Source of the DNA: Pseudocercospora fijiensis CIRAD86
Lineage: Eukaryota; Ascomycota; Dothideomycetes; Mycosphaerellales; Mycosphaerellaceae
Length of the DNA stretch: 64,000 bases
Direction of reading: 5' to 3'
Assembly: GCF_000340215.1 (NCBI RefSeq)
Contig: NW_006921535.1
Location: 1-64,000, forward strand
A program made the translations under genes and the position numbers. The notes under the pieces are model-generated. The model saw nothing but the letters and a program-made list of their open reading frames with translations, did no database searches and was not told the origin of the DNA. Positions within the stretch are counted from its first letter, which is position 1; every line of letters starts with the position of its first letter. Of this stretch, positions 1 to 64,000 are shown piece after piece.

Positions 1-236
1 AACCCTAACGCTAACCCTAACCCTAACCCTAACCCTAACCCTAACCCTAACCCTAACCCTAACCCTAACCCTAACCCTAACCCTAACCCTAACCCTAACC
101 CTAACCCTAACCCTAACCCTAACCCTAACCCTAACCCTAACCCTAACCCTAACCCTAACCCTAACCCTAACCCTAACCCTAACCCTAACCCTAACCCTAA
201 CCCTAACCCTAACCCTAACCCTAACCCTAACCCTAA
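1..236. repeat. Telomere repeat array (CCCTAA)n
   Basis: About 39 head-to-tail copies of CCCTAA read 5' to 3' into the chromosome, with one variant unit (AACGCT) near base 7. This is the C-rich strand of the TTAGGG telomere usual in filamentous fungi, so base 1 is at or near the physical chromosome end. The array stops abruptly at ATATTC. Confidence 0.99.
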
Positions 237-1060
237 ATATTCTTAGACGATATTAATAGTCGATTCCCTACCCTACTATTAGATTACTATCTATAGAGGA
301 GTAGAATAAAGCCTATAGATTAGGACCTATACTGCCCCTAGTAATAGGGAGGTATACCCTATTTATAGCGAGATAGATAGAACTTAAAACCTCTTATAAC
401 CCCTTTCTCCTTCCTTCTAAGAGTAGACCTTAGCTATTTACCTAGGCTCTAGTTAATCTAGGCACTAGGTAGATACGTATAAGGAGAATATACCGCGTAA
501 GAGGATTTTAACGATATATATCAACCTATAATCTATAGATACTAGGCTAAATTAAAGGGCTAATAGAGGAAAGACCCCTCCGTATAGATCTACTCTACTT
601 ACTATACCGCCCTATAAAGGCACCGAGGTACCGAGGACCGGAACTAAGCGTTCCCGGACCCGTACGCTTCCCCGTACGAGTCTAGAACCGGAACTAGTCC
701 TTCCCGGAAGGATCTAAGCTAAAAACAACTGCCGAAATTATACCTACCTAAAGCAGGTAACGGCAGTTTAGCCCTAATCTTACCGGGACGCGGAAAGATC
801 GCTACCCGAACGGCTATACGCCTATCCGACGGTATTATAGCTATCCGACGGCCTAATATTGCACCGTTAGGGCAATCTAACTCCGCGCGACGAGTAGATA
901 TATAGAGACAAGCCTATATAGTCCCTAAAGAGCATCTAATAGGCGAAACTACTTCTTTGTTTCTATAAGAGTAGTAGGACTACTTTTGTGTTCATTTAGG
1001 ACTCTATAAACTTATTCTTATTCCTATTCTTTTGCGGCTTTATTTAGAGTAAAGCTATTC
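237..1060. other. Subtelomeric sequence without a recognisable gene
   Basis: I see no coding relic here. The sequence is TA-rich and short of CpA/TpG, consistent with RIP. A small hairpin has arms AACTGCCG (727-734) and CGGCAGTT (761-768). A short GC-richer patch at 610-720 contains repeated CCGGAACTA words. Confidence 0.6.
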
Positions 1061-1260
1061 CTAACCCTAACTCAAACTCAAACTCAAACTCAAACTTAAA
1101 CTCAAACCCTAACTTAAACCCTAACTCAAACCCTAACTTAAACTCAAACTCAAACTCAAACTTAAACCTAAACGTTGTCTTAAACTTTAATCTAACCTCT
1201 AATCTAAACTTAAACTTTATCTCTAATTTTACCTTAAACTCGAACTCGAATATAAACCGT
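1061..1260. repeat. Degenerate telomere-like repeats (CTCAAA / CTTAAA / CCCTAA)
   Basis: Runs of AACTCAAACT, AACTTAAACC and AACCCTAACT repeat with a 6-bp rhythm and decay towards base 1,260. They look like a diverged interstitial telomere tract about 0.8 kb inside the true telomere. CTCAAA is not what RIP would make from CCCTAA, so ordinary divergence or a variant telomerase template product is more likely. Confidence 0.8.
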
Positions 1261-1429
1261 ATCTCTAACTTAAATCTTATAGTTTACTCTATAATGTCTT
1301 ACTCCTATATAGTTTACACTATAATAGTTTACTATATTTTACTCTCTTATTACTCTTACCCTTATAGTTCTCTCTAATACTTCTCTACTTCCGATAATTC
1401 TAACTCGCCTTATAGGTCCCTATTATATA

Positions 1430-2280
1430 TACTTATCTATTTACTAGACGGTTAAACCCTTAGGCGACTATTATATATACTAACCTATTTGCTATATAGC
1501 GAAACCTATAGGCTATTATCTTATACGACGACTATTTTACTATATAGCAAATCTATAGGTTATTATCTTATATACTAGCCTATCTACTAGACGGTAAAAT
1601 ATCCGAGATAGTATATCGTATATCGACCTATTTACTAGATAGTAAAATCTATACACTACTATCTTATATATCGACCTGTTTACTAGATAGCGAATTAAAA
1701 GTAGTATTATATTATACGCTAACCTATTTACTAGACGGTAAATTAAATGTACTACTATTTTATATACCGACCCGTTTACTAGACAGTAAAATCTATATAC
1801 TACTATTTTATATACCGACCTATTTGCTAGACGGCAAAATCTATACGCTACTATCTTATATAATAACCTCTTTATCGGATAGTAAAACCTATACGCTACT
1901 ATCTTATATACCGACCTCTTTACTAGATAGTAAAACCTATACGCTACTATTTTATATATCGACCTGTTTACTAGATAGCAAAATCTATAGATAGCTATCT
2001 TATATACCGACCTCTCTACTAGATAGCAAAATCTACGCGCTACTATCTTATATACCGACCCGTTTACTAGACGGTAAAATCTATAGGCAGCTATCTTATA
2101 TACCGACCTCTTTACTAAATAGCAAAATCTACGCGCTACTATCTTATATACCGACTAGTTTGCTAGACGGCAAAATTTATAGGTAGCTATCTTATATACC
2201 GACCTCTTTACTAGACAATAAAATCTATAAGCTATTATATTGTATACTAACCTCTTTAACTAATAGTAAAATATCTAGGC
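1430..2280. repeat. 48-bp subtelomeric satellite
   Basis: About 17 tandem copies. The word CTATYTTATA starts at 1,851, 1,899 and 1,947, giving a 48-bp period. Each unit contains GACCTGTTTACTAGATAG followed by (C/T)AAAATCTATA. That core, TTTRCTAGMYRGYAAAA, is a near-palindrome matching the dispersed block A palindrome found in introns further inside. Differences between units are mostly C/T or G/A, as RIP would produce. No gene is seen. Confidence 0.92.
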
Positions 2281-2880
2281 TATAACGGTATATAAACTAC
2301 TTTATATAGGATTATATAAATATTATTATATATCTATAGTAACTAACCTTTATACGTCCGACTACTAATATATATATATCTATACTCTATTATACTATAA
2401 GTACCGTAACCTATACTAGACCGCTTCGCTTCGTATATTAAAGTCGCTAGTACGTAGGTTAAAGCGCGTATAATTAGAATCTAATAATAGGTACCGTAAT
2501 ACCGCCTACCTTCCCTTATTATCTCGTCCTTTAGTCGATACTAGAATAATAGGTAATATATATACCGAGAGCCGTACTAGTATCTTATCCGCTAGATTAT
2601 ATCTACTAAACTCTATATCGAAGAGAGTATACGCTTCTATATCCGCTACTATACTAGCGATTATATTCTAGTCGTAGGAAGGTTCGGTATCGGCGTCTAG
2701 TACTATTAGGGTATCGAGTAGCTCCTCGACTATATATCGACTCGTATACTAGCTTCTCTAGCGATATATAATAAGGAATACTCGCAATATACCCTTCTAC
2801 GTCGATATATCTAACCCCTACTATAGTTACTAGACAACGTCCTTAAATAATTTAGAGAACTACTGTCTCGTATAATATAG
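2281..2880. other. Left edge of RIP-mutated block A, no assigned gene
   Basis: TA-rich sequence between the 48-bp satellite and the first relic I could read. Minus-strand reading frames become plausible after about 2,500, so this may be the 3' part of the following relic. I found no motif in it. Confidence 0.4.
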
Positions 2881-3520
2881 GTAGACCGAAGTACGGCACT
2901 TAGCCCGTCTAGTCTAGGCCGCCGGCTAGTAGGTTATAGATAGGTAAGGCGGGCGTATTACTAGAGCTATAGCGTTAAATAACGCTATAAACGTAATCTG
3001 CCCTTACTATAGTCGGTATTAGTCTACTAGGTTATCTTTATCCTAGTACTCTAGTAACCTACCGAATACTATAGCGACCTTAGCTAACGCTAAATGCTAC
3101 CTCGCGGGCTCCTAATCGAAGCCGAACGTCTAGTACGGCTAGTTACTATCGTCCTAGCTAAGTATATTTAACGCTACTCCGCCGTCCTTTAGCTATAAAA
3201 AGTCGATAGTTTTAGCCTAATTACGAAGGAAGGCGAGGCTTCGTACTAACTACTTAACCGGGTTATCTACTAACGTACTACCTACGCGGATCGGCCTTAG
3301 TACCGAATTATCTAAGTCGCGGAGCGCCCCGAATAGGCGAAAACGGTTAACGTAATAACGCAGTTTATATAATATCTCGTCGATTATCCGTTACTATTCG
3401 GCCTTAACTTTAGTACGGTATCTAACCTATACGTTATACGTCGGCAATATAACGTAGTCTAGAATATAACCCTATATCGCTAGCTCTTCCTAGCTATTAT
3501 CGAACGGCCCCTTTACTACC
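2880..3520 (-). pseudogene. Unrecognised coding relic (RIP-mutated), minus strand
   Basis: One minus-strand frame runs for over 180 codons. Its only interruptions are TAG/TAA codons that RIP would make from CAG, CAA or TGG. No frameshift is seen. The reading contains segments such as LRDLDNSVLRPIRVGSTLVD and LFNAIALVIRP. I do not recognise a domain. The relic probably extends on both sides, since the frame is still open at 3,520. It lies on the same strand as the SNF2-family relic that begins upstream at 11.9 kb. It could be a separate gene or a distal exon of a larger one. Confidence 0.5.
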
Positions 3521-4480
3521 TATAGCGCGGCTAGGCGCCTTATATATACCGTATAGCTAGCTAGCGGCAATATAACTCGGATAGTATTAGACTCTATATA
3601 GTATACGTTACTACTACTATTATCTCTTTTATTTTCTCTATCTACCTATATATATATATCCGCTAGGATAGAGTCTAGTCGAGCGAATTACTATTATTCG
3701 ATTACGTAGGTATCGTCTATAATTATAAGTACAAAGACGACCGGTATAAAGATCGGATCTTTATATTATACCGTAAGGACGATAAGATCCCTCGGCTACG
3801 CGTATAGAGTAGCGGTATATAACGCTCTATAGACGCCTAAGTACGATCGGCGCTAGTATCGATATATAGAAAATAGCGGGCGTCGATTATAGGAGTCGTT
3901 CGCGTCGTAACGTATTACTCGTCGCTCGGATAGTATTTCGCTTACTACCTACTAAAAAACTATATCGAGGAGCTCCGGTAAGAGTAATAGCAGTATCGTA
4001 GTTATAGTAAGTATAAAGAATATCGCTATATAGCTAAGATATCGAGCGCGATATTAACTCCTTTTATTTTAATATATATATCTTAAGTAATTGCTCTCGC
4101 GCCCGTATATATTCGGATCTAGTACTATTAATTAGTAACTATATTTTTTTTCTAGCTTTTATATAAACCGCTATCGCCTACGATATATTACTCGAATCTC
4201 GTCGACAACCCTCTAACTTTAATACTATAATCTATTAGTACTCTATATTAGGATAGCTTTATAGTTTAGTCGGTTAGTATCTACTAAGACGCTATATACT
4301 ATATACAATTTTATATTACGATACCCTATACAAAGTAAAATTTATAAATTGTCTATAATCTAGCTAGTCTATATATACGAGACGAGACGTAGCTATTAAT
4401 CGCGTATAATATAGCGATAGCAAGATATATACGAAAATATAAATAGGTAGAGTAAGAGCTACAAAATTAATTACTAGGGC
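3521..4480. other. Block A interval, RIP-mutated, no assigned gene
   Basis: Heavily TA-enriched sequence without a frame I could follow confidently. Minus-strand coding remains are likely in the first part. AT-rich intergenic-looking sequence occupies 4,040-4,480. Confidence 0.35.
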
Positions 4481-5240
4481 TAGTCTAGCGCAAATAGGGC
4501 GCTATTAGGGTTGTCTAGAAACTATTAAGCTATAAGTAGACTATTTTGCTAGTCGGGAAAATAGTATTTAACGTTATTACGATATATGTCGCTAGTAGGG
4601 TATCTTTAACGCTAGTTAAGATAACTATTATTTTATCCCCGAGGACGTACCGACGACTAAGCCCTAGCTAGTATCCTTACGCTACCCGTATATTATCGCG
4701 CCGACCGGGAAACCCTAGGGCACTTATAGTACTACTTATAGAATCTATTAAGCTACGAGTAGACTATTCTACTAGCCGGGAAGTTAATTATCGATACTCT
4801 TATATCGTAAGTAGGGCGTTTCGGTACTATCTATAGAAATTATTAAGCTACGAGTAGACTATTTCGCTAGCTAGGAAGTTAGCTATTAAGGCTCGGATCG
4901 GCGGTAGGGCGCAGTTAGTGCTATTTATACAAATTATCTAGCTACGAGTAGACTATCCTACTAGCCGGGAAATTAACTATCGAGGCTTTTATATTATAAG
5001 TAGGGCGCTTTTAGTACTATTTATAGAAATTATTAAGCTACGAGTAGACTATTTTACTAGCCGGGAAAATAGTTATTAACGTCCTATAATGTATATCGTT
5101 AGCAGTACGTATTTAATGCTACCTACTATACCTAACGTTTAATTATATAAGGATATATCGACGGCGAAGACTTACTTAACGTTATTATATTACCTATAGA
5201 CTATTTCGCTAACTAGGAACCCTAAAGTACTATCTCCTAC
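4480..5240. repeat. Tandem ~95-bp repeat built on the block A palindrome
   Basis: The phrase AAGCTACGAGTAGACTAT recurs at about 4,750, 4,845, 4,939 and 5,035 (periods 95, 94 and 96), with an outlying copy at 4,527. It is always followed by a near-palindrome of the type TTTTRCTAGCCGGGAAAAT. The array thus multiplies the same motif that sits singly in nearby introns and in the 48-bp satellite. Confidence 0.85.
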
Positions 5241-5249
5241 TAGGCGATT

Positions 5250-6330
5250 TAATATATAGGATAATAATTGGTACTAGATTAATTAGTACGTATTTTATAC
5301 GTATCCTTCCGATACTCGAAATAGGTATATAGTAGTACGTCTATCCCCTCTATCGACTAACCTCGTTAATCTATATCTATCCTCGATACCGCTTAAGAGT
5401 ATCTATACTAATCGTTAACTATAATACTATTACCTATCGGCCTTACCTATAGTCGCGGAGACCGTATCTAAGTACGCCTAGATTAATACTAATATAGCGT
5501 CGATCTTGCCCTTTATATCCGGTATCTTACGAAGCGGAGCCTATCGATCCTATAGCCTAGTAACTAGACCGCCGAGGAGATAGGTATTTAGCTATACGAT
5601 TTTAGTCGACTTCCTAGTCTTAGCTTCGAATACAAGACCGATAGCCGTACTAGCGTTACTAAGTTTATACGAGCGGAGTATACCGAGGGCGTCGTTAATC
5701 TTTAGATATAGGATAGCGCGCTTATCCTCTATTAATAGCCGGCTAGCGGTAGTAGAGGAAGCCGATAGCTAGGCGTACGATTATAGGCGCTTTAGTATAT
5801 ATCGGGCACGCTTCGCGCTATAACGCTCGCCCGATAAATTATAGCTAAGGCTAAACTTACGCTTACAAGGCCGAGTTAGAGACTAGATATCTATCTAAGG
5901 GCTAGTAATACCGCCTAGAGGCAAGTCTAGATCTTATAGATAGTCGGGGGTAGAAGATAGTCTAGAACTCGAGCGCCGGTCTATAGCTAACTCGTCGTCG
6001 TTATCGACGTCCTCGGTACTAGTAGGAGTAGATAATAGTCGCTTCTATTAAGCTTACTTCTATCGAGCTCTATCGATATAGTATATAATAGCTTCGTCGT
6101 TATTACCGTTATCGTTACTATCGTCGCTATCCTTAGTAACGATAGTAGTAGATAGCGGAAACTTTAGGCCTTTAATATAGAGTCTCCTCTTACCCTTAGA
6201 TCGAGCCTTAGATAGGGGCTAAGCGGATACCTTACCGTCCGATAGATAGGGAGTATTAGCCTTACTATTAGGTCGATTAATATCCGTATTAGCCGGACTA
6301 GTCGGGTCGTTAGCGTAATCGGATTAGCCG
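5250..6330 (-). pseudogene. Unrecognised coding relic, possibly the C-terminal part of the adjacent SNF2-family gene
   Basis: A minus-strand frame stays open apart from RIP-type TAG/TAA codons. It contains readable stretches such as IEDKRAILYLKINDALGIL and GLVFEAKTRKSTKIV. No family is recognised. It lies directly downstream, on the same strand, of the SNF2-family relic, with no promoter-like repeat between them. It may be the last exons of that gene or a separate short gene. Confidence 0.45.
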
Positions 6331-6670
6331 TCGTCGAAGCTATAGTTAGATTCGCTATCGTCGATTATCGTTACTAGCTATTAGATTTCTCCGAGTAGGA
6401 TAGTATCGTCTTACTCGGGATCGTATATAAGGTCGCCGAACTAATTATTAGGGCTAATAACCGGGATAGAATTAGGATCGTTAGGATCGGCTATCTTAGG
6501 CTTAACGAGGGCTAGGAATATAAGATATTCGAATTTAGTCCGGCCGTTTAATAGGATCTTAAGCTTAGCTACTACCTACCTAAATAGCGTAGAGTAGCGC
6601 TAGTAGTTTCGCGCTATAACGTTTTCGAGATATACTATAAGGGGAATTAGCAATTATATAAATACCGAAA

Positions 6671-6701
6671 CGCTAACTATTTTGCTAGATAGTAAAGTAG
6701 T
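6671..6701. repeat. Block A palindrome inside an intron
   Basis: CTAACTATTTTGCTAGATAG followed by TAAAGTAGT lies inside the 91-bp intron 6,635-6,725 (minus-strand donor GTAAGT, acceptor CTTATAG with a TGCTAAT branch-like site). Confidence 0.75.
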
Positions 6702-7837
6702 CGGTAATATAACGACGATACTTACTATACTAATATAGGATAATATCTAGATTATAGTCGCTAGTATCGATAGCCTAGCGAGATATATCGTAAAGGTATC
6801 GATATATTATCTCGAGGAAGATAAACTCGACCTAATCTATATAGTATATATATAACTAGGCGCGAAAGTTAAGAGGCACAATCTCGGGCTTAGCTTTAAT
6901 ATTAGGGTCGTCGCGATTATCTAGATCTCGCGTAGGATAGTCGGGAGTAGGAGTCGGAACGGCTATTATAGTATCGAGGGTATAAGCCGTCTACTTAGCC
7001 TTAAGTCTACCGTAAGATAGGCGCTAGATTACCTCGATAGGGAGGACGTATTTTATTACTAGCGTACGATACTCCTTCTATATAGGGTCGCGGCGACTAG
7101 ATCGAATACCGTATATAGTTCGTATATAGATATCCGCTATACCCTACTTTACGTAATAAGCCGCCTCTACGATAAACGTATCTTCGTCTTACTAGATAGT
7201 AGGGTCGGCTACGATTATAGTAGTTAATAGACGATATACTTCCTCTTAAACTACGTCTAGGTCGGGGGTAACGGTTACTATAAGCTAGTTAAAGAATCGA
7301 GTATAGTAATCGTACTATAGTATATAGTCGATTATATCGTCTAAGCTAAGGTCGTATACGATAACTAGGTAAGTCTACCTAACGCGAGAGGAGCGACCCG
7401 TCTACTAAGCCTTCTAGATAAAGCCGACGATATCTAAGACGAGTTAGACGTATCCGCTATACTATAGATTAGCCGCCTCGGATCTAGTATAAGACGAGAG
7501 GATAATAACCTTAACCTTAGGATTATAGTTATAGTTATTCTCGGTAGAGCTACGCTCGGCTTAGGTTATCCCGGCGTAAATAGAGATATAATCGATTATA
7601 TATAGGTCGAGAAGGAGCTCGATAGCCTTATAATTTAGCGGCTTATTAATCTAAAAGATTATCTTCTCGTCGGCGAGGATAATATATCGGTAGAGGAGCT
7701 ATAGCGAAGCGTAGAGCTTAGGTAACTTTTAAATTAGATACTTAAGGCGATCTAGGCGCGCCCTAATACTAGGGTTATTAATATTTCCCTTAGTATAGGT
7801 CTAGAAGAAGTCTTAGGTAGATACGGAGTTCTAAGAC

Positions 7838-7964
7838 CTAAACGGTAGTTAGTAAAAGTATAGTTAAAGTAGAGTAATCGTTAACTATTTCGCCGACCGG
7901 TAAAACCGTCGATATCGTATAATAGTTTACCGGCTAGCGAAACGGTTAGAGATAATAGACTTAT
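7838..7964 (-). other. Intron of SNF2-family relic A with paired palindromes
   Basis: The donor now reads ATAAGTCT, which RIP would make from CTGTAAGTCT. The acceptor is TTTACTAACTACCGTTTAG. Joining phase 2 to the next exon keeps the SNF2 frame. Two palindromes, about 7,879-7,910 and 7,921-7,950, can pair into one hairpin. Confidence 0.75.
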
Positions 7965-9621
7965 AGTAAGTTAATATATAGCGTAGAAGAGTCGATATTA
8001 TACTCGAGGAGCTAGCTAAATATATCTAAGGAGGCGCTAAGTACTAATAATCGGCGGAATACGGTAGGGTAGGAGCGCTTCTAGCTAGGAGTAGTCGGGT
8101 TATTATAGACGCGGTTAAGGCGGTCGTTACCTACGATTATAGCGAATCTAGCGACTATAGCGCAATATATAGCCTCTAACGTTAAAGTAGGCGAGGTCTC
8201 TATATAGATAATCTACTATAGTAGGATTTTAGAGCCGAGTATTACGGTCTCGCCCTAGATAAGTAGTTAGGTACCTTTAACGCGGCAAAGTATATAAATA
8301 CTTATCGGTAGGGGAACGAGGGCGGAGTAGCGCCTATCTATATTATCCTTATCGCTTAGATATAAGAGAGTCCGCTAGGCGACGGGATCGATTACTTAGA
8401 GATAGCGTTCCTACTCGCTAATACTATACTACTTCTTACTATTACTATTTAGGGCAGGTTAGGATACTTAGTTAGTAGGTACGCGAGTCTAGTCTATACC
8501 GTACTTCTTACGGAACTCCTCGTATAGCCGCTCGTAGACGTCCGAGCTACCGAGGCTACTAATAAGTTCTTTACGACGAGTATCTAGCTACTTCTTACGA
8601 ATATACCGAAAGAGATAGCGTATAAGGCTAGCAAAGTCGGCTATATTATTACGGAATAGTATAGCTATCGCGAATACTAAGACCGTATACTCGTTATCGA
8701 GTAGTATTTATACGGAGTTACTCTATAGAGAAAACTTATTCTTAAAGTAATAGCCTTTATCGCCGATAACGATAGATAGCCGGGCGGCGCGCGTACCCTA
8801 TAGAAGAGATATATTATTAGATATATACTCTAGTAGGAACGCCTCGTCCTTATCCTATTTCTTAGTAGCGTCGTATATACGCTCGGCGGTATTATCGAGT
8901 ATAGTAAAGTCGTCGAGAGACTCTTTAGGTTCCTCGATATCGCGGAGTTACTCGAGTTTCTAGCTATATTACGTCTTATATATAACGCCTAGTTGCATAG
9001 TCTTCTAGACCTACGAATCCTTAGTAGTAATAAGGATAGTATAAGTAGTCTATAGGCTTTCGACTAGCAACCTATTAACGAAAGTAATAAGACCTTCTAG
9101 CTTAGCGGTAGCACCTTTAATATAGTAGGTAGGATTCTTAGGATCGGGCTTAACGTTAATATATATAGTAACGTTAATATAGCGCGCGTAGCCCTTTCTA
9201 GGCCTAAAGTATCGGGCGCAATTATTACGCTAGGTATTAACGGCCGTATTAGGGCTAATCTCGTATATAGGTATATAATCCGGTAGGGCCGGATTATACT
9301 CGTTAAAGAAGGCTTAGACTACTAAGAATACGAGGTTATATACGTCGGCGTCTATATACTTTAGTAGAGTATACTACTCGCTACCGGCCTTTACTATTTA
9401 GATATCGATGCCGATATACTAGCCCGGCTTAGACTCTATAGGCAACCCTAGATAGGCCTAGACGTAGGCATCGATAAGCTCCTATTTATCCGGCGTAGAT
9501 AGGCGGGTATCGACGTCTATCGAGGCCTAGTTAGTAGCGTTAACTATAGATATAGGAATTTATATATCGGTAACGAGGCGAGGCGCGATATTACTCTCGA
9601 TATACGCGCAGTAGAGTACGG

Positions 9622-9758
9622 CTATAATAAACGTTAGTAGAGGAGAAATAAGTAGTAGGTAGACTATTTTACCGTCCGGACAAAAAGAAAAAGATATATA
9701 AGCGACGACTAGATTACCGGCCGGCAAAACGGTCTATACGTAGAAAGAGAAAACGTAC
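9622..9758 (-). other. Intron of SNF2-family relic A with paired palindromes
   Basis: Donor GTACGT and acceptor CTCTACTAACGTTTATTATAG bound a 137-bp intron directly after the Walker A exon. The frame continues after splicing. Two palindromes, TTTTGCCGGCCGGTAA and its partner near 9,665, sit between the splice sites and can pair with each other. Confidence 0.8.
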
Positions 9759-11157
9759 CTCGGTAGTTACGACGCTATTCTTCGATATATTCGGACTAAT
9801 AGACGACGGCGTAGAGGACTGTAATAGTCTTACTAGTACCTACGTTATCGGCGAGGATAGCGCCTTATATAGGCGACTTCTATATTTAAAGAATCTACGC
9901 GATTACCTAAGGCTACTATAGCTTTAAGGCGAGATCGCGAAATATAATACAGAATCTATACTTACTAATAGGGTTAATCTCGCCGTCTAGGAGCGCGGTA
10001 ACTATAATACCCGTCGTAGCGTACGCGTCTATAAATATAGGAGGGACGGCTAATACGCTATTTATATAACGTAATATGTTACTAAATATAGCATTCGTAT
10101 CCGTAGGGGACTATAGAAGTTCGCGGTAGTCTAGAGAATCGGCGGTATAGTACTCGGCCTCTCGGTTAATATAGTCCTATATAGCCGATAGTAGATTATC
10201 GTTTATATCTTAGGATAGAGGTATACCTACGGTATAGTAGACCTTCTCCGTATATTAGCGGTAACCTTTATAGAGAAACCGCTTATTAGCCGGATCGATA
10301 GTAGTATAGTCGTTAAAGAAGATTAGGTTACGGCGCTCGGCGAGGCATTTAATATATTCGTCGCGTATAGTCTAATCCTACGTATCTAGATCGCGGGTAT
10401 TAAGGTTAGTAGTCTTACCCGCGAATAGGTTATAGCGTATACCCGAGAGGTATTAGATAGTATTATTATACTCTTAGGCCGAACGGAGAATAGTGCGTTT
10501 TATATTAGTAAAGAATTCGGATTCGACGTCGGCTAGAGCCTAGCGAGCTTCGTTATCGGCTAGTTTTTAGTCTTAGGCCTACTCTACGGTATTAAATATC
10601 GTAGTGCTAGGGACTCTATATACGATAGGCTCCGCGTTAGCTCTACTATAGAAATCCTTCTTAAATACGTATACTATACCCCCTACTTCCTTGTTCTTAC
10701 GAACCTTAGTATACTAGTATTAGACTAGTAATATAAGGCGAAAGAGGACATTTCCGTTAACCTCCTAGCCTTAAATACTCTTAGTTACCTTTCGGTATTC
10801 GGGGGGAATCTCCGGAGGCACTTCGAGTATATACGTATAGTCTTCGTATATCTCGGCGACTATTCGTACTAGGTAGGCTATACGTAGGAAATAGACGGCG
10901 AGGCGTAGTCTCGGCTTCGAATATAGGAAGCGGATATCGTTAGGTATATCCTCTACCGTAAGATCGTCGATAGTAAAAGTGTTATCGGATATAGCGAAGA
11001 TATACTCGAGAATAGTCTTCGTCGGGACTAAATTATTCGAGTTGCCCGGTAGCTAGTCCTCCTTAGGCAAGTCGTCGTTACTATCGCGTAAACTAAATAG
11101 GTTCTATATAATAATATTAGCGTTAACTAGAAGGGATATATAACTACGAGGACTAAA

Positions 11158-11231
11158 CCGCTAACTATTTCGCCGGCCGGTAAAGTCTAACTTCGGTATA
11201 GCGGATTTACTAGCCGGCAAAATAGTTAGTA
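11158..11231. repeat. Paired block A palindromes, probable intron of SNF2-family relic A
   Basis: CTAACTATTTCGCCGGCCGG and, 40 bp further on, TTTACTAGCCGGCAAAATAG form an inverted pair between the Lys-rich N-terminal exon and the body of the gene. Splice sites were not fixed precisely. Confidence 0.65.
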
Positions 11232-12013
11232 TATTAGTCTAGGTATATAGCGTAGGACGGAACTTATCTAATATCTACCGTTATTCTAATACTACCGACC
11301 TACCGACTACGATATAGCTTAAAGGAACCCTTTATATAGATCCTAATAAGGGAAGTTTAGGAATAAGAGAATATATCTATTCTTCTCTAGACCGGACCCT
11401 AGGAAGCCGAGAAGGTATATACCGCAATCGGCCTAGACGGGAACTCGCGTACCGTTTACTAGGAATATTCTAAGCGCCTCTCTTCTAGCTTTACGTATAG
11501 CCTCGTATAGTACCTACTTCTTATCTATAGTTAGGCTAAACTATAGCGATACGGTTGCTACCTTAGGTACCTTAGGAGCCTTAGGCTTAGGCTTAGGCTA
11601 GGCGGATATATCCGGCGTAGGAGGAGTAGCTAGTACATTCTAGGTAGCCTTAGTACTCTTACCCTTAGTTCTCGTAGAAAGAGTCGGTAACGACTCGGTA
11701 GCGTTCGCGTTAGTAGTAACTATCTTCTTACGCTTCTTCGGCGTCGCTAGGCTAGTCGGTACGAACTTCTCGTTCGGATTTATAATCGCCGTCGGTATAT
11801 AGCGTACTAGCCGTTATTTACCGTTCGGACTAGCTAGAAGAGTAGCTCGTAGATATAGATCGGTTTACTAGGCGGAGAAAACAGAAGTATAGACTAGTTT
11901 ACTAGATAGAGAAACGAGACGAAGATAGGTAGATAGGGAAGGTAGTAGTAGTAGAAGTAGATTATAAAGTAGAAGAAGTTAGGGCGATAGTAGAAAGGTA
12001 TATACTAGTATTA

Positions 12014-12250
12014 GCGCTCGGACCTCTAACCGTTTATACGGTAGGCCGCGCAAATAGCGTAAATATATAGGGCGGTTTACTTTACTAACGCGCGTATAAA
12101 AGAGACGTCCCGAGCGATATAGCTAATTTATATAGTAAAGTTAGGACCGCCTTTCGTTCGGTACGTTAGTTAAGGCCGATAGGTAAAGTCCGCTAAAACG
12201 CGCTAGTATAGGGTTTAGAACCTAATCTAAGAGGAAGGAATAAAGTAAAG
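12014..12250 (-). promoter_or_regulatory. Shared promoter cassette, copy 1 (upstream of SNF2-family relic A)
   Basis: One of four related ~200-240-bp segments in block A. They share AGCGCTCGG, GTATAAAAGAG, a TATA-like box read on the minus strand as TATATAAATTAGC (12,122-12,135), CTTCGTTCG and GTAAAGTC. It lies immediately upstream of a minus-strand gene and is separated from it by an AGTAGAAGTAGATTATAAAG leader-like stretch and a block A palindrome at 11,865-11,920. Confidence 0.7.
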
Positions 12251-12913
12251 CCGAAGCGACGCCGTTACCTTACTAAGATCCTATACTAGACGGACCGCTT
12301 ACGTCGCCTATATAATTTTATATAGCATATCGAAGTCGTATATCTCTATCTACGATATAGGCGAGGTTACGCGCGAAGTAGAGCTATAGAAGGTAGCCGA
12401 ACGACGACGAAGCGGTATATAATAGTAACGTAATACATACGTAGACTTTACGTATATAGTAGGTACGAGGCGTAGAAGGAAGTAAAGTAAAGTCTAACTA
12501 GAGTAGGCGCGGCAAGACAAAATATAACTAAGGTAATACTAACGACTTTACTAGCCGGAAAAGTAGTTAACCGTCGCCGCGAGAGTGTATCTAGTTAAGA
12601 CGGGTTAGTAACCGATAGAGTGCTTATTAGAGACGCCGCCGTATAAACTCTTTTAACTATTTTTTCCCCGGCTAGCAAAATAGTTAGCGACTAATAAGAG
12701 GGGGTATCGTAGTAGAAATAGACCGATAGTATACTAAACCTAGGGGAGATAATAGCGGAATATAAGACCTAGCTTAGACGTATATCTATAGACGTATCTT
12801 CTATTATACCCGCCCGTATAATCCTATAGATAGCGTATCTTATAGGTAAGATATAATAACTAGGTAACGGGAAATATATAATATCGGTAGAGGTAGGAAG
12901 ATAGGTAGATAAA
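12251..12913. other. Intergenic interval of block A with two palindromes
   Basis: No gene is seen. Block A palindromes lie at about 12,543-12,574 and 12,653-12,688 (TTTTCCCCGGCTAGCAAAAT). The interval separates the divergent SNF2-family relic A from the plus-strand relic at 12,914. Confidence 0.5.
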
Positions 12914-13345
12914 ATGCCCGAGCGGTAGGGAAAGACTCTCTATCGTTACTATAGATACTTAGCGATTGTATTACGCGTACGTAAAGTATAACGAAGGTAT
13001 AGGCGGGTTAGATAATAGCGGTAGGGCCTCGCGGATAATAGCAGTTCGGAATTAGTTATATAGACTCTAGATCTACGCGTAATAGCTACTATAATTCGGT
13101 TATATTAATAGTATATATTACAAGTACCGACTAGGTAGACTATATATAGGTAGGAGGAAAAACTATAGAAAAGGCTAGAGATACGATAGGAAATTGCTCT
13201 ACTTAATCGGCTAGTATTTAGTATATAGACTAGACTATCTATACGCGCGCCTAGTCGGTAACCTATAGGACCTAACGCCTAGGATACGCGTACTTACTAG
13301 TCGTTCTATAGAGGCCTACTTAAGGAGATCTATATTACTATCTAC
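12914..13345 (+). pseudogene. Small basic, Trp/Arg-rich protein relic, unrecognised
   Basis: This is a rare surviving ATG (MPERWGKTLYRYHRYLA after treating TAG as Trp). A plus-strand frame of about 140 codons follows, interrupted only by RIP-type stops. The product would be strongly basic, with segments such as LNRLVFSIQTRLSIRAPSRQ. No domain is recognised. It is transcribed away from SNF2-family relic A. The neighbouring palindromes at 12.5-12.7 kb could belong to its 5' region. A shadow of some minus-strand gene cannot be excluded, because SNF2-family relic B ends just downstream. Confidence 0.4.
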
Positions 13346-13902
13346 TCTCTATATATAGGGCCTATACGAGTATACCTACGCCTTACTCGGCTTCCTCGGC
13401 GTCGCTACTCTTAACTAGTACTATAGACGAGGCGCTAGCCGCTAGCTTAACGCGCTTAGTATAAGCTAATATATCGTCGGCTAGGCGAGGATATAGAGCG
13501 ACTAGTAGAGTAAGAGATCGCTTAGTTAAGTAACGAGCGCGTAGGGTTAGCTCGTCTATAGCGCTAGTATCTCCGATAGAGTCGCTAGAGTTAGGGCGAA
13601 TAGGAGAGCCGGCCTAACTGCCTAGTAAGTATAGCTATATACCTATATAGTTAGGTTCGTAGTTAGATAGCGTTCTAAGGGAGAGAGTAGTAACTCTATA
13701 GTTACTATTATTATTATAATTATCGAAGGGACTAGTAAAACTCCGAAATCTTTAAATAAGGGGCGCGAGAGTAGGAGCGTAGTAGCCGATATTTTATACG
13801 GCCTAAGTAAAATCGGCGTCGCAGTTAGGAGTACGCCGCTAAACGTACTTAAGATATACTATAAAGGGTATTAGCAATTCGACCGGTAACGGAGGTAATA
13901 AC

Positions 13903-13930
13903 TACTATACTAGACGGCGAAATAGATAAT
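13903..13930. repeat. Block A palindrome, probable intron of SNF2-family relic B
   Basis: CTATACTAGACGGCGAAATA lies between the C-terminal lobe and the last exon-like segment of relic B. The splice sites were not resolved. Confidence 0.5.
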
Positions 13931-15094
13931 AACGTATAGTACGACTTACTATACTAATTAGGAATAATAGTAGAGTCGTATTAATCTATAGCGAGGGCCT
14001 CGGTAGCGAAATAGTAAAGGTACTATATAAGTCGAATTAGACGGATATCCTCGGTAATATCGTCGTAATATAGATATTACGCTATAGTATACTTAAGATA
14101 CTCGTAGTCGCATCCTCCCGTATAGTTTAGGTTACGCTTATCGGCCTAAAAGAAGTTATCTAGCGCGGGCTACTAGCAGTCGACGATAGTAGCGACTTCT
14201 CCCGCTATTATACCGCTAAGTAATAGGTAAAAGATAGCTTCGACTAGGACGAGATTCTTATAAATTAGGTTAGAGATATAGCCCTACGTAGTATCTAATA
14301 TCTAGTAGCGAATACTATAGGACTTACGTATATAAGCGTCGGCTATACGCTATCTAATATTAGTATTAGCATATTTACGGAATCGGGTTATAGGGGGCGT
14401 ACCGGTAGTACTATAGGCTCGTATAATCTCGTCTAACTAGATATAGTAGATCTCTTTATCTATAAGCCGGTCGGGCGGTAAGACTACTATAGTAAGCCGC
14501 TCCTAAATATCGAGATAGAAGGTCTACTAGTAGCGCGAGTCGATAGTATCGACGAGGCTTAATTTAAATACTATAATAGCGTAAGTCTATCCTACGCGAG
14601 TATAACGATTAACAATCGAGTTCTTTTTACTAAAGTCGACGATATCTATAATATACTATACGTATATACCGTAATATAGATTAATAGACTCCGTATTAGT
14701 ACGCGAGGATAGGATAATAGCCTAGGTTCGGAGATTATTATTAAAGGCATCCTCGGCGGTAGCGCGCTCGGTATACGTTATACCGGTATAGATAGTAGAG
14801 TATCGGATTTAATATAACTCTAATACGAGGTCGAGGAGTTAGTAATTAAGTAGCTCTTCGACCTAGAATACTACCTTAGACGAAAGCTAGATAATATATA
14901 TATAGACGAGCTATAGTATCGCTAGGTACTTCGGAGATAGGCGGACTAGATAGACGAGTCGATCTATACGATAGCTTAGGGCGGAAAGGGGCGTAGAGCC
15001 CTTTATATAGAACTAGAAGAAGTCCTATATTATTATCTAATATAAGGCGCTAGAGTTATATTAGCGAGAAAGTAGCGGCGGACGGTTAGACTAT

Positions 15095-15166
15095 AAACTA
15101 CTTTACCGGCTAGCGAAATAGTCGTATACGTCTACTAGTTTTCGCTAGCCGGTAAAATAGTCTACG
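15095..15166. repeat. Long inverted pair of block A palindromes in SNF2-family relic B
   Basis: CTACTTTACCGGCTAGCGAA and, about 35 bp on, TTTTCGCTAGCCGGTAAAAT are reverse complements over about 25 bp. They would fold as one hairpin. They lie between coding segments of relic B, in an intron-like position. Confidence 0.75.
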
Positions 15167-16808
15167 GCGTAATAGACTTATAGGGATTAAAGAGTTAGCG
15201 TAGAGGAGGTTAGCCTTCGGTCGGCGATAGTAGCGAGGAGAGGATAGGCGGTACGGAGACTAAGCTAGCGAAATAGTACCTAGTAAGTTAGCGTAGTAGA
15301 GGGGCGCTTAATATTACGGTCTAGCTTATCGATACGCTTAGCGAAGCGATAGTAAGCGGCGCGGTATTCTACCTAGGAAATAGGAGTGTATTATACCTCG
15401 ACATTAACGACTTACTATAAAGGAATATCGTTCCCTAAGGTTATAGTATAGTCGCGGATCTTAAGTTAGTTTCCCTTAAAGCGTCGGAGGACGTAGAGGC
15501 TAAAGGCGAATATCGTTAGATATATCTAGTTATCGTCGTCGAGGGGCCTACGTAGGGCTTTAAGATTAAGTATTTAGAGGACGATATCGCGAAAGTATAT
15601 AGCGCCGGTATAGACGTAGCGAGATAGTAGAGCTATACGATAGATTCGTAAGTCTTCGGGAATAGCGCTCTATCGGAGGCTATAGTCGCGTTAGAAACAG
15701 CTATAGTATATAACGGTATCGGTAACGTCCGAAAATCTAAAGATAAGGTCGGTCCGATCTCGGGCGTCTTATAGTTTAAGAATACGATAGAATAGAAACC
15801 GAGTAAGTATAGCGAAGTCGTTAAAATCGGTAGCTAATAGAGTCGCTATAGCAAATACGGCTACCGTATACGCGTTATTAAAGAGATTCTATATAGCGTC
15901 CGTTTAGAGAGAGAACTACGCTCGGAAGTAGTATACCTCGTTATATATAACGATAGACAGATACGCGGCGCGTAAGTTAGCGAGACGAAACGTATTATCG
16001 GATCGATACTTATCGTATAATTAAGTATTACGGGCAATCTAGAGTTCTCTAATAGTATTATTAGTACGGTCTCTACGCTCTATTCGATAATCGACTGCCT
16101 CGAGATTCTATAGTTACAATTCGTCCTTCTACTAATATAGCTATAGCCGATCCTAAAACTAAGCTAGGCGGTTATATCGCTTACGGTACGCTAGGCCGGA
16201 TATAAGTGTCTTCTAAATAAAGGCCTCGCGAGTAGAGATAATAAGCGTATAAGTAGTCTATAGATCGCGGTCCGAAAGGGATACGATATATTCGATAAGT
16301 CCTAGGCCGTCGGATACATTTAAGTAACGCCGGATAATATAGATAGGATAGCGAGACTCGCTATTAAGCGCGACGAGAGTAGCAATATAGATATAGCGAG
16401 TATAGTTAGGATTAGGACTAAAGTACCGGTTATAGGCATCGCGCTAGGTATTAATCGTCGCGGCGGTCCCGATTTAGTAAATAGGAGCGTAGCGGTAAGG
16501 CGTCGTATAAGTCTTATCTAGCTCGGTACGCAATTTAGCGATAGTCGACTTCTACGCGTTAATATCCTCTTTAAGAGGGCCTAGGCAAATACCGTCGGCT
16601 TTGTACTCTAAGCAATCGAGTATCTTACGCTAGAGCGTCTAGCGGCTACTAACGCCGAATCGCTAGTCGAGGAAAGTATCGACTACTATTATAAGTAGGT
16701 CGCGCGGGTCGTCGTCGGGAATAGTCGGTATATTATAGAACGGGATATAATAGCCGAAGATAGAGTCTAGTACGATACCTCGCTCTATATAGGCGTAGTC
16801 GAGTATAG

Positions 16809-16933
16809 CTACGACGATAGTTAGTAGGAGATAAGTATATATATAGACTATTTTACCGGCCGGCAAATAGATATCTAGACGTATATTTACTAGCTAGTAA
16901 AATAATCTATACGTTAGGATTAACATTTCTTAC
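16809..16933 (-). other. Intron of SNF2-family relic B with paired palindromes
   Basis: Donor GGTAAGAAATG and acceptor CTCCTACTAACTATCGTCGTAG-like site bound 125 bp at the same place as the 9,622-9,758 intron of relic A, just after the Walker A exon. Palindromes at 16,848-16,870 and 16,883-16,905 are inside. Confidence 0.8.
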
Positions 16934-17922
16934 CTTAATATACGATACGCTATTCTTCGATATACTCGGACTAAGCTATAGCAGCGTAGAGGATAGAGAT
17001 AGTCTTACTAGTACCGGTATCGTCGGCGAGAATAGCGCCCTATATAGGTAATTTCTATATTTCGACGATCTATATAATAGCCTATAGTTACTATATCGTA
17101 AGACGGAGTCCGCGAAACGTAATACGGTATAGGTATTTACTAACTTTATCGATCTCGCCGTCTAGGAGTATAGTAACGTCGATATTTATTGCCGTATAGG
17201 CTTCGTTAAATAATAGAGGCGTAGCCGTATACCTAGAGCGATAGTACTATAGGGTATCGAGTATACTAGCGTATAATATATACTAGGCGTCGGTAATAGG
17301 GAACGGGGCATTAGGCTAGGGCGCAAGCTATAGCTAGTTAGTATTAGCCTAGATAGTACTCTTACGCTTACTCGGGAGATATTTTATATTAGCGGGATTA
17401 ATAGTATCCGAAGTCGAAAAAGTTATATCGATACCGTTACTAATATCTCGTAGGAAGGCTCGCTATAGTACCGGATCCTAATCGTTAATCTTATATACGT
17501 CGTACGTCTTATACTACTTATAAAGGACATTTGTTAGGTCGTCTATTATACGTATTATTCGCTAGTAGTTATAAGTGTTATCTACTCGGGTCGACCTAGC
17601 CTCGCCGAGAAAGGCCTTTTCGTCGTACGCGAATTTATATACGTCGCTAGGTATAAGAGGACTAATAACCGGAGAGGGTAGACGCCTAGACAAACGTAGA
17701 GAGCCTAAAGCTAGCACTTCGGGGTCGTCCGCTATATTTAACTTAGAAACGTCCTTAGGTATCGCCTAGGTAGTACTAATTCGATTATAGACTACTTTAC
17801 TAGCTAGAAAATAACGACGGACGGTAGAAGTAGTAGTAGTAGTAGTTAAAGTAGTAGTAGTAGTAGTAGATAGAAAAGTAGGGAAGATACGGAGGAAGAG
17901 AAATATAAATAGATAGCGCATA

Positions 17923-18155
17923 GGCGCTCGGACTAATATACGGGCCGTAGGCGCGCACGCGTTAAATAGTAACGTAGTCGACCTAACTAAAGGCTATATA
18001 AAAGAGTTATCCCGAGCGACGTAGCTAATTTATATAGATAGGCCGGGATTGTATTTCGTTCGCCGCCTTAGTTAAAGCCGAGAAGTAAAGTCTACCGAAA
18101 ACGGGGCAGTATACGATTAAACTTAATATAAGTAGGGTAGGAGGTAAGGTAAAGT
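17923..18155 (-). promoter_or_regulatory. Shared promoter cassette, copy 2 (upstream of SNF2-family relic B)
   Basis: Same block as copy 1: GGCGCTCGGAC, ATAAAAGAG, minus-strand TATATAAATTAGC at 18,024-18,037, CTTCGTT-like and AAGTAAAGTC. The leader side (17,787-17,905) again carries a palindrome followed by a GTAGTAGTA-rich stretch. Confidence 0.7.
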
Positions 18156-18600
18156 AAAGTAGTATAAGATATACTAGGCTAATAGATATAGAATATAGGC
18201 GCGTCTATTTTACTATACGGGATTACGGTTAGTATTAGTAAAAAATAGCGGGTAATAGAGGGCGAGGCGTTACGAGAACGCGATAATTTCCTAGTAGGCA
18301 ATACTATTAGTAGCTAAGTACCGTAGGCTAGCGTATTACGTAGCGTAAGACGAGTATTAAGGCGGATTAGTCGAACGAAGGTAGGGAATAGGGCACGTAG
18401 GAATTCGTAGATAGTATAGTTAAATATAGTTATTCGCGTAATATACGATATAATATACTATAGGACTAATAATATCTAAGCGTATCGTCTGTCTACTAAG
18501 AGGAATAGAGGTACGCCGATAAGGAACTTATATATCGATCTTACGGAAACTATATTAAAGCCCGGGACGCGCGAGTAGAGCCCTCTAAGATATTAATTAG
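18156..18600. other. Interval between promoter cassette 2 and the next minus-strand relic
   Basis: I found no coding frame that I could support. The sequence is RIP-mutated, with no palindrome pair and no tandem repeat. Confidence 0.4.
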
Positions 18601-19720
18601 TACTTTATTTAGGCCTAGATAGACTATATCTCGGCAGATTGCGGTTTAAAGGTACGACCGCGAATACGCTTAATCTCGTCGTTACTAAAGATACGCTCTA
18701 GTATAAAAGCTATAGATAGACGAGTAGAGAGTAGATAGGGCAAGTCTAGCTCGAGATAATAGTAGGCGGGATCGATACGATATAGATAGTATACTAGACG
18801 CTAAGTCCTAGGCGCCGACGGCTAGTTCTATAAGCGTTTCTAGGCGATAGCGGAGATATCGGTTATAGTAGTAACGTCAAATATAGCTAGGCGAGCGCGG
18901 CTATAAGAGTAATAGATAATCGCCTTTACGTCCGAATCGTCTTTAAAGGATCTATAGGCGACGGTACTCTAATATATAAATATATAGTCTAGGGTAACGT
19001 ACGGGATCCGATATATACCTAGTAGTAGATAGAGCGCGTCGTAGGCGAATAGGTCTATATCGATAGTAAACCTAACTTTAGAAGACTATAGGATAATATA
19101 TATATAGATAAGCGATAAGACTACCGTAAACCGATAGGACGGGGCGACTAGTTATATAAGCTAGTAGACGCAATACTCTAGTATAGGAATAGATATAGTA
19201 ACTTTAGGGTACCGCTAGATAGAGTCCTATATATTCGCTAATAATCGAGTACTATACGCTAGTTAGTTAGGTAGTATATAGTTTCGTCGACTATAGACTA
19301 CTTTACTAGCTAGTAAAGGTAATAGATATCGCTAACTATTTACTAGCCGGTAAAGTAGTCTATAGCGTAGCTAACTTATAGTAGGGCACTATCGAAGGGA
19401 GAATATACGTAGGGGCGGGATAAGAAATAAATACTACGGGATATATTATATACGGTCCTAACGAGCTTATAGCGTATAGTAGTATAATAGGGGCGAGCGC
19501 TTACCTAGGATACGAATTAGACTAGGTCGATAAAGTAATTACATATAATATTAAAGTGTTTATAGTAGCGATTATAGAAGATAGCTACGGCTTATTAATC
19601 TACGCGGGATCGGCCTAGCGTACTATCTATAGTATTATCGTCGGCGACCTTTACTATAGTAGTAATCGGAAGCAACGATATATATAGTTTATAGTATATA
19701 TACGGATATAGTAGTAGTAT
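18600..19720 (-). pseudogene. Unrecognised coding relic downstream of promoter cassette 3
   Basis: A minus-strand frame at 18,600-18,960 is open except for RIP stops. It reads, for example, KAIIYYSYSRARLAIFDVTT and ELDLPYLLSTRLSIAFILER, ending KRIRGRTFKPQSAEI. I do not recognise the family. A palindrome pair at 19,291-19,367 probably marks an intron. Promoter cassette 3 and a palindrome at 19,722-19,760 lie at the 5' side. Its place in the array suggests a gene co-regulated with the two SNF2-family genes. Confidence 0.5.
19291..19367. repeat. Paired block A palindromes
   Basis: CTATAGACTACTTTACTAGC and CTAACTATTTACTAGCCGGT face each other with CTATAG at both outer ends. They form an inverted pair in the middle of the 18.6-19.7 kb relic, which is an intron-like position. 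Confidence 0.65.
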
Positions 19721-19843
19721 AACTATAGACTAATTTGCTAGGCGGAAAAGTTACTAGGCGAGTAGAGTAGGCGGTAGTAGAAGTAGGTAGTAAGATAGAA
19801 AAGAAGTCGAGGAGTAGAAGGAGATATAAATTAGCGCGATATA

Positions 19844-20045
19844 GGCGCTCGGGCTAAGACTAGTAGACTAGCGGTTTACTTTACTAAGGCGTATATAAAA
19901 AGGTCGTCCTAAGCGATATAGCGAATTTATATAGCGAGGTTAGGATTGCGCTTCGTTCGCCGCTTTAGTCGAGGCTAAGAGGTAAAGTCTACCGAAACAC
20001 GCTAGTATAGTATTAAACTTAATCTAAGTAAAGAGTGTAAAGTCG
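19844..20045 (-). promoter_or_regulatory. Shared promoter cassette, copy 3
   Basis: GGCGCTCGGG, GCGGTTTACTTTACTAA, GTATAAAAAGG and minus-strand TATATAAATTCGC (19,921-19,934) match the other copies. CGCTTCGTTCGCCGC and GTAAAGTCTACCGAAA follow. It lies upstream of the minus-strand relic at 18.6-19.7 kb. Confidence 0.7.
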
Positions 20046-20399
20046 GGTAACGACTAGCATACCGAGCTAATAGATACCTAAGGCATAGTCGACCGTTCTA
20101 CCGGCGGAGGCAATAGTAGATACGTATAGCTAGATAGAATATAAGGCAACTATAGCGGCTATAGGGACGATAGACTTTACTAGCTAGTAAAATAGTCGAC
20201 GATTGCGAGAGATATCGGTACGTATAGTATAGGAAAGGATAAGATAGTAGATATATAAATTAAATTATTATATAAGGATAAGAGTAACGAGAGTATAGTA
20301 TAATAGGTAACCTAGGGGCGTATATAGGCTTCTCTACGCCTAGTTCTATATAGAGTAACTAAATAAATGCTAATTATCGTAATAGAGCTATATAGAGAC
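20046..20399. other. Interval with one block A palindrome
   Basis: No supported gene. A palindrome (GACTTTACTAGCTAGTAAAA) lies at 20,169-20,200. The minus-strand relic to the right may end inside this interval. Confidence 0.4.
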
Positions 20400-20800
20400 G
20401 ATTCCGACCTTAACTTCTATAGCTCTATCGCTAGTATACGAGGCTAATGTCTCTAAATATACCGAGTATAGTCCTTTTAAAATCTAGTATAGCCGATACT
20501 AACTAGGAAGATCGCGAGCTTATATAGTCGGAGTTAGTAGAGCTTTTCGGAATAGCCGTCGAGATCGAGCTAAGAGAAGCTTAATATTCGACTACGGTAG
20601 TATTCGATCTCTTTATTAATTAAGTAGGCGTAGAAAAACAGCTAGTAGTTTTTATTAATATAGAGACGACGGAGTTCGGCCTTAAAGGGCGCGACGGCGG
20701 CACTATCGGTATAGTCTACTATAGCGATAATCGGACGTAGTAGGGAGCTTAGTAGGTAGTCGTAGCGTAGTATAGTATAGTAGCGTAGGATGTACGTATA
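20400..20800 (-). pseudogene. Short unrecognised coding relic downstream of promoter cassette 4
   Basis: A minus-strand frame of roughly 110-130 codons with RIP-type stops only reads FKAELRRLYINKNY and LINKEIEYYRSRILSFS, then YKLAIFLVSAILDFKRTI. No family is recognised. It sits between promoter cassette 4 (20,924-21,125) and the palindrome at 20,169. This matches the promoter, palindrome, gene order seen at the other three array members. Confidence 0.45.
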
Positions 20801-20923
20801 GGGCTATAGACTAGTTTGCCGGCTAGAGGAATAGATAGACGAGTATAGGTCGCTAGTAGTAGAAGTAGATTATAAAGTAGAGAGAGTTAGCGGCCGAGAA
20901 GAGACCTATATTAGTACGTTAAT

Positions 20924-21125
20924 AGCGCTCGGGGCAAGACCGGTAGACTAGCGGTTTACTCTACTAATATACGTATAAAAGAGTCCTTCTAGGCGACGAA
21001 GCTAATTTATATAATAAGGTTAGGACTACGCTTCGTTCGCCGCCTTAGTTAATACTATAAAGTAAAGTCCGCCGAAATACGCTAATATACGGTTAAACTT
21101 AGCCTAAGTAAAGAGTAGACGTAAA
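20924..21125 (-). promoter_or_regulatory. Shared promoter cassette, copy 4
   Basis: AGCGCTCGGGG, GCGGTTTACTCTACTAA, GTATAAAAGAG and a minus-strand TATA-like TATAAATTAGC (21,001-21,014) are present. CGCTTCGTTCGCCGCC and GTAAAGTCCGCCGAAA are nearly identical to copy 3. A palindrome at 20,805-20,835 lies on the gene side, as for the other copies. Confidence 0.7.
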
Positions 21126-21560
21126 GGCGATATCGAGCTACGTAGGCGCGGTAGCGGATACCTAAGGCAATACTAGCCGTTTTACTAGGTAGAATAATAG
21201 TTAGTATTATTAATTACGAGATTATAGGGCGCGTTAGTAGGTATAGGACGGTCGGCGCAATAGTACGTAATAGTACCGGCCGTATTGTTAGTTAATGTAT
21301 ACGATAAGCTATAGGAGATATACTACGTAGAAACGGGCGAAATAGAATAAAGGTAAAAGAGAGGGTCGAGTCTTCGACTAAGTATTATACGCGCGAGATA
21401 GATATATATATAGGATATAGTAATCTCCTATAATAGGTAGTTTAGGTAAGGATGTATCTATTAGGGCGGATAGTAGCGTAGATATATAGATACGGTATAA
21501 GTTACGCGCTATAGAAGGGAAAGGGGATATAACTAGTCTTTAAGTTTAATAGCGAGGCCG
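21126..21560. other. Interval between divergent block A relics
   Basis: RIP-mutated sequence between promoter cassette 4 (serving the minus strand) and the plus-strand relic that becomes readable after about 21.6 kb. It may contain the 5' part of that relic. Confidence 0.35.
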
Positions 21561-23430
21561 ATTCCGTTTATAGGGGAGGGATAGAGTTTCCCCTTAGCCG
21601 AGTAAGTATTAGATACGGTAGTATAGATCGTCTATACCGTATAGTAGTTATATACGATAATCGGGCAGTTGCGCTAGAAGCGACAATAAGTCTATCGTAG
21701 TTCCTATTATAGAGTATAACTAACGACTACTTTACGCTACTCGATATCGAATACGCCGTTCGCGAATAGGATCGTTAGCGCTTAGGCGGAGGCGTAAGAG
21801 GGCGAGAGAAGTTATTAAAGGAGATATATCGCGAGAGGAGCGCCGCTATCTAGCGATATCTAATAATTGCAAGATTGCCCGGCGCTCTAGTACGAGTTCG
21901 CGGTAAGGATAGTAGGATAGATAATACTAGGGCGCGATACGAGCGTCTAATAAGGGCATATAGGCTACTAGATCGGATCTACGGGTATTAATTCCCGTTA
22001 TTCTAGGCGGCCGAATAGTTTATATATAAATAGGCGAAGCGGAGGGGATTTAGTATTATAAAAAGCAAGTGCGATATTAATATATTAGGTTAATAAACTC
22101 GTATAATATACCGGTATAGCGACGGTAGAGATAGAGAAGATACGTATCTATAGCGAGGGATTATAGAAATAATAGAGGCCGAGGGGAGGTACAAATAGAT
22201 CCTAGGCAAGTAGATAATAGACTAATCTAATATGCGTTATAACTATAGCGAGAGCGACCGAGTAGACCTAGAGTAGTATAGTACGTAGGAGGCGTACTAG
22301 CGAATTAGGATGCAGTTTATAATAATGTATACCTAGGGTCGTTCGATAGAAGTATATAAAGCAGTAGCTAGGTTAGTATATCGGTGCGCGGGATTAAATA
22401 AAAAACAAGCGGATAAGGTTATCGAGGATATCTCGTAGCTACCGGAGATAAAGAAAATTAAACGGCCGGACTATTCGACCGCAGGTATAGAACTAAATAT
22501 ACTAAGATACGCGGGCTTTTATATATAACCGGAGACGGTAAAGGATAGGTTTAAGTACCTAGTCGTCGCCTATCCCGAGCTTTTAGAGCTATATACTAAG
22601 GGCGATAGGACGTTAATCGTAGATAATATATTCGTAAAACCGGATAGTAGTAGGCACCGTATATATCTAGTAGGCTTTATTATCGATAGGATAGCGGTTA
22701 CGATAGCGGTAATACGAATAGACTACCCGACCGTAAATAGGTATTATCTAGCCGCGTAGTATATAAAGTTAATACTACTAGATACGTATCTAGACGATCC
22801 GCTATTAATACTCTATACGACGACGACAATATTAATTAAAAGCGTATAGTAGGAGTACTTTCCCGACGCGATCCTATACTAGGCGAAATAGTACCTAGAC
22901 TACTTATTAATAGTAAATAGTATCCGATTACTACGCCGAGTAGTAGGGCTACCTATATAATAGGATTTAGTAGATCTTACTATTAAGGTAATTCCGGTTC
23001 TAGAGGCGGCATACTGTAAGCTACTAGACGCATATAGTATAGCTAACCTCGATAAAGTATTAGGGGAGGTAAAGGAGGTCCTAGAACTTAAGTTTAGGGA
23101 TAAAGATTTAATCGACTACATTCGCGACGAGTATATACCTTTATTATTAGACGGGATATCTAACGCTAATCGAATAGTAAGTATAGTATAGGAGGAAGGC
23201 TAGAGAATACGAGACAGTATACGCATCGGAGTAGCCGTATAGCTCGAGGCTACGCGGGGCAGTATCTCGGAAATGCTAGAGACGATAGATCTATTCTAGG
23301 CGGGGCAACTATAATATATCGATAGGCTAGAGCATATATAAGCCTATACTAAGCAAGGCATACGTAATACATTCGATATATGTATACTACCGTCTCTAAG
23401 TAGATATAGTAGTTAAGCAATATAGACCGC
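21560..23430 (+). pseudogene. Long unrecognised coding relic
   Basis: One plus-strand frame can be followed for about 480 codons from around 21,970 to 23,420 without a frameshift. It contains KRRGFSIIKSKCDINILG, RIRMQF followed by a Met-rich stretch, YKAVARLVYRCAGLNKKQAD, and later VKDRFKYLVVAYPELLELYT, DNIFVKPDSSRHRIYLVGFI and LRLVDLTIKVIPVLE-like text. Only TAG/TAA codons interrupt it. It looks like a large intracellular protein, but I recognise no family. It is divergent from the minus-strand genes to its left. It is followed by a palindrome pair at 23,487-23,555. Confidence 0.55.
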
Positions 23431-23486
23431 CTCGTATTTCCCTAACCCGTTAAACTATAGGATAATAAATGCGACTATATAAGAGT

Positions 23487-23555
23487 GCTAACCGTTTTAC
23501 CGGCTAGGAAAATAGACGATAGCCCGGCAGTTTGCTAGGCGGCAAAACAGTTAGC
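23487..23555. repeat. Paired block A palindromes 3' of the 21.6-23.4 kb relic
   Basis: AACCGTTTTACCGGCTAGGA and CAGTTTGCTAGGCGGCAAAA, the second followed by CAGTTAGC, form an inverted pair about 60 bp after the end of the open frame. The pair is either in a last intron or just downstream of the gene. Confidence 0.6.
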
Positions 23556-24600
23556 ATTATACTATTAATAATTTACTATATAATATATAGTAGTAGAAGG
23601 AGGTAACCTATAAAACCTGCCTTAGAAAACGCCGTTAGTATACGGAGCGTAATACGTAAGTAAGCTAGACCCGAGGGTTAGCAACGATTAGGGTAAATCT
23701 TAGCGGCAGTAAGGTTACTAATTTGCTCGGACTATCTCGGTTATAGTAGGTTTATATTCGGGTAGATAAATAATAAAAGATATCGTTAGATTAGGGCGTT
23801 GTTATCTAATCGATCGGGGGAGAAATTAGTTTTCGAGAATTGTAGTTGTTCGAAAATATACTATAATTTCGGACGTATATCCCGGATAGACGAACTAACC
23901 GCTATCTATTCTACGATATTACGAGTTAATAGTTTTAAGAACCGAATACTAACCGAGTTAATCGTAGTATTTTATTGCGTATATAATAACTATATATAAA
24001 CTAGTATATAGCCTAATAAGTCCGTATACGGGTCCGTTAGTATTATAACGTAAGGATATATCGGATTGCCTCGACAATAGCCGGATTAGATAATAGTAGA
24101 CTACTAAGTAAGCAAGAATATACTAGACTAAGATAGCTAAGGCTGCGATAACGGTATAGATAGCATACCGGACGTCCTAATAGACGATATACGATAAAAG
24201 CTAGTCGGCGAGGTATAATAGTCGAGCTATATCTAGGGATAGATAGCGCAATTAGGGTTCGAGCCTTAGTAGCGTTGCTATACTACGACCTATAGCTAGT
24301 AGACGTATCTGCTATAACCGCAATTATAATACGAGAGTACTAACTATTTTGCTAGCTAGTAAAAGTAATATAGACAATATAGTTTGCCGCCTAGTAAACT
24401 AGTTCGTATCTAATCGTCGTTTAGTAGATTAGCCCTAGGTTATATAACGCCTAAGTCTTATACGATAGAAGTACTAGATATAGAAATTCGGGTAGCACTA
24501 TAACTATATATATTTACCTCCTATACGTAGCTAGCGATGTTTAGCGGCACTGCGGCGCAGTATCGACTATACTATATATATAAGCAGGTTAACGTATAAG
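23556..24600. other. Block A interval with one palindrome pair
   Basis: No gene is supported. CTAACTATTTTGCTAGCTAG and ATAGTTTGCCGCCTAGTAAA lie at 24,343-24,405. A short open stretch at 23,799-23,999 has no coding features and is taken as chance. Confidence 0.4.
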
Positions 24601-24619
24601 ATCTCTATAAATAGCTTAT

Positions 24620-25240
24620 ATCTAATAATACTCGATCTAGCCGACTCCTTTACCGACAGGTTCTAGTATTTTAATACGGATATCGCGAGATAGGGAAAAA
24701 CCGGTAGATTGTCTAGTAAGTATACCTACGTTAAGTTATACGGGGTATAATCCGACTTAACCGAGTATATCCTCTACTAGCGAGATCTAACCTAACTACT
24801 AGAGGAGGCCTATAGTTAGTACGATAGTATAGAAACTAAGCTAGTACGTCGATCGGTCGGGGTATTAGCGCACTCGCTAGGATAATAGGTATAAAGCAGA
24901 TCCCGGTAGTAAGAAATAACCCGGGTAAGCAGTACTTTATTAGCTACCGTCGATAGTACGTATAAATACGAGGCGAGAGAGCTATAGTATTAGCGCTCGA
25001 CCCCTAAGTAATAGTAAGGGCTAGAGGGAATATAAGAGATTACAATAGATAATATACGACGACGTATAAGAAGACATTAAATCAAACCTAACTTATATAC
25101 GCGGATTTCAAATGCGACGCCTAGATCGAAATGCGGTATAGTATAACCGCGCTATTCGAGTATACTAGAGAGAGTGTATAGGCGAACAGTATATTATAAA
25201 AGAAATAGTATACGATAAGTAGAGGCGGACGCGTAGATAC
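24620..25240 (+). pseudogene. Unrecognised coding relic
   Basis: A plus-strand frame with RIP stops only, about 200 codons, reads for example LSSKYTYVKLYG, DLTEYILYWRDLTQLLEEAY and LATVDSTYKYEARELQYQRS, then Arg/Met-rich text. No family is recognised. It may form one gene with the 25.7-26.26 kb relic through an intron in 25,240-25,700. Confidence 0.4.
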
Positions 25241-25700
25241 GAGCGGTACGGTAAAATTTAATCGAGTTTGCGTACGGTTCTAGTAGGACGTAAGGTAGGA
25301 TCGGCTATAATAACAAACAAAGTAGCGATACGGTAGGTAGTCTAATATATATAGCGAGGAAAGATATAAGAGGACGTCGGTTCTAGAGGTTATCCGTATC
25401 CTACCTTTATCCGATTTCGCCTACTAAACTACTTAAGTACGTCGCTATTCTAAAACTTCTCTCTACGGCTAGCCGTCGCGTAGATACGAGTAAGACTACC
25501 GAGATAGCCGACTACTAAATGTTAGCGAGTTATACCGAGCCGGCGCTAGCGACCGGTAATATAGCCGAGTATTGCGATAGAATATTAATACGACGATAGT
25601 TATACGAGCGACTGCTACTACTTCTATAGTATAACTAGGCGAGCTTCTTAGCGGAGGAGAAATAGTTATATTACGTAGAATATATAGCGTTTTCATTTAT
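25241..25700. other. Interval between two block A relics
   Basis: No clear frame. A minus-strand open stretch at 25,496-25,696 is a chance shadow; its translation has no coherent features. Confidence 0.35.
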
Positions 25701-26260
25701 ATAGGAAATATACTATTATAGGATAGAAATAGAGGAATAGCGACTAGATAAGTTAGCGACGTAGGCGCGGGTTAATAGGCCTAGCGATTAGGTAGATAGT
25801 ATACCGGTAGGTAGTAATATAATAGTAGGTAAGGGTATAATAGAAGTTAACGAGAGAGTAATAGGTAGATTAAGTAAGGGTATAATAGAGGTTAATAGGG
25901 GAGGAATAGGCGGACTAGGCGAAGGCTACGATAAATAGGGGGTAAGCGGAAGGAGGAGCGTAGAGGAAGATTTATCGGCCGGCTAGATAGTATACGGGCG
26001 AACAATAAATAAGAAGTAGCTAAGTATAGAGGTACTAGAGGAACAGATCGTAGAGATAGTAGTAGAGATAATAAGTCTACGGGCGGAAATACTTCGACGA
26101 AGGGCGACGATACTATTAGTATATTATCGTCGGTAGGTTAATATACGACGTAGGTAAAAGGCGACGAGGAGGTAGTTAGGGTAAGGATAGAGAGAGTAGA
26201 ATATATCGAGTAATAGTAGTTCGGTTTATAGATAGTTTATATTTTAGATCTCGACTAAAT
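25700..26260 (+). pseudogene. Gln/Arg/Gly-rich coding relic with internal repeat
   Basis: A plus-strand frame with many TAG/TAA (probable Gln) codons contains two copies of GTAAGGGTATAATAGA with following sequence (about 25,827 and 25,878). This gives a short protein repeat rich in Gly, Met and Arg, followed by a predicted coiled-coil-like charged region (EEVVRVRIERVEYIEQQQ). The family is unknown. It ends about 250 bp before the palindrome pair at 26,504-26,582, beyond which the convergent RecQ relic ends. Confidence 0.35.
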
Positions 26261-26503
26261 ACGCTCTATCCGTATTTAACTTAAACGGTCTAGCGATATA
26301 GGTAAATGCTAGCTATAACTATTCGGTTATATACTCTGCTTCTAACGTCGGTAGACATCTTATACTATAGCGTACGAGCGTAGCGACGCTATAGCGTTAT
26401 TAATTTAATAAGAATACTAGTATAATAATATCGTTAGTAGATTAGAGACTATTACTCCCGCCTAACTGCCGAGTTAATATAGCGATAATATAGCTACGTA
26501 CCG

Positions 26504-26582
26504 ACTATTTCGCTAGACGGAAAAGTAAATAGCACGACCGGTATATTATTGTTTTTTTTTCCGGCTAGCGAAATAGTTAGCG
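26504..26582. repeat. Paired block A palindromes between convergent relics
   Basis: CGACTATTTCGCTAGACGGA and TTTCCGGCTAGCGAAATAGT form an inverted pair at the 3' end of the RecQ relic. Confidence 0.65.
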
Positions 26583-26639
26583 TCTAGAATTCCTACTCTA
26601 TATAGTTGTTAGCAGGTACCGGATCTAGTTTAACGTTCC

Positions 26640-29600
26640 TAGCTAGAACGTGCTCGATAGCGATAGCGTAGAGACGAACACCTTAGATAGCCTTTTCTCT
26701 ATCCTATATAGTGCTCTAAGTTATCTACTAGAGGTATTCCTCTAGCGTTTTAAATTAGTGCTAGAATTTATCCCGGATCTAAGTAGGACCTATCTATAGC
26801 GACTAGAACACGCCGATAGCGACTAGCTATATAACGTCTAGCCGTTAACAACTCCGTATTTGCTTACTATATTCCTAGTATATAGTAAAAGGGAAATAGT
26901 AGTAGAAGTAGGTATAGTACCTCTCGATCGGCTTAGTCTAGAGCGCTTGCCTCTTCTTTATAACTACGAAGTTAGCGCGTAGGCATTAAGAGAATTAGTA
27001 TATAGGGAGGCAGGGATTAACGAAGCGGTAGATAGTATATAGTTATTAGATAATAGCGAGGTTGCGGTCGAACTATATTATACTACTAGCTTCGTTTTGC
27101 TAGATACGCTAGAAATAGGCAGTCTACCGACGGATCGCCTAAGCCTACGGCGTTTCGGGCTAGGTTAGAGGCAGTACTAGTCGGTATATATATCGTTAGT
27201 AGAGCTCGTTACTATTGTCTAGGTTAGATATATACGTTAAGCGGAATTAGGGACTATCGAGGTAATTAGATATAATTAGACGTAAACATTTACCTACGCG
27301 AGTATATTGCTATATAGCTTACCTCTCGCGCTGCTATATATAGCTAACGTTATCTACGTAAGGGTATTAATCGAAGCTAAGCTTACTCTAGTCGACCGTT
27401 ACTAGTATAGTTAGTTCGGTTAGTAGTAGGAGGTAAGATAGTACTAGCTTTCTATCTCGCCTAGCGCGACTAGACTATTATACGAATAATGTTAGTAAGG
27501 GTAGGAGGCCGACGTAGACAATAACCCGGATACGTAGTACGTCGAATCCTTCGCCGAGCGTAGGAGTAGCAATAAGAAATAGATTGTCGGTACTATTAAG
27601 CTAGGCATCGAGTAGCTGTTCTTTCTCGCTAGTAGTTCTACTAGCGGCGGTAAAGTACGGGCAATTAATTTCCCTCGCTAGCTACTTAGCGTAGTCGAGA
27701 CTATATACGAATACTAGGACGCGATCGCCGGATACGAATATACTCGCCTTAGGTTGCTTCCTAATAAGTTATATAGCTATAAGTAGTAACTATACCTACT
27801 AGTATAAGGAAACACGATATACAATATTAGCGCGATTAGTACTCCGCTATACCGTTATAGGCTAGGCGATAACGTTACGCTATAGGAATTTAGGTTCTAT
27901 TAATAGTAGTAGAGTAGTAGTTAGGTAGACGACCTAGGCACTAATCGACCTAAGATAGCTAAATTAGCGAAAGATAGAGCGGTATAGTAACGCGGTTACG
28001 GTTAAATAGCACTCGTCGATAAAGATACGATCGAGCTAGTTCTAGACCCCGAGGCGCCGTATATATATAATAAATTAGGTAGAGTAGGCGGCCTTAGCGC
28101 TAACTAGAACAAGGGAAGCAGGGCGCTCTATTCCTAGTTACTATACTACGTAGGACACTTTAGCGGCTTTAAGTCGGGTAAGTATATTAACTCGTAGAGT
28201 AACTAGAGGAAGGATAAGTACGGTAGTCCGCGTACCTTTTATATAGTAAGGAACTATAAAGAGGAGACTCTTACCGGCGCTAGTACTAAGGACGACGAGT
28301 AGTCGGGCCTCGAGGGAGAGGATCTATCGTATAGTAGTCGCTTAACCCTCGCTCTTCTACTATAGCCGCGGGTTTTGTATAATTTCGCGTACGTACTATA
28401 GGGCTTTATCGAGGGTAAAGATAGGGACGAGACTACTATTCTCGAGTACTAAGAGGTTACTAATAGAGCTACCTAGCGACGGCTAGGTCCCCTAGTAGCG
28501 AGTAATAGCGGTAGGAAGCTAGAGGAAGTTCGACTAGATACGAGACGCGCGGTACCCGCCTTAGATTAAGCTATCCTATAAGTTAGACGACGCGGCGAAT
28601 AGATTAGCGTTAGTATATAAAATATTAGTAGTATAGAGACTATAGTTGCGCTACCTAGCTATAGCTACCTCTATATCGTCGATCTCGTCGTCTTCGTCGT
28701 CTACGTCCGATTAATCGAAGCCTACGAACTTACTAAAGAATTTCTTAATAATAGCGACGGAGAAGTAATACTACTCGCTAATACCGAAGGCGGGCAGGCT
28801 AGCGGCTACGGTCTATCGACGAAGGTATCGGGTTATAGTATTATCCGACTAGACGAGGTTGTCCTTAGACTAGAGGAAAGGACTAAGTACCTACCCGGGG
28901 TTAGATTAATACTAGTAGAGCTCGCGAAATAGTTAAATATATATAAGGTAATCGATAAGTAGGCGGCCGAGCTTAAATAGGAAGCGGACGTTTTATTTAT
29001 TGTTTAGCTTCTAGCGGAGCTTAGTATAGGTTAGGTAAATTATAACGCATCTATCTCGGATAGTAATAGAGCGGACCGACTAAGTATTACGCTATATCGC
29101 TAAGAAGAATTCGGGTTCGCGGGCGGGCTAACTACTACTAATAAATATAAGGACGCTAAGCAGCTAAAGGAACTCTTAGATGCAATGCTTATACGCGCCG
29201 ACTGCCGAGCTAAGGCGGAGTGTATCTAAACTAGCCTCTAAGTATAAATATAATAGAGCCGGATTACTAGCGATAGCGTTAATAACGAACGTCCGAGCTA
29301 GGTCGACGACAGTAGTATTACGCTTATCCTAGAGGAAGCTAAAGTAGACGGTAGTTTCTTTAGGACGGTTATAAAGGTCGGTAAGGGGGATAGAGTTATA
29401 TAGGAGTCCGAAAAGGAGGTCGCGCCGTAGGATCTTATACGCCTATCGATAGTAATACTCGAGTAAGGTAGTTAGGTCTATAACTCGTAGTACGACGTCC
29501 CTAAATTAAATAGATTTACCATCGGCAGCCTAGATAGCCTAATTAGTCGATATATAGTTGCTAGTAAAGGCGAAGAGGGTACTACGCTAGCGGACAATTT

Positions 29601-31004
29601 CTCGGATAGCGGTCTCTCGCGTAAAGAGTAACTCTATCTTATACTTAATAGCCTCTAAAACTTCGTTATCGCGGTCGAAGCCCTAGTTATAATGCTAAAA
29701 GTAGTTAAATATAAGGAGTTGCCCTATCTAAATAATAGCGGAGAGATAGTAATTAAAGTCGTTCGGCTCCTACTATATACCCGAATACGGTTATACCGTA
29801 TAAAGGGCGAGGTAGCTAAGGAGCGGGGAGCAGAACCGACGACTACTAATTAGGTACTAGAATAGAGAGAGTAATAACTAGGAAATAAGAGGATATAGTT
29901 CTAGTTCTTCCGTCTCGGTAATACCGCTTCGGACGCGGTCGCTAAGTTTATTCTAGAGTTCGCGCTATTCGTCGGTCGGTATTACTTAGGCGGGGCTATA
30001 GTCGACTTTTTTATCGACTTTATCGCTTACTTAACTAGCGACTTCGGCGTCGACGTCGTCGTTAAGTTTATCGGTAGGCGATATTATAGAAGGGAAAAAT
30101 AGAACTTTAGGGGAGATATAACGAATAAAATATGCTAGCGCGTATAGTATAGCGTTAGCGTATTTAAGTTCGCTCGAGCGGGTCTTATAGCGCCGAAAGC
30201 GAAAATGTTTATAATAGTCGGACTTCTATATTATATTATAAAAGTTAGCGAGGGCTTACTTACGGGAATTAGTAAGGTTGAAATAGGGGCTACTTTTACT
30301 ATAATACCTTATCGTATAAGAGAACGCTCGGTAAGCGATAGCGATAACTTCTACGGTATAGGGCTTATTATCTTCTTTAGGGAGGCGGATAGCGGCCTAT
30401 ATTTCGTTTTTATAGAGTAAGACGACGTAAAGGTCGATAAAGAGTTACTAAATCTAGGGGGAAAGGGTAGATACGTAGGCTAAGCTATTGTAAACGACAT
30501 TTCGATCCTCGTCTAGTTTCTCCTAGATATCGGCCTAGGCTTTAATTAGGGCAGACGCAAACTAGTCGTTATATAATAAGGAGGGAATAGGCACTATACG
30601 AGCGCGACGACAGACCTAGAATAGGCGATTCTATCTAGGTTCGTACCTAGCTTTAGGATAGAAGAATTGCTATACGTAGATATTACTCTCCTATAGGCGA
30701 TTAGGTATCTCTTATAGGCGGGCTTTTCTACTACCGCCCCGAGTCTAAGTATTAGTCTACTTATGTCGCGTTTTATAATACTCTTATATCGAGGTACGCG
30801 AGTAAAAGACAGCCGTATATTATTCGCCCTATTCGTCGATAGTAGTATATCGGAAACAATCGAAGTAGAGCGGGAACTCCGGGGCTTAATTATCGGTTAG
30901 CTAGGGCTAAATTACCTAGTCGGGTATTATAGCAATATCGGGGAACGGCTTAAATTCTTCGATAAGAAGGCGACGGATAGCAATAGGAATAGTATATCGG
31001 TATT
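26640..31004 (-). pseudogene. Telomere-linked RecQ-type helicase relic
   Basis: A minus-strand gene readable for about 1,400 codons with RIP stops and no frameshift. The N-terminal part (31.0-28.6 kb) has features typical of the large N-terminal region of fungal telomere-linked helicases, such as RNYSLYTTNILYTNANLFA. Then come MQNPRLQ and TSAGKSLLF (Walker A, 28,270-28,290), IFIDECYLT (DECH box, His now Tyr by RIP, 28,006-28,017), VVYLTTTL (motif III), DRVLVFVYSLDYAK, YFTAASRTTSEKEQLL, LFLIATPTLGEGFDVLRIRV and SSRARRDR (motif VI, 27,453-27,473). Subtelomeric RecQ helicases of this kind occur in many fungi. The hAT element is inserted at its 5' end, so its first exon may continue beyond 40,934. 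Confidence 0.88.
30997..31004. repeat. Target-site duplication, left copy (TCGGTATT)
   Basis: The eight bases TCGGTATT immediately precede the left terminal repeat. They are repeated exactly at 40,927-40,934 after the right terminus. Eight-bp duplications are the hallmark of hAT transposition. Confidence 0.95.
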
Positions 31005-31149
31005 TAGACCCTGTAGTAGTTCGGTTTCCGAACTACTAAACGTATATAGTTTAGTTTCTTAGCGGCGAACTAGCTCCCTAGTTCCGGTTTAGTTTTTTCG
31101 AACTATATAGATTCCTAGTTTAAACTAGAGACTATATTAGTTTTACTAC

Positions 31150-31445
31150 AAGGACACTCTTATTCGACTGCCGGCTACGATTGCCGGCTATAATAGTAAC
31201 TCTGTTATATTTACTAGGCGTAGTTGCCGTTGCTAGGGCGTAGTTGCCGTTGCTAGGGCGTGGTTTTGCTATAAGGACACTCTTATTCGACTACCGGCTA
31301 CGATTGCCGGCTATAATAGTTACTAGGTTGTATTTACTACGCTTTATTACCGTTGCTAGGGCGTAGTTGCCGTTGCTAGGGCGTAGTTGCCGTTGCTAGG
31401 GCGTAGTTACTATTGCTAGGGCGTAGTTGCCGTAGTTGCGAAAGC
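31150..31445. repeat. Left subterminal repeats of the hAT element
   Basis: A 20-bp unit GTAGTTGCCGTTGCTAGGGC occurs twice near 31,210-31,260 and about four times at 31,340-31,430. A ~48-bp phrase beginning AAGGACACTCTTATTCGACT and containing two GCCGGCTA words occurs at 31,151 and 31,273. Such subterminal arrays commonly serve as transposase binding sites in hAT elements; that role is inferred here. Confidence 0.75.
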
Positions 31446-31900
31446 TTACCTGTATAACGTTACGTAGGCGGCAACAATTAGGGCTTCGCGATATTCTTAC
31501 ACTTTTAACTTCTTCCTCTATATCTATACCGACAATAACTACTATACGCTACGCCTCCGCCCCTTTCCCTTACAATAGTAAGAGAGAAGCGCGCCGCGCG
31601 CTAAACAGAAGATAGAACTAAAGACCGCGAGTTTGTTTTGCCTAAGCGTCCAACTAAAAAGCGCAAGACTAAAGAGGAGTACTCTACGAAGAAGAATTCC
31701 GTACGAGACCGCGAGAGAAAGGACAAGATAGATAAGGATAAAAGAGCTAAGGATAAGAGAAGAAAGGCGCGGAATAAGGCATTCTATCGATAGCTAGCGC
31801 CTATAGAAAAAAGTAAAGGTTGGAATAAGAAGATAACCTAAGAGAAGGCTAAGAGGAGGAAAGAATTGCGGCTAGTTTTCGAGCGTGAAGTTCTAGTAGC

Positions 31901-32000
31901 GTAAGTCAATCTAGCTAGCGGCCGTAGCTAGCAGCTATAGCCGGCAGCCGTAGCCGGTAGCTATAGCCGGCATATTTTTCTTTAACACGTTAACTAATAG
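31901..32000 (+). other. Intron with tandem GCCGGC motif (hAT element, first gene)
   Basis: A 100-bp intron, donor GTAAGTCAATC and acceptor AACACGTTAACTAATAG. About five copies of a GCCGGCAGCYGTA-like 12-mer fill its centre (31,917-31,972). Confidence 0.8.
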
Positions 32001-32488
32001 TATTTAGACCTATAGTCGCTACCTCTATCGATACGACCGATAGTAACGGAGATGTTTAGATAGCCGAGAACAATAATGCTAGAGTTTAGGATGCCGCGAC
32101 AGAGCTTAATACTGCGAATAAAGGAACTAAAAAAAGCGAGGAGATACTATACGTCGATCTAGTAATAGGTACAGTCTTAGGGCCTAACGCTATAGACGAT
32201 AAGCGCTAGGAGTAGATCGAGTACAGTTAAAGAGACGAGATACTAGTAAAGGGCTAAGGTATAAGTCCTATTAATCTAGAAAATTATAGTTAAAGCTACT
32301 ACGAAAAGCTAGCAAGGATTAGAATCGAGACTAGTCGTCTTTATATCCTCGATATAGAGTAGAAGTTTCTTTATTAGTATTAGAGCGAAGCCTTTGCGTC
32401 TATAAAGGCAAAGTGGCTTGCGATTAATGCGATCGGGGCTAGGTATCTAGGGACGGTAGAAGTGTTACTATAGGAGGAAGGGGTATAG

Positions 32489-32546
32489 GTAATTATTCTA
32501 TGCTCGGTATATATAGCCGGCGTTCGTAGCCGGCAGATACTAATAG
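32489..32546 (+). other. Intron with paired GCCGGC motif (hAT element, first gene)
   Basis: A 58-bp intron, donor GTAATTATTC and acceptor CAGATACTAATAG. Two GTAGCCGGC-type words lie at 32,514-32,535. Confidence 0.75.
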
Positions 32547-33884
32547 TTAAACAGAAAGCGTTTCTCGAAGGCAGAGTGCTACTACTATATGAAATCTTTA
32601 CTAAGGCAGAGAGGGCTTGTATCCGGAATCTAAGCTACTAGTAGGATAGGTTAGCGTTAGAATTCTCTAAATCTCTATATAAGCCTCCGAAGGATTACCT
32701 ATTTTAGCGATACGGCTTTATCTCGACTACTCCGTAGGTACCCGAAGAAGCTCGAGCGCTCTTTAAGGTCTTTACTAAGAAGCGGAAGGAGTTCGAGGAT
32801 TAGGATTAGTTAATAGAGCTATTAGTTAGTCTTAGGTTTCGTAGTTAGATTCGGCCTAAGCATTTGCTTATCGAGTGTCTTATACCGAAAGAGGATAGAT
32901 TGAGACTAAAAACGAGCTTGGATTCGTTAGGTATAGTAGCTCGGTTCCGTTAGTAGGAGAGAGCCGCCGTATAGAAGGCAAAATTTAGGTAGTTAGGGTA
33001 GCTAGGAAAGAAATTCTAGTAGTTAGGCTAGCTAGGGTAGCTAGGAAAAAAAATCTAGTAGTTAGGTAGCTAGGAAACAAAAAAAAAAGGTAGCTAGCTA
33101 TTTACTACCTAGCTATTCCTAACGATACGATGCTATAAAAGAAAGGGTGTTTCTCTACAGCTACTAGTACACATCTACTACTCCTAAGTCCTTACCTTAC
33201 CGTACGAAACCTTAAAATATGCCGACCGACATTGTATATACACTAGGCGCTATACTAGGAAGGGTAACAACGAGACGATAGTCGAAACAGTCTAGTATAC
33301 GAGCGAGATTGCGACAACGTCGAGAGGAGGTCGTATACTTACCTTCGAGCCTATCGAGTCCTAGACTACGATTAGGGCTAGATTCATCCTCTCCGAATCC
33401 TAGTAGTAGGAATTCATTATAGGGTACTACTACCTAGTCCTTACCTTTACGGAGTCTAAGTAGAAGGTTATTCGGAGATATAAGAACATCGAGTATCAAC
33501 CCGGAAATCTTCGAAAAGGCTAGCTAGGCGTATCTTTAGAAACCCGAGTATATAGAGCAGTTCAATTAATAGGTCTATAAGATATAGTTCCCTTTATACT
33601 TACGTTCGAAGGAGTGTAAACTCCGGAAGTACTCGATGCGATAGGGGAGTAAGGAGCGAACGGACATATTCTAGAAGTTCTTTATAGAGGGGGCATTGCA
33701 CCGTTATACGACTTCTCGACTTAAAGGTTAACTAGTAATTGTCTATAACTTCTGCGGTTCAATCTTAAAACACCCGAAACTAGGGGATAGGAACTTATCG
33801 CCTACGAACTATCTCTATTCTAAACGGTATCGGGAATCTTAAGGAGAGAGGAGAGTTAATGTAGATACAGCGTTCTAGAAAGAG

Positions 33885-33984
33885 GTATATCTTCTAAAAT
33901 GCCGGCTATAGCTGCCGGCTATAGCTGCCGGCTACAGATTCCGGCTACCTAAATCAACCGTAGAGATCTAGCTAATTATTATAG
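33885..33984 (+). other. Intron of the hAT transposase with tandem GCCGGC motif
   Basis: Donor GTATATCTTC, acceptor CTAGCTAATTATTATAG, 100 bp. Four GCCGGCTA-type words, spaced 12 bp, lie at 33,901-33,947. Confidence 0.8.
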
Positions 33985-34918
33985 GCTACGCTTAAGGAAG
34001 CTCTAGGATTAAAGGCTACCGATTTCTCCCCCGAAGACTTTAAGCAACTAGCAAACGAAATGCTAGCTATAAACGGTCTTCCGGAAGACTTCTACGAAAG
34101 GGAGTCTATATAGAAGACATATCTATATCTTATAAACTACCCTCCCCTATTTCTCGGCGCGACAACCTAGCGTATTATATTCGAAAAGAACAAAGAGGCT
34201 GCGTTAGACGATATTCGGGAGATCCTCCGTAATACTCGCCGAGTAGCTATTACTATCGATAGCTAGTTAAGCCGGACTATAAGAGCCTCCTTCCTCTCGA
34301 TTATGCTATACTTTATCAATTCGGATTAGAAACTCTAGGAACTAATAATCGGATTCCCTAAAATTCTAGGTTCCTATACTAGTAAGGATATAGCGAAGCT
34401 TGTCTATACGGCAATAGATAGGGTTAGCGTAATAACGAAACTAATCTCGATTACTACGGACAACGCTAGTAATAATCGAACATTATATAAGGCGTTGTAT
34501 ATACAATTCACTCGTATATATCTTTAAAATCACTAATTGTATCGATAGGGTCGAGTACGTAGAGGAGATTACAAGGTCTACAATCTAGCTTAATCTTCCG
34601 AATGTTAAGCTCGCTACGATTCCGGATACGCACGATAATACGTACGATAATAACGATAAAGAGGAGCCTATTAATAGCCCTAGCCCTATTAAATCGGAGC
34701 CGACGTCGTTGCTAGTTGCATCCCTATAGAAGTTTCCCTACCTCGCTTATATAGTTCAAATCGCGATCCGAGCCCTCTTTAAGACGCTTAAAATTGCACT
34801 ATTAAACGACGACTAATAGAAGATCCTAGATAAGGATAAAGTAAAGTCGAAAGTCGAGAAACTTATTATAGCAATAAGACGGGATAAGGCAGAGAGCCTC
34901 GCTCTCGTTTTGTATAAG

Positions 34919-34987
34919 GTATAACTTTTGTCCGTAGCCGGCACCTATAGCCGGCAACCTAGTATAGTTCTAACTCTTTTTCTCTAG
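34919..34987 (+). other. Intron of the hAT transposase with paired GCCGGC motif
   Basis: Donor GTATAACTTTT and acceptor GTTCTAACTCTTTTTCTCTAG-type site (branch CTAAC), 69 bp, phase 0. Two words, GTAGCCGGCA and ATAGCCGGCA, lie 13 bp apart. The transposase frame continues after splicing. Confidence 0.88.
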
Positions 34988-36333
34988 CTTCGTCGTCTAG
35001 CAATATATACGAACTCGAGCTTATAGAGATATAACCGATTCGAGGCTATTTAAAAGAACCTAATCGAGCGCCCTAAAACCGATACCTAGAATATCGCATA
35101 GAATAAGCGATAGCAAAAGCGGCCTCCTTAGCGCCTACTCCGTTTTACCTAAGACGTTAAGACCCGGTTCGATTCGACTTTCTATATAGTTACGAGGGGA
35201 TGTACTTTACGTACCGCTCTCGAGATCTATTAGAGTTCCGAGGGTATTAAGTAGCTCGGCCTTACCGCCGCCGAATAGCGCTAAGTAGAGTATCTCGTCG
35301 ATATTAGTAAGTATTACGCGAAGGTTACTACTACGATTAGAAGAACCCGAGGACCGACGATCTACCTTATCTTTACGTACTACAACTAGCTCTTTAACGA
35401 GCTCGAGGAAACCGTAGCTAAGCTAGCTAGGAAGAGCGTTCCCTAGAAAGTAGCTATAACGAAAGCTATAGACACCTCCTATACTAAGTTGCATAAATAT
35501 TACAGTGCTACCTTTAACTCGTTCGGGGATATCTATAGCGTTGCGTACTTGCTCAACCTAGTAGAAAAGGATATATACTAGTAGAGGCCGGAATAGAAGG
35601 CGGACGAGATGTAGCCGAAGCATTACTAGACTATTCTAGAAAAGATGTTCTACGAGCGTCGGAAAGAAACTAGTCCAAATGCAGCTCCTACAAAGAAAAA
35701 GAAGGTTTAGAAGGCTCCGACATTATACCTATTTCGTAGGTAGGAAGTAGAGGCAGAAGAGGAAGCAACTACTAAAGTAAATAAAGAAGAGTTCGATCTC
35801 TATCGGCGCGCGAGTAAGTACAAACCCGTAGGCTCGGAAAGAGGGCTAATAATCTCTAGATCTTACCGGTCTTCTAGACGAATTCGGAGACGATATTCTC
35901 GCTATATAGCAGCGGTTAGAGCCTAAGTTTCTAACGATAGCGTCGGTCGCTCGGGACGTCCTCGCTATCCCGAGCGTAGGCATAGGCTATAAGAGGTCTT
36001 TTAGTATCGCTCGTTACTAGGGCCGCTTTAATCGAATATACTCGCCTACTACCTTCGAATCTATTATAGTATTCCGATACTATCTCCTCTACTAGAATCG
36101 CTAAGGCAAGTTACTAAAGATTATACTAAAGGAGTTAATCGAGGAATTAGAAAACCTTAAGATCGAAGAAACCTAGGAGCGCGAAGAGAATGCGAAATTT
36201 AGTCTAAGCGAAACCCTAATTAGCGATAACGAAGAGGAGGAGGGCGGAGGTAGAAGGCGATACCGGGTCGAGAAGCGGAAACGTGTATAGGCTTAGAGCA
36301 GCTTTAAGGAGACGAAGCGTTTACGTATAAGGT

Positions 36334-36646
36334 AATATAGCCGGCGTATGTAGCCGGTATATATCCGAAATGTGTTTCGAATTCCTAGGACCTAAACAGA
36401 CTAGTTGCTATAGCAACCGACCCCGCTTACCTGCGGACTATTTCTAATTCTCTATTCGCTCTTCCTCTCCTTCTTCCCTTTCCCTATATTCTTAAAGACA
36501 AACATGCCTTAAGGATTCGGCTCTTTAGGCCTTCCTAAGCCGGCTACCTCCCCTTCCTTAAGCTACTATCCTTTATTCGAATCTAACGATAACCTAATAA
36601 GGCGGTTTAATAGAAGACCATTTGTTCTAGAAGGCAAGAAGTATTA
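36334..36646. other. Intergenic interval between transposase and divergent H3 gene
   Basis: Two GCCGGC-type words lie at 36,340-36,362 and a CT-rich stretch at 36,440-36,500 looks like a fungal promoter or 5' leader. An ATG at 36,504 opens a short frame ending near the H3-variant ATG. It could be an upstream exon. Confidence 0.5.
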
Positions 36647-37288
36647 ATGTCTCCTTACGATTATATGCTTATTAATTTTCTAGGTCCTACCGATATGCCC
36701 TCGTCGCCTAAACGCGCAGATAAATATCTTTAGAGGCTAAAGGGTAAGGGTAAAGTAAGCTAAGTATAGGGAGACCGTAGCGAGAACGAGATATCGGAAG
36801 AGTAAGGCTCTCCGTAGTATATACGAAGGAAGGGGGTTCCTCGGAAAACAGTACCGAAAAACAAGAAGGCTGTAGGTAGACAGGAGAAGGCTAAAAAGAG
36901 TAGGCGGACGAAGACTATCGCGAAGAAAAGTTATCTTTCTATTAAAAGAAAGGGAACAAGGCAGGACTCGACGACAAAGAAGCGGCGCTTCAAACTAGGT
37001 ACTATTGCCCTTCGCTAGATCCGGCTTTTCTAAAACAAAAGAGGGACCGAGCTTTTAATCCCTAAGACTCCCTTCTAGCGACTCGTCCGAGAAATTATAT
37101 TAGATTTTCGGTCTAGTATACGATTTACGGCTAAGGCGATTAGTGCTCTTTAGGAAGCTACGGAGGCATTTCTCGTAACCGAGCTTAAGCTTTTAAACCT
37201 CCTTGCTATCTATACGAAGCGGGTTACTCTTTAAAATAAAGATATACAGCTTCTAGCTAAAATTCGGCGTCGGTTTATAGCGGATTAG
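36647..37288 (+). pseudogene. Divergent histone H3 variant with long basic N-terminal extension (copy 1)
   Basis: From the ATG at 36,647 one frame runs about 213 codons with RIP stops only. Residues 1-125 or so are rich in Lys/Arg (RRKGVPRKTVPKNKKAVGRQ, KKSRRTKTIAKKS). Then a histone H3 fold is clear: LGTIALRWIRLF, GTELLIPKTPFQRLVREI, ILDFRSSIRFTAKAISALQE, ATEAFLV, LLAIYTKRVTL and KDIQLLAKIRRRF. This aligns along the whole H3 core (GTVALREIRRYQ, LPFQRLVREI, LQE, AYLV, AIHAKRVT, KDIQL). The region between αN and α1 is slightly longer than in canonical H3, as in some centromeric H3s, but the CenH3 identity is not established. The final TAG may be a RIP-made stop. It is cargo of the hAT element. 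Confidence 0.88.
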
Positions 37289-37389
37289 TTGGAAATTGTA
37301 TTTAGTCGTTAGATTAACCTAGGAGGAGGCCTATTTTCGCATCCTTTTGCCGGCTATAGGTACCGGCTATATTTCTAATTTTATCTCCG

Positions 37390-38040
37390 CGCCGTCCCTA
37401 AATCTAAGGTACGAAGTAGAAACCTAGCGCTCTATATTCACCCGGCTCTTATAGAGACGAGCTACATTTAGATTAGTTTCTTCGTATATCGCGACCTAGC
37501 GGGTAGTAAGCGAAAGGGCGATAGAACGTTTATAATACGTCTCTATTTAGACCTAAAACACAAAGGTCCTAAGGAGCCCTAGCATCCTAACTATAAGGAG
37601 ATTCTTTAGCATTAGCACTTTGATCCTCTATACTGCGAGGCAGATAGTAAGCCTGCGAGAGAGAAACTTTAACGAGAAATTCTCTATAATACGTAGCGCT
37701 ATTGTATAGCTATAGATGCGCACTAAGTCCGGCAACTCGAAGAAGAATTAAGATAGCGTATTAGCGACCGAGGAGGAGATCGATAGTATACTAGTAGAGT
37801 CGAGGTCTTATAAGCGAAGTATAAGATAATATAGGCTCTTAGTCGTATAGAGTAACGTACTATATAAATAACTAGGCGTGCTACTCTTATTCACTTACGA
37901 CCTATATCCTAGGATGCTCTTGTCGTACTTTTTATACTCTTTTCTAATACCTTACCTATAATCGCTCCGCGATAACCGAGTGAATATAAGCTATAGGATT
38001 TCCGCTCGGTACCTTAGCCTTCGAGATACGGCGGAGTTGA
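37390..38040 (+). pseudogene. Unrecognised gene of the hAT element (copy 1)
   Basis: A plus-strand frame with RIP-type stops reads SFFVYRDLAGSKRKGDRTFI, RLYLDLKHKGPKEPQHPNYK, HFDPLYCEADSKPAREKL, then QREILYNTQRYCIAIDAHQV and SRVEVLQAKYKIIQALSRIE. The pattern of a short β-rich segment, a Lys-Gly, then a His-Phe-Asp-Pro-Leu stretch is loosely like the DUF3435 tyrosine-recombinase-like proteins of fungi. I would not assign it on this. The 3' part is duplicated in tandem at 38,041-38,395. The 361-bp period is not a multiple of three, so the second unit is out of frame and probably not coding. Confidence 0.45.
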
Positions 38041-38395
38041 TTCTCTATAATACGTAGCGCTATTGCATAGCTATAGATACGTACTAAGTCCGGCAACTCG
38101 AAGAAGATTTAAGACAGCGACCGAGTAGGAGAATAATAGTATATTAGTAGAGTCGAGGTCTTATAAGCGAAGCACGAGATAATATAGGCTCTTAGTCGTA
38201 TAGAGTAACGTACTATATAAATAACTAGGCGTGCTACTCTTATTCACTTACGACCTATATCCTAGGATACTCTTCTCGTACTTTTTATACTCTTTTCTAA
38301 TACCTCACCTATAAGCGCTCCGCGACAACCGAGTAAATATAAGCTATAGGGTTTCCGCTCGGTACCTTAGCCTCCGAGATAGGGCGGAGTTGAAT
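37680..38395. repeat. 361-bp direct tandem duplication
   Basis: TTCTCTATAATACGTAGCGC starts both units, at 37,680 and 38,041. The second copy lacks about 9 bp. Both end GGCGGAGTTGA. The mirror copy of the element (61,005-61,719) has the same duplication, so it arose before the two copies separated. Confidence 0.92.
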
Positions 38396-38946
38396 TTAGA
38401 GCGATAGCCGGCACTCGTAGCCGGCACTCGTAGCCGGTATATAGAGACGGTAGTAGGCCTTTTCCTACTAAATAACTAGCTTGTTTAGTATAGCCTACCT
38501 AATATTTCTTATATTTACTAGCAATAGGCCTAGGTTACTTATAAGATTACTATAGCTAGTAAAGGCATTACTAAAGAATATCTATACTATAGTAGGATAC
38601 TATTATCACGCCGGCTATTCATTAAAAGGAGGCTTTCGCCTATTACTATGCCGGCTATATATACCGGCTATATTTCAAAGTCTGCCGTACCTGCCTTTTT
38701 TAGCCGTGCTTACCTTTTTCAGCCGTACCTGCCTTCTTTCCTTGCTCTAACGTTACTATAATATAGGCTTGCGCGAAGCTTACTCTATTGCCTAGCGATA
38801 CCGCGATACTACCGCTATATTCAACCTTCGTATCGATACCTATACCTCTACGCTCTATATCTACTACCTCCGTAATACCCTCGCTCCGCGCGCGCCTTCG
38901 TATACCTTCGTAACGCACTTTTTTCCTCAATTCGACGACTTTTACA
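38396..38946. other. Intergenic and promoter region of the element's H3 gene
   Basis: GCCGGCACTCGTA-type words lie at 38,405-38,440 and again at 38,590-38,670. The 250 bp before the H3 start are pyrimidine-rich on the plus strand and end TTCGACGACTTTTACA, like a fungal 5' leader. A minus-strand open stretch at 38,700-38,930 overlaps this region and is treated as a shadow. Confidence 0.5.
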
Positions 38947-39238
38947 ATAGCGAGTCTACTTAACTAAGTTACGACGCCTCGCAAGAAGGGACCTAGTACT
39001 TCTACGGGTCGTAACAAGATCGGAAATAATAGAACGAGTATAGTATATTAACGCAAGATAGCTGCTACTGCTACCGCTAGCTCCGGTGCTAGAAAGGGCG
39101 TCGCGAGTAAGGCTCCGCGTAAGACAACGGCGGGCAAGGCTCCGCGTAAGACAACGGCGGGCAAGGCTCTACGCAAGACGATAACTAGCGCTTCTACTAC
39201 TAGTAGCAATCGTGCGAAGCGTCGATAGCGCTTAGGAA

Positions 39239-39317
39239 GTAAGTCCTATTTGTAGCCGGTAGCGTAGCCGGTAGCGTAGCCGGCATTCTTACTATCTTTT
39301 TACTAATCCTTCTTTAG
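39239..39317 (+). other. Intron 1 of the element's H3 gene with tandem GCCGGC motif
   Basis: Donor GTAAGTCCTA, acceptor TTTTTACTAATCCTTCTTTAG-type site, 79 bp. Three GTAGCCGGTAGC-type 12-mers lie at 39,253-39,287. Splicing joins GGA-A to CC-GTA and restores G-T-V-A-L-R of H3. Confidence 0.92.
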
Positions 39318-39500
39318 CCGTAGCCCTCCGTAAGATTCGGTAGTATTAGAAGAGTTCTAAGCTCCTAATCCGCAAAACTCCTTTCTAACGACTTGTTCGC
39401 GAAATTGCCTAGGATTACAGAATAGACCTTCGCTTCTAAGCCTCCGCGATAGGCGCCCTTTAAGAGGCTACAGAAGCCTACCTAGTTCGTATCTTCGAAT

Positions 39501-39548
39501 GTATGTTTCTCTTCTACCTCTTTTCGGACTATACTAATACTATTTTAG
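39501..39548 (+). other. Intron 2 of the element's H3 gene
   Basis: Donor GTATGTTTCT, branch-like ACTAATAC, acceptor TATTTTAG, 48 bp. It has no GCCGGC word, so the motif is common but not universal in the element's introns. Confidence 0.85.
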
Positions 39549-39958
39549 CGGTCAACCTTATAGCTATCTACGCGAAGCGTATAACGATTATAGACAAGGA
39601 TTTCAAAGCACTCGATTAGATTCTAAAAGGCTAGAATGTCTACATTCGAGATAGTGCTAGATAGGATGGATATACTAGTAGGAAGGATGTTCGTAGTGTC
39701 GTCTGTAAGCTTTTCTGTATACGAAATGAGCCGCTATTATACGGCGCTGCATACCGCGCTCTAAATACTCTCTAAGCATATGTATATAGTATAGTATACT
39801 TTATTAGCCGTACGGAATGGAAGTCTCCCAAAATCCCGTTAGTACTAAGGAGTAAAAAGGCCGGCTACGCTGCCGGCTACGCTGCCGGCTACGCTGCTAG
39901 CTACGCTGCTAGGTTTTTCAAAGAACTAAAAGAAGATAGACATTCCGGTTGATTTGTA

Positions 39959-40498
39959 TTAGTTTAGATTTTTATAAAAAGAAAACAGGGAAAAATAAGG
40001 AAGGTTGAAGAGCCTAATAGTTATAGTTATAGGCACTATCCCTGTTTTCTAGAGCATATTATATACCTGCCTTCGCAACTCTACCTAATACTCCCTCTAA
40101 ATATCCTTATACTCTACCTACTAGAAATTCAACTAGGTACCTAGACCTGCAGCTGCCTCTATATCTTTTACTATCTTCTATAGGTTGAAGGCCTCTTCTA
40201 TAGCAGCCTCTACCTCCTTATACAATACGAAGTTACTACCTACCCTACCCTTTATATCTCCTAAATAACTAAGAGTTCTAAGGAACGAACTAGCATTCGG
40301 CCTTAGTATAGCGAGTGACTAGTAGAACGTTCTACAGAGCTGCCTTATAGCTCTTTTATATACTATACCGATACCGAGGGAGGAGCTATCCTAGTACTTA
40401 ATGTTGTCGAATGGTTCGGTAGGAAAGTGTATAAACTTCTTAAGGAGGAGGACTTCTAGGGAAATCGATGAGTTCTACCTAGATCTGGATAAAGACAT
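39959..40498 (-). pseudogene. 180-codon gene convergent with H3, unrecognised (copy 1)
   Basis: From ATG (40,496-40,498) a minus-strand frame of 179 codons runs to TAA at 39,959-39,961. It has only a handful of TAG codons, all convertible to Trp or Gln by RIP reversal. It reads LEVLLLKKFIHFPTEPF, SSSLGIGIVYKRAIRQLCRT, GRVGSNFVLYKEVEAAIEEA and ITIRLFNLPYFSLFSF. The middle is helical and charged; the end is hydrophobic. It ends 6 bp from the H3 stop, tail to tail. It is the least decayed frame in the window and is kept in both element copies. The family is unknown. Confidence 0.6.
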
Positions 40499-40926
40499 TC
40501 TACTAAGCAGTTAGGGAATTAAACCGTAAACGAAAGGATAAAGTTTATACCTAAGGAGTGCAGTTTCCGAACTAAACTATAATGCCTTGTGTGTATGTAT
40601 GCTTTTAATTGGTTAGTGCCCTTAGCTAATTGTCTATAGATTTGAGGTCATATAAGTACCTTTATACAACTACGTAGCCTAAGTAGGATTCGAAAATTCT
40701 ATAAGTACTAAGGACTAAAAATGCCGGCTACGCTGCCGGCTACACTACTAAGTCTTACAAAGGGCTTGCTTGAAGCTACGTATACATTCGTACACTTCTT
40801 AAAAACCGATAAATTATATAGTTCGAACCAGCTACTTATATAGTTGCTTAGCAAACTAACCCAAACCAAACCAGAGTTTCGGCTTAGCAAACCAAACCAA
40901 ACTAACCCGAACTACTGCGGGGTCTA
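40499..40926. other. Right terminal region of the hAT element (copy 1)
   Basis: Noncoding. It contains GCCGGCTACGCTGCCGGCTA at 40,723-40,742 and a terminal CAAACCAAACCAAACTAACC tract, then the terminal inverted repeat (40,907-40,926). A 60-codon open stretch inside it at 40,708-40,890 is chance. Confidence 0.75.
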
Positions 40927-40934
40927 TCGGTATT
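40927..40934. repeat. Target-site duplication, right copy (TCGGTATT)
   Basis: Exact match to 30,997-31,004. Removing the element and one copy joins block A sequence seamlessly into the 5' end of the RecQ relic. Confidence 0.95.
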
Positions 40935-41450
40935 AGCGGCTAAGGTAAGCGTAAAAATAGTAAGGGGGCACGGCGTATCGGCAAGTTACGTACTTAATAA
41001 TGCGATATTAAGGAAGATAATAGAAGTAATCCTCGAAACGGTGTCTTTCCGGTATATAGGTCCCTAGGTATTAGGAGTAGTTCTTATAACCCTAATAATC
41101 TCGATCGTAATAATATATTAATCGCAAGAGCGCGTTAACGGACGTGTATCTATCGCCTCCTTTATAGACTAAAGTAGTTAAGGCGCGGATTGTCTAACCT
41201 AAACCTTAATAGCATCTCTATATAGGCCGTATCTACTATAAATAGTATATAGGAAGATAATAAGGCGAAGGTCGTATAGAACATAACTTAGTATAGCGTA
41301 GGTGTAAACTAGTTAGAAATCCGGGCAGGCGGTTAGAATAGATAGCATGCAGCTACGAGCTAATCTGCCTCGGGATAGTAGGGAGCTATATACGTATAGG
41401 TTACGGGCTTCTAAGCGAGGCGGTCGTAAGATTAAGTAAAAGGTATAAGA

Positions 41451-41515
41451 TATAGACTACTTTGCTAGCTAGAAAACGGGTAGATCTTTCGCTATATAGC
41501 AAAATAGTTAGCATT
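41451..41515. repeat. Paired block A palindromes right of the hAT insertion
   Basis: TATAGACTACTTTGCTAGCT and GCTATATAGCAAAATAGTTA form the usual inverted pair. Their presence shows that block A resumes after the hAT element. They may lie in the 5' region of the RecQ gene. Confidence 0.7.
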
Positions 41516-41639
41516 TATATATATTAGGTATAGGGACGGTACGTAGTAGGAACGGAGTAATTAAAGTTTATATATACGGTAGCTAGCCTAACGTAGCGAG
41601 ACGCTCTCTAATATTCGGTAGTAAAGTATAGGTAAAGTC

Positions 41640-42720
41640 TATCTACTATTTGCGGTAGTAAGTATAGTAGGCTTCTATCCCTTCTCTACGGCTAAGCCGG
41701 CGATATTGTAAACGGAGCTCTAATCTATCGCATATATTAAGAAAATTAGAAGCCGTATCTCTATCTACGTTAAGAGGATTGTCCTAGGTACCTTTCCCTC
41801 CTTCGTCGTCTAATACCGGCATATCGGGTTCTACGCTATCGTCTTCTAGCTATAAATCTAGTACTAGTGTATTACTACCCGCTTTAACCCTAGGTTTCCT
41901 TAGATGTTTTTTACGTAAGGCGCGTAATAGGTGTTTTTTCGGCGCTAGTAAATTGCGCCCTGTCTTAAAGCCTTAGAGAACGATATAGTCTTTAGGAATG
42001 TTAGGTAGGTAGGCCTATATCGTGCGTTCCTTGCTAGGTTTCGGTTTGTAAGCGTCTCTTATAGCGGTAATATTACTACCGGTAATAAAATCGTAAAGAG
42101 CGCTCTTCCTCTTATTAACGCGACTATTCTAGGCTTCCGCGAGCCTCTTCCGTTTGCCTTATATCTAGAAGCGATAGGCTTCTTCGAGACTAAGTCTAAT
42201 CCGAGTAGTAGCTATAATATCGGCGAGAATGCGTTTAGGTACTAAAAGTAGAGCGCTAAACGGAAGCCGGATAAGCTCCGAGGCTTAAGTAAACCAATCT
42301 TCGCCCTAGGCGGCTTCGATAATATAGTTACTTACTCGGTAGGAGGCGTCTATAGATATTCCGAGGACGACGGCGCAATAGATTAGGCCGTACTAGTCGA
42401 GGCTTCGAACGAAGGCTTAGGATATACAGAGTAAAGGATTAGTACTAGTCTCCTAGATCTTATACTATAGAGCGTACCGCTAGAGTATAGTCGCCCTAAC
42501 CGAGTTACTCTCGATAGAATTACCGATCTGTTCGAATATACGCCTAAGTGTATCTGCCTTCGTAGTTCTAGGTTCGTTAGGTCCGCGTAGGACTTTAAGA
42601 GCTATTACGTTCTCGTCGGTTAGTTTCTATACTACGAGGAAATCTTTATACTACGCGGGGGTAATAAGATTAAGTCGGGTCGAGACATCTCTATTAGACG
42701 CGCGTTATACTTATAAAGAA
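41640..42720 (-). pseudogene. Unrecognised coding relic at the right end of block A
   Basis: A minus-strand frame of about 340 codons with RIP stops only. It reads LTDENVIALKVLRGPNEPRT, KADTLRRIFEQIGNSIESNS, SLDQYGLIYCAVVLGISIDA and IATTRISLSLEEAYRFQIQG, then a basic stretch GKRKRLAEAQNSRVNKRKSA and finally LPNIPKDYIVLQGFKTGRNL. The family is not recognised. It lies upstream of the interrupted RecQ relic on the same strand. It may be a separate gene or, less likely, an N-terminal portion of it. Confidence 0.5.
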
Positions 42721-43200
42721 GAAACCTATACTTATATATAATAAAGGGGCTAGTAATCTACTATAATAGTAAGGTAATAGTATAAAGTAATAAGCTACTA
42801 ATAAAAAGAATAGATTGTCTAGTAGCTATATTTACGCTAGGATAGATTAGCGAGACTTAGGACGCGAAGGTAGATTATCTAAACTTTGCGTAGAAGCGAC
42901 GTAAAGGGAGTCGTATATAAACAATACGTAGGCATATAACCGACTCTTAGGGGCAACGAGAAGAAACGGCTACGGGCGAATTCTGCGGCTATAGGCGAGG
43001 TCTACTAATAGAAAGCAAACGTTTTAGTGCAAACATTCTAATATCCCTATTTAGTGTTTAGAGGACGCACGGCCGCGCCTGCGCTATATGCTCGAATATT
43101 GTAACACTAGAATGTTTAGCTCTAGGATCTAGTCCGAAATTAACCGAGTCGGAGCCGGACCTAAGATATATCCGAGAGCGGGCTAAATACTAAGGTAAGC
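42721..43200. other. Right boundary of block A
   Basis: No gene. AAACATTCTAATATCCCTAT (about 43,033) and AACACTAGAATGTTTAGC (about 43,104) form an imperfect inverted repeat. CpA/TpG depletion is weaker at 42,960-43,110. This may be the edge of the block or a recombination point. Confidence 0.4.
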
Positions 43201-43455
43201 CCTACTTTCCGATATCCGAAAGCGAGCCGCTTCCCGAAATCCGAGGGCGAGCTATATCCCGAAAGTAAGCCGTATTCTAAAGGCGAAAGCGAGCTATATC
43301 CCGAAGGCGAAAGCGAGCTATATCCCGAAAGCGAAAGCGAGCTATATCTTAAAGGCGAAAGCGAGCTATATCTCGAAAGCGAAAGTAAGCTATATTCTAA
43401 AGGCGAAAGCGAGCTATATCCCGAAGGTAAAAGCGAGCTATATCCTAAATATAAT
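43200..43455. repeat. 24-bp tandem repeat
   Basis: About eight to ten copies of GGCGAAAGCGAGCTATATCC plus CGAA, with C/T and G/A differences typical of RIP. Confidence 0.88.
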
Positions 43456-44035
43456 ATCTTATTAACGAAAGTATAAGGGTTAGTAGCTAAGTAGTAAGAA
43501 TATATATAAAACTTTAAACTAAACTAAAGGGAGTACTAAATTAATATAGCTACTATCTATATAAGACAAACTATAAAGAAAGGAAGAAGGATACTTTAGA
43601 AGAAGAGCCTCTTCCTTAGTATTCCGCCCTATAGCTATCTAGTATATCCGATATATAAGCGTAAGTACGTATATCCTACTTACTAGCTTCTTAGTAAATC
43701 TCTACCTTTAGGTCCTTCCTTACGCGCTAAGCGCGCGCGCGTATCCCGCTTATCCGCTATCTCGTAGCGCTTTTATCTCCTAGCCGACTTACGCGGTACG
43801 TATATACGAACTCGTTTAACCGCTTTTAAGTAAATATATTTCTTCTAGCTTTTCCCTACTTTCCGGTTCCTTCCTACTACTTAGATCTATTCTACGACTC
43901 TATATATCTCGCTTACTATCGTCCGTATATATATATACGTAGTTTAGTATAGTCCCGTCGTTTATATATTAATATATAACGTATTATTCTACTATATACG
44001 GCCTCCGCGGGAGTTCCTAAGATATTACGTTATAT
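43456..44035. other. Gene-free interval between minisatellites
   Basis: AT-rich sequence with no supported frame. A GC-rich patch GCGCTAAGCGCGCGCGCGTA lies near 43,725-43,745. Confidence 0.4.
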
Positions 44036-44039
44036 AGCT

Positions 44040-44215
44040 AAATAGGCGGCTAACTAGGCGACCTAGGCGTCCTAAGTAACCTAGGCGTACTAGGCGTCCT
44101 AGATATACTAGACGTCCTAGGTATACTAGGCGTCCTAGGCGACTTAGGTATACTAGGCGTTCTAGGCGTACTAGGCGTCCTAGGCGACCTAGGCGACCTA
44201 CTACTAAGGTAACTT
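44040..44215. repeat. 9-bp tandem repeat (CTAGGCGWM)
   Basis: Roughly 18 copies of TAGGCGTCC / TAGGCGACC / TAGGCGTAC in tandem. Confidence 0.85.
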
Positions 44216-44289
44216 AAATCCGATATTACTTTATAATATAGCGGCTAGCTTATAGGACTTATTAGTACTTTCTAGATAGCTACTATAAT

Positions 44290-44800
44290 AGAAGGGGGCG
44301 ATAGCGAGCTATATCTCGAATATAATATCTTAAAGGCGTAGCCCTATCTTAAATATAATATCTAAAATACGATATCTAAAATACGATATCTCGAACTACG
44401 ATAGCGAGCCGTATCTCGAACGCGATATCTTAAAGGCGATAGTAAGCGATATCTCGAATACGATATCTAAAATACGATATCTTAAACGCGATAGCGAGCG
44501 ATATCTTAAACGCGATATCTTAAACGTAATAGCGAGTAATATCTCGAATATAATATCTCGAACGTAATAGCGAGCGATATCTCGAATATAATATCTCGGA
44601 TATAATATCTCGAACGCGACGTCTTATAAGCGAGAGCGGAAATCTCGAGCGCGACGTCTCGTAAGTAATAGTAGATATCTCGAACGCGATATCTCGAAGG
44701 CGATAGTAAGCTATATCTCGAACGCGATATCTCGCTATATCTCGAACGCGACGTTTCGTAAGCGATAGCGAGCTATATCTCGAACGCGAGCTATATACTA
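44290..44800. repeat. Degenerate ~12-13-bp tandem repeat (TCTCGAACGCGATA)
   Basis: Variants of ATCTCGAACGCGAT and ATCTTAAACGCGAT repeat throughout, with GCGATAGCGAGC spacers. It resembles the 24-bp array in vocabulary and was probably amplified from the same sequence. Confidence 0.8.
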
Positions 44801-44884
44801 AACGTATTCGCGTATAGCTATAGATAATTTTTAACTAACTAGCTATTATATATATATATTAGATACTTTAATACTATATTAGTA

Positions 44885-45010
44885 GAGAGAGAAACTTTTA
44901 GTATATACCTAAACCTTCGCCGATATAGATAATATATATATTTTTTAAAATAGATACTTTAATACTACGTTAGTATAGGAAGAGACTTTAGGTATATACC
45001 TAAACTTTTA
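44885..45010. repeat. Block B palindromes, leftmost copies
   Basis: AAACTTTTAGTATATACCTA (about 44,890) and ACTTTAGGTATATACCTAAA (about 44,983) mark the left end of block B. Confidence 0.75.
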
Positions 45011-45129
45011 TTACTATAGACGCATTTCCGCTCTAAGCTACTAACTAGTAGATATATATATATATAATATAGGAGAGAAGAGATATCTACTACTACGAAC
45101 TAGCTTTAACTATATTACCGATAACTATA

Positions 45130-46080
45130 TTACCGAATGCTCTACTACTTATTAAATAGGTTCTTGCCTTACTTCTAGTAACTACCGCCCGATAGATTTT
45201 ATAAGTAATCGTACGCCCGAACTCGCTTCTATATACTTAACCGATCGAATCTAGCTATAAACGCTATTTCGCTAGCCGCCTAAGTACTATTAAGTACGGG
45301 TAGCGAACTAGGTAGGTTTATAATAATAAACTTATTACATAGACCTCTAGTATTCGAGATAGTAGTAGCGATCTCCTAAGCGGTTAGCTCTAGGAATCCG
45401 GGTAAGGGAGTAGGTAGAGGAGTAGGTAGTATATCTAAGCAATTAGTAAGTTTGCTATTACTTAAAGACAGCGAAGGATTACGTAGTAAATTATCGTTAA
45501 TACTTAGAGACGGCGAAGGATTATATAGTAGATTATTATTAACCGTAGCTAGCCGCGGGCTCGGAGATAGAGAAAGTAGTAGATCGCCGTTTACCGTATT
45601 TAGGGATAGGGGAGGTAGAGGTAGCGATAGAGATAGTAGAGGACTATCTAGCGGCGGTAGTAATATATAAGCTTTCTTCTACGCTACGGCTACCTTCTCC
45701 GCCTAGCGCTTTTTAAATACTATTAGTTAATCCTCGTAGTCCTCCTATATCCTAATAAGGCTCTAAAGCTCGCGTAGTAACTTTTAAACCTAGGCGTAGG
45801 CTAGATCGGTCGCCTTTATAGCGTTTAGTTTCTAGTTTACCGTAGTAACTAATTCGTACTACTTACTATTAATAATACTATTTTCGACTTTCTTACTAAG
45901 GGATAATATATTAGGCTTCTAAGGCGGCTACTCTTTATCCTCTTCTAAGGGAGAGGTAGTCTATATTAGGGAGAATAGAGGTCTCTCTTATCGAAGCTAT
46001 AGAGGGACTACTATACCCTTTTACTCTACTATATAAGTAAGGCCGTTAAGGATATAGTCGGATAGCGAGTCGACCTAGTT
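45130..46080 (-). pseudogene. Coiled-coil relic, possibly the 3' exon of SNF2-family relic C
   Basis: A minus-strand frame with RIP stops reads SLSKKVENSIINSKQYELVT, then VNQKLNAIKATDLAYAQVQK and ELQSLIRIQEDYEDQLIVFK with heptad-like spacing. A Leu/Ser/Pro-rich repetitive segment follows (two copies of NPSPSLSINDN-like text). No family is recognised. It is separated from SNF2-family relic C by the palindrome module at 46,141-46,193, which elsewhere in block B lies in an intron. One gene is therefore plausible. Confidence 0.5.
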
Positions 46081-46140
46081 ATAGAACTAGAATACGATAT
46101 CTATAATCGTTATTAGTATTAACTTAGAAACATTTAGAAG

Positions 46141-46193
46141 AAACTTTAGGTATATATCTAAAGTATATAATAATAGGTATATATCTAAAGTTT
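46141..46193. repeat. Block B hairpin module
   Basis: AAACTTTAGGTATATATCTA at the left and TAGGTATATATCTAAAGTTT at the right enclose a short AT-rich loop. Two nested palindromes make a ~53-bp hairpin. Confidence 0.85.
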
Positions 46194-47354
46194 AAATAGG
46201 AGAATATACCGGTTCTACTTAAGTACGCTAGCTTTACGGCATCTTCGTATATAAGCTAGTCGGCGTAGTACTATACGATACGATTAACCTTATCTTATTT
46301 AATAGTTAGGGGCCTAGTCTTACGCTAGATATACTAACGGTCCTTAATATACTTAGCGACTAGCTTAATATAGAGCTTATCTACTTAGTCCGGTTCTAGG
46401 TCGTCGTTACCGAGCTAGTCGTCGTAGTTTCCTTTAGCCTTTTCCTAGACCTAACCGATAACTTTACGAGTAACCGTACCGCTATATACTAAACGGAATA
46501 GCGTCTCGTTCGGTAATAGGTTCTTTACGGTAGGATCTATAATATTAGCCTATATATTACTAGTACGAGGGGAGCGTACGCTATATATAGTACGTAGTAG
46601 AGCGTCGGCTATAACCGTATAGATACGCGTCTCGATAGACTCTTAAATAAGGCCGGTCGGCTCCTCTATAGCGTCGTTTTCGCGTCGCTTAGTATTATTA
46701 TTTTAGAAAGGGTAGTCTCGTATAATAACCTCTATATCTTCTAAGCTAAGGATATAGGTAGAGCGAATCTACTTAAGGAACTGTACTTTATACTTATACT
46801 ATAAGGCCTAATCGATACTCTTATCGATATTTAAAGTATAAACCGTTATATCGTATTCTTAGCCTATACGGTAAAGTCGACTACTAGCTTAGTACTTAAT
46901 ATAGAACGAAACGGCGTCGAGTATAACTATAAAGAAAGCTACCTTCTAGTAGTTAGCGGACTCGGCTCCTATACGCGAAGAGATAATTATAATTTTAACG
47001 CTAGGGTCGTTTAGGAAGGCGCGCTCGGCTAGGACGCGGCTACGATTACTAATACTAGCGCGGATTATAATATATAGGATCTAGAGTAGGCCGTAAATAG
47101 CCTCGATAATTAGGAGCGAGATAGGTTCGTAGGCCTAGACTACGAGCTTTAGTAACTCGATAAGTACGATATTTCGGACGATCTCTAGGAAAGTATAATA
47201 CTTCGAGGATACGCGGTAGAGAAAGTTAAGGTAGCTAAATCGATCTAAGGGCGGTAGTATCTAGAGGTCGCCCTTAAGGGATATATAAAGATACGTAAAA
47301 GGGTCGATAGACCTATTAGTCCTATAATAAAAGGTTAGCAATATCTAAAATATA

Positions 47355-47411
47355 GAAACTTTAGGTATATACCTAAATCGTAGCTAAAAAAGGTATATAC
47401 CTAAAGTTTTA
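47355..47411. repeat. Block B hairpin module in SNF2-family relic C
   Basis: AAACTTTAGGTATATACCTA and AGGTATATACCTAAAGTTTT, separated by about 14 bp, lie in an intron-like gap between motif II and the C-terminal lobe. Confidence 0.8.
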
Positions 47412-48841
47412 GAAAACTTATAATAAGTTAATAAGCTTAGTACTTATATCTAAGTAGCGCCTTAGTATAACCGAGCTAATAGGGTTATTAGAGGTTAGTA
47501 TAAGCTAATAGTATAGGCTAGTACTATAACCGGTCTTATCGTCTTTGTCTATAGTATATAGACGCTTACTATCTACCGTATTAGTAAACTACCTATAGGC
47601 TCTATTATAGATCGTATAGCTAGTATCGTCTATACGAATCTCGATATTATAGAAGTATATAGGTAGGATATTAGTACCGATACGATAGTCGACGCTATTC
47701 GCGACGATCGTTTAGCCCTTAATATAGCGGATTTAGACTAGACTTAGAAGTAGTAGTATTACGAAGCCGATATTTATTATACTATCTATCGCCTTATAGA
47801 TCGCTTTAGGATAGAGCGCGGCTAGGTAGTACTAGTTAAGTAGGAGATCCGAGTAGCTCGTAAGCCTATATAGGGTATCTAGAATCTTACTCTAGTTATA
47901 GTCGTAGAGTATCTCGAACTTATAAGATAGACGTCTATATTTATCGACGTCTATACCGTTTTTCTTAAGGTTAGAACCTAAATCTAGGAGGTTCTTAATT
48001 TAGCGCTAACTAAAGTAGACAATCGACGCTATATTATATACGTAGTTACGAATAACTATAGTAGTAATAATAGCTATACTATTCTACGGTCGTAACTTAT
48101 ATAATACGTCGGTTTAATTAGCCTTAGGGTTGCCTACTATATAACCCTCGTCGGCCGCGATAAAAGAGAAGGAGTCCTCGGGGATAAGTAGAACGTTTAA
48201 TATTATAAAGTCTACCTACTAGAGGTTAGTAAGCGTAGTACCTCTATCCTCGTCGTTTAAGATATCGCCCGTAAGGCCGTCGACGTCCTCGTTATCTTCG
48301 TTAATAGCTATAGTTCGCTTCTTAGAGATCCTAACGGTCGATCCGACCTTAAGGATCTATTTAGGTAGTACTTAGTAGGTAGTAAGTACTAGATTGCGCG
48401 ATATCTGTTCGTTATCGCCGTTCTAGGTAGCTAACTAACTCTTTAGAGCCTCGAGGTTCGTAGAGATAGGCGTAGACTTAGTAAACTAATTATCTTGCTA
48501 ATTCTTCTTAATACCGAGTAAATAGAACGTATATATATAGATATACTTAGAACGGTTACCCTCTAGATCGTAGAAGTATATACCGGTATTAGTAAGCTAA
48601 GCCGTAAGACTATTTAGTAGGTAGACGATAATCGGTAGGCGGTATTTAAGGCGTAGACTAAGCTCCGCTCTAGCCTTATTTATAGAGGTATTACGATTAA
48701 ATGCCTCGTCGCTAGCTTATATCTTCTCGATAATATTACGCTTCTTAGGCGTTTAGTCGAGAGGGAACTAGTCGGGATAGTCTACTAGGTACTTCGTAGT
48801 AGTATTAGTTATTACGACGCTTACGCGGGAACGGACTTTAT

Positions 48842-49005
48842 CTAGATAAGAAAAGTTAGTAAAGGTTTCGTTAGTAGGAAGGAACTTTAGGCGTATACCT
48901 AAAAATTATAATAATCGGAAATAATAAAACTTTAGGCGCGTACCTAAATCTTATAAGAATAGGTACGTATCTAAAGTTTTATAATAAATCGTAGGGAAAG
49001 CTTAC
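48842..49005 (-). other. Intron of SNF2-family relic C with block B hairpin module
   Basis: A 164-bp intron with donor GTAAGCTTTCC. Joining GAT-A to AT-AAA keeps the SNF2 frame. The module occupies 48,926-48,981, with a further half copy at 48,883-48,903. Confidence 0.85.
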
Positions 49006-50590
49006 TATCGTAGACCTTAATCTAGCGGGTAGTCTCTTTCGCTATCTCGTAGATTGTAACGAGGACCTAAATAGTCTTACCGAGGCTAACGTTATCGCCT
49101 ATAATAGCGAACCGAGTAGGAGAGAGTATTATACGCTTAAGGTACGCTATACTAGTTACCTACTAAGGCTATAAGCTTAGCCCGTAGTATATAGCCTTAA
49201 ACCCTAACTTAGTAAAGCTATCTAGTACGCTTAATATTTCGGGTATAATATCGAGCGAAGTATAGGCGTTCTTAAACGTAGGTACCTTAGCGCTTTTCTA
49301 GTTTATAGCGGAGTTAATAAGCGTAAATATCTTACTATCGATAACTAGGGTACTATCGGTATTATAGGCGCTAGTACGCTTATTATTAGTATCTTCGGCG
49401 TAACGCTATTAGAAGGCTTATACTTCGCCTATATTAACCTTAGGTATTATAGTATCGAACCCTAAGCGCTCGATCTTAGTAGGATCGCTAAAAAGCTATA
49501 GATATAGACGCGCGCTACCGGTAGTAAGGATAATATTATTAATATAGGCGATACGCGCCTTATTATTAGTAAAGTTGTCTAGGCGTAGGCTAGTCCCTAG
49601 ATTTATATTACCGCGCTTAGACAAAATATCGAACGTCTTAAGTATAGTATCCGGATCGGTATTACCTTATATACGCTATATCTCTATAGTAGTAGATCTA
49701 TCGTATAGACCCTTCTTAACGAGGTTTAGTAATATCTCTATAATATTGCCTATACGCTCTTCCTACTCTTTAGTATTTACTCGGCTAGCCTTTAGGTCGA
49801 TATAGACCGGAGTAGTAGTAGTAGCGACGCGGGAGATCCTTATTAGCTCGAGTAATAGGTTAACTAAGGCGTTATTATTCTTGTTCTTTATCTTGTTATA
49901 TAGATATAAGAGTAGTAGTCCTTAATAGAGGTCTTCTCTATATATCTCTAGTTCTAGGACTAGGTAGACTAGCTAGAGAGTAGGTCTATAAAGCGTAGTA
50001 AGAGTACCTACGAAGAATATAGGAATATATACTAGATCTAGCCGATCGATTATAGGATCGAGGGAGTCTAGAATAACCTTTATCTTCTATACGGCGCGGA
50101 TATAGATAAAGGCTATACGCTTTAGGTTGCTCTTAACGGTATCGGGATAGCGTAGGCCTATAAGAGCGCGATCTACCTCGTCGTCGTCCTCTGCTGTTAT
50201 ACTTTTAACCTTAATCTAGCCTTTAGTAAAGCTAGAGATAGTCTTAAGGATCTTATTCGGCGTAAGCTAGAGTCGGTAGCTCTACTAGTTACCGCTATCT
50301 TTCTCGTCGATATCTATCTTATCGACGTCGTTATTAGAGTCTTACTCTACTATATCGTCTAAACCTTAGGCGTTTTCGCTATCGCTAATATATTCTAATA
50401 AAACGGGCTGTTTGCCCTTACGCTTAGTCGGTCTAGCTTTGCGCTAAGTGCCCGCTAGAGGTCTAGCGTACTTAGCCGACGCGCTCTCGTATTTACTAAA
50501 TATTCGCTATAATAACTTAGTACTATTCTAGAGAGGAGAATTAAGAATATAGAAACTTTAGGCGTATACCTAAATTATAAACCTTCGAAG

Positions 50591-50644
50591 AAACTTTAGA
50601 TACGTACCTATTTAATATATAGAATAGGTATATACCTAAAGTTT
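50591..50644. repeat. Block B hairpin module
   Basis: A 54-bp copy: left arm AAACTTTAGATACGTACCTA, loop TTTAATATATAGAA, right arm TAGGTATATACCTAAAGTTT. A half copy precedes it at 50,552-50,574. Confidence 0.88.
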
Positions 50645-50694
50645 CATCTTTAGAGTTAACTTAAGGCGTATACCTAAATCGTAGTGTTTTAAGG

Positions 50695-50748
50695 AAACTT
50701 TAGGTACGTATCTATTTAACGTATAGAATAGGTATATATCTAAAGTTT
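50695..50748. repeat. Block B hairpin module
   Basis: A second 54-bp copy about 50 bp from the previous one, in the same orientation, with the loop TTTAACGTATAGAA. The two lie in the N-terminal half of SNF2-family relic C, in probable introns. Confidence 0.88.
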
Positions 50749-51689
50749 TATCTTTTAAGTAGAATCGATATAACGGTAAAGGAAAAAAAGAATAAAAAAA
50801 GGGGGTATACTTAGGCCTATTATACTTATAACGCGATATAAGTAGAAATACTTAAACGCTAGCTCGAGCTTCGCTATTATACGTACGAACTAGTCGCCGA
50901 CTAGGATCTCTATAGCTCCTACGGTAGTCTCGTTCTTAATAGATCTAGCGGAGTAGGCGGCTATATAGACACCTTAACTATAGAATAGGGCCGTTACTAC
51001 GCCGCGGGTCTTGTCTATAATGTCTTTAAAGCTGTTAACGCGACTTTCCTTAAACCTCTACTCGGCTAGGTTAAGCTTATCTTAGTCTATCTCTATACCG
51101 ATAGTCTTATCCTACTTAGCTTTAGTTAACTTCTTAGGCGTATTAGCGGTCTTAGCCTTCTTTACTAGCGACTCTTTCGGGGAAGGATCGCCGAGGCTAA
51201 GTAGTAGGGTATACTACTTCTTAGTAGTAGACGTTGGGGTTTAGGGCGGGTCGCTTAGCGGACTAGTACCTAATTTACGCTTACGCGCGCTAGGGATAAG
51301 TAGGGAACTTATAGCTACAGTTTTTTCGCAATTATAGTAATATATTTCTTTCGAAAATAGTTTAACTATTAGTATTTTTAAAGAAACTTTAGGTATATAC
51401 CTATTCTAGTGCTAGTAATAGTAAGTGCTATAGAAGGTTAATGTTAATATTTAAGTTAAGAAGAGGGAGCAGGTTTATAAAAGAAGAAAAGTTATATTAC
51501 GTACGGACTACGTGTTTGCCGCTAGCGGTATATCCCGCGTCTAATAGCGATATTTGCTTTTAACGCTTACCCGTACTAGTGTTAGGTAATAGCCTATAAG
51601 GTTATATAAGGTTATATAAGGTATAACGTAAGGAAATTTTAGGTACGTACCTAAAGTTCTATTAAACGCTTATTATTACTACTTACTAT

Positions 51690-53307
51690 AACAACCTTAT
51701 ACTACTATCTAATTAAGGCGAGGATATTATTCTCCGAACTATCGATCGAGCTAAAGGATTAAATCCTACGCTACCTAGTAAACGTTAGGTATAGAGACTA
51801 TAAAGTCTAGGTTGCTTATAACTATAGTATAGATAGGGAGTAGTAGATACAATATAAGCGCTAGCCGGCGGGGTTTAGTATCGATAGTTAGACTCGAACT
51901 ATCGCGTAGGATTAGATATATACGGCGGTCCTAGTCGCTCTCTATATTAACGGTAGTCCCGAATTGCGACCCTTATTATATATACCTATACTTACTAACT
52001 ACGGCGACGAAGCGGTTCGGATAGCAATAGCGAGTATACGGCCTAGTCTCCGGTTTAGCGAGATCGTAATTAAGACGAAGTCGGATCCTCCTTTGCCTAT
52101 TAAGAAGCGTAAACGCTACTTCTCGTTATTACCGGTACGGAGTTTAACGATATATATCCGTATACTCTCGATTATATAGGGTAGTTACTTGCTACCTTAT
52201 TATCCTTAGCGGCTAGCGCTAACGCCCGAGAATATACTATAGGAGACGTCTTATAAGGTATTAATTAATACGAGTAGCTATAATAATAGTAGGCCTAGTA
52301 TAATAGTACAATTGTTAGCCGTATTTAGACCGCTATATAGTCTCGGGAATAACCTTTATCTATACGATAAAGAACGTAGTTAAAAGAGGCTCGACGAATA
52401 TATTAACTTAAGCTCGGAGAGTATACTAAGGCAGTAGTCGCGGTCTATATACGACTAATTACTATTCGTTAAGCACCTCGTAGACAACCTCTACTTAAGT
52501 TATTATAATGCATTCTTCGGGTATCGTAGCTCGGCGTTAGTACCTCTATAACTCTACGACGTCGCCCTCGTATATTTCCGGTTTATATAGACCTTATATT
52601 CTAGACTCTAGGATATACGAGATAAGGATCGGCGGTAGTTAAAAGACGCATAGTAAAGTACGGATAGATTAGCGGTATATACTAGATTTTACTTAATATC
52701 GGTCGTACTCGTATACGGCGGTTTTATATATAATATTCTAGTTTCTCGCGCGGCGTAGCTACGGTCGCCGGATTATAGGAAGTACTAGTATTTATATTAG
52801 ATTATTACCGATCTAGGTAATAAGACTAAAGGTATATTTAGCCTTAAGCGTTATACTCGGTATAGACTCGATAAGAAAACTTAGCTATTAATATAGTATC
52901 GCTTCTTAGTTTATTACTATCTACCGAACTTTAACGTTACGATAGCAGATATTAAGGCGCTTCGCTATAACCTTAAACTACTATATAGCGAGATAGAGTA
53001 CGAGATCGGAATCGGGGTATTTAACCTCGAAGGTAACGTTAAAGTCTTAGGAACGATTATATATTAGTAGCGCTATAGCATCGCCTACCTAGCGAACGGT
53101 ATAGTAGATATAACTCTAATCGAACTTCTAAAGGGGGAGGAGGCATACGATAACGATATTACGCTCGTCGTACTATAGCGACTAAGTATAGCGAAGGAAC
53201 GCGAGCTACTAGTAATAGAAGAGGGTACGGCTACTCTACGTAAAGTATCGATAGAGGAAGAGAACCCTACGCTACTTAAAGGTAATATTCTTAGATTAGG
53301 TATATAA
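51690..53307 (+). pseudogene. Long uninterrupted coding relic, unrecognised
   Basis: A single plus-strand frame of about 540 codons has no frameshift and only TAG/TAA interruptions, ending TAA at 53,305-53,307. It reads ELSIELKDQILRYLVNVRYR, LVALYINGSPELRPLLYIPI, IKKRKRYFSLLPVRSLTIYI, LYDVALVYFRFIQTLYSRL and NLEGNVKVLGTIIY, and ends LKGNILRLGI. A basic patch KKRKR could be a nuclear signal. No family is recognised. It is divergent from SNF2-family relic C. It appears intronless, unlike its neighbours. A palindrome half-copy pair at 51,390 and 51,645 lies in the shared 5' region. Confidence 0.6.
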
Positions 53308-54200
53308 TACTACGATTATAGAAACAGTCTCTATAATATTAAATTATATAAATAATTATATAAGTATATAAATAAGTAACAACGTCTTTATTCAATCAAT
53401 TATAGTCCTTCTAGCTTATATAACTACGTAATAATTTCGTTCCTTAAGTAGTTAACTATATAAAGAATTTAGGGCCTATTAAGTAAAGTTAGTCTACCTC
53501 GTTATCGTCCTCGATAACCCTATAGTATATATAAGGGTTAAGAGCTATAGTAATCTATATATTAAGTAGATAGTATAATAGAATATCTAGCGGTGTTCTA
53601 TAGCTCCGAGTGAATATAGATCGCTATATATAGTAGTAGAGAACGTCTCTTCCGAGATGCTAATTTCCGACTTTATAGGTCGAGATTTCTACCTATACTA
53701 CGAGGCTCTATCTCTAATAGTATAGTATAGCTTCCGGATAAAGAGAGGTTAGTACTATATAGCAATTTTGTTATTCTAAGCATATAGAACAATAATAGTA
53801 TAATAGAATCCTATTATTCTCGACGCTAGTCTAGTAAAGTCGATAAAGTAATAAACCTAGATTATACGCTATTATATATAATAGGCTATCTGTTTATTTA
53901 GTAGTGCGCTAGTCGCTCGCTATTTAATCTTATTTAAGCGCTATCTACTTAGTTAACCGGCCTATATCTACTTCTTTAACTATACGATTAAATATTATAG
54001 AGACTATACGTAAATAAAGGAACTTTAGGTATATACCTATTCTACGTATTAAATAGGTACGCACCTAAAGTTTCTTTATTAGTATACACTTATTATATAA
54101 CTACGGTTTTAGGCGTATGCCCGAAGTTTTTGCTATTATCGGCGCTATCTAGTAGCCGTATTAAGCAGTAGCTATACCTAGTGTTCGGCTAGCCTTGCCT
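53308..54200. other. AT-rich intergenic interval of block B
   Basis: No supported gene. It is more AT-rich than its surroundings and contains the hairpin module at 54,021-54,073. Confidence 0.5.
54021..54073. repeat. Block B hairpin module, reverse orientation
   Basis: Reverse-complement copy of the 50,591 module: AACTTTAGGTATATACCTAT, loop TCTACGTATTAA, and an arm ending CACCTAAAGTTT. Both orientations occur, so the module behaves as a dispersed unit rather than part of one gene. Confidence 0.85.
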
Positions 54201-54229
54201 TACTATTTTGCGACGGAATCTACTCGTCG

Positions 54230-57200
54230 TTATCGTCGTCGTCGGCAGACGTAGAGTTACTATTATCTAGCCCTCTTAGTCGCTAAAGCTATCGCATCGC
54301 TATAAAGTAGTTAATAAGATCTTCGCTAATTATCTACTATCCTTAATTACGGAGCAGATTAGGAGTATAGCGGTATATTATATAAAGTTAGTTCTTCTTT
54401 TTTACGGTACTAACAAGCGACTAATACTACGGGATAGTACTATTCTAGATAAGGTTACTTGCGCTAACTAGGACGGCGGCTACCTACTTTACCTAGTATT
54501 AAGCGGTAGTACCGGGTATTTTCTTCTATCGAATAGCTTAATAGATTTTACTTTTATCGTAAGTAGGGAGGATGCGTATCTAATTTATTATATAACGCCC
54601 TATACTGCACTTAAACTATTGCGTAATATCTAGGTAATCCCGACTAAGTAAGGCGAGTACGTCGAAACAGTACCTTGCCTACCTACGCTATAGTCGGCGT
54701 TCCTAGCCGTTATAGCGAAAACCGTCGTCCTAGTTAAAGAGTAGCTAAAGGCGGGTTTGCTAGATAGCGGTAAATAAAGTAAAGCCGCCTTCTATAGCGT
54801 TACTACTACTATCCCGGGCGACGATAATATTAGGTCTCCCGCCTATTATTCGATATATAAGGTCGTACAAAAAGCTATAGAGACTAGCTCTCTCTTTATT
54901 AGTAACTTCCTCTAAGAAGAAGTAGCGTAACTATATCTAATCCCCTAGGCGCTTATCGGGCTTTAAGAGTATATAGAGTATATAGCTAGTATAGCGGTAT
55001 CTATATACCTAGCCTAATCGCTAAAGCGTCCGTTTAACGATACCTAGGTACTAATCCGAGTTATTATCCTCTTCTAAGTCGTTACCCTTACGCTTCCTAT
55101 ACGCTACTCGATACGTTTAGTAGGCGGTAACAAATTAGTCGATCGTCTTCTTTACGTAGTTATAGAAAGCTTACTCTAGCCTTCTCGAACTAGTAGCCTA
55201 GAGCTAGCTACGGAGGAAGTCGGTAGTATAGGCAGTCTACTAGAGCGCAGTAGTATAGAAGCGTAGTTAAACCTAGTTAAAGAGATCGGCTAGGAGCTAG
55301 GCGGCGTATATAGTACGGAGGCTTACTATAATATTTAAACCCCGACGACTTCCTTCCTACTCTCTATCGCCTACGCCTAACTAGTCGTAACGATTACGAG
55401 AGAGTCTATACTTTATACTAAAGGAACTACTATTATAGGTCGTCGTTAGTAAGTTAAATAGTATATTAAGTATTACCGACGTAGAGGCTTCCTTAACGGC
55501 GCGGATTATATAATCGAGTTAGGCGGTATTTACGCCTACGTTAATAGACCTTTACGAAAGGACTATATATATTATAAAGAGCTAGCAGTTTAACTATAAA
55601 CGTATAAAGTCGACGACGTACTTACTCTCGAGTACGAAGAAAGGCTAGTAAGTACGACGCCTATCTACTCCCTCGGTTAGGCTTAGGCGAGTTATAAGTA
55701 GATTAGGCTAATAGAGTAGGTCCTAGTAAGTACGAACCTCTCCTCGTACGCTAAAGGGAATAGTGCTCGAGGCGTAGCTATCTAGCGTATTATACGCCTA
55801 TATAATTTCCGCTTTAAAGGCGTCTAAGATACGAGCTTAGCGAAATGTAGTATCTTAGGTAATAAGGGAAGTAACGGCGGCTACCTAGTCGATAGTAGAC
55901 TAGGAGAATGTAAGAAGCGGTAGTATTAACTAACTAAAAATAGGTTCTACTATTCGGTTAATAGACGCAAAGAGATCCTTCGATATATTATATCCTTAAA
56001 AGAAGCTAATACTACTAAGCCGCTCTACGGACTTACGGAGTAGTTTGCCTTAGATACTATAAGCCTCTTATATACCGAACTACTAGTATACTTAAGAATA
56101 CTCGATATTAAGGCCGCTAGTCTTCGTAACGCTATAGGCTATCCGGTAAAGGGCGATAAGCGGAGATACTACTACGTCTTCGGCTACTAGTCTAGTAGGG
56201 ATATCTTCCTACGTAAGGTCGAACTAAGCGCGGTCTATATTACGATATATAGAGTTAAACTAGCGCTCGAGGGACTAATCGAGGAGTTCTTTAAGCTTTA
56301 GGGGAGTCTATACCTCTAGACGGATTTTAGTCCTATACTATATAATAACTAGTTCTATACGCCGCTAATATATATCTAAGTCTCGACGTAACCGACGTTC
56401 GATACCCTACTATAAACAATATAGTCGTAGTATAGCTACGTCGACTATAGGGTCTTAATTTGCTAGTAGCGGATCTATAATATTATAAGAGATTTTACTA
56501 ACGTTATAATTGTTACCTTCTACGCCTTATTTCTATCGAGCGTATACGCGATTATATACTTACTAGAAGGATAGGGGATAATATACGAGTACTCGAGAAG
56601 GATAAGTATCGCGAAGCGTAGGAATAAGGATAGTATTAATAAAGTAAGCCTATTTACGCTTGTTTATATAATAGCGACGTTGCCGGTCGATCTTCCGATT
56701 TCGATTCGCTTTAGGGAGTAGAAGGTTAGGGAAGAAGAGGTATATATTAAATCTAGAAGTATCGAGTCTAGTCGCGATCCGTATATACTTATAGCGTTTA
56801 GGTCGTATCGGAGAGCGGCCTACTAGTATATACTACTCGTAAGTAATAGTCTTTATAAAGCGAGGTATATAGAATAACCGAATACCGGCTCTATAGGTCG
56901 TAAGTAAGGTTATAGAAAGGAGAAGTACGTTAATATCCTAGTATCGAGTAATATAAAATAGCTAATTAGTAGATATAAGGTACGACTTCTCGAGTAATAG
57001 AACTATAGAAAGTATCCCGTTAACCTATCCGGCGAGGAGTCTATACTAGTCGACGCCTCGGAGCTACTCGTATATATACGTTAGGAGCTTACTATACTCT
57101 ACGACGTACGTAAGTACATCCGGGAGCTAGTAAAGTTAACTTTAGGCGAAGGTAGTAGTAGTACCCTTAGTAACAAATTCTACGAGTATAACTTTAGGCG

Positions 57201-58415
57201 GTATCGGCTCCTCTTCTTCCGCGTCTATATCCTAGTCTTAGGAATACTTATAAAAGTAACTATCTACGGCGAGCGCTTAGTAAAGTACTATCTAACTATA
57301 AGGGGTCGATATAATAGGTAGGTTATCTAGTTCCTCGTCGGAATTAACCCTAGCGTCGCTACTTAAAGGACTACTTAAATCCGATTAGATTAAACTACTA
57401 GTTACCGAAGGTACTCGCGAGCTTTCGAGTATAACGTCGCTATTATTGTCTCGACCCTACTAACCTCGCGGTAGCGTAGGTCGTAGTAGTAGTAGGGGTT
57501 CTAGTAAGGTAAGGCGTAGGTTACGCCCTCTAGGATTTAGCCGGATACGTAGTAGGAGCCCGCGTTATAGCTACGATAGGTAAGCTCTAGGACGAGGCCT
57601 TTATAAGCTCTCTTTTAAATTAGACCTAGTAATACTATCTCTTAATCTAGACGGGCTTCGCCTTAAGCTAGGGCTAGGAATACTATCTCTAGAATTAGAC
57701 TTAGATATACTCGCGCTTACGATCGGTCGACTACGCTATACCGAGGCTAGTAGTTAATTCGTTCTATCTCTTAAAGTAGGTAATAAGGGGCTCTCTAGAA
57801 TAGGAGGGAAGGAGAGACTTCTTCGAGAAGTTAGCGAAGTAAGTTAAGTAGCGGACTTCGAAGCTAGTAATAGGGGAGAATAAGCTACGCTTACTTAGGA
57901 GTCTAGCTTAGGCGGCGTCGTAGGTAACGAGAGGCTCTCTAGAATAGGAGGGAAAAAGAGACTTCTTCGAGGAGTCGGCGAAGTAGATTAAGTAGCAGAC
58001 TTCGAAGCTAGTAATAGAGAAGAATAAGCTACGCTTCCTTAGGAGTTAGGCTTAGGCGGCGTCGCTAGTATAAAAGCTAGCGAGGAAGGCGTCGCTAGTA
58101 TAGAAGCTAGCTAGGAAGGCGTCGCTAGTATAGAAGCTAGCGTAGGAGGTATCGCTAGTATAGAAGCTAGCTAGGGAGGTATCGCTAGTATAGAAGCTAG
58201 CGCGGGAGATATCGCTAGTATAGAAGCTAGCGCGGGAGGTATCGCTAGTATAGAAGCTAGCGTAGGAGGTATCGCTAGTATAGAAGCTAGCGCGGGAGGT
58301 ATCGCTAGTATAGAAGCTAGCGCGGGAGATATCGCTAGTATAGAAGCTAACGCGGAAGGTATCGCTAGTATAGAAGCTAGCGTAAAAGGTATCGCTAGTA
58401 TAGAAGCTAGCGCTA
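54230..58415 (+). pseudogene. Very long coding relic with C-terminal minisatellite, unrecognised
   Basis: Plus-strand frames with RIP-type stops cover most of this stretch. Around 56.6-57.5 kb one frame gives VSLFTLVYIIATLPVDLPIS, RKEKYVNILVSSNIKQLISR, ELTILYDVRKYIRELVKLTL and FYEYNFRRYRLLFFRVYILV. Around 55.4-56.0 kb another reads VRSGSINQLKIGSTIRLIDA. I could not follow one frame throughout, so introns or two genes are possible. The end is repetitive: a ~140-bp direct duplication (57,790 and 57,933) and then about 11 in-frame copies of a 30-bp unit encoding ASIEASAGGI. The second hAT copy is inserted 57 bp after the last unit. The family is unknown. Confidence 0.5.
58063..58415 (+). repeat. 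30-bp coding minisatellite (ASIEASAGGI repeat)
   Basis: GCTAGTATAGAAGCTAGCGC plus GGGAGGTATC repeats about 11 times with few changes. The 30-bp period keeps the frame, so it encodes a 10-residue repeat, ASMEASAGGI before RIP. Confidence 0.88.
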
Positions 58416-58900
58416 GTAGGGATTATACTATAGCGGACGAAGGGGGTCTAGTAGCTATTAAAGCGGGGCGGTTAGACCCCGCAGTGGTTCGGGTTGGTTT
58501 AGTTTAGTTTGCTAAGCCGAAACTCTAGTTTAGTTTGGGTTAGTTTGCCAAGCAACTACATAAGTAGCTGGTTCGAACTATATAATTTATCGGTTTTTAA
58601 GAAGTGTACGAATGTATACGTAGCTTCAAGCAAGCCCTTTGTAAGACTTAGCAGTGTAGCCGGCAGCGTAGCCGGCATTTTTAGTCCTTAGTACTTATAG
58701 AATTTTCGAATCCTACTTAGGCTACGTAGTTATATAAAGGTACTTATATAACCTCAAATCTATAGACAATCAGCTAAGGGCACTAACCAATTAAAAGCAC
58801 ACACATATATAAGGCATTATAGTTCAGTTCGGAAACTGCACTCCTTAGGTATGAATTTTATCCTTTCGTTTACGGTTCAATTCCCTAACTGCTTAGTAGA

Positions 58901-59440
58901 ATGTCTTTATCTAGATCTAGGCAGAACTTATCGATTTCCCTAGAAGTCCTCCTCCTTAAGAAGTTTATACACTTTCCTACCGAACTATTCGACAATATTA
59001 AGTACTAGGATAGCTCCTCCCTCGGTATCGGTATAGTATATAAAAGAGCTATAAGGCAGCTCTATAGAACGTTCTACTAGTTACTCGCTATACTAAGGCC
59101 GAATGCTAGTTCGTTCCTTAGAACTCTTAGTTATTTAGGAGATATAAAGGGTAGGGTAGGTAGTAACTTCGTATTATATAAGGAGGTAGAGGCTGCTATA
59201 GAAGAGGCCTTCAACCTATAGAAGATAGTGAAAGATATAGAGGCAGCTACAGGTCTAGGTACCTAGTTGAATTTCTAGTAGGTAGAGTATAAGGATATTT
59301 AGAGGGAGTATTAGGTAGAGTTGCGAAGGCAGGTGTATAATATACTCTAGAAAATAGGGATAGTGCCTATAACTATAACTATTAGGCTCTTCAACCTTCC
59401 TTATTTTTCCCTGTTTTCTTTTTATAAAAATCTAAACTAA
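58901..59440 (+). pseudogene. 180-codon unrecognised gene of the hAT element (copy 2)
   Basis: Mirror of 39,959-40,498. It keeps the ATG (ATGTCTTTATCTAGATC) and the full frame, with a few more TAG codons than copy 1. The end is again six bases from the convergent H3 frame. Confidence 0.6.
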
Positions 59441-59446
59441 TACAAA

Positions 59447-60453
59447 TCAACCGGAATGTCTATCTTCTTTTAGTTCTTTGAAAAACCTAGCAGCGTAGCT
59501 AGCAGCGTAGCCGGCAGCGTAGCCGGCAGCGTAGCCGGCCTTTTTACTCCTTAGTACTAACGGGATTTTAGGAGACTTCCATTCCGTACGGCTAATAAAG
59601 CATACTATACTATATATATATGCTTAGAGAGTATTTAGAGCGCGGTATGTAGCGCCGTATAATAGCGGCTCATTTCGTATATAGAAAAGCTTATAGACGA
59701 TACTACGAACATCCTTCCTACTAATATATCTATCCTATCTAGCACTATCTCGAATATAGACATTCTAGCCTTTCAGAATCTAATCGAGTGCTTTGAAATC
59801 CTTGTCTATAATCGTTATACGCTTCGCGTAGATAGCTATAAGGTTGACCGCTAAAATAGTATTAGTATAGTCCGAAAAGAGGTAGAAGAGAAACATACAT
59901 TCGAAGATACGAACCAGGTAGGCTTCTATAGCCTCTTAAAGGGCGCCTATCGCGGAGGCTTAGAAGCGAAGGTCTATTCTATAATCCTAGGCAATTTCGC
60001 GAATAAGTCGTTAGAAAGGAGTTTTGCGGATTAGGAGCTTAGAACTCTTCTAATACTACCGAATCTCACGGAGGGCTACGGCTAAAGAAGGATTAGTAAA
60101 AAGACAGTAAGAATGCCGGCTACGCTGCCGGCTACGCTGCCGGCTATAAATAGGACTTACTTCCTAGGCGCTATCGACGCTTCGTACGATTACTACTAGC
60201 AGTAGAAGCGCTAGTTGTCGTCTTACGTAGAGCCTTACCCGCCGTTGTCTTACGCGGAGCCTTGCCCGCCGTTGTCTTACGCGGAGCCTTACTCGCGACG
60301 CCCTTTCTAGTACCGGAGCTAGCGGCAGCAGTAGCAGCTATCTTACGTTAATGTACTGTGCTCGTTCTATTATTTCCGATCTTGTTACGACCCGTAGAAG
60401 CACTAGGTCCCTTCTTACGAGGCGTCGTAACTTAGTTAAGTAGACTCGCTATT
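59447..60453 (-). pseudogene. Histone H3 gene with duplicated tail motif (copy 2)
   Basis: Mirror of 38,947-39,952, with the same two introns (mirrors at 60,082-60,160 and 59,851-59,898). The tail again encodes repeated GKAPRKTTA-type modules (60,210-60,300). The core again reads LLIRKTPF, LVREIA and GALQEATEAYLV. In the right part, the GCCGGC tract (59,485-59,540) has four 12-bp words, as in copy 1. RIP stops differ slightly in number between the two copies, so comparing them recovers many original codons. It is not functional as read. Confidence 0.9.
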
Positions 60454-60998
60454 ATAAAAGTCGTCGAATTAAGGAAAAAAGTGCGTTACGAAGGTATACG
60501 AAGGCGCGCGCGGAGCGAGGATATTACGGAGGTAGTAGATATAGAGCGTAGAGGTATAGGTATCGATGCGAAGGTTGAATATAGCGGTAGTATCGCGGTG
60601 TCGCTAGGCAATAGAGTGAGCTTCGCGCAAGCCTATATTATAGTAACGTTAGAGTAAGGAAAGAAGGCAGGTACGGCTGAAAAAGGCAGGTACGGCTAAA
60701 AAAGGCAGGTACGGCAGACTTTAAAATATGGCCGGTATATATAGCCGGCATAGTAATAGGCGAAAGCCTCCTTTTAATAAATAGCCGGCGTAATAATAGT
60801 ATCCTACTATAGTATAGATATTCTTTAGTAATGCCTTTACTAGCTATAGTAATCTTATAAGTAACCTAGGCCTATTGCTAGTAAATATAAGAAATATCAG
60901 GTAGGCTATACTAAACAAGCTAGTTATTTAGCAGGAAAAGGCCTACTACCGTCTCTATATGCCGGCTACGAGTGCCGGCTACGAGTGCCGGCTATCGC

Positions 60999-62009
60999 TC
61001 TAAATTCAACTCCGCCCTATCTCGGAGGCTAAGGTACCGAGCGGAAACCCTACAGCTTATATTCACTCGGTTATCGCGGAGCGCTTATAGGTAAGGTATT
61101 AGAAAAGAGTATAAAAAGTACGAGAAGAGTATCCTAGGATATAGGTCGTAAGTGAATAAGAGTAGCACGCCTAGTTATTTATATAGTACGTTACTCTATA
61201 CGACTAAGAGCCTATATTATCTCGTGCTTCGCTTATAAGACCTCGACTCTACTAATATACTGTTATTCTCCTACTCGGTCGCTGTCTCAAATCTTCTTCG
61301 AGTTGCCGGACTTAGTGCGTATCTGTAGCTATATAATAGCGCTACGTATTATAGAGAATCAACTCCGCCGTATCTCGAAGGCTAAGGTACCGAGCGGAAA
61401 TCCTATAGCTTATATTTACTCGGTTATCGCGGAGCGATTATAGGTAAGGTATTAGAAAAGAGTATAAAAAGTACGATAAGAGCATCCTAGGATATAGGTC
61501 GTAAGTGAATAAGAGTAGCACGCCTAGTTATTTATATAGTACGTTACTCTATACGACTAAGAGCCTATATTATCTTATGCTTCGCTTATAAGACCTCGAC
61601 TCTACTAGTATACTATCGATCTCCTCCTCGGTCGCTAATACGCTGTCTTAATTCTTCTTCGAGTTGCCGGACTTGGTACGTATCTATAGCTATGTAATAG
61701 CGCTATGCATTATAGAGAATTTCTCGTTAAAGTTTCTCTCTCGCAGGCTTGCTATCTGCCTCGTAGTATAGAGGATCAAAGTACTAATGCTAAAGAATCT
61801 CCTTATAGTTAGGATGCTAGGGCTCCTTAGGACCTTTGTGTTTTAGGTCTAAATAGAGACGTATTATAAACGTTCTATCGCCCTTTCGCTTACTACCCGC
61901 TAGGTCGCGATATGCGAAGAAACTAATCTAAATGTAGCTCGTCTCTGTAAGAGCCGGGTGAATATAGAGCGCTAGGTTTCTACTTCGTACCTTAGATTTA
62001 GGGACGGCG
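60999..62009 (-). pseudogene. Unrecognised gene of the hAT element with 361-bp tandem duplication (copy 2)
   Basis: Mirror of the 37,390-38,400 region of copy 1. The duplication occupies 61,005-61,719. The reading and the duplication are the same, including the short deletion in one unit. Unassigned for the same reasons as copy 1. Confidence 0.45.
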
Positions 62010-62110
62010 CGGAGATAAAATTAGAAATGTGGCCGGCACCTGTAGCCGGCAAAAGGATGCGAAAATAGGCCTCCTCCTAGGTTAATCTAACGACTAAATA
62101 CAATTTCCAA

Positions 62111-62752
62111 CTAATCCGCTATAAACCGACGCCGAATTTTAGCTAGAAGCTGTATATCTTTATTTTAAAGAGTAACCCGCTTCGTATAGATAGTAAGGAG
62201 GTTTAAAAGCTTAAGCTCGGTTACGAGAAATGCCTCCGTAGCTTCCTAAAGAGCACTAATCGCCTTAGCCGTAAATCGTATACTAGACCGAAAATCTAAT
62301 GTAATTTCTCGGACGAGTCGCTAGAAGGGAGTCTTAGGGATTAAAAGCTCGGTCCCTCTTTTGTTTTAGAAAAGCCGGATCTAGCGAAGGGTAATAGTAC
62401 CTAGTTTAAAGCGCCGCTTCTTTATCGTCGAGTCCTACCTTGTTCCCTTTCTTTTAATAGAAAGATAACTTTTCTTCGCGATAGTCTTCGTCCGCCTACT
62501 CTTTTTAGCCTTCTCCTATCTACCTATAGCCTTCTTGTTTTTCGGTACTGTTTTCCGAGGAACCCCCTTCCTTCGTATATACTATAGAGAGCCTTGCTCT
62601 TCCGATATCTCGTTCTCGCTACGGTCTCCCTATACTTAGCTTGCTTTACCCTTGCCCTTTAGCCTCTAAAGATATTTATCTACGCGTTTAGGCGACGAGG
62701 GTATATCGGTAGGACCTAGAAAATTAATAAGTATATAATCGTAAGGAGACAT
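62111..62752 (-). pseudogene. Divergent histone H3 variant with basic N-terminal extension (copy 2)
   Basis: Mirror of 36,647-37,288. The ATG (CAT at 62,750-62,752) is kept. The Lys/Arg-rich extension and the H3 core (IALRWIRLF, PKTPF, LVREI, ISAL, TEAFLV, IYTKRVTL, KDIQLL) are read as in copy 1. Presence in both copies shows the gene belongs to the element rather than being a chance capture by one insertion. Confidence 0.87.
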
Positions 62753-63065
62753 TAATGCTTCTTACCTTCTAGAACAAATAGTCTTCTATTAAACCGCCTT
62801 ATTAGGTTATCGTTAGATTCGAATAAAGGATAGTAGCTTAAGGAAGGGGAGGTAGCCGGCTTAGGAAGGCCCGAAGAGCCGAATCCTTAAGGTATGTTTG
62901 TCTTTAAGAATATAGGGAAAGGGAAGAAGGAGAGGAAGAGCGAATAGAGAATTAGAAATAGTCCGTAGGTAAGCGGGGTCGGTTGCTATAGCAACTAGTC
63001 TATTTAGGTCCTAGGAATTCGAAACACATTTCGGATATATGCCGGCTATATACGCCGGCTATATT

Positions 63066-64000
63066 ACCTTATACGTAAACGCTTCGTCTCCTTAAAGCTG
63101 CTCTAAGCCTATATACGTTTCCGCTTCTCGACCCGGTATCGCCTTCTGCCTCCGCCCTCCTCCTCTTCGTTATCGCTAATTAGGGTTTCGCTTAGACTAA
63201 ATTTCGCATTCTCTTCGCGCTCCTAGGTTTCTTTAATCTTAAGGTTTTCTAATTCCTCGATTAACTCCTTTAGTATAATCTTTAGTAACCTACCTTAGCG
63301 ATTCTAGTAGAGGAGATAGTATCGGAATACTATAATAGATTCGAAGGTAGTAGGCGAGTATATTCGATTAAAGCGGCCCTAGTAACGAGCGATACTAAAA
63401 GACCTCTTATAGCCTATACCTACGCTCGGGATAGCGAGGACGTCCCGAGCGACCGACGCTATTGTTAGAAACTTAGGCTCTAACCGCTACTATATAGCGA
63501 GAATATCGTCTCCGAATTCGTCTAGAAGACCGGTAAGATCTAGAGATTATTAGCCCTCTTTCCGAGCCTACGGGTTTATACTTACTCGCGCGCCGATAGA
63601 GATCGAACTCTTCTTTATTTACTTTAGTAGTTGCTTCCTCTTCTGCCTCTACTTCCTGCCTACGAAACAGGTATAATATCGGAGCCTTCTAAACCTTCTT
63701 TTTCTTTATAGGAGCTGCATTTAGACTAGTTTCTTTCCGACGCTCGTAGAACATCTTTTCTAGAATAGTCTAGTAATGCTTCGGCTATACCTCGTCCGCC
63801 TTCTATTCCGGCCTCTGCTAGTATATATCCTTTTCTACCGGGTTAAGCAAGTACGCAACGCTATAGATATCCCCGAACGAGTTAAAGGTAGCACTATAAT
63901 ATTTATACAACTTAGTATAGGAGGTGTCTATAGCTTTCGTTATAGCTACTTTCTAGGGAACGCTCTTCCTAGCTAGCTTAGCTACGGTTTCCTCGAGCTC
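63066..64000 (-). pseudogene. hAT transposase, C-terminal part (copy 2, cut by the window edge)
   Basis: Mirror of 35,399-36,333. It includes the hAT dimerisation domain (VARDVLAIPSVGIGYKRSFS on the minus strand near 63,395-63,470). It runs out of the window at ELEETVAKLARK. The frame change seen near 35,845 in copy 1 falls at about 63,554 here. Both copies read the same locally, so it is either ancestral or an unrecognised intron. Confidence 0.85.

Follow-up and report, generated by a model that had tools for sequence, protein, structure and literature searches.

A hAT transposon of Pseudocercospora fijiensis containing two different histone H3-family genes

Structure, copies and decay of the element

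The window analysed here, a 64,000-nucleotide stretch of contig NW_006921535.1 of Pseudocercospora fijiensis CIRAD86, contains a full-length hAT element of 9,922 bp (31005-40926) with 8-bp target site duplications (TSDs), short terminal inverted repeats (TIRs) of 20 bp and an alignment to the hAT catalytic core (Table 1). The TSDs and matching TIRs lie exactly where an earlier sequence-only reading had placed them, and the TIR pattern, with two mismatches at most, gives 468 + 470 matches in its own genome compared with 3 + 2 for a reversed control. The second copy with the same gene content that had also been proposed extends beyond the window, is 97% identical to the window element across a 5,528-bp arm, and has both H3 genes (H3a and H3b) in readable form. 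Identical 8-bp TSDs flank seven of the eight full elements read at both ends (window, L047/L048, L039, L051, L052, L053, and L055), with L054 having non-identical TSDs. Scanning one read-through frame each of 3001-11000 and 11001-20000 against Pfam returned no matches.

Table 1. Coordinates of the features of the window element and of its second copy.
Feature	Position	Strand	Remarks
Left TSD TCGGTATT	30997..31004		identical 8 bases at 40927-40934
Left TIR TAGACCCTGTAGTAGTTCGG	31005..31024	+	18/20 bases match right TIR
CCGGCTA/TAGCCGG motifs	31170..40742		13 clusters of 2-3; motif search
Cluster first matches, part 1	31170, 31293, 31938, 32514, 33901, 34935, 36338
Cluster first matches, part 2	37349, 38405, 38650, 39253, 39860, 40723
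ORF0	31563..31900	+	strongly basic frame with TAG and TAA taken as Q
Putative intron joining ORF0 to ORF1	31901-32007	+	holds CCGGCTA array; splice-signal scan
ORF1	32008..33079	+	reading frame; protein without Pfam match
hAT transposase gene, inactivated	33176..36338	+	alignment to hAT frames of same genome, Pfam
Putative transposase introns	33885-33963, 34919-34987	+	CCGGCTA arrays
Transposase core with TTDNASNN	33991-34530	+	within transposase gene
Dimerisation-like region	35859-36338	+	weak similarity scores
H3a	36695..37288	+	long basic tail and complete H3 core; start and stop inferred from frame
ORFx	37373..37684	+	open frame; mostly unaligned in four subfamily II copies
Direct duplication	37679..38393		two 94% identical units at a distance of about 355 bp
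H3b	38947..39622	+	start codon inferred as RIP-changed ATG; putative end
H3b exons	38947-39238, 39318-39500, 39549-39622	+	tail with GKAPRKTT repeats (first), core (others); frame, Pfam
H3b intron A	39239..39317	+	79 nt, GTAAGT...TACTAAT...TTTAG; CCGGCTA array inside
H3b intron B	39501..39548	+	48 nt, GTATGT...ACTAAT...TTTTAG; published '16-aa insertion'
Right TIR	40907..40926	-	18/20 bases match left TIR
Right TSD TCGGTATT	40927..40934		identical to left TSD
Second element copy	58473..64000, on to contig position 68394	-	TSD GGGGCGGT at both ends

Two element subfamilies, about 74-86% identical in the DNA of their main segments, were separated, and both carry H3a and H3b. Subfamily II consists of L039, which is complete (TSD GAAGTAAA), and L040-L042, with one end each in the stretch read; the left half of the subfamily comparison is that of L039 alone, since the L040-L042 stretches hardly reach there. 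The CCGGCTA arrays sit in introns and spacers, and one of them is retained in a MITE of 373 bp. The array at 32.51 kb may also be intronic, but its length is invariant. The ratio (CpA+TpG)/(ApC+GpT) is 0.36 in the element versus 1.36 around the host H3, and in-frame stops are present in 148 of 150 scored histone matches (out of 772 candidates), so every element protein described here is a read-through. The search for unmutated copies that the sequence-only reading had suggested yielded no stop-free element copy among these 150.

The transposase core, which contains TTDNASNN and so the TDNASNN noted in that reading, aligns to a pair of open hAT frames from its own genome at 33% identity across 93 aa (52 bits) and 28% across 140 aa (51 bits), the E values of 4e-12 and 1e-11 having been obtained against a set of only 6 segments; a Pfam scan of the transposase gave no catalytic-domain match. 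The claimed dimerisation domain held up less well, as the region matches PF05699 with an E value of 0.0088 and 16.3 bits, below the 21.4-bit cut-off, and the L003 frame of the same genome with an E value of 8e-4 in a small set. For ORF1, none of 2,512 candidate homologues was found at E values up to 1, and there was no intact relative among them. A splice-signal scan of the element found six donor-branch-acceptor starts versus 1.43 (sd 1.26) in Markov sequences; those at 31901, 39239, and 39501 belong to the proposed introns and those at 35814, 40589, and 40593 to none. The strict donor pattern of the scan does not fit two further proposed introns, at 33885 and 34919.

The two H3 genes

With TAG and TAA read as Q, both genes match the histone profile PF00125 (3.4e-24 for H3a and 2.8e-22 for the H3b core exon), which bears out the claim that two different H3-family genes lie inside the hAT termini. 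H3a has 197 codons if its stop is the TAG at 37286, its core is without an intron, and its protein is 75-76% identical between the subfamilies, tail included. Searches with an H3a alignment brought up mostly ordinary or fused H3s among the best 120 of 7,810 proteins, from which element relatives were not separable, and a search with the H3a tail alone gave zero candidates and no intact relative. AlphaFold predicted H3a with a pLDDT of 50 from 5 alignment rows and 59 from 33 rows, and the predicted helices follow the H3 order at the low confidence of the latter.

H3b contains two spliceosomal introns in all 11 copies read. They have donor, branch, and acceptor signals, and their removal restores GTVALR and IFESVNLIAIYAKR. 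Intron A lies 3 nt away from intron 2 of the host H3 gene and in equal phase; no recognisable intron occurs in H3b where host intron 1 sits. The length of intron A varies among the 11 copies (79, 91, 102, 103, and 116 nt, not all equal modulo 3), and that of the H3b tail varies in the same copies only in multiples of 3 (225, 240, 252, and 255 nt). The intron B donor is intact in 4 of the 11 copies and reads ATATGT or ATATAT in the other 7, as RIP would leave it, and the branch site of intron A is altered in L041.

The cores of H3a and H3b are 51-59% identical to each other, 55-69% to the host H3 and 0.51-0.58 (as fractions) to the host CenH3-like gene, and their tails are unrelated in sequence. 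In the alignment, neither tail has a counterpart of the N-terminal ARTKQTARKS block of canonical H3. The H3 spacing between helices 1 and 2 is kept in both, and the aligned copies of both have C110 changed to I or L and H113 to Y. The two genes fall in separate places of the tree, which does not point to a source for either; a single clade of the two is not rejected (p-AU 0.316).

Transversions between the window element and L039 point to a modest codon-position constraint in the H3 cores, where they affect 21/189 third positions versus 17/377 others (p 0.0034) when the H3a and H3b cores are pooled, a pooling chosen after the parts had been seen. The corresponding counts in the transposase are 56/855 versus 50/1714 (p 1.8e-5). 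The excess is present in the H3b core alone (p 0.007; 0.006-0.029 across four subfamily II copies, which are non-independent), is not significant in the H3a core alone (6/104 versus 6/208, p 0.17), and was not seen in the H3 tails (10/166 versus 26/330, p 0.82) or in ORF0 and ORF1 (p 0.31 and 0.19, respectively).

Origin and possible role of the H3 genes

These observations are probably best explained by H3 genes that were captured long ago, were kept and evolved as element genes while the element was mobile, and are now inactivated by RIP. The source of both would be a fungal H3 gene, and H3b at least would most simply have been taken from genomic DNA together with an intron. The sequence-only reading had regarded the H3 cargo as a stable part of the element, which agrees with its presence in both subfamilies and, in the accessible text of the published account, in six species, namely P. 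fijiensis, P. eumusae, P. musae, Cercospora zeae-maydis, Sphaerulina musiva and S. populicola (Dhillon et al., 2019; PMC6710886). A chance single capture common to two copies, which would have spoken against that view, fails in its simple form because the two paralogues are older than the division into subfamilies and the H3b core appears to have been constrained afterwards.

Capture may have happened twice, the source of H3a being a processed message and that of H3b a genomic H3 gene, and not once with a subsequent duplication within the element, a version that we hold to be quite possible without preferring it. The difference in intron content (none in the H3a core, two in H3b), the unrelated tails, the low mutual identity of the cores and their separate positions in the tree all favour two captures, but the single clade that the tree test tolerates and the changes at C110 and H113 common to both genes point the other way.

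A less probable account, and on balance an unlikely one, is that a spliced H3 transcript or retrocopy was captured once, was amplified with the hAT element and soon decayed into RIP pseudogenes that never served it. Capture of a spliced transcript was inferred in the published account, which describes exons joined with no intron where the host gene has one, and RIP in every extra copy (Dhillon et al., 2019; PMC6710886), and the intronless H3a core, the empty site of host intron 1 in H3b and the stops in all element copies seen among the scored matches fit it as well. However, H3b has an intron almost at the place of host intron 2 and a second one besides, the divergence of the cores from each other and from the host H3 goes far beyond RIP-type changes, transversions are in excess at third positions of the H3b core, and both genes persist in two subfamilies. 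The H3b introns also correct the published inference on the mode of gene capture.

It is very improbable that the element took up a centromeric H3, as H3a or H3b, for action at centromeres. The H3a tail is long, basic and unlike that of H3, and H3a has EAFLV as in the host CenH3-like gene (C5:606604), but both genes have the helix 1 to helix 2 spacing of H3 in place of a CenH3-type loop and are nearer to the host H3 than to the CenH3-like gene, and a clade of H3a with that gene costs the most likelihood among the groupings tried (8.16 units), though without being rejected (p-AU 0.201). That stops read as Q in RIP-damaged, TGA-poor DNA produced frames merely resembling H3 is almost certainly wrong. 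The lack of TG and CA dinucleotides does make long open frames easy to obtain, but the PF00125 matches refute this reading: they span the core of H3, and they recur at one position in many copies, ten minus-strand loci having been set aside. An independent study had also come upon these sequences (Dhillon et al., 2019; PMC6710886).

If the capture is old and the H3 genes then became genes of the element, their proteins would have taken the place of H3 in nucleosomes, probably those at or close to the DNA of the element itself. Silencing marks are set on the N-terminal ARTKQTARKS block of H3, and since neither tail has a clear counterpart of it, such nucleosomes might be poorer substrates for these marks, which could aid transcription or transposition of the element. 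A wider and more tentative proposal is that a Dothideomycete hAT lineage encodes its own H3 variants as conserved accessory genes that counter host silencing, possibly as one ancient family with the H3L gene of Pyrenophora tritici-repentis (Ptr); as parts of this proposal, selection would have maintained two paralogues in each of the P. fijiensis subfamilies, and the element would have its DNA packaged or marked by nucleosomes without the usual N-terminal H3 marks. Working, selected H3 genes would make this a eukaryotic DNA transposon that produces its own chromatin protein, which would bear on how transposons meet heterochromatin and RIP.

Comparison with known elements

Pack-MULEs, which are DNA transposons of plants, carry host gene sequence between their terminal repeats, usually as fragments in non-autonomous elements. 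The genes described here are, by contrast, near-complete and lie inside an element that also holds a transposase gene.

The sequence-only reading had regarded histone genes as unusual cargo of a transposon, but an H3-carrying hAT element is not an unknown case. The base finding is already known, as two such elements are in print (Manning et al., 2013, PMC3538342; Dhillon et al., 2019, PMC6710886), and the listed literature on histones in transposons showed no further hAT with an H3 gene. The window element is almost certainly a copy of the P. fijiensis family reported with 784 RIP-inactivated H3-like copies in a genome of about 74 Mb, with which it has in common a size of 9.5-9.9 kb, 20-bp TIRs, 8-bp TSDs, one or two H3-like sequences, and CA to TA changes by RIP; the original H3, located on scaffold 6 in that account, is on contig 6 here (Dhillon et al., 2019; PMC6710886). 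The accessible text of that account describes a '16-aa insertion' in the H3-like sequence where intron B is placed here, and gives no dimerisation domain and no repeats, whereas this analysis describes a direct duplication and arrays of CCGGCTA, together with a MITE. The introns of H3b, the separation of two subfamilies, the third-position transversion excess, and the placement of the arrays and the MITE are new relative to this transcript-capture account.

In P. tritici-repentis, a comparable hAT element carries the H3L gene, which is transcribed and is described as neither H3 nor CenH3 (Manning et al., 2013; PMC3538342), an independent case that favours H3 genes kept by the element. No DNA similarity between it and the P. 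fijiensis element was reported in the accessible text of the later study (Dhillon et al., 2019; PMC6710886). Besides a transposase, both elements have an ORF of unknown function and a divergent H3 gene whose tail is altered, but the Ptr element, as described, measures 5.6 kb, has one H3 gene, and exists in mostly intact copies that hardly differ from each other (Manning et al., 2013; PMC3538342).

Organization and chromosomal setting of the element

The sequence-only reading had placed in the window a hAT transposon carrying two different histone H3-family genes (H3a and H3b), and this is confirmed by its target site duplication (TSD), its terminal inverted repeats (TIRs), and the Pfam PF00125 matches of both genes (3.4e-24 for H3a and 2.8e-22 for the H3b core exon). 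With TAG and TAA read as glutamine, the frames of the element are a basic ORF0, ORF1, a fragmented hAT transposase, H3a, ORFx, and H3b. The dimerisation region matched Pfam too weakly to reach its cut-off (E-value 0.0088), and the other seven of 10 pieces gave no histone or transposase Pfam match at 0.1 and one weak unrelated match. The transposase core aligns at 52 and 51 bits to two open hAT frames found in this genome; the E-values are flattering because just six segments were searched.

The genome assembly comprises 73.9 Mb in 30 contigs (largest 11.88 Mb), and the window opens contig 4, which starts in a telomere array, so that the element lies ∼31 kb from the chromosome end. The TIR pattern has 468 + 470 matches in the genome vs. 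3 + 2 for the control. Identical 8-bp TSDs flank seven of the eight full elements with both ends read (the window element, L047/L048, L039, L051, L052, L053, and L055), the sole exception being L054. A third element begins ∼1.3 kb past the second copy, and three copies are thus clustered close to the contig 4 telomere.

Features of the window and related loci (window coordinates unless stated)
Feature	Position	Length	Strand	Details
Telomere repeat	1-235	about 235 bp		CCCTAA; contig start
Tandem array	1501-2328			48-bp period
hAT element	31005-40926	9,922 bp		20-bp TIRs, 18/20 bases matching; TSD TCGGTATT
Intron A of H3b	39239-39317			
Intron B of H3b	39501-39548	48 nt		
Tandem array	57995-58473			30-bp period; adjoins right end of second copy
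Second element copy	58473 to contig position 68394		reverse	
Third element	contig 4, from 69706			L048, 5707 onward
MITE in L042	L042 3895-4266			TSD GGTAGCAC; directly upstream of H3a

Introns of H3b

In the available text of the published account of this family, introns are reported absent, a spliced transcript or retrocopy is said to have been captured, and a second H3-like copy is described with a 16-aa insertion (PMC6710886). H3b contains introns A and B in all 11 copies read, and the H3 homology is uninterrupted at both points once these are taken out. Intron A has a GTAAGT donor and a TTTAG acceptor in 11/11 copies and a TACTAAT branch in 10/11; its lengths of 79, 91, 102, 103, or 116 nt do not keep the frame, and the H3b tail beside it changes in length by whole codons only. 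Intron B has an ACTAAT branch and a TTTTAG acceptor in 11/11 copies, with a GTATGT donor in four that is altered to ATATGT or ATATAT in the other seven.

Intron 2 of the host H3 gene interrupts the G44 codon after its first base; intron A interrupts the following codon, again after its first base, the two sites sharing a phase and lying 3 nt apart. The simplest reading of these positions is that intron A would be host intron 2, shared and slid by one codon, which would imply that H3b came from genomic DNA; a separate intron gain very near that position is a possible alternative. No counterpart of host intron 1 is recognisable in H3b and the H3a core is without an intron, so H3a may still derive from a captured transcript. 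The host H3 gene has nothing equivalent to intron B, which shows no transversions between subfamilies in 28/28 pairs, while exon third positions differ by 17%; gene conversion or unusual constraint may account for this.

CCGGCTA arrays and a related MITE

The element, in which the available text of the published account found no repeats (PMC6710886), contains 13 clusters built of CCGGCTA or TAGCCGG motifs. Of the 62 relaxed-motif matches in the window, 50 are inside the 15,450 bp of element sequence, and the tandem form occurs 436 + 418 times in the genome vs. 0 in the control (places listed up to the first 100, without comparing each with the elements). Clusters at 31.92, 33.90, 34.93, and 39.25 kb are within introns (the first three putative), and at three of these four the length varies among copies by frame-breaking amounts; none of the 13 is located in either H3 core or in the catalytic core of the transposase. 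A 373-bp MITE (L043-L046) has the same TIRs as the element and keeps one or two motifs, with TSDs identical in L044-L046 and matching at 7/8 bases in L043. All 40 scored of 109 MITE candidates in the genome matched, and the MITE is nested in two further element copies (L041 and L042). Other hATs carry subterminal motifs, and by analogy our guess is that the arrays are putative transposase binding sites.

Two subfamilies, constraint, and proposed function

A complete 8.6-kb relative (L039) with TSD GAAGTAAA at both ends and three further members with one end inside the fetched stretch (L040-L042) form subfamily II, whose main segments share about 74–86% identity with the window element. Both H3 genes are present in all four, and the H3a protein is 75–76% identical across subfamilies, much of the tail included; ORFx, together with part of the right arm, is mostly unaligned in the four copies. 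For the H3b region of subfamily II, the best 11 matches (88–100% identity; 40 of 897 candidates scored, the next match being 87% with no sharp gap) are all on contigs 11, 12, 17, 20, and 23. Core scaffolds number 12 in the available text of PMC4981457, with scaffold 12 among them and 11, 17, 20, and 23 not. Subfamily II may be concentrated on putative dispensable chromosomes. One of 10 aligned copies (L053) has ∼280 bp extra in the post-transposase spacer (equivalent to window 36.33 kb).

Constraint was assessed with transversions because RIP makes transitions. Between the window element and L039, third positions exceed first and second positions in the transposase (56/855 vs. 50/1714; p 1.8e-5) and the H3 cores (21/189 vs. 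17/377; p 0.0034), with no significant excess in the H3 tails (10/166 vs. 26/330; p 0.82), ORF0 (p 0.31), ORF1 (p 0.19), or spacer in an arbitrary frame (p 0.12–0.45). H3b alone gave p 0.0066 (0.0063–0.029 over four subfamily II copies, which are not independent) and H3a alone p 0.17. The signal is real in the transposase, moderate in H3b, and present only in direction in H3a. Core identity is 0.55–0.59 between H3a and host H3, 0.57–0.69 between H3b and host H3, and 0.51–0.59 between H3a and H3b; the copies of each gene form one group in the tree, and none of five groupings tried for their placement was rejected (p-AU 0.20–0.45).

In the aligned copies, host H3 C110 and H113 are replaced in H3a and H3b by I/L and Y. 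Both tails lack a counterpart of ARTKQTARKS, in place of which H3b has GKAPRKTT repeats; a 181-aa H3 (P0090) has a tail with a repeated GKAPRKTVAGKAPRK that resembles the H3b tail. RIP damage is present in all copies seen, and it is lighter within the element than around it, with (CpA+TpG)/(ApC+GpT) of 0.36 vs. 0.10 and 0.09. Among the 150 histone candidates scored, out of 772 genome-wide, two are stop-free inside, namely the host H3 gene on contig 6 and a gene on contig 5 labelled CenH3-like by resemblance, and the remaining 148 have in-frame stops. The sequences show a hAT of autonomous type whose two H3 genes persisted through the subfamily split. Both genes were probably translated and their proteins incorporated into nucleosomes, and a role of the element in chromatin would be plausible. 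The element with its H3 cargo belongs to an already published family (PMC6710886), beyond which the H3b introns, the arrays and MITE, and the two subfamilies with their constraint test are new points.
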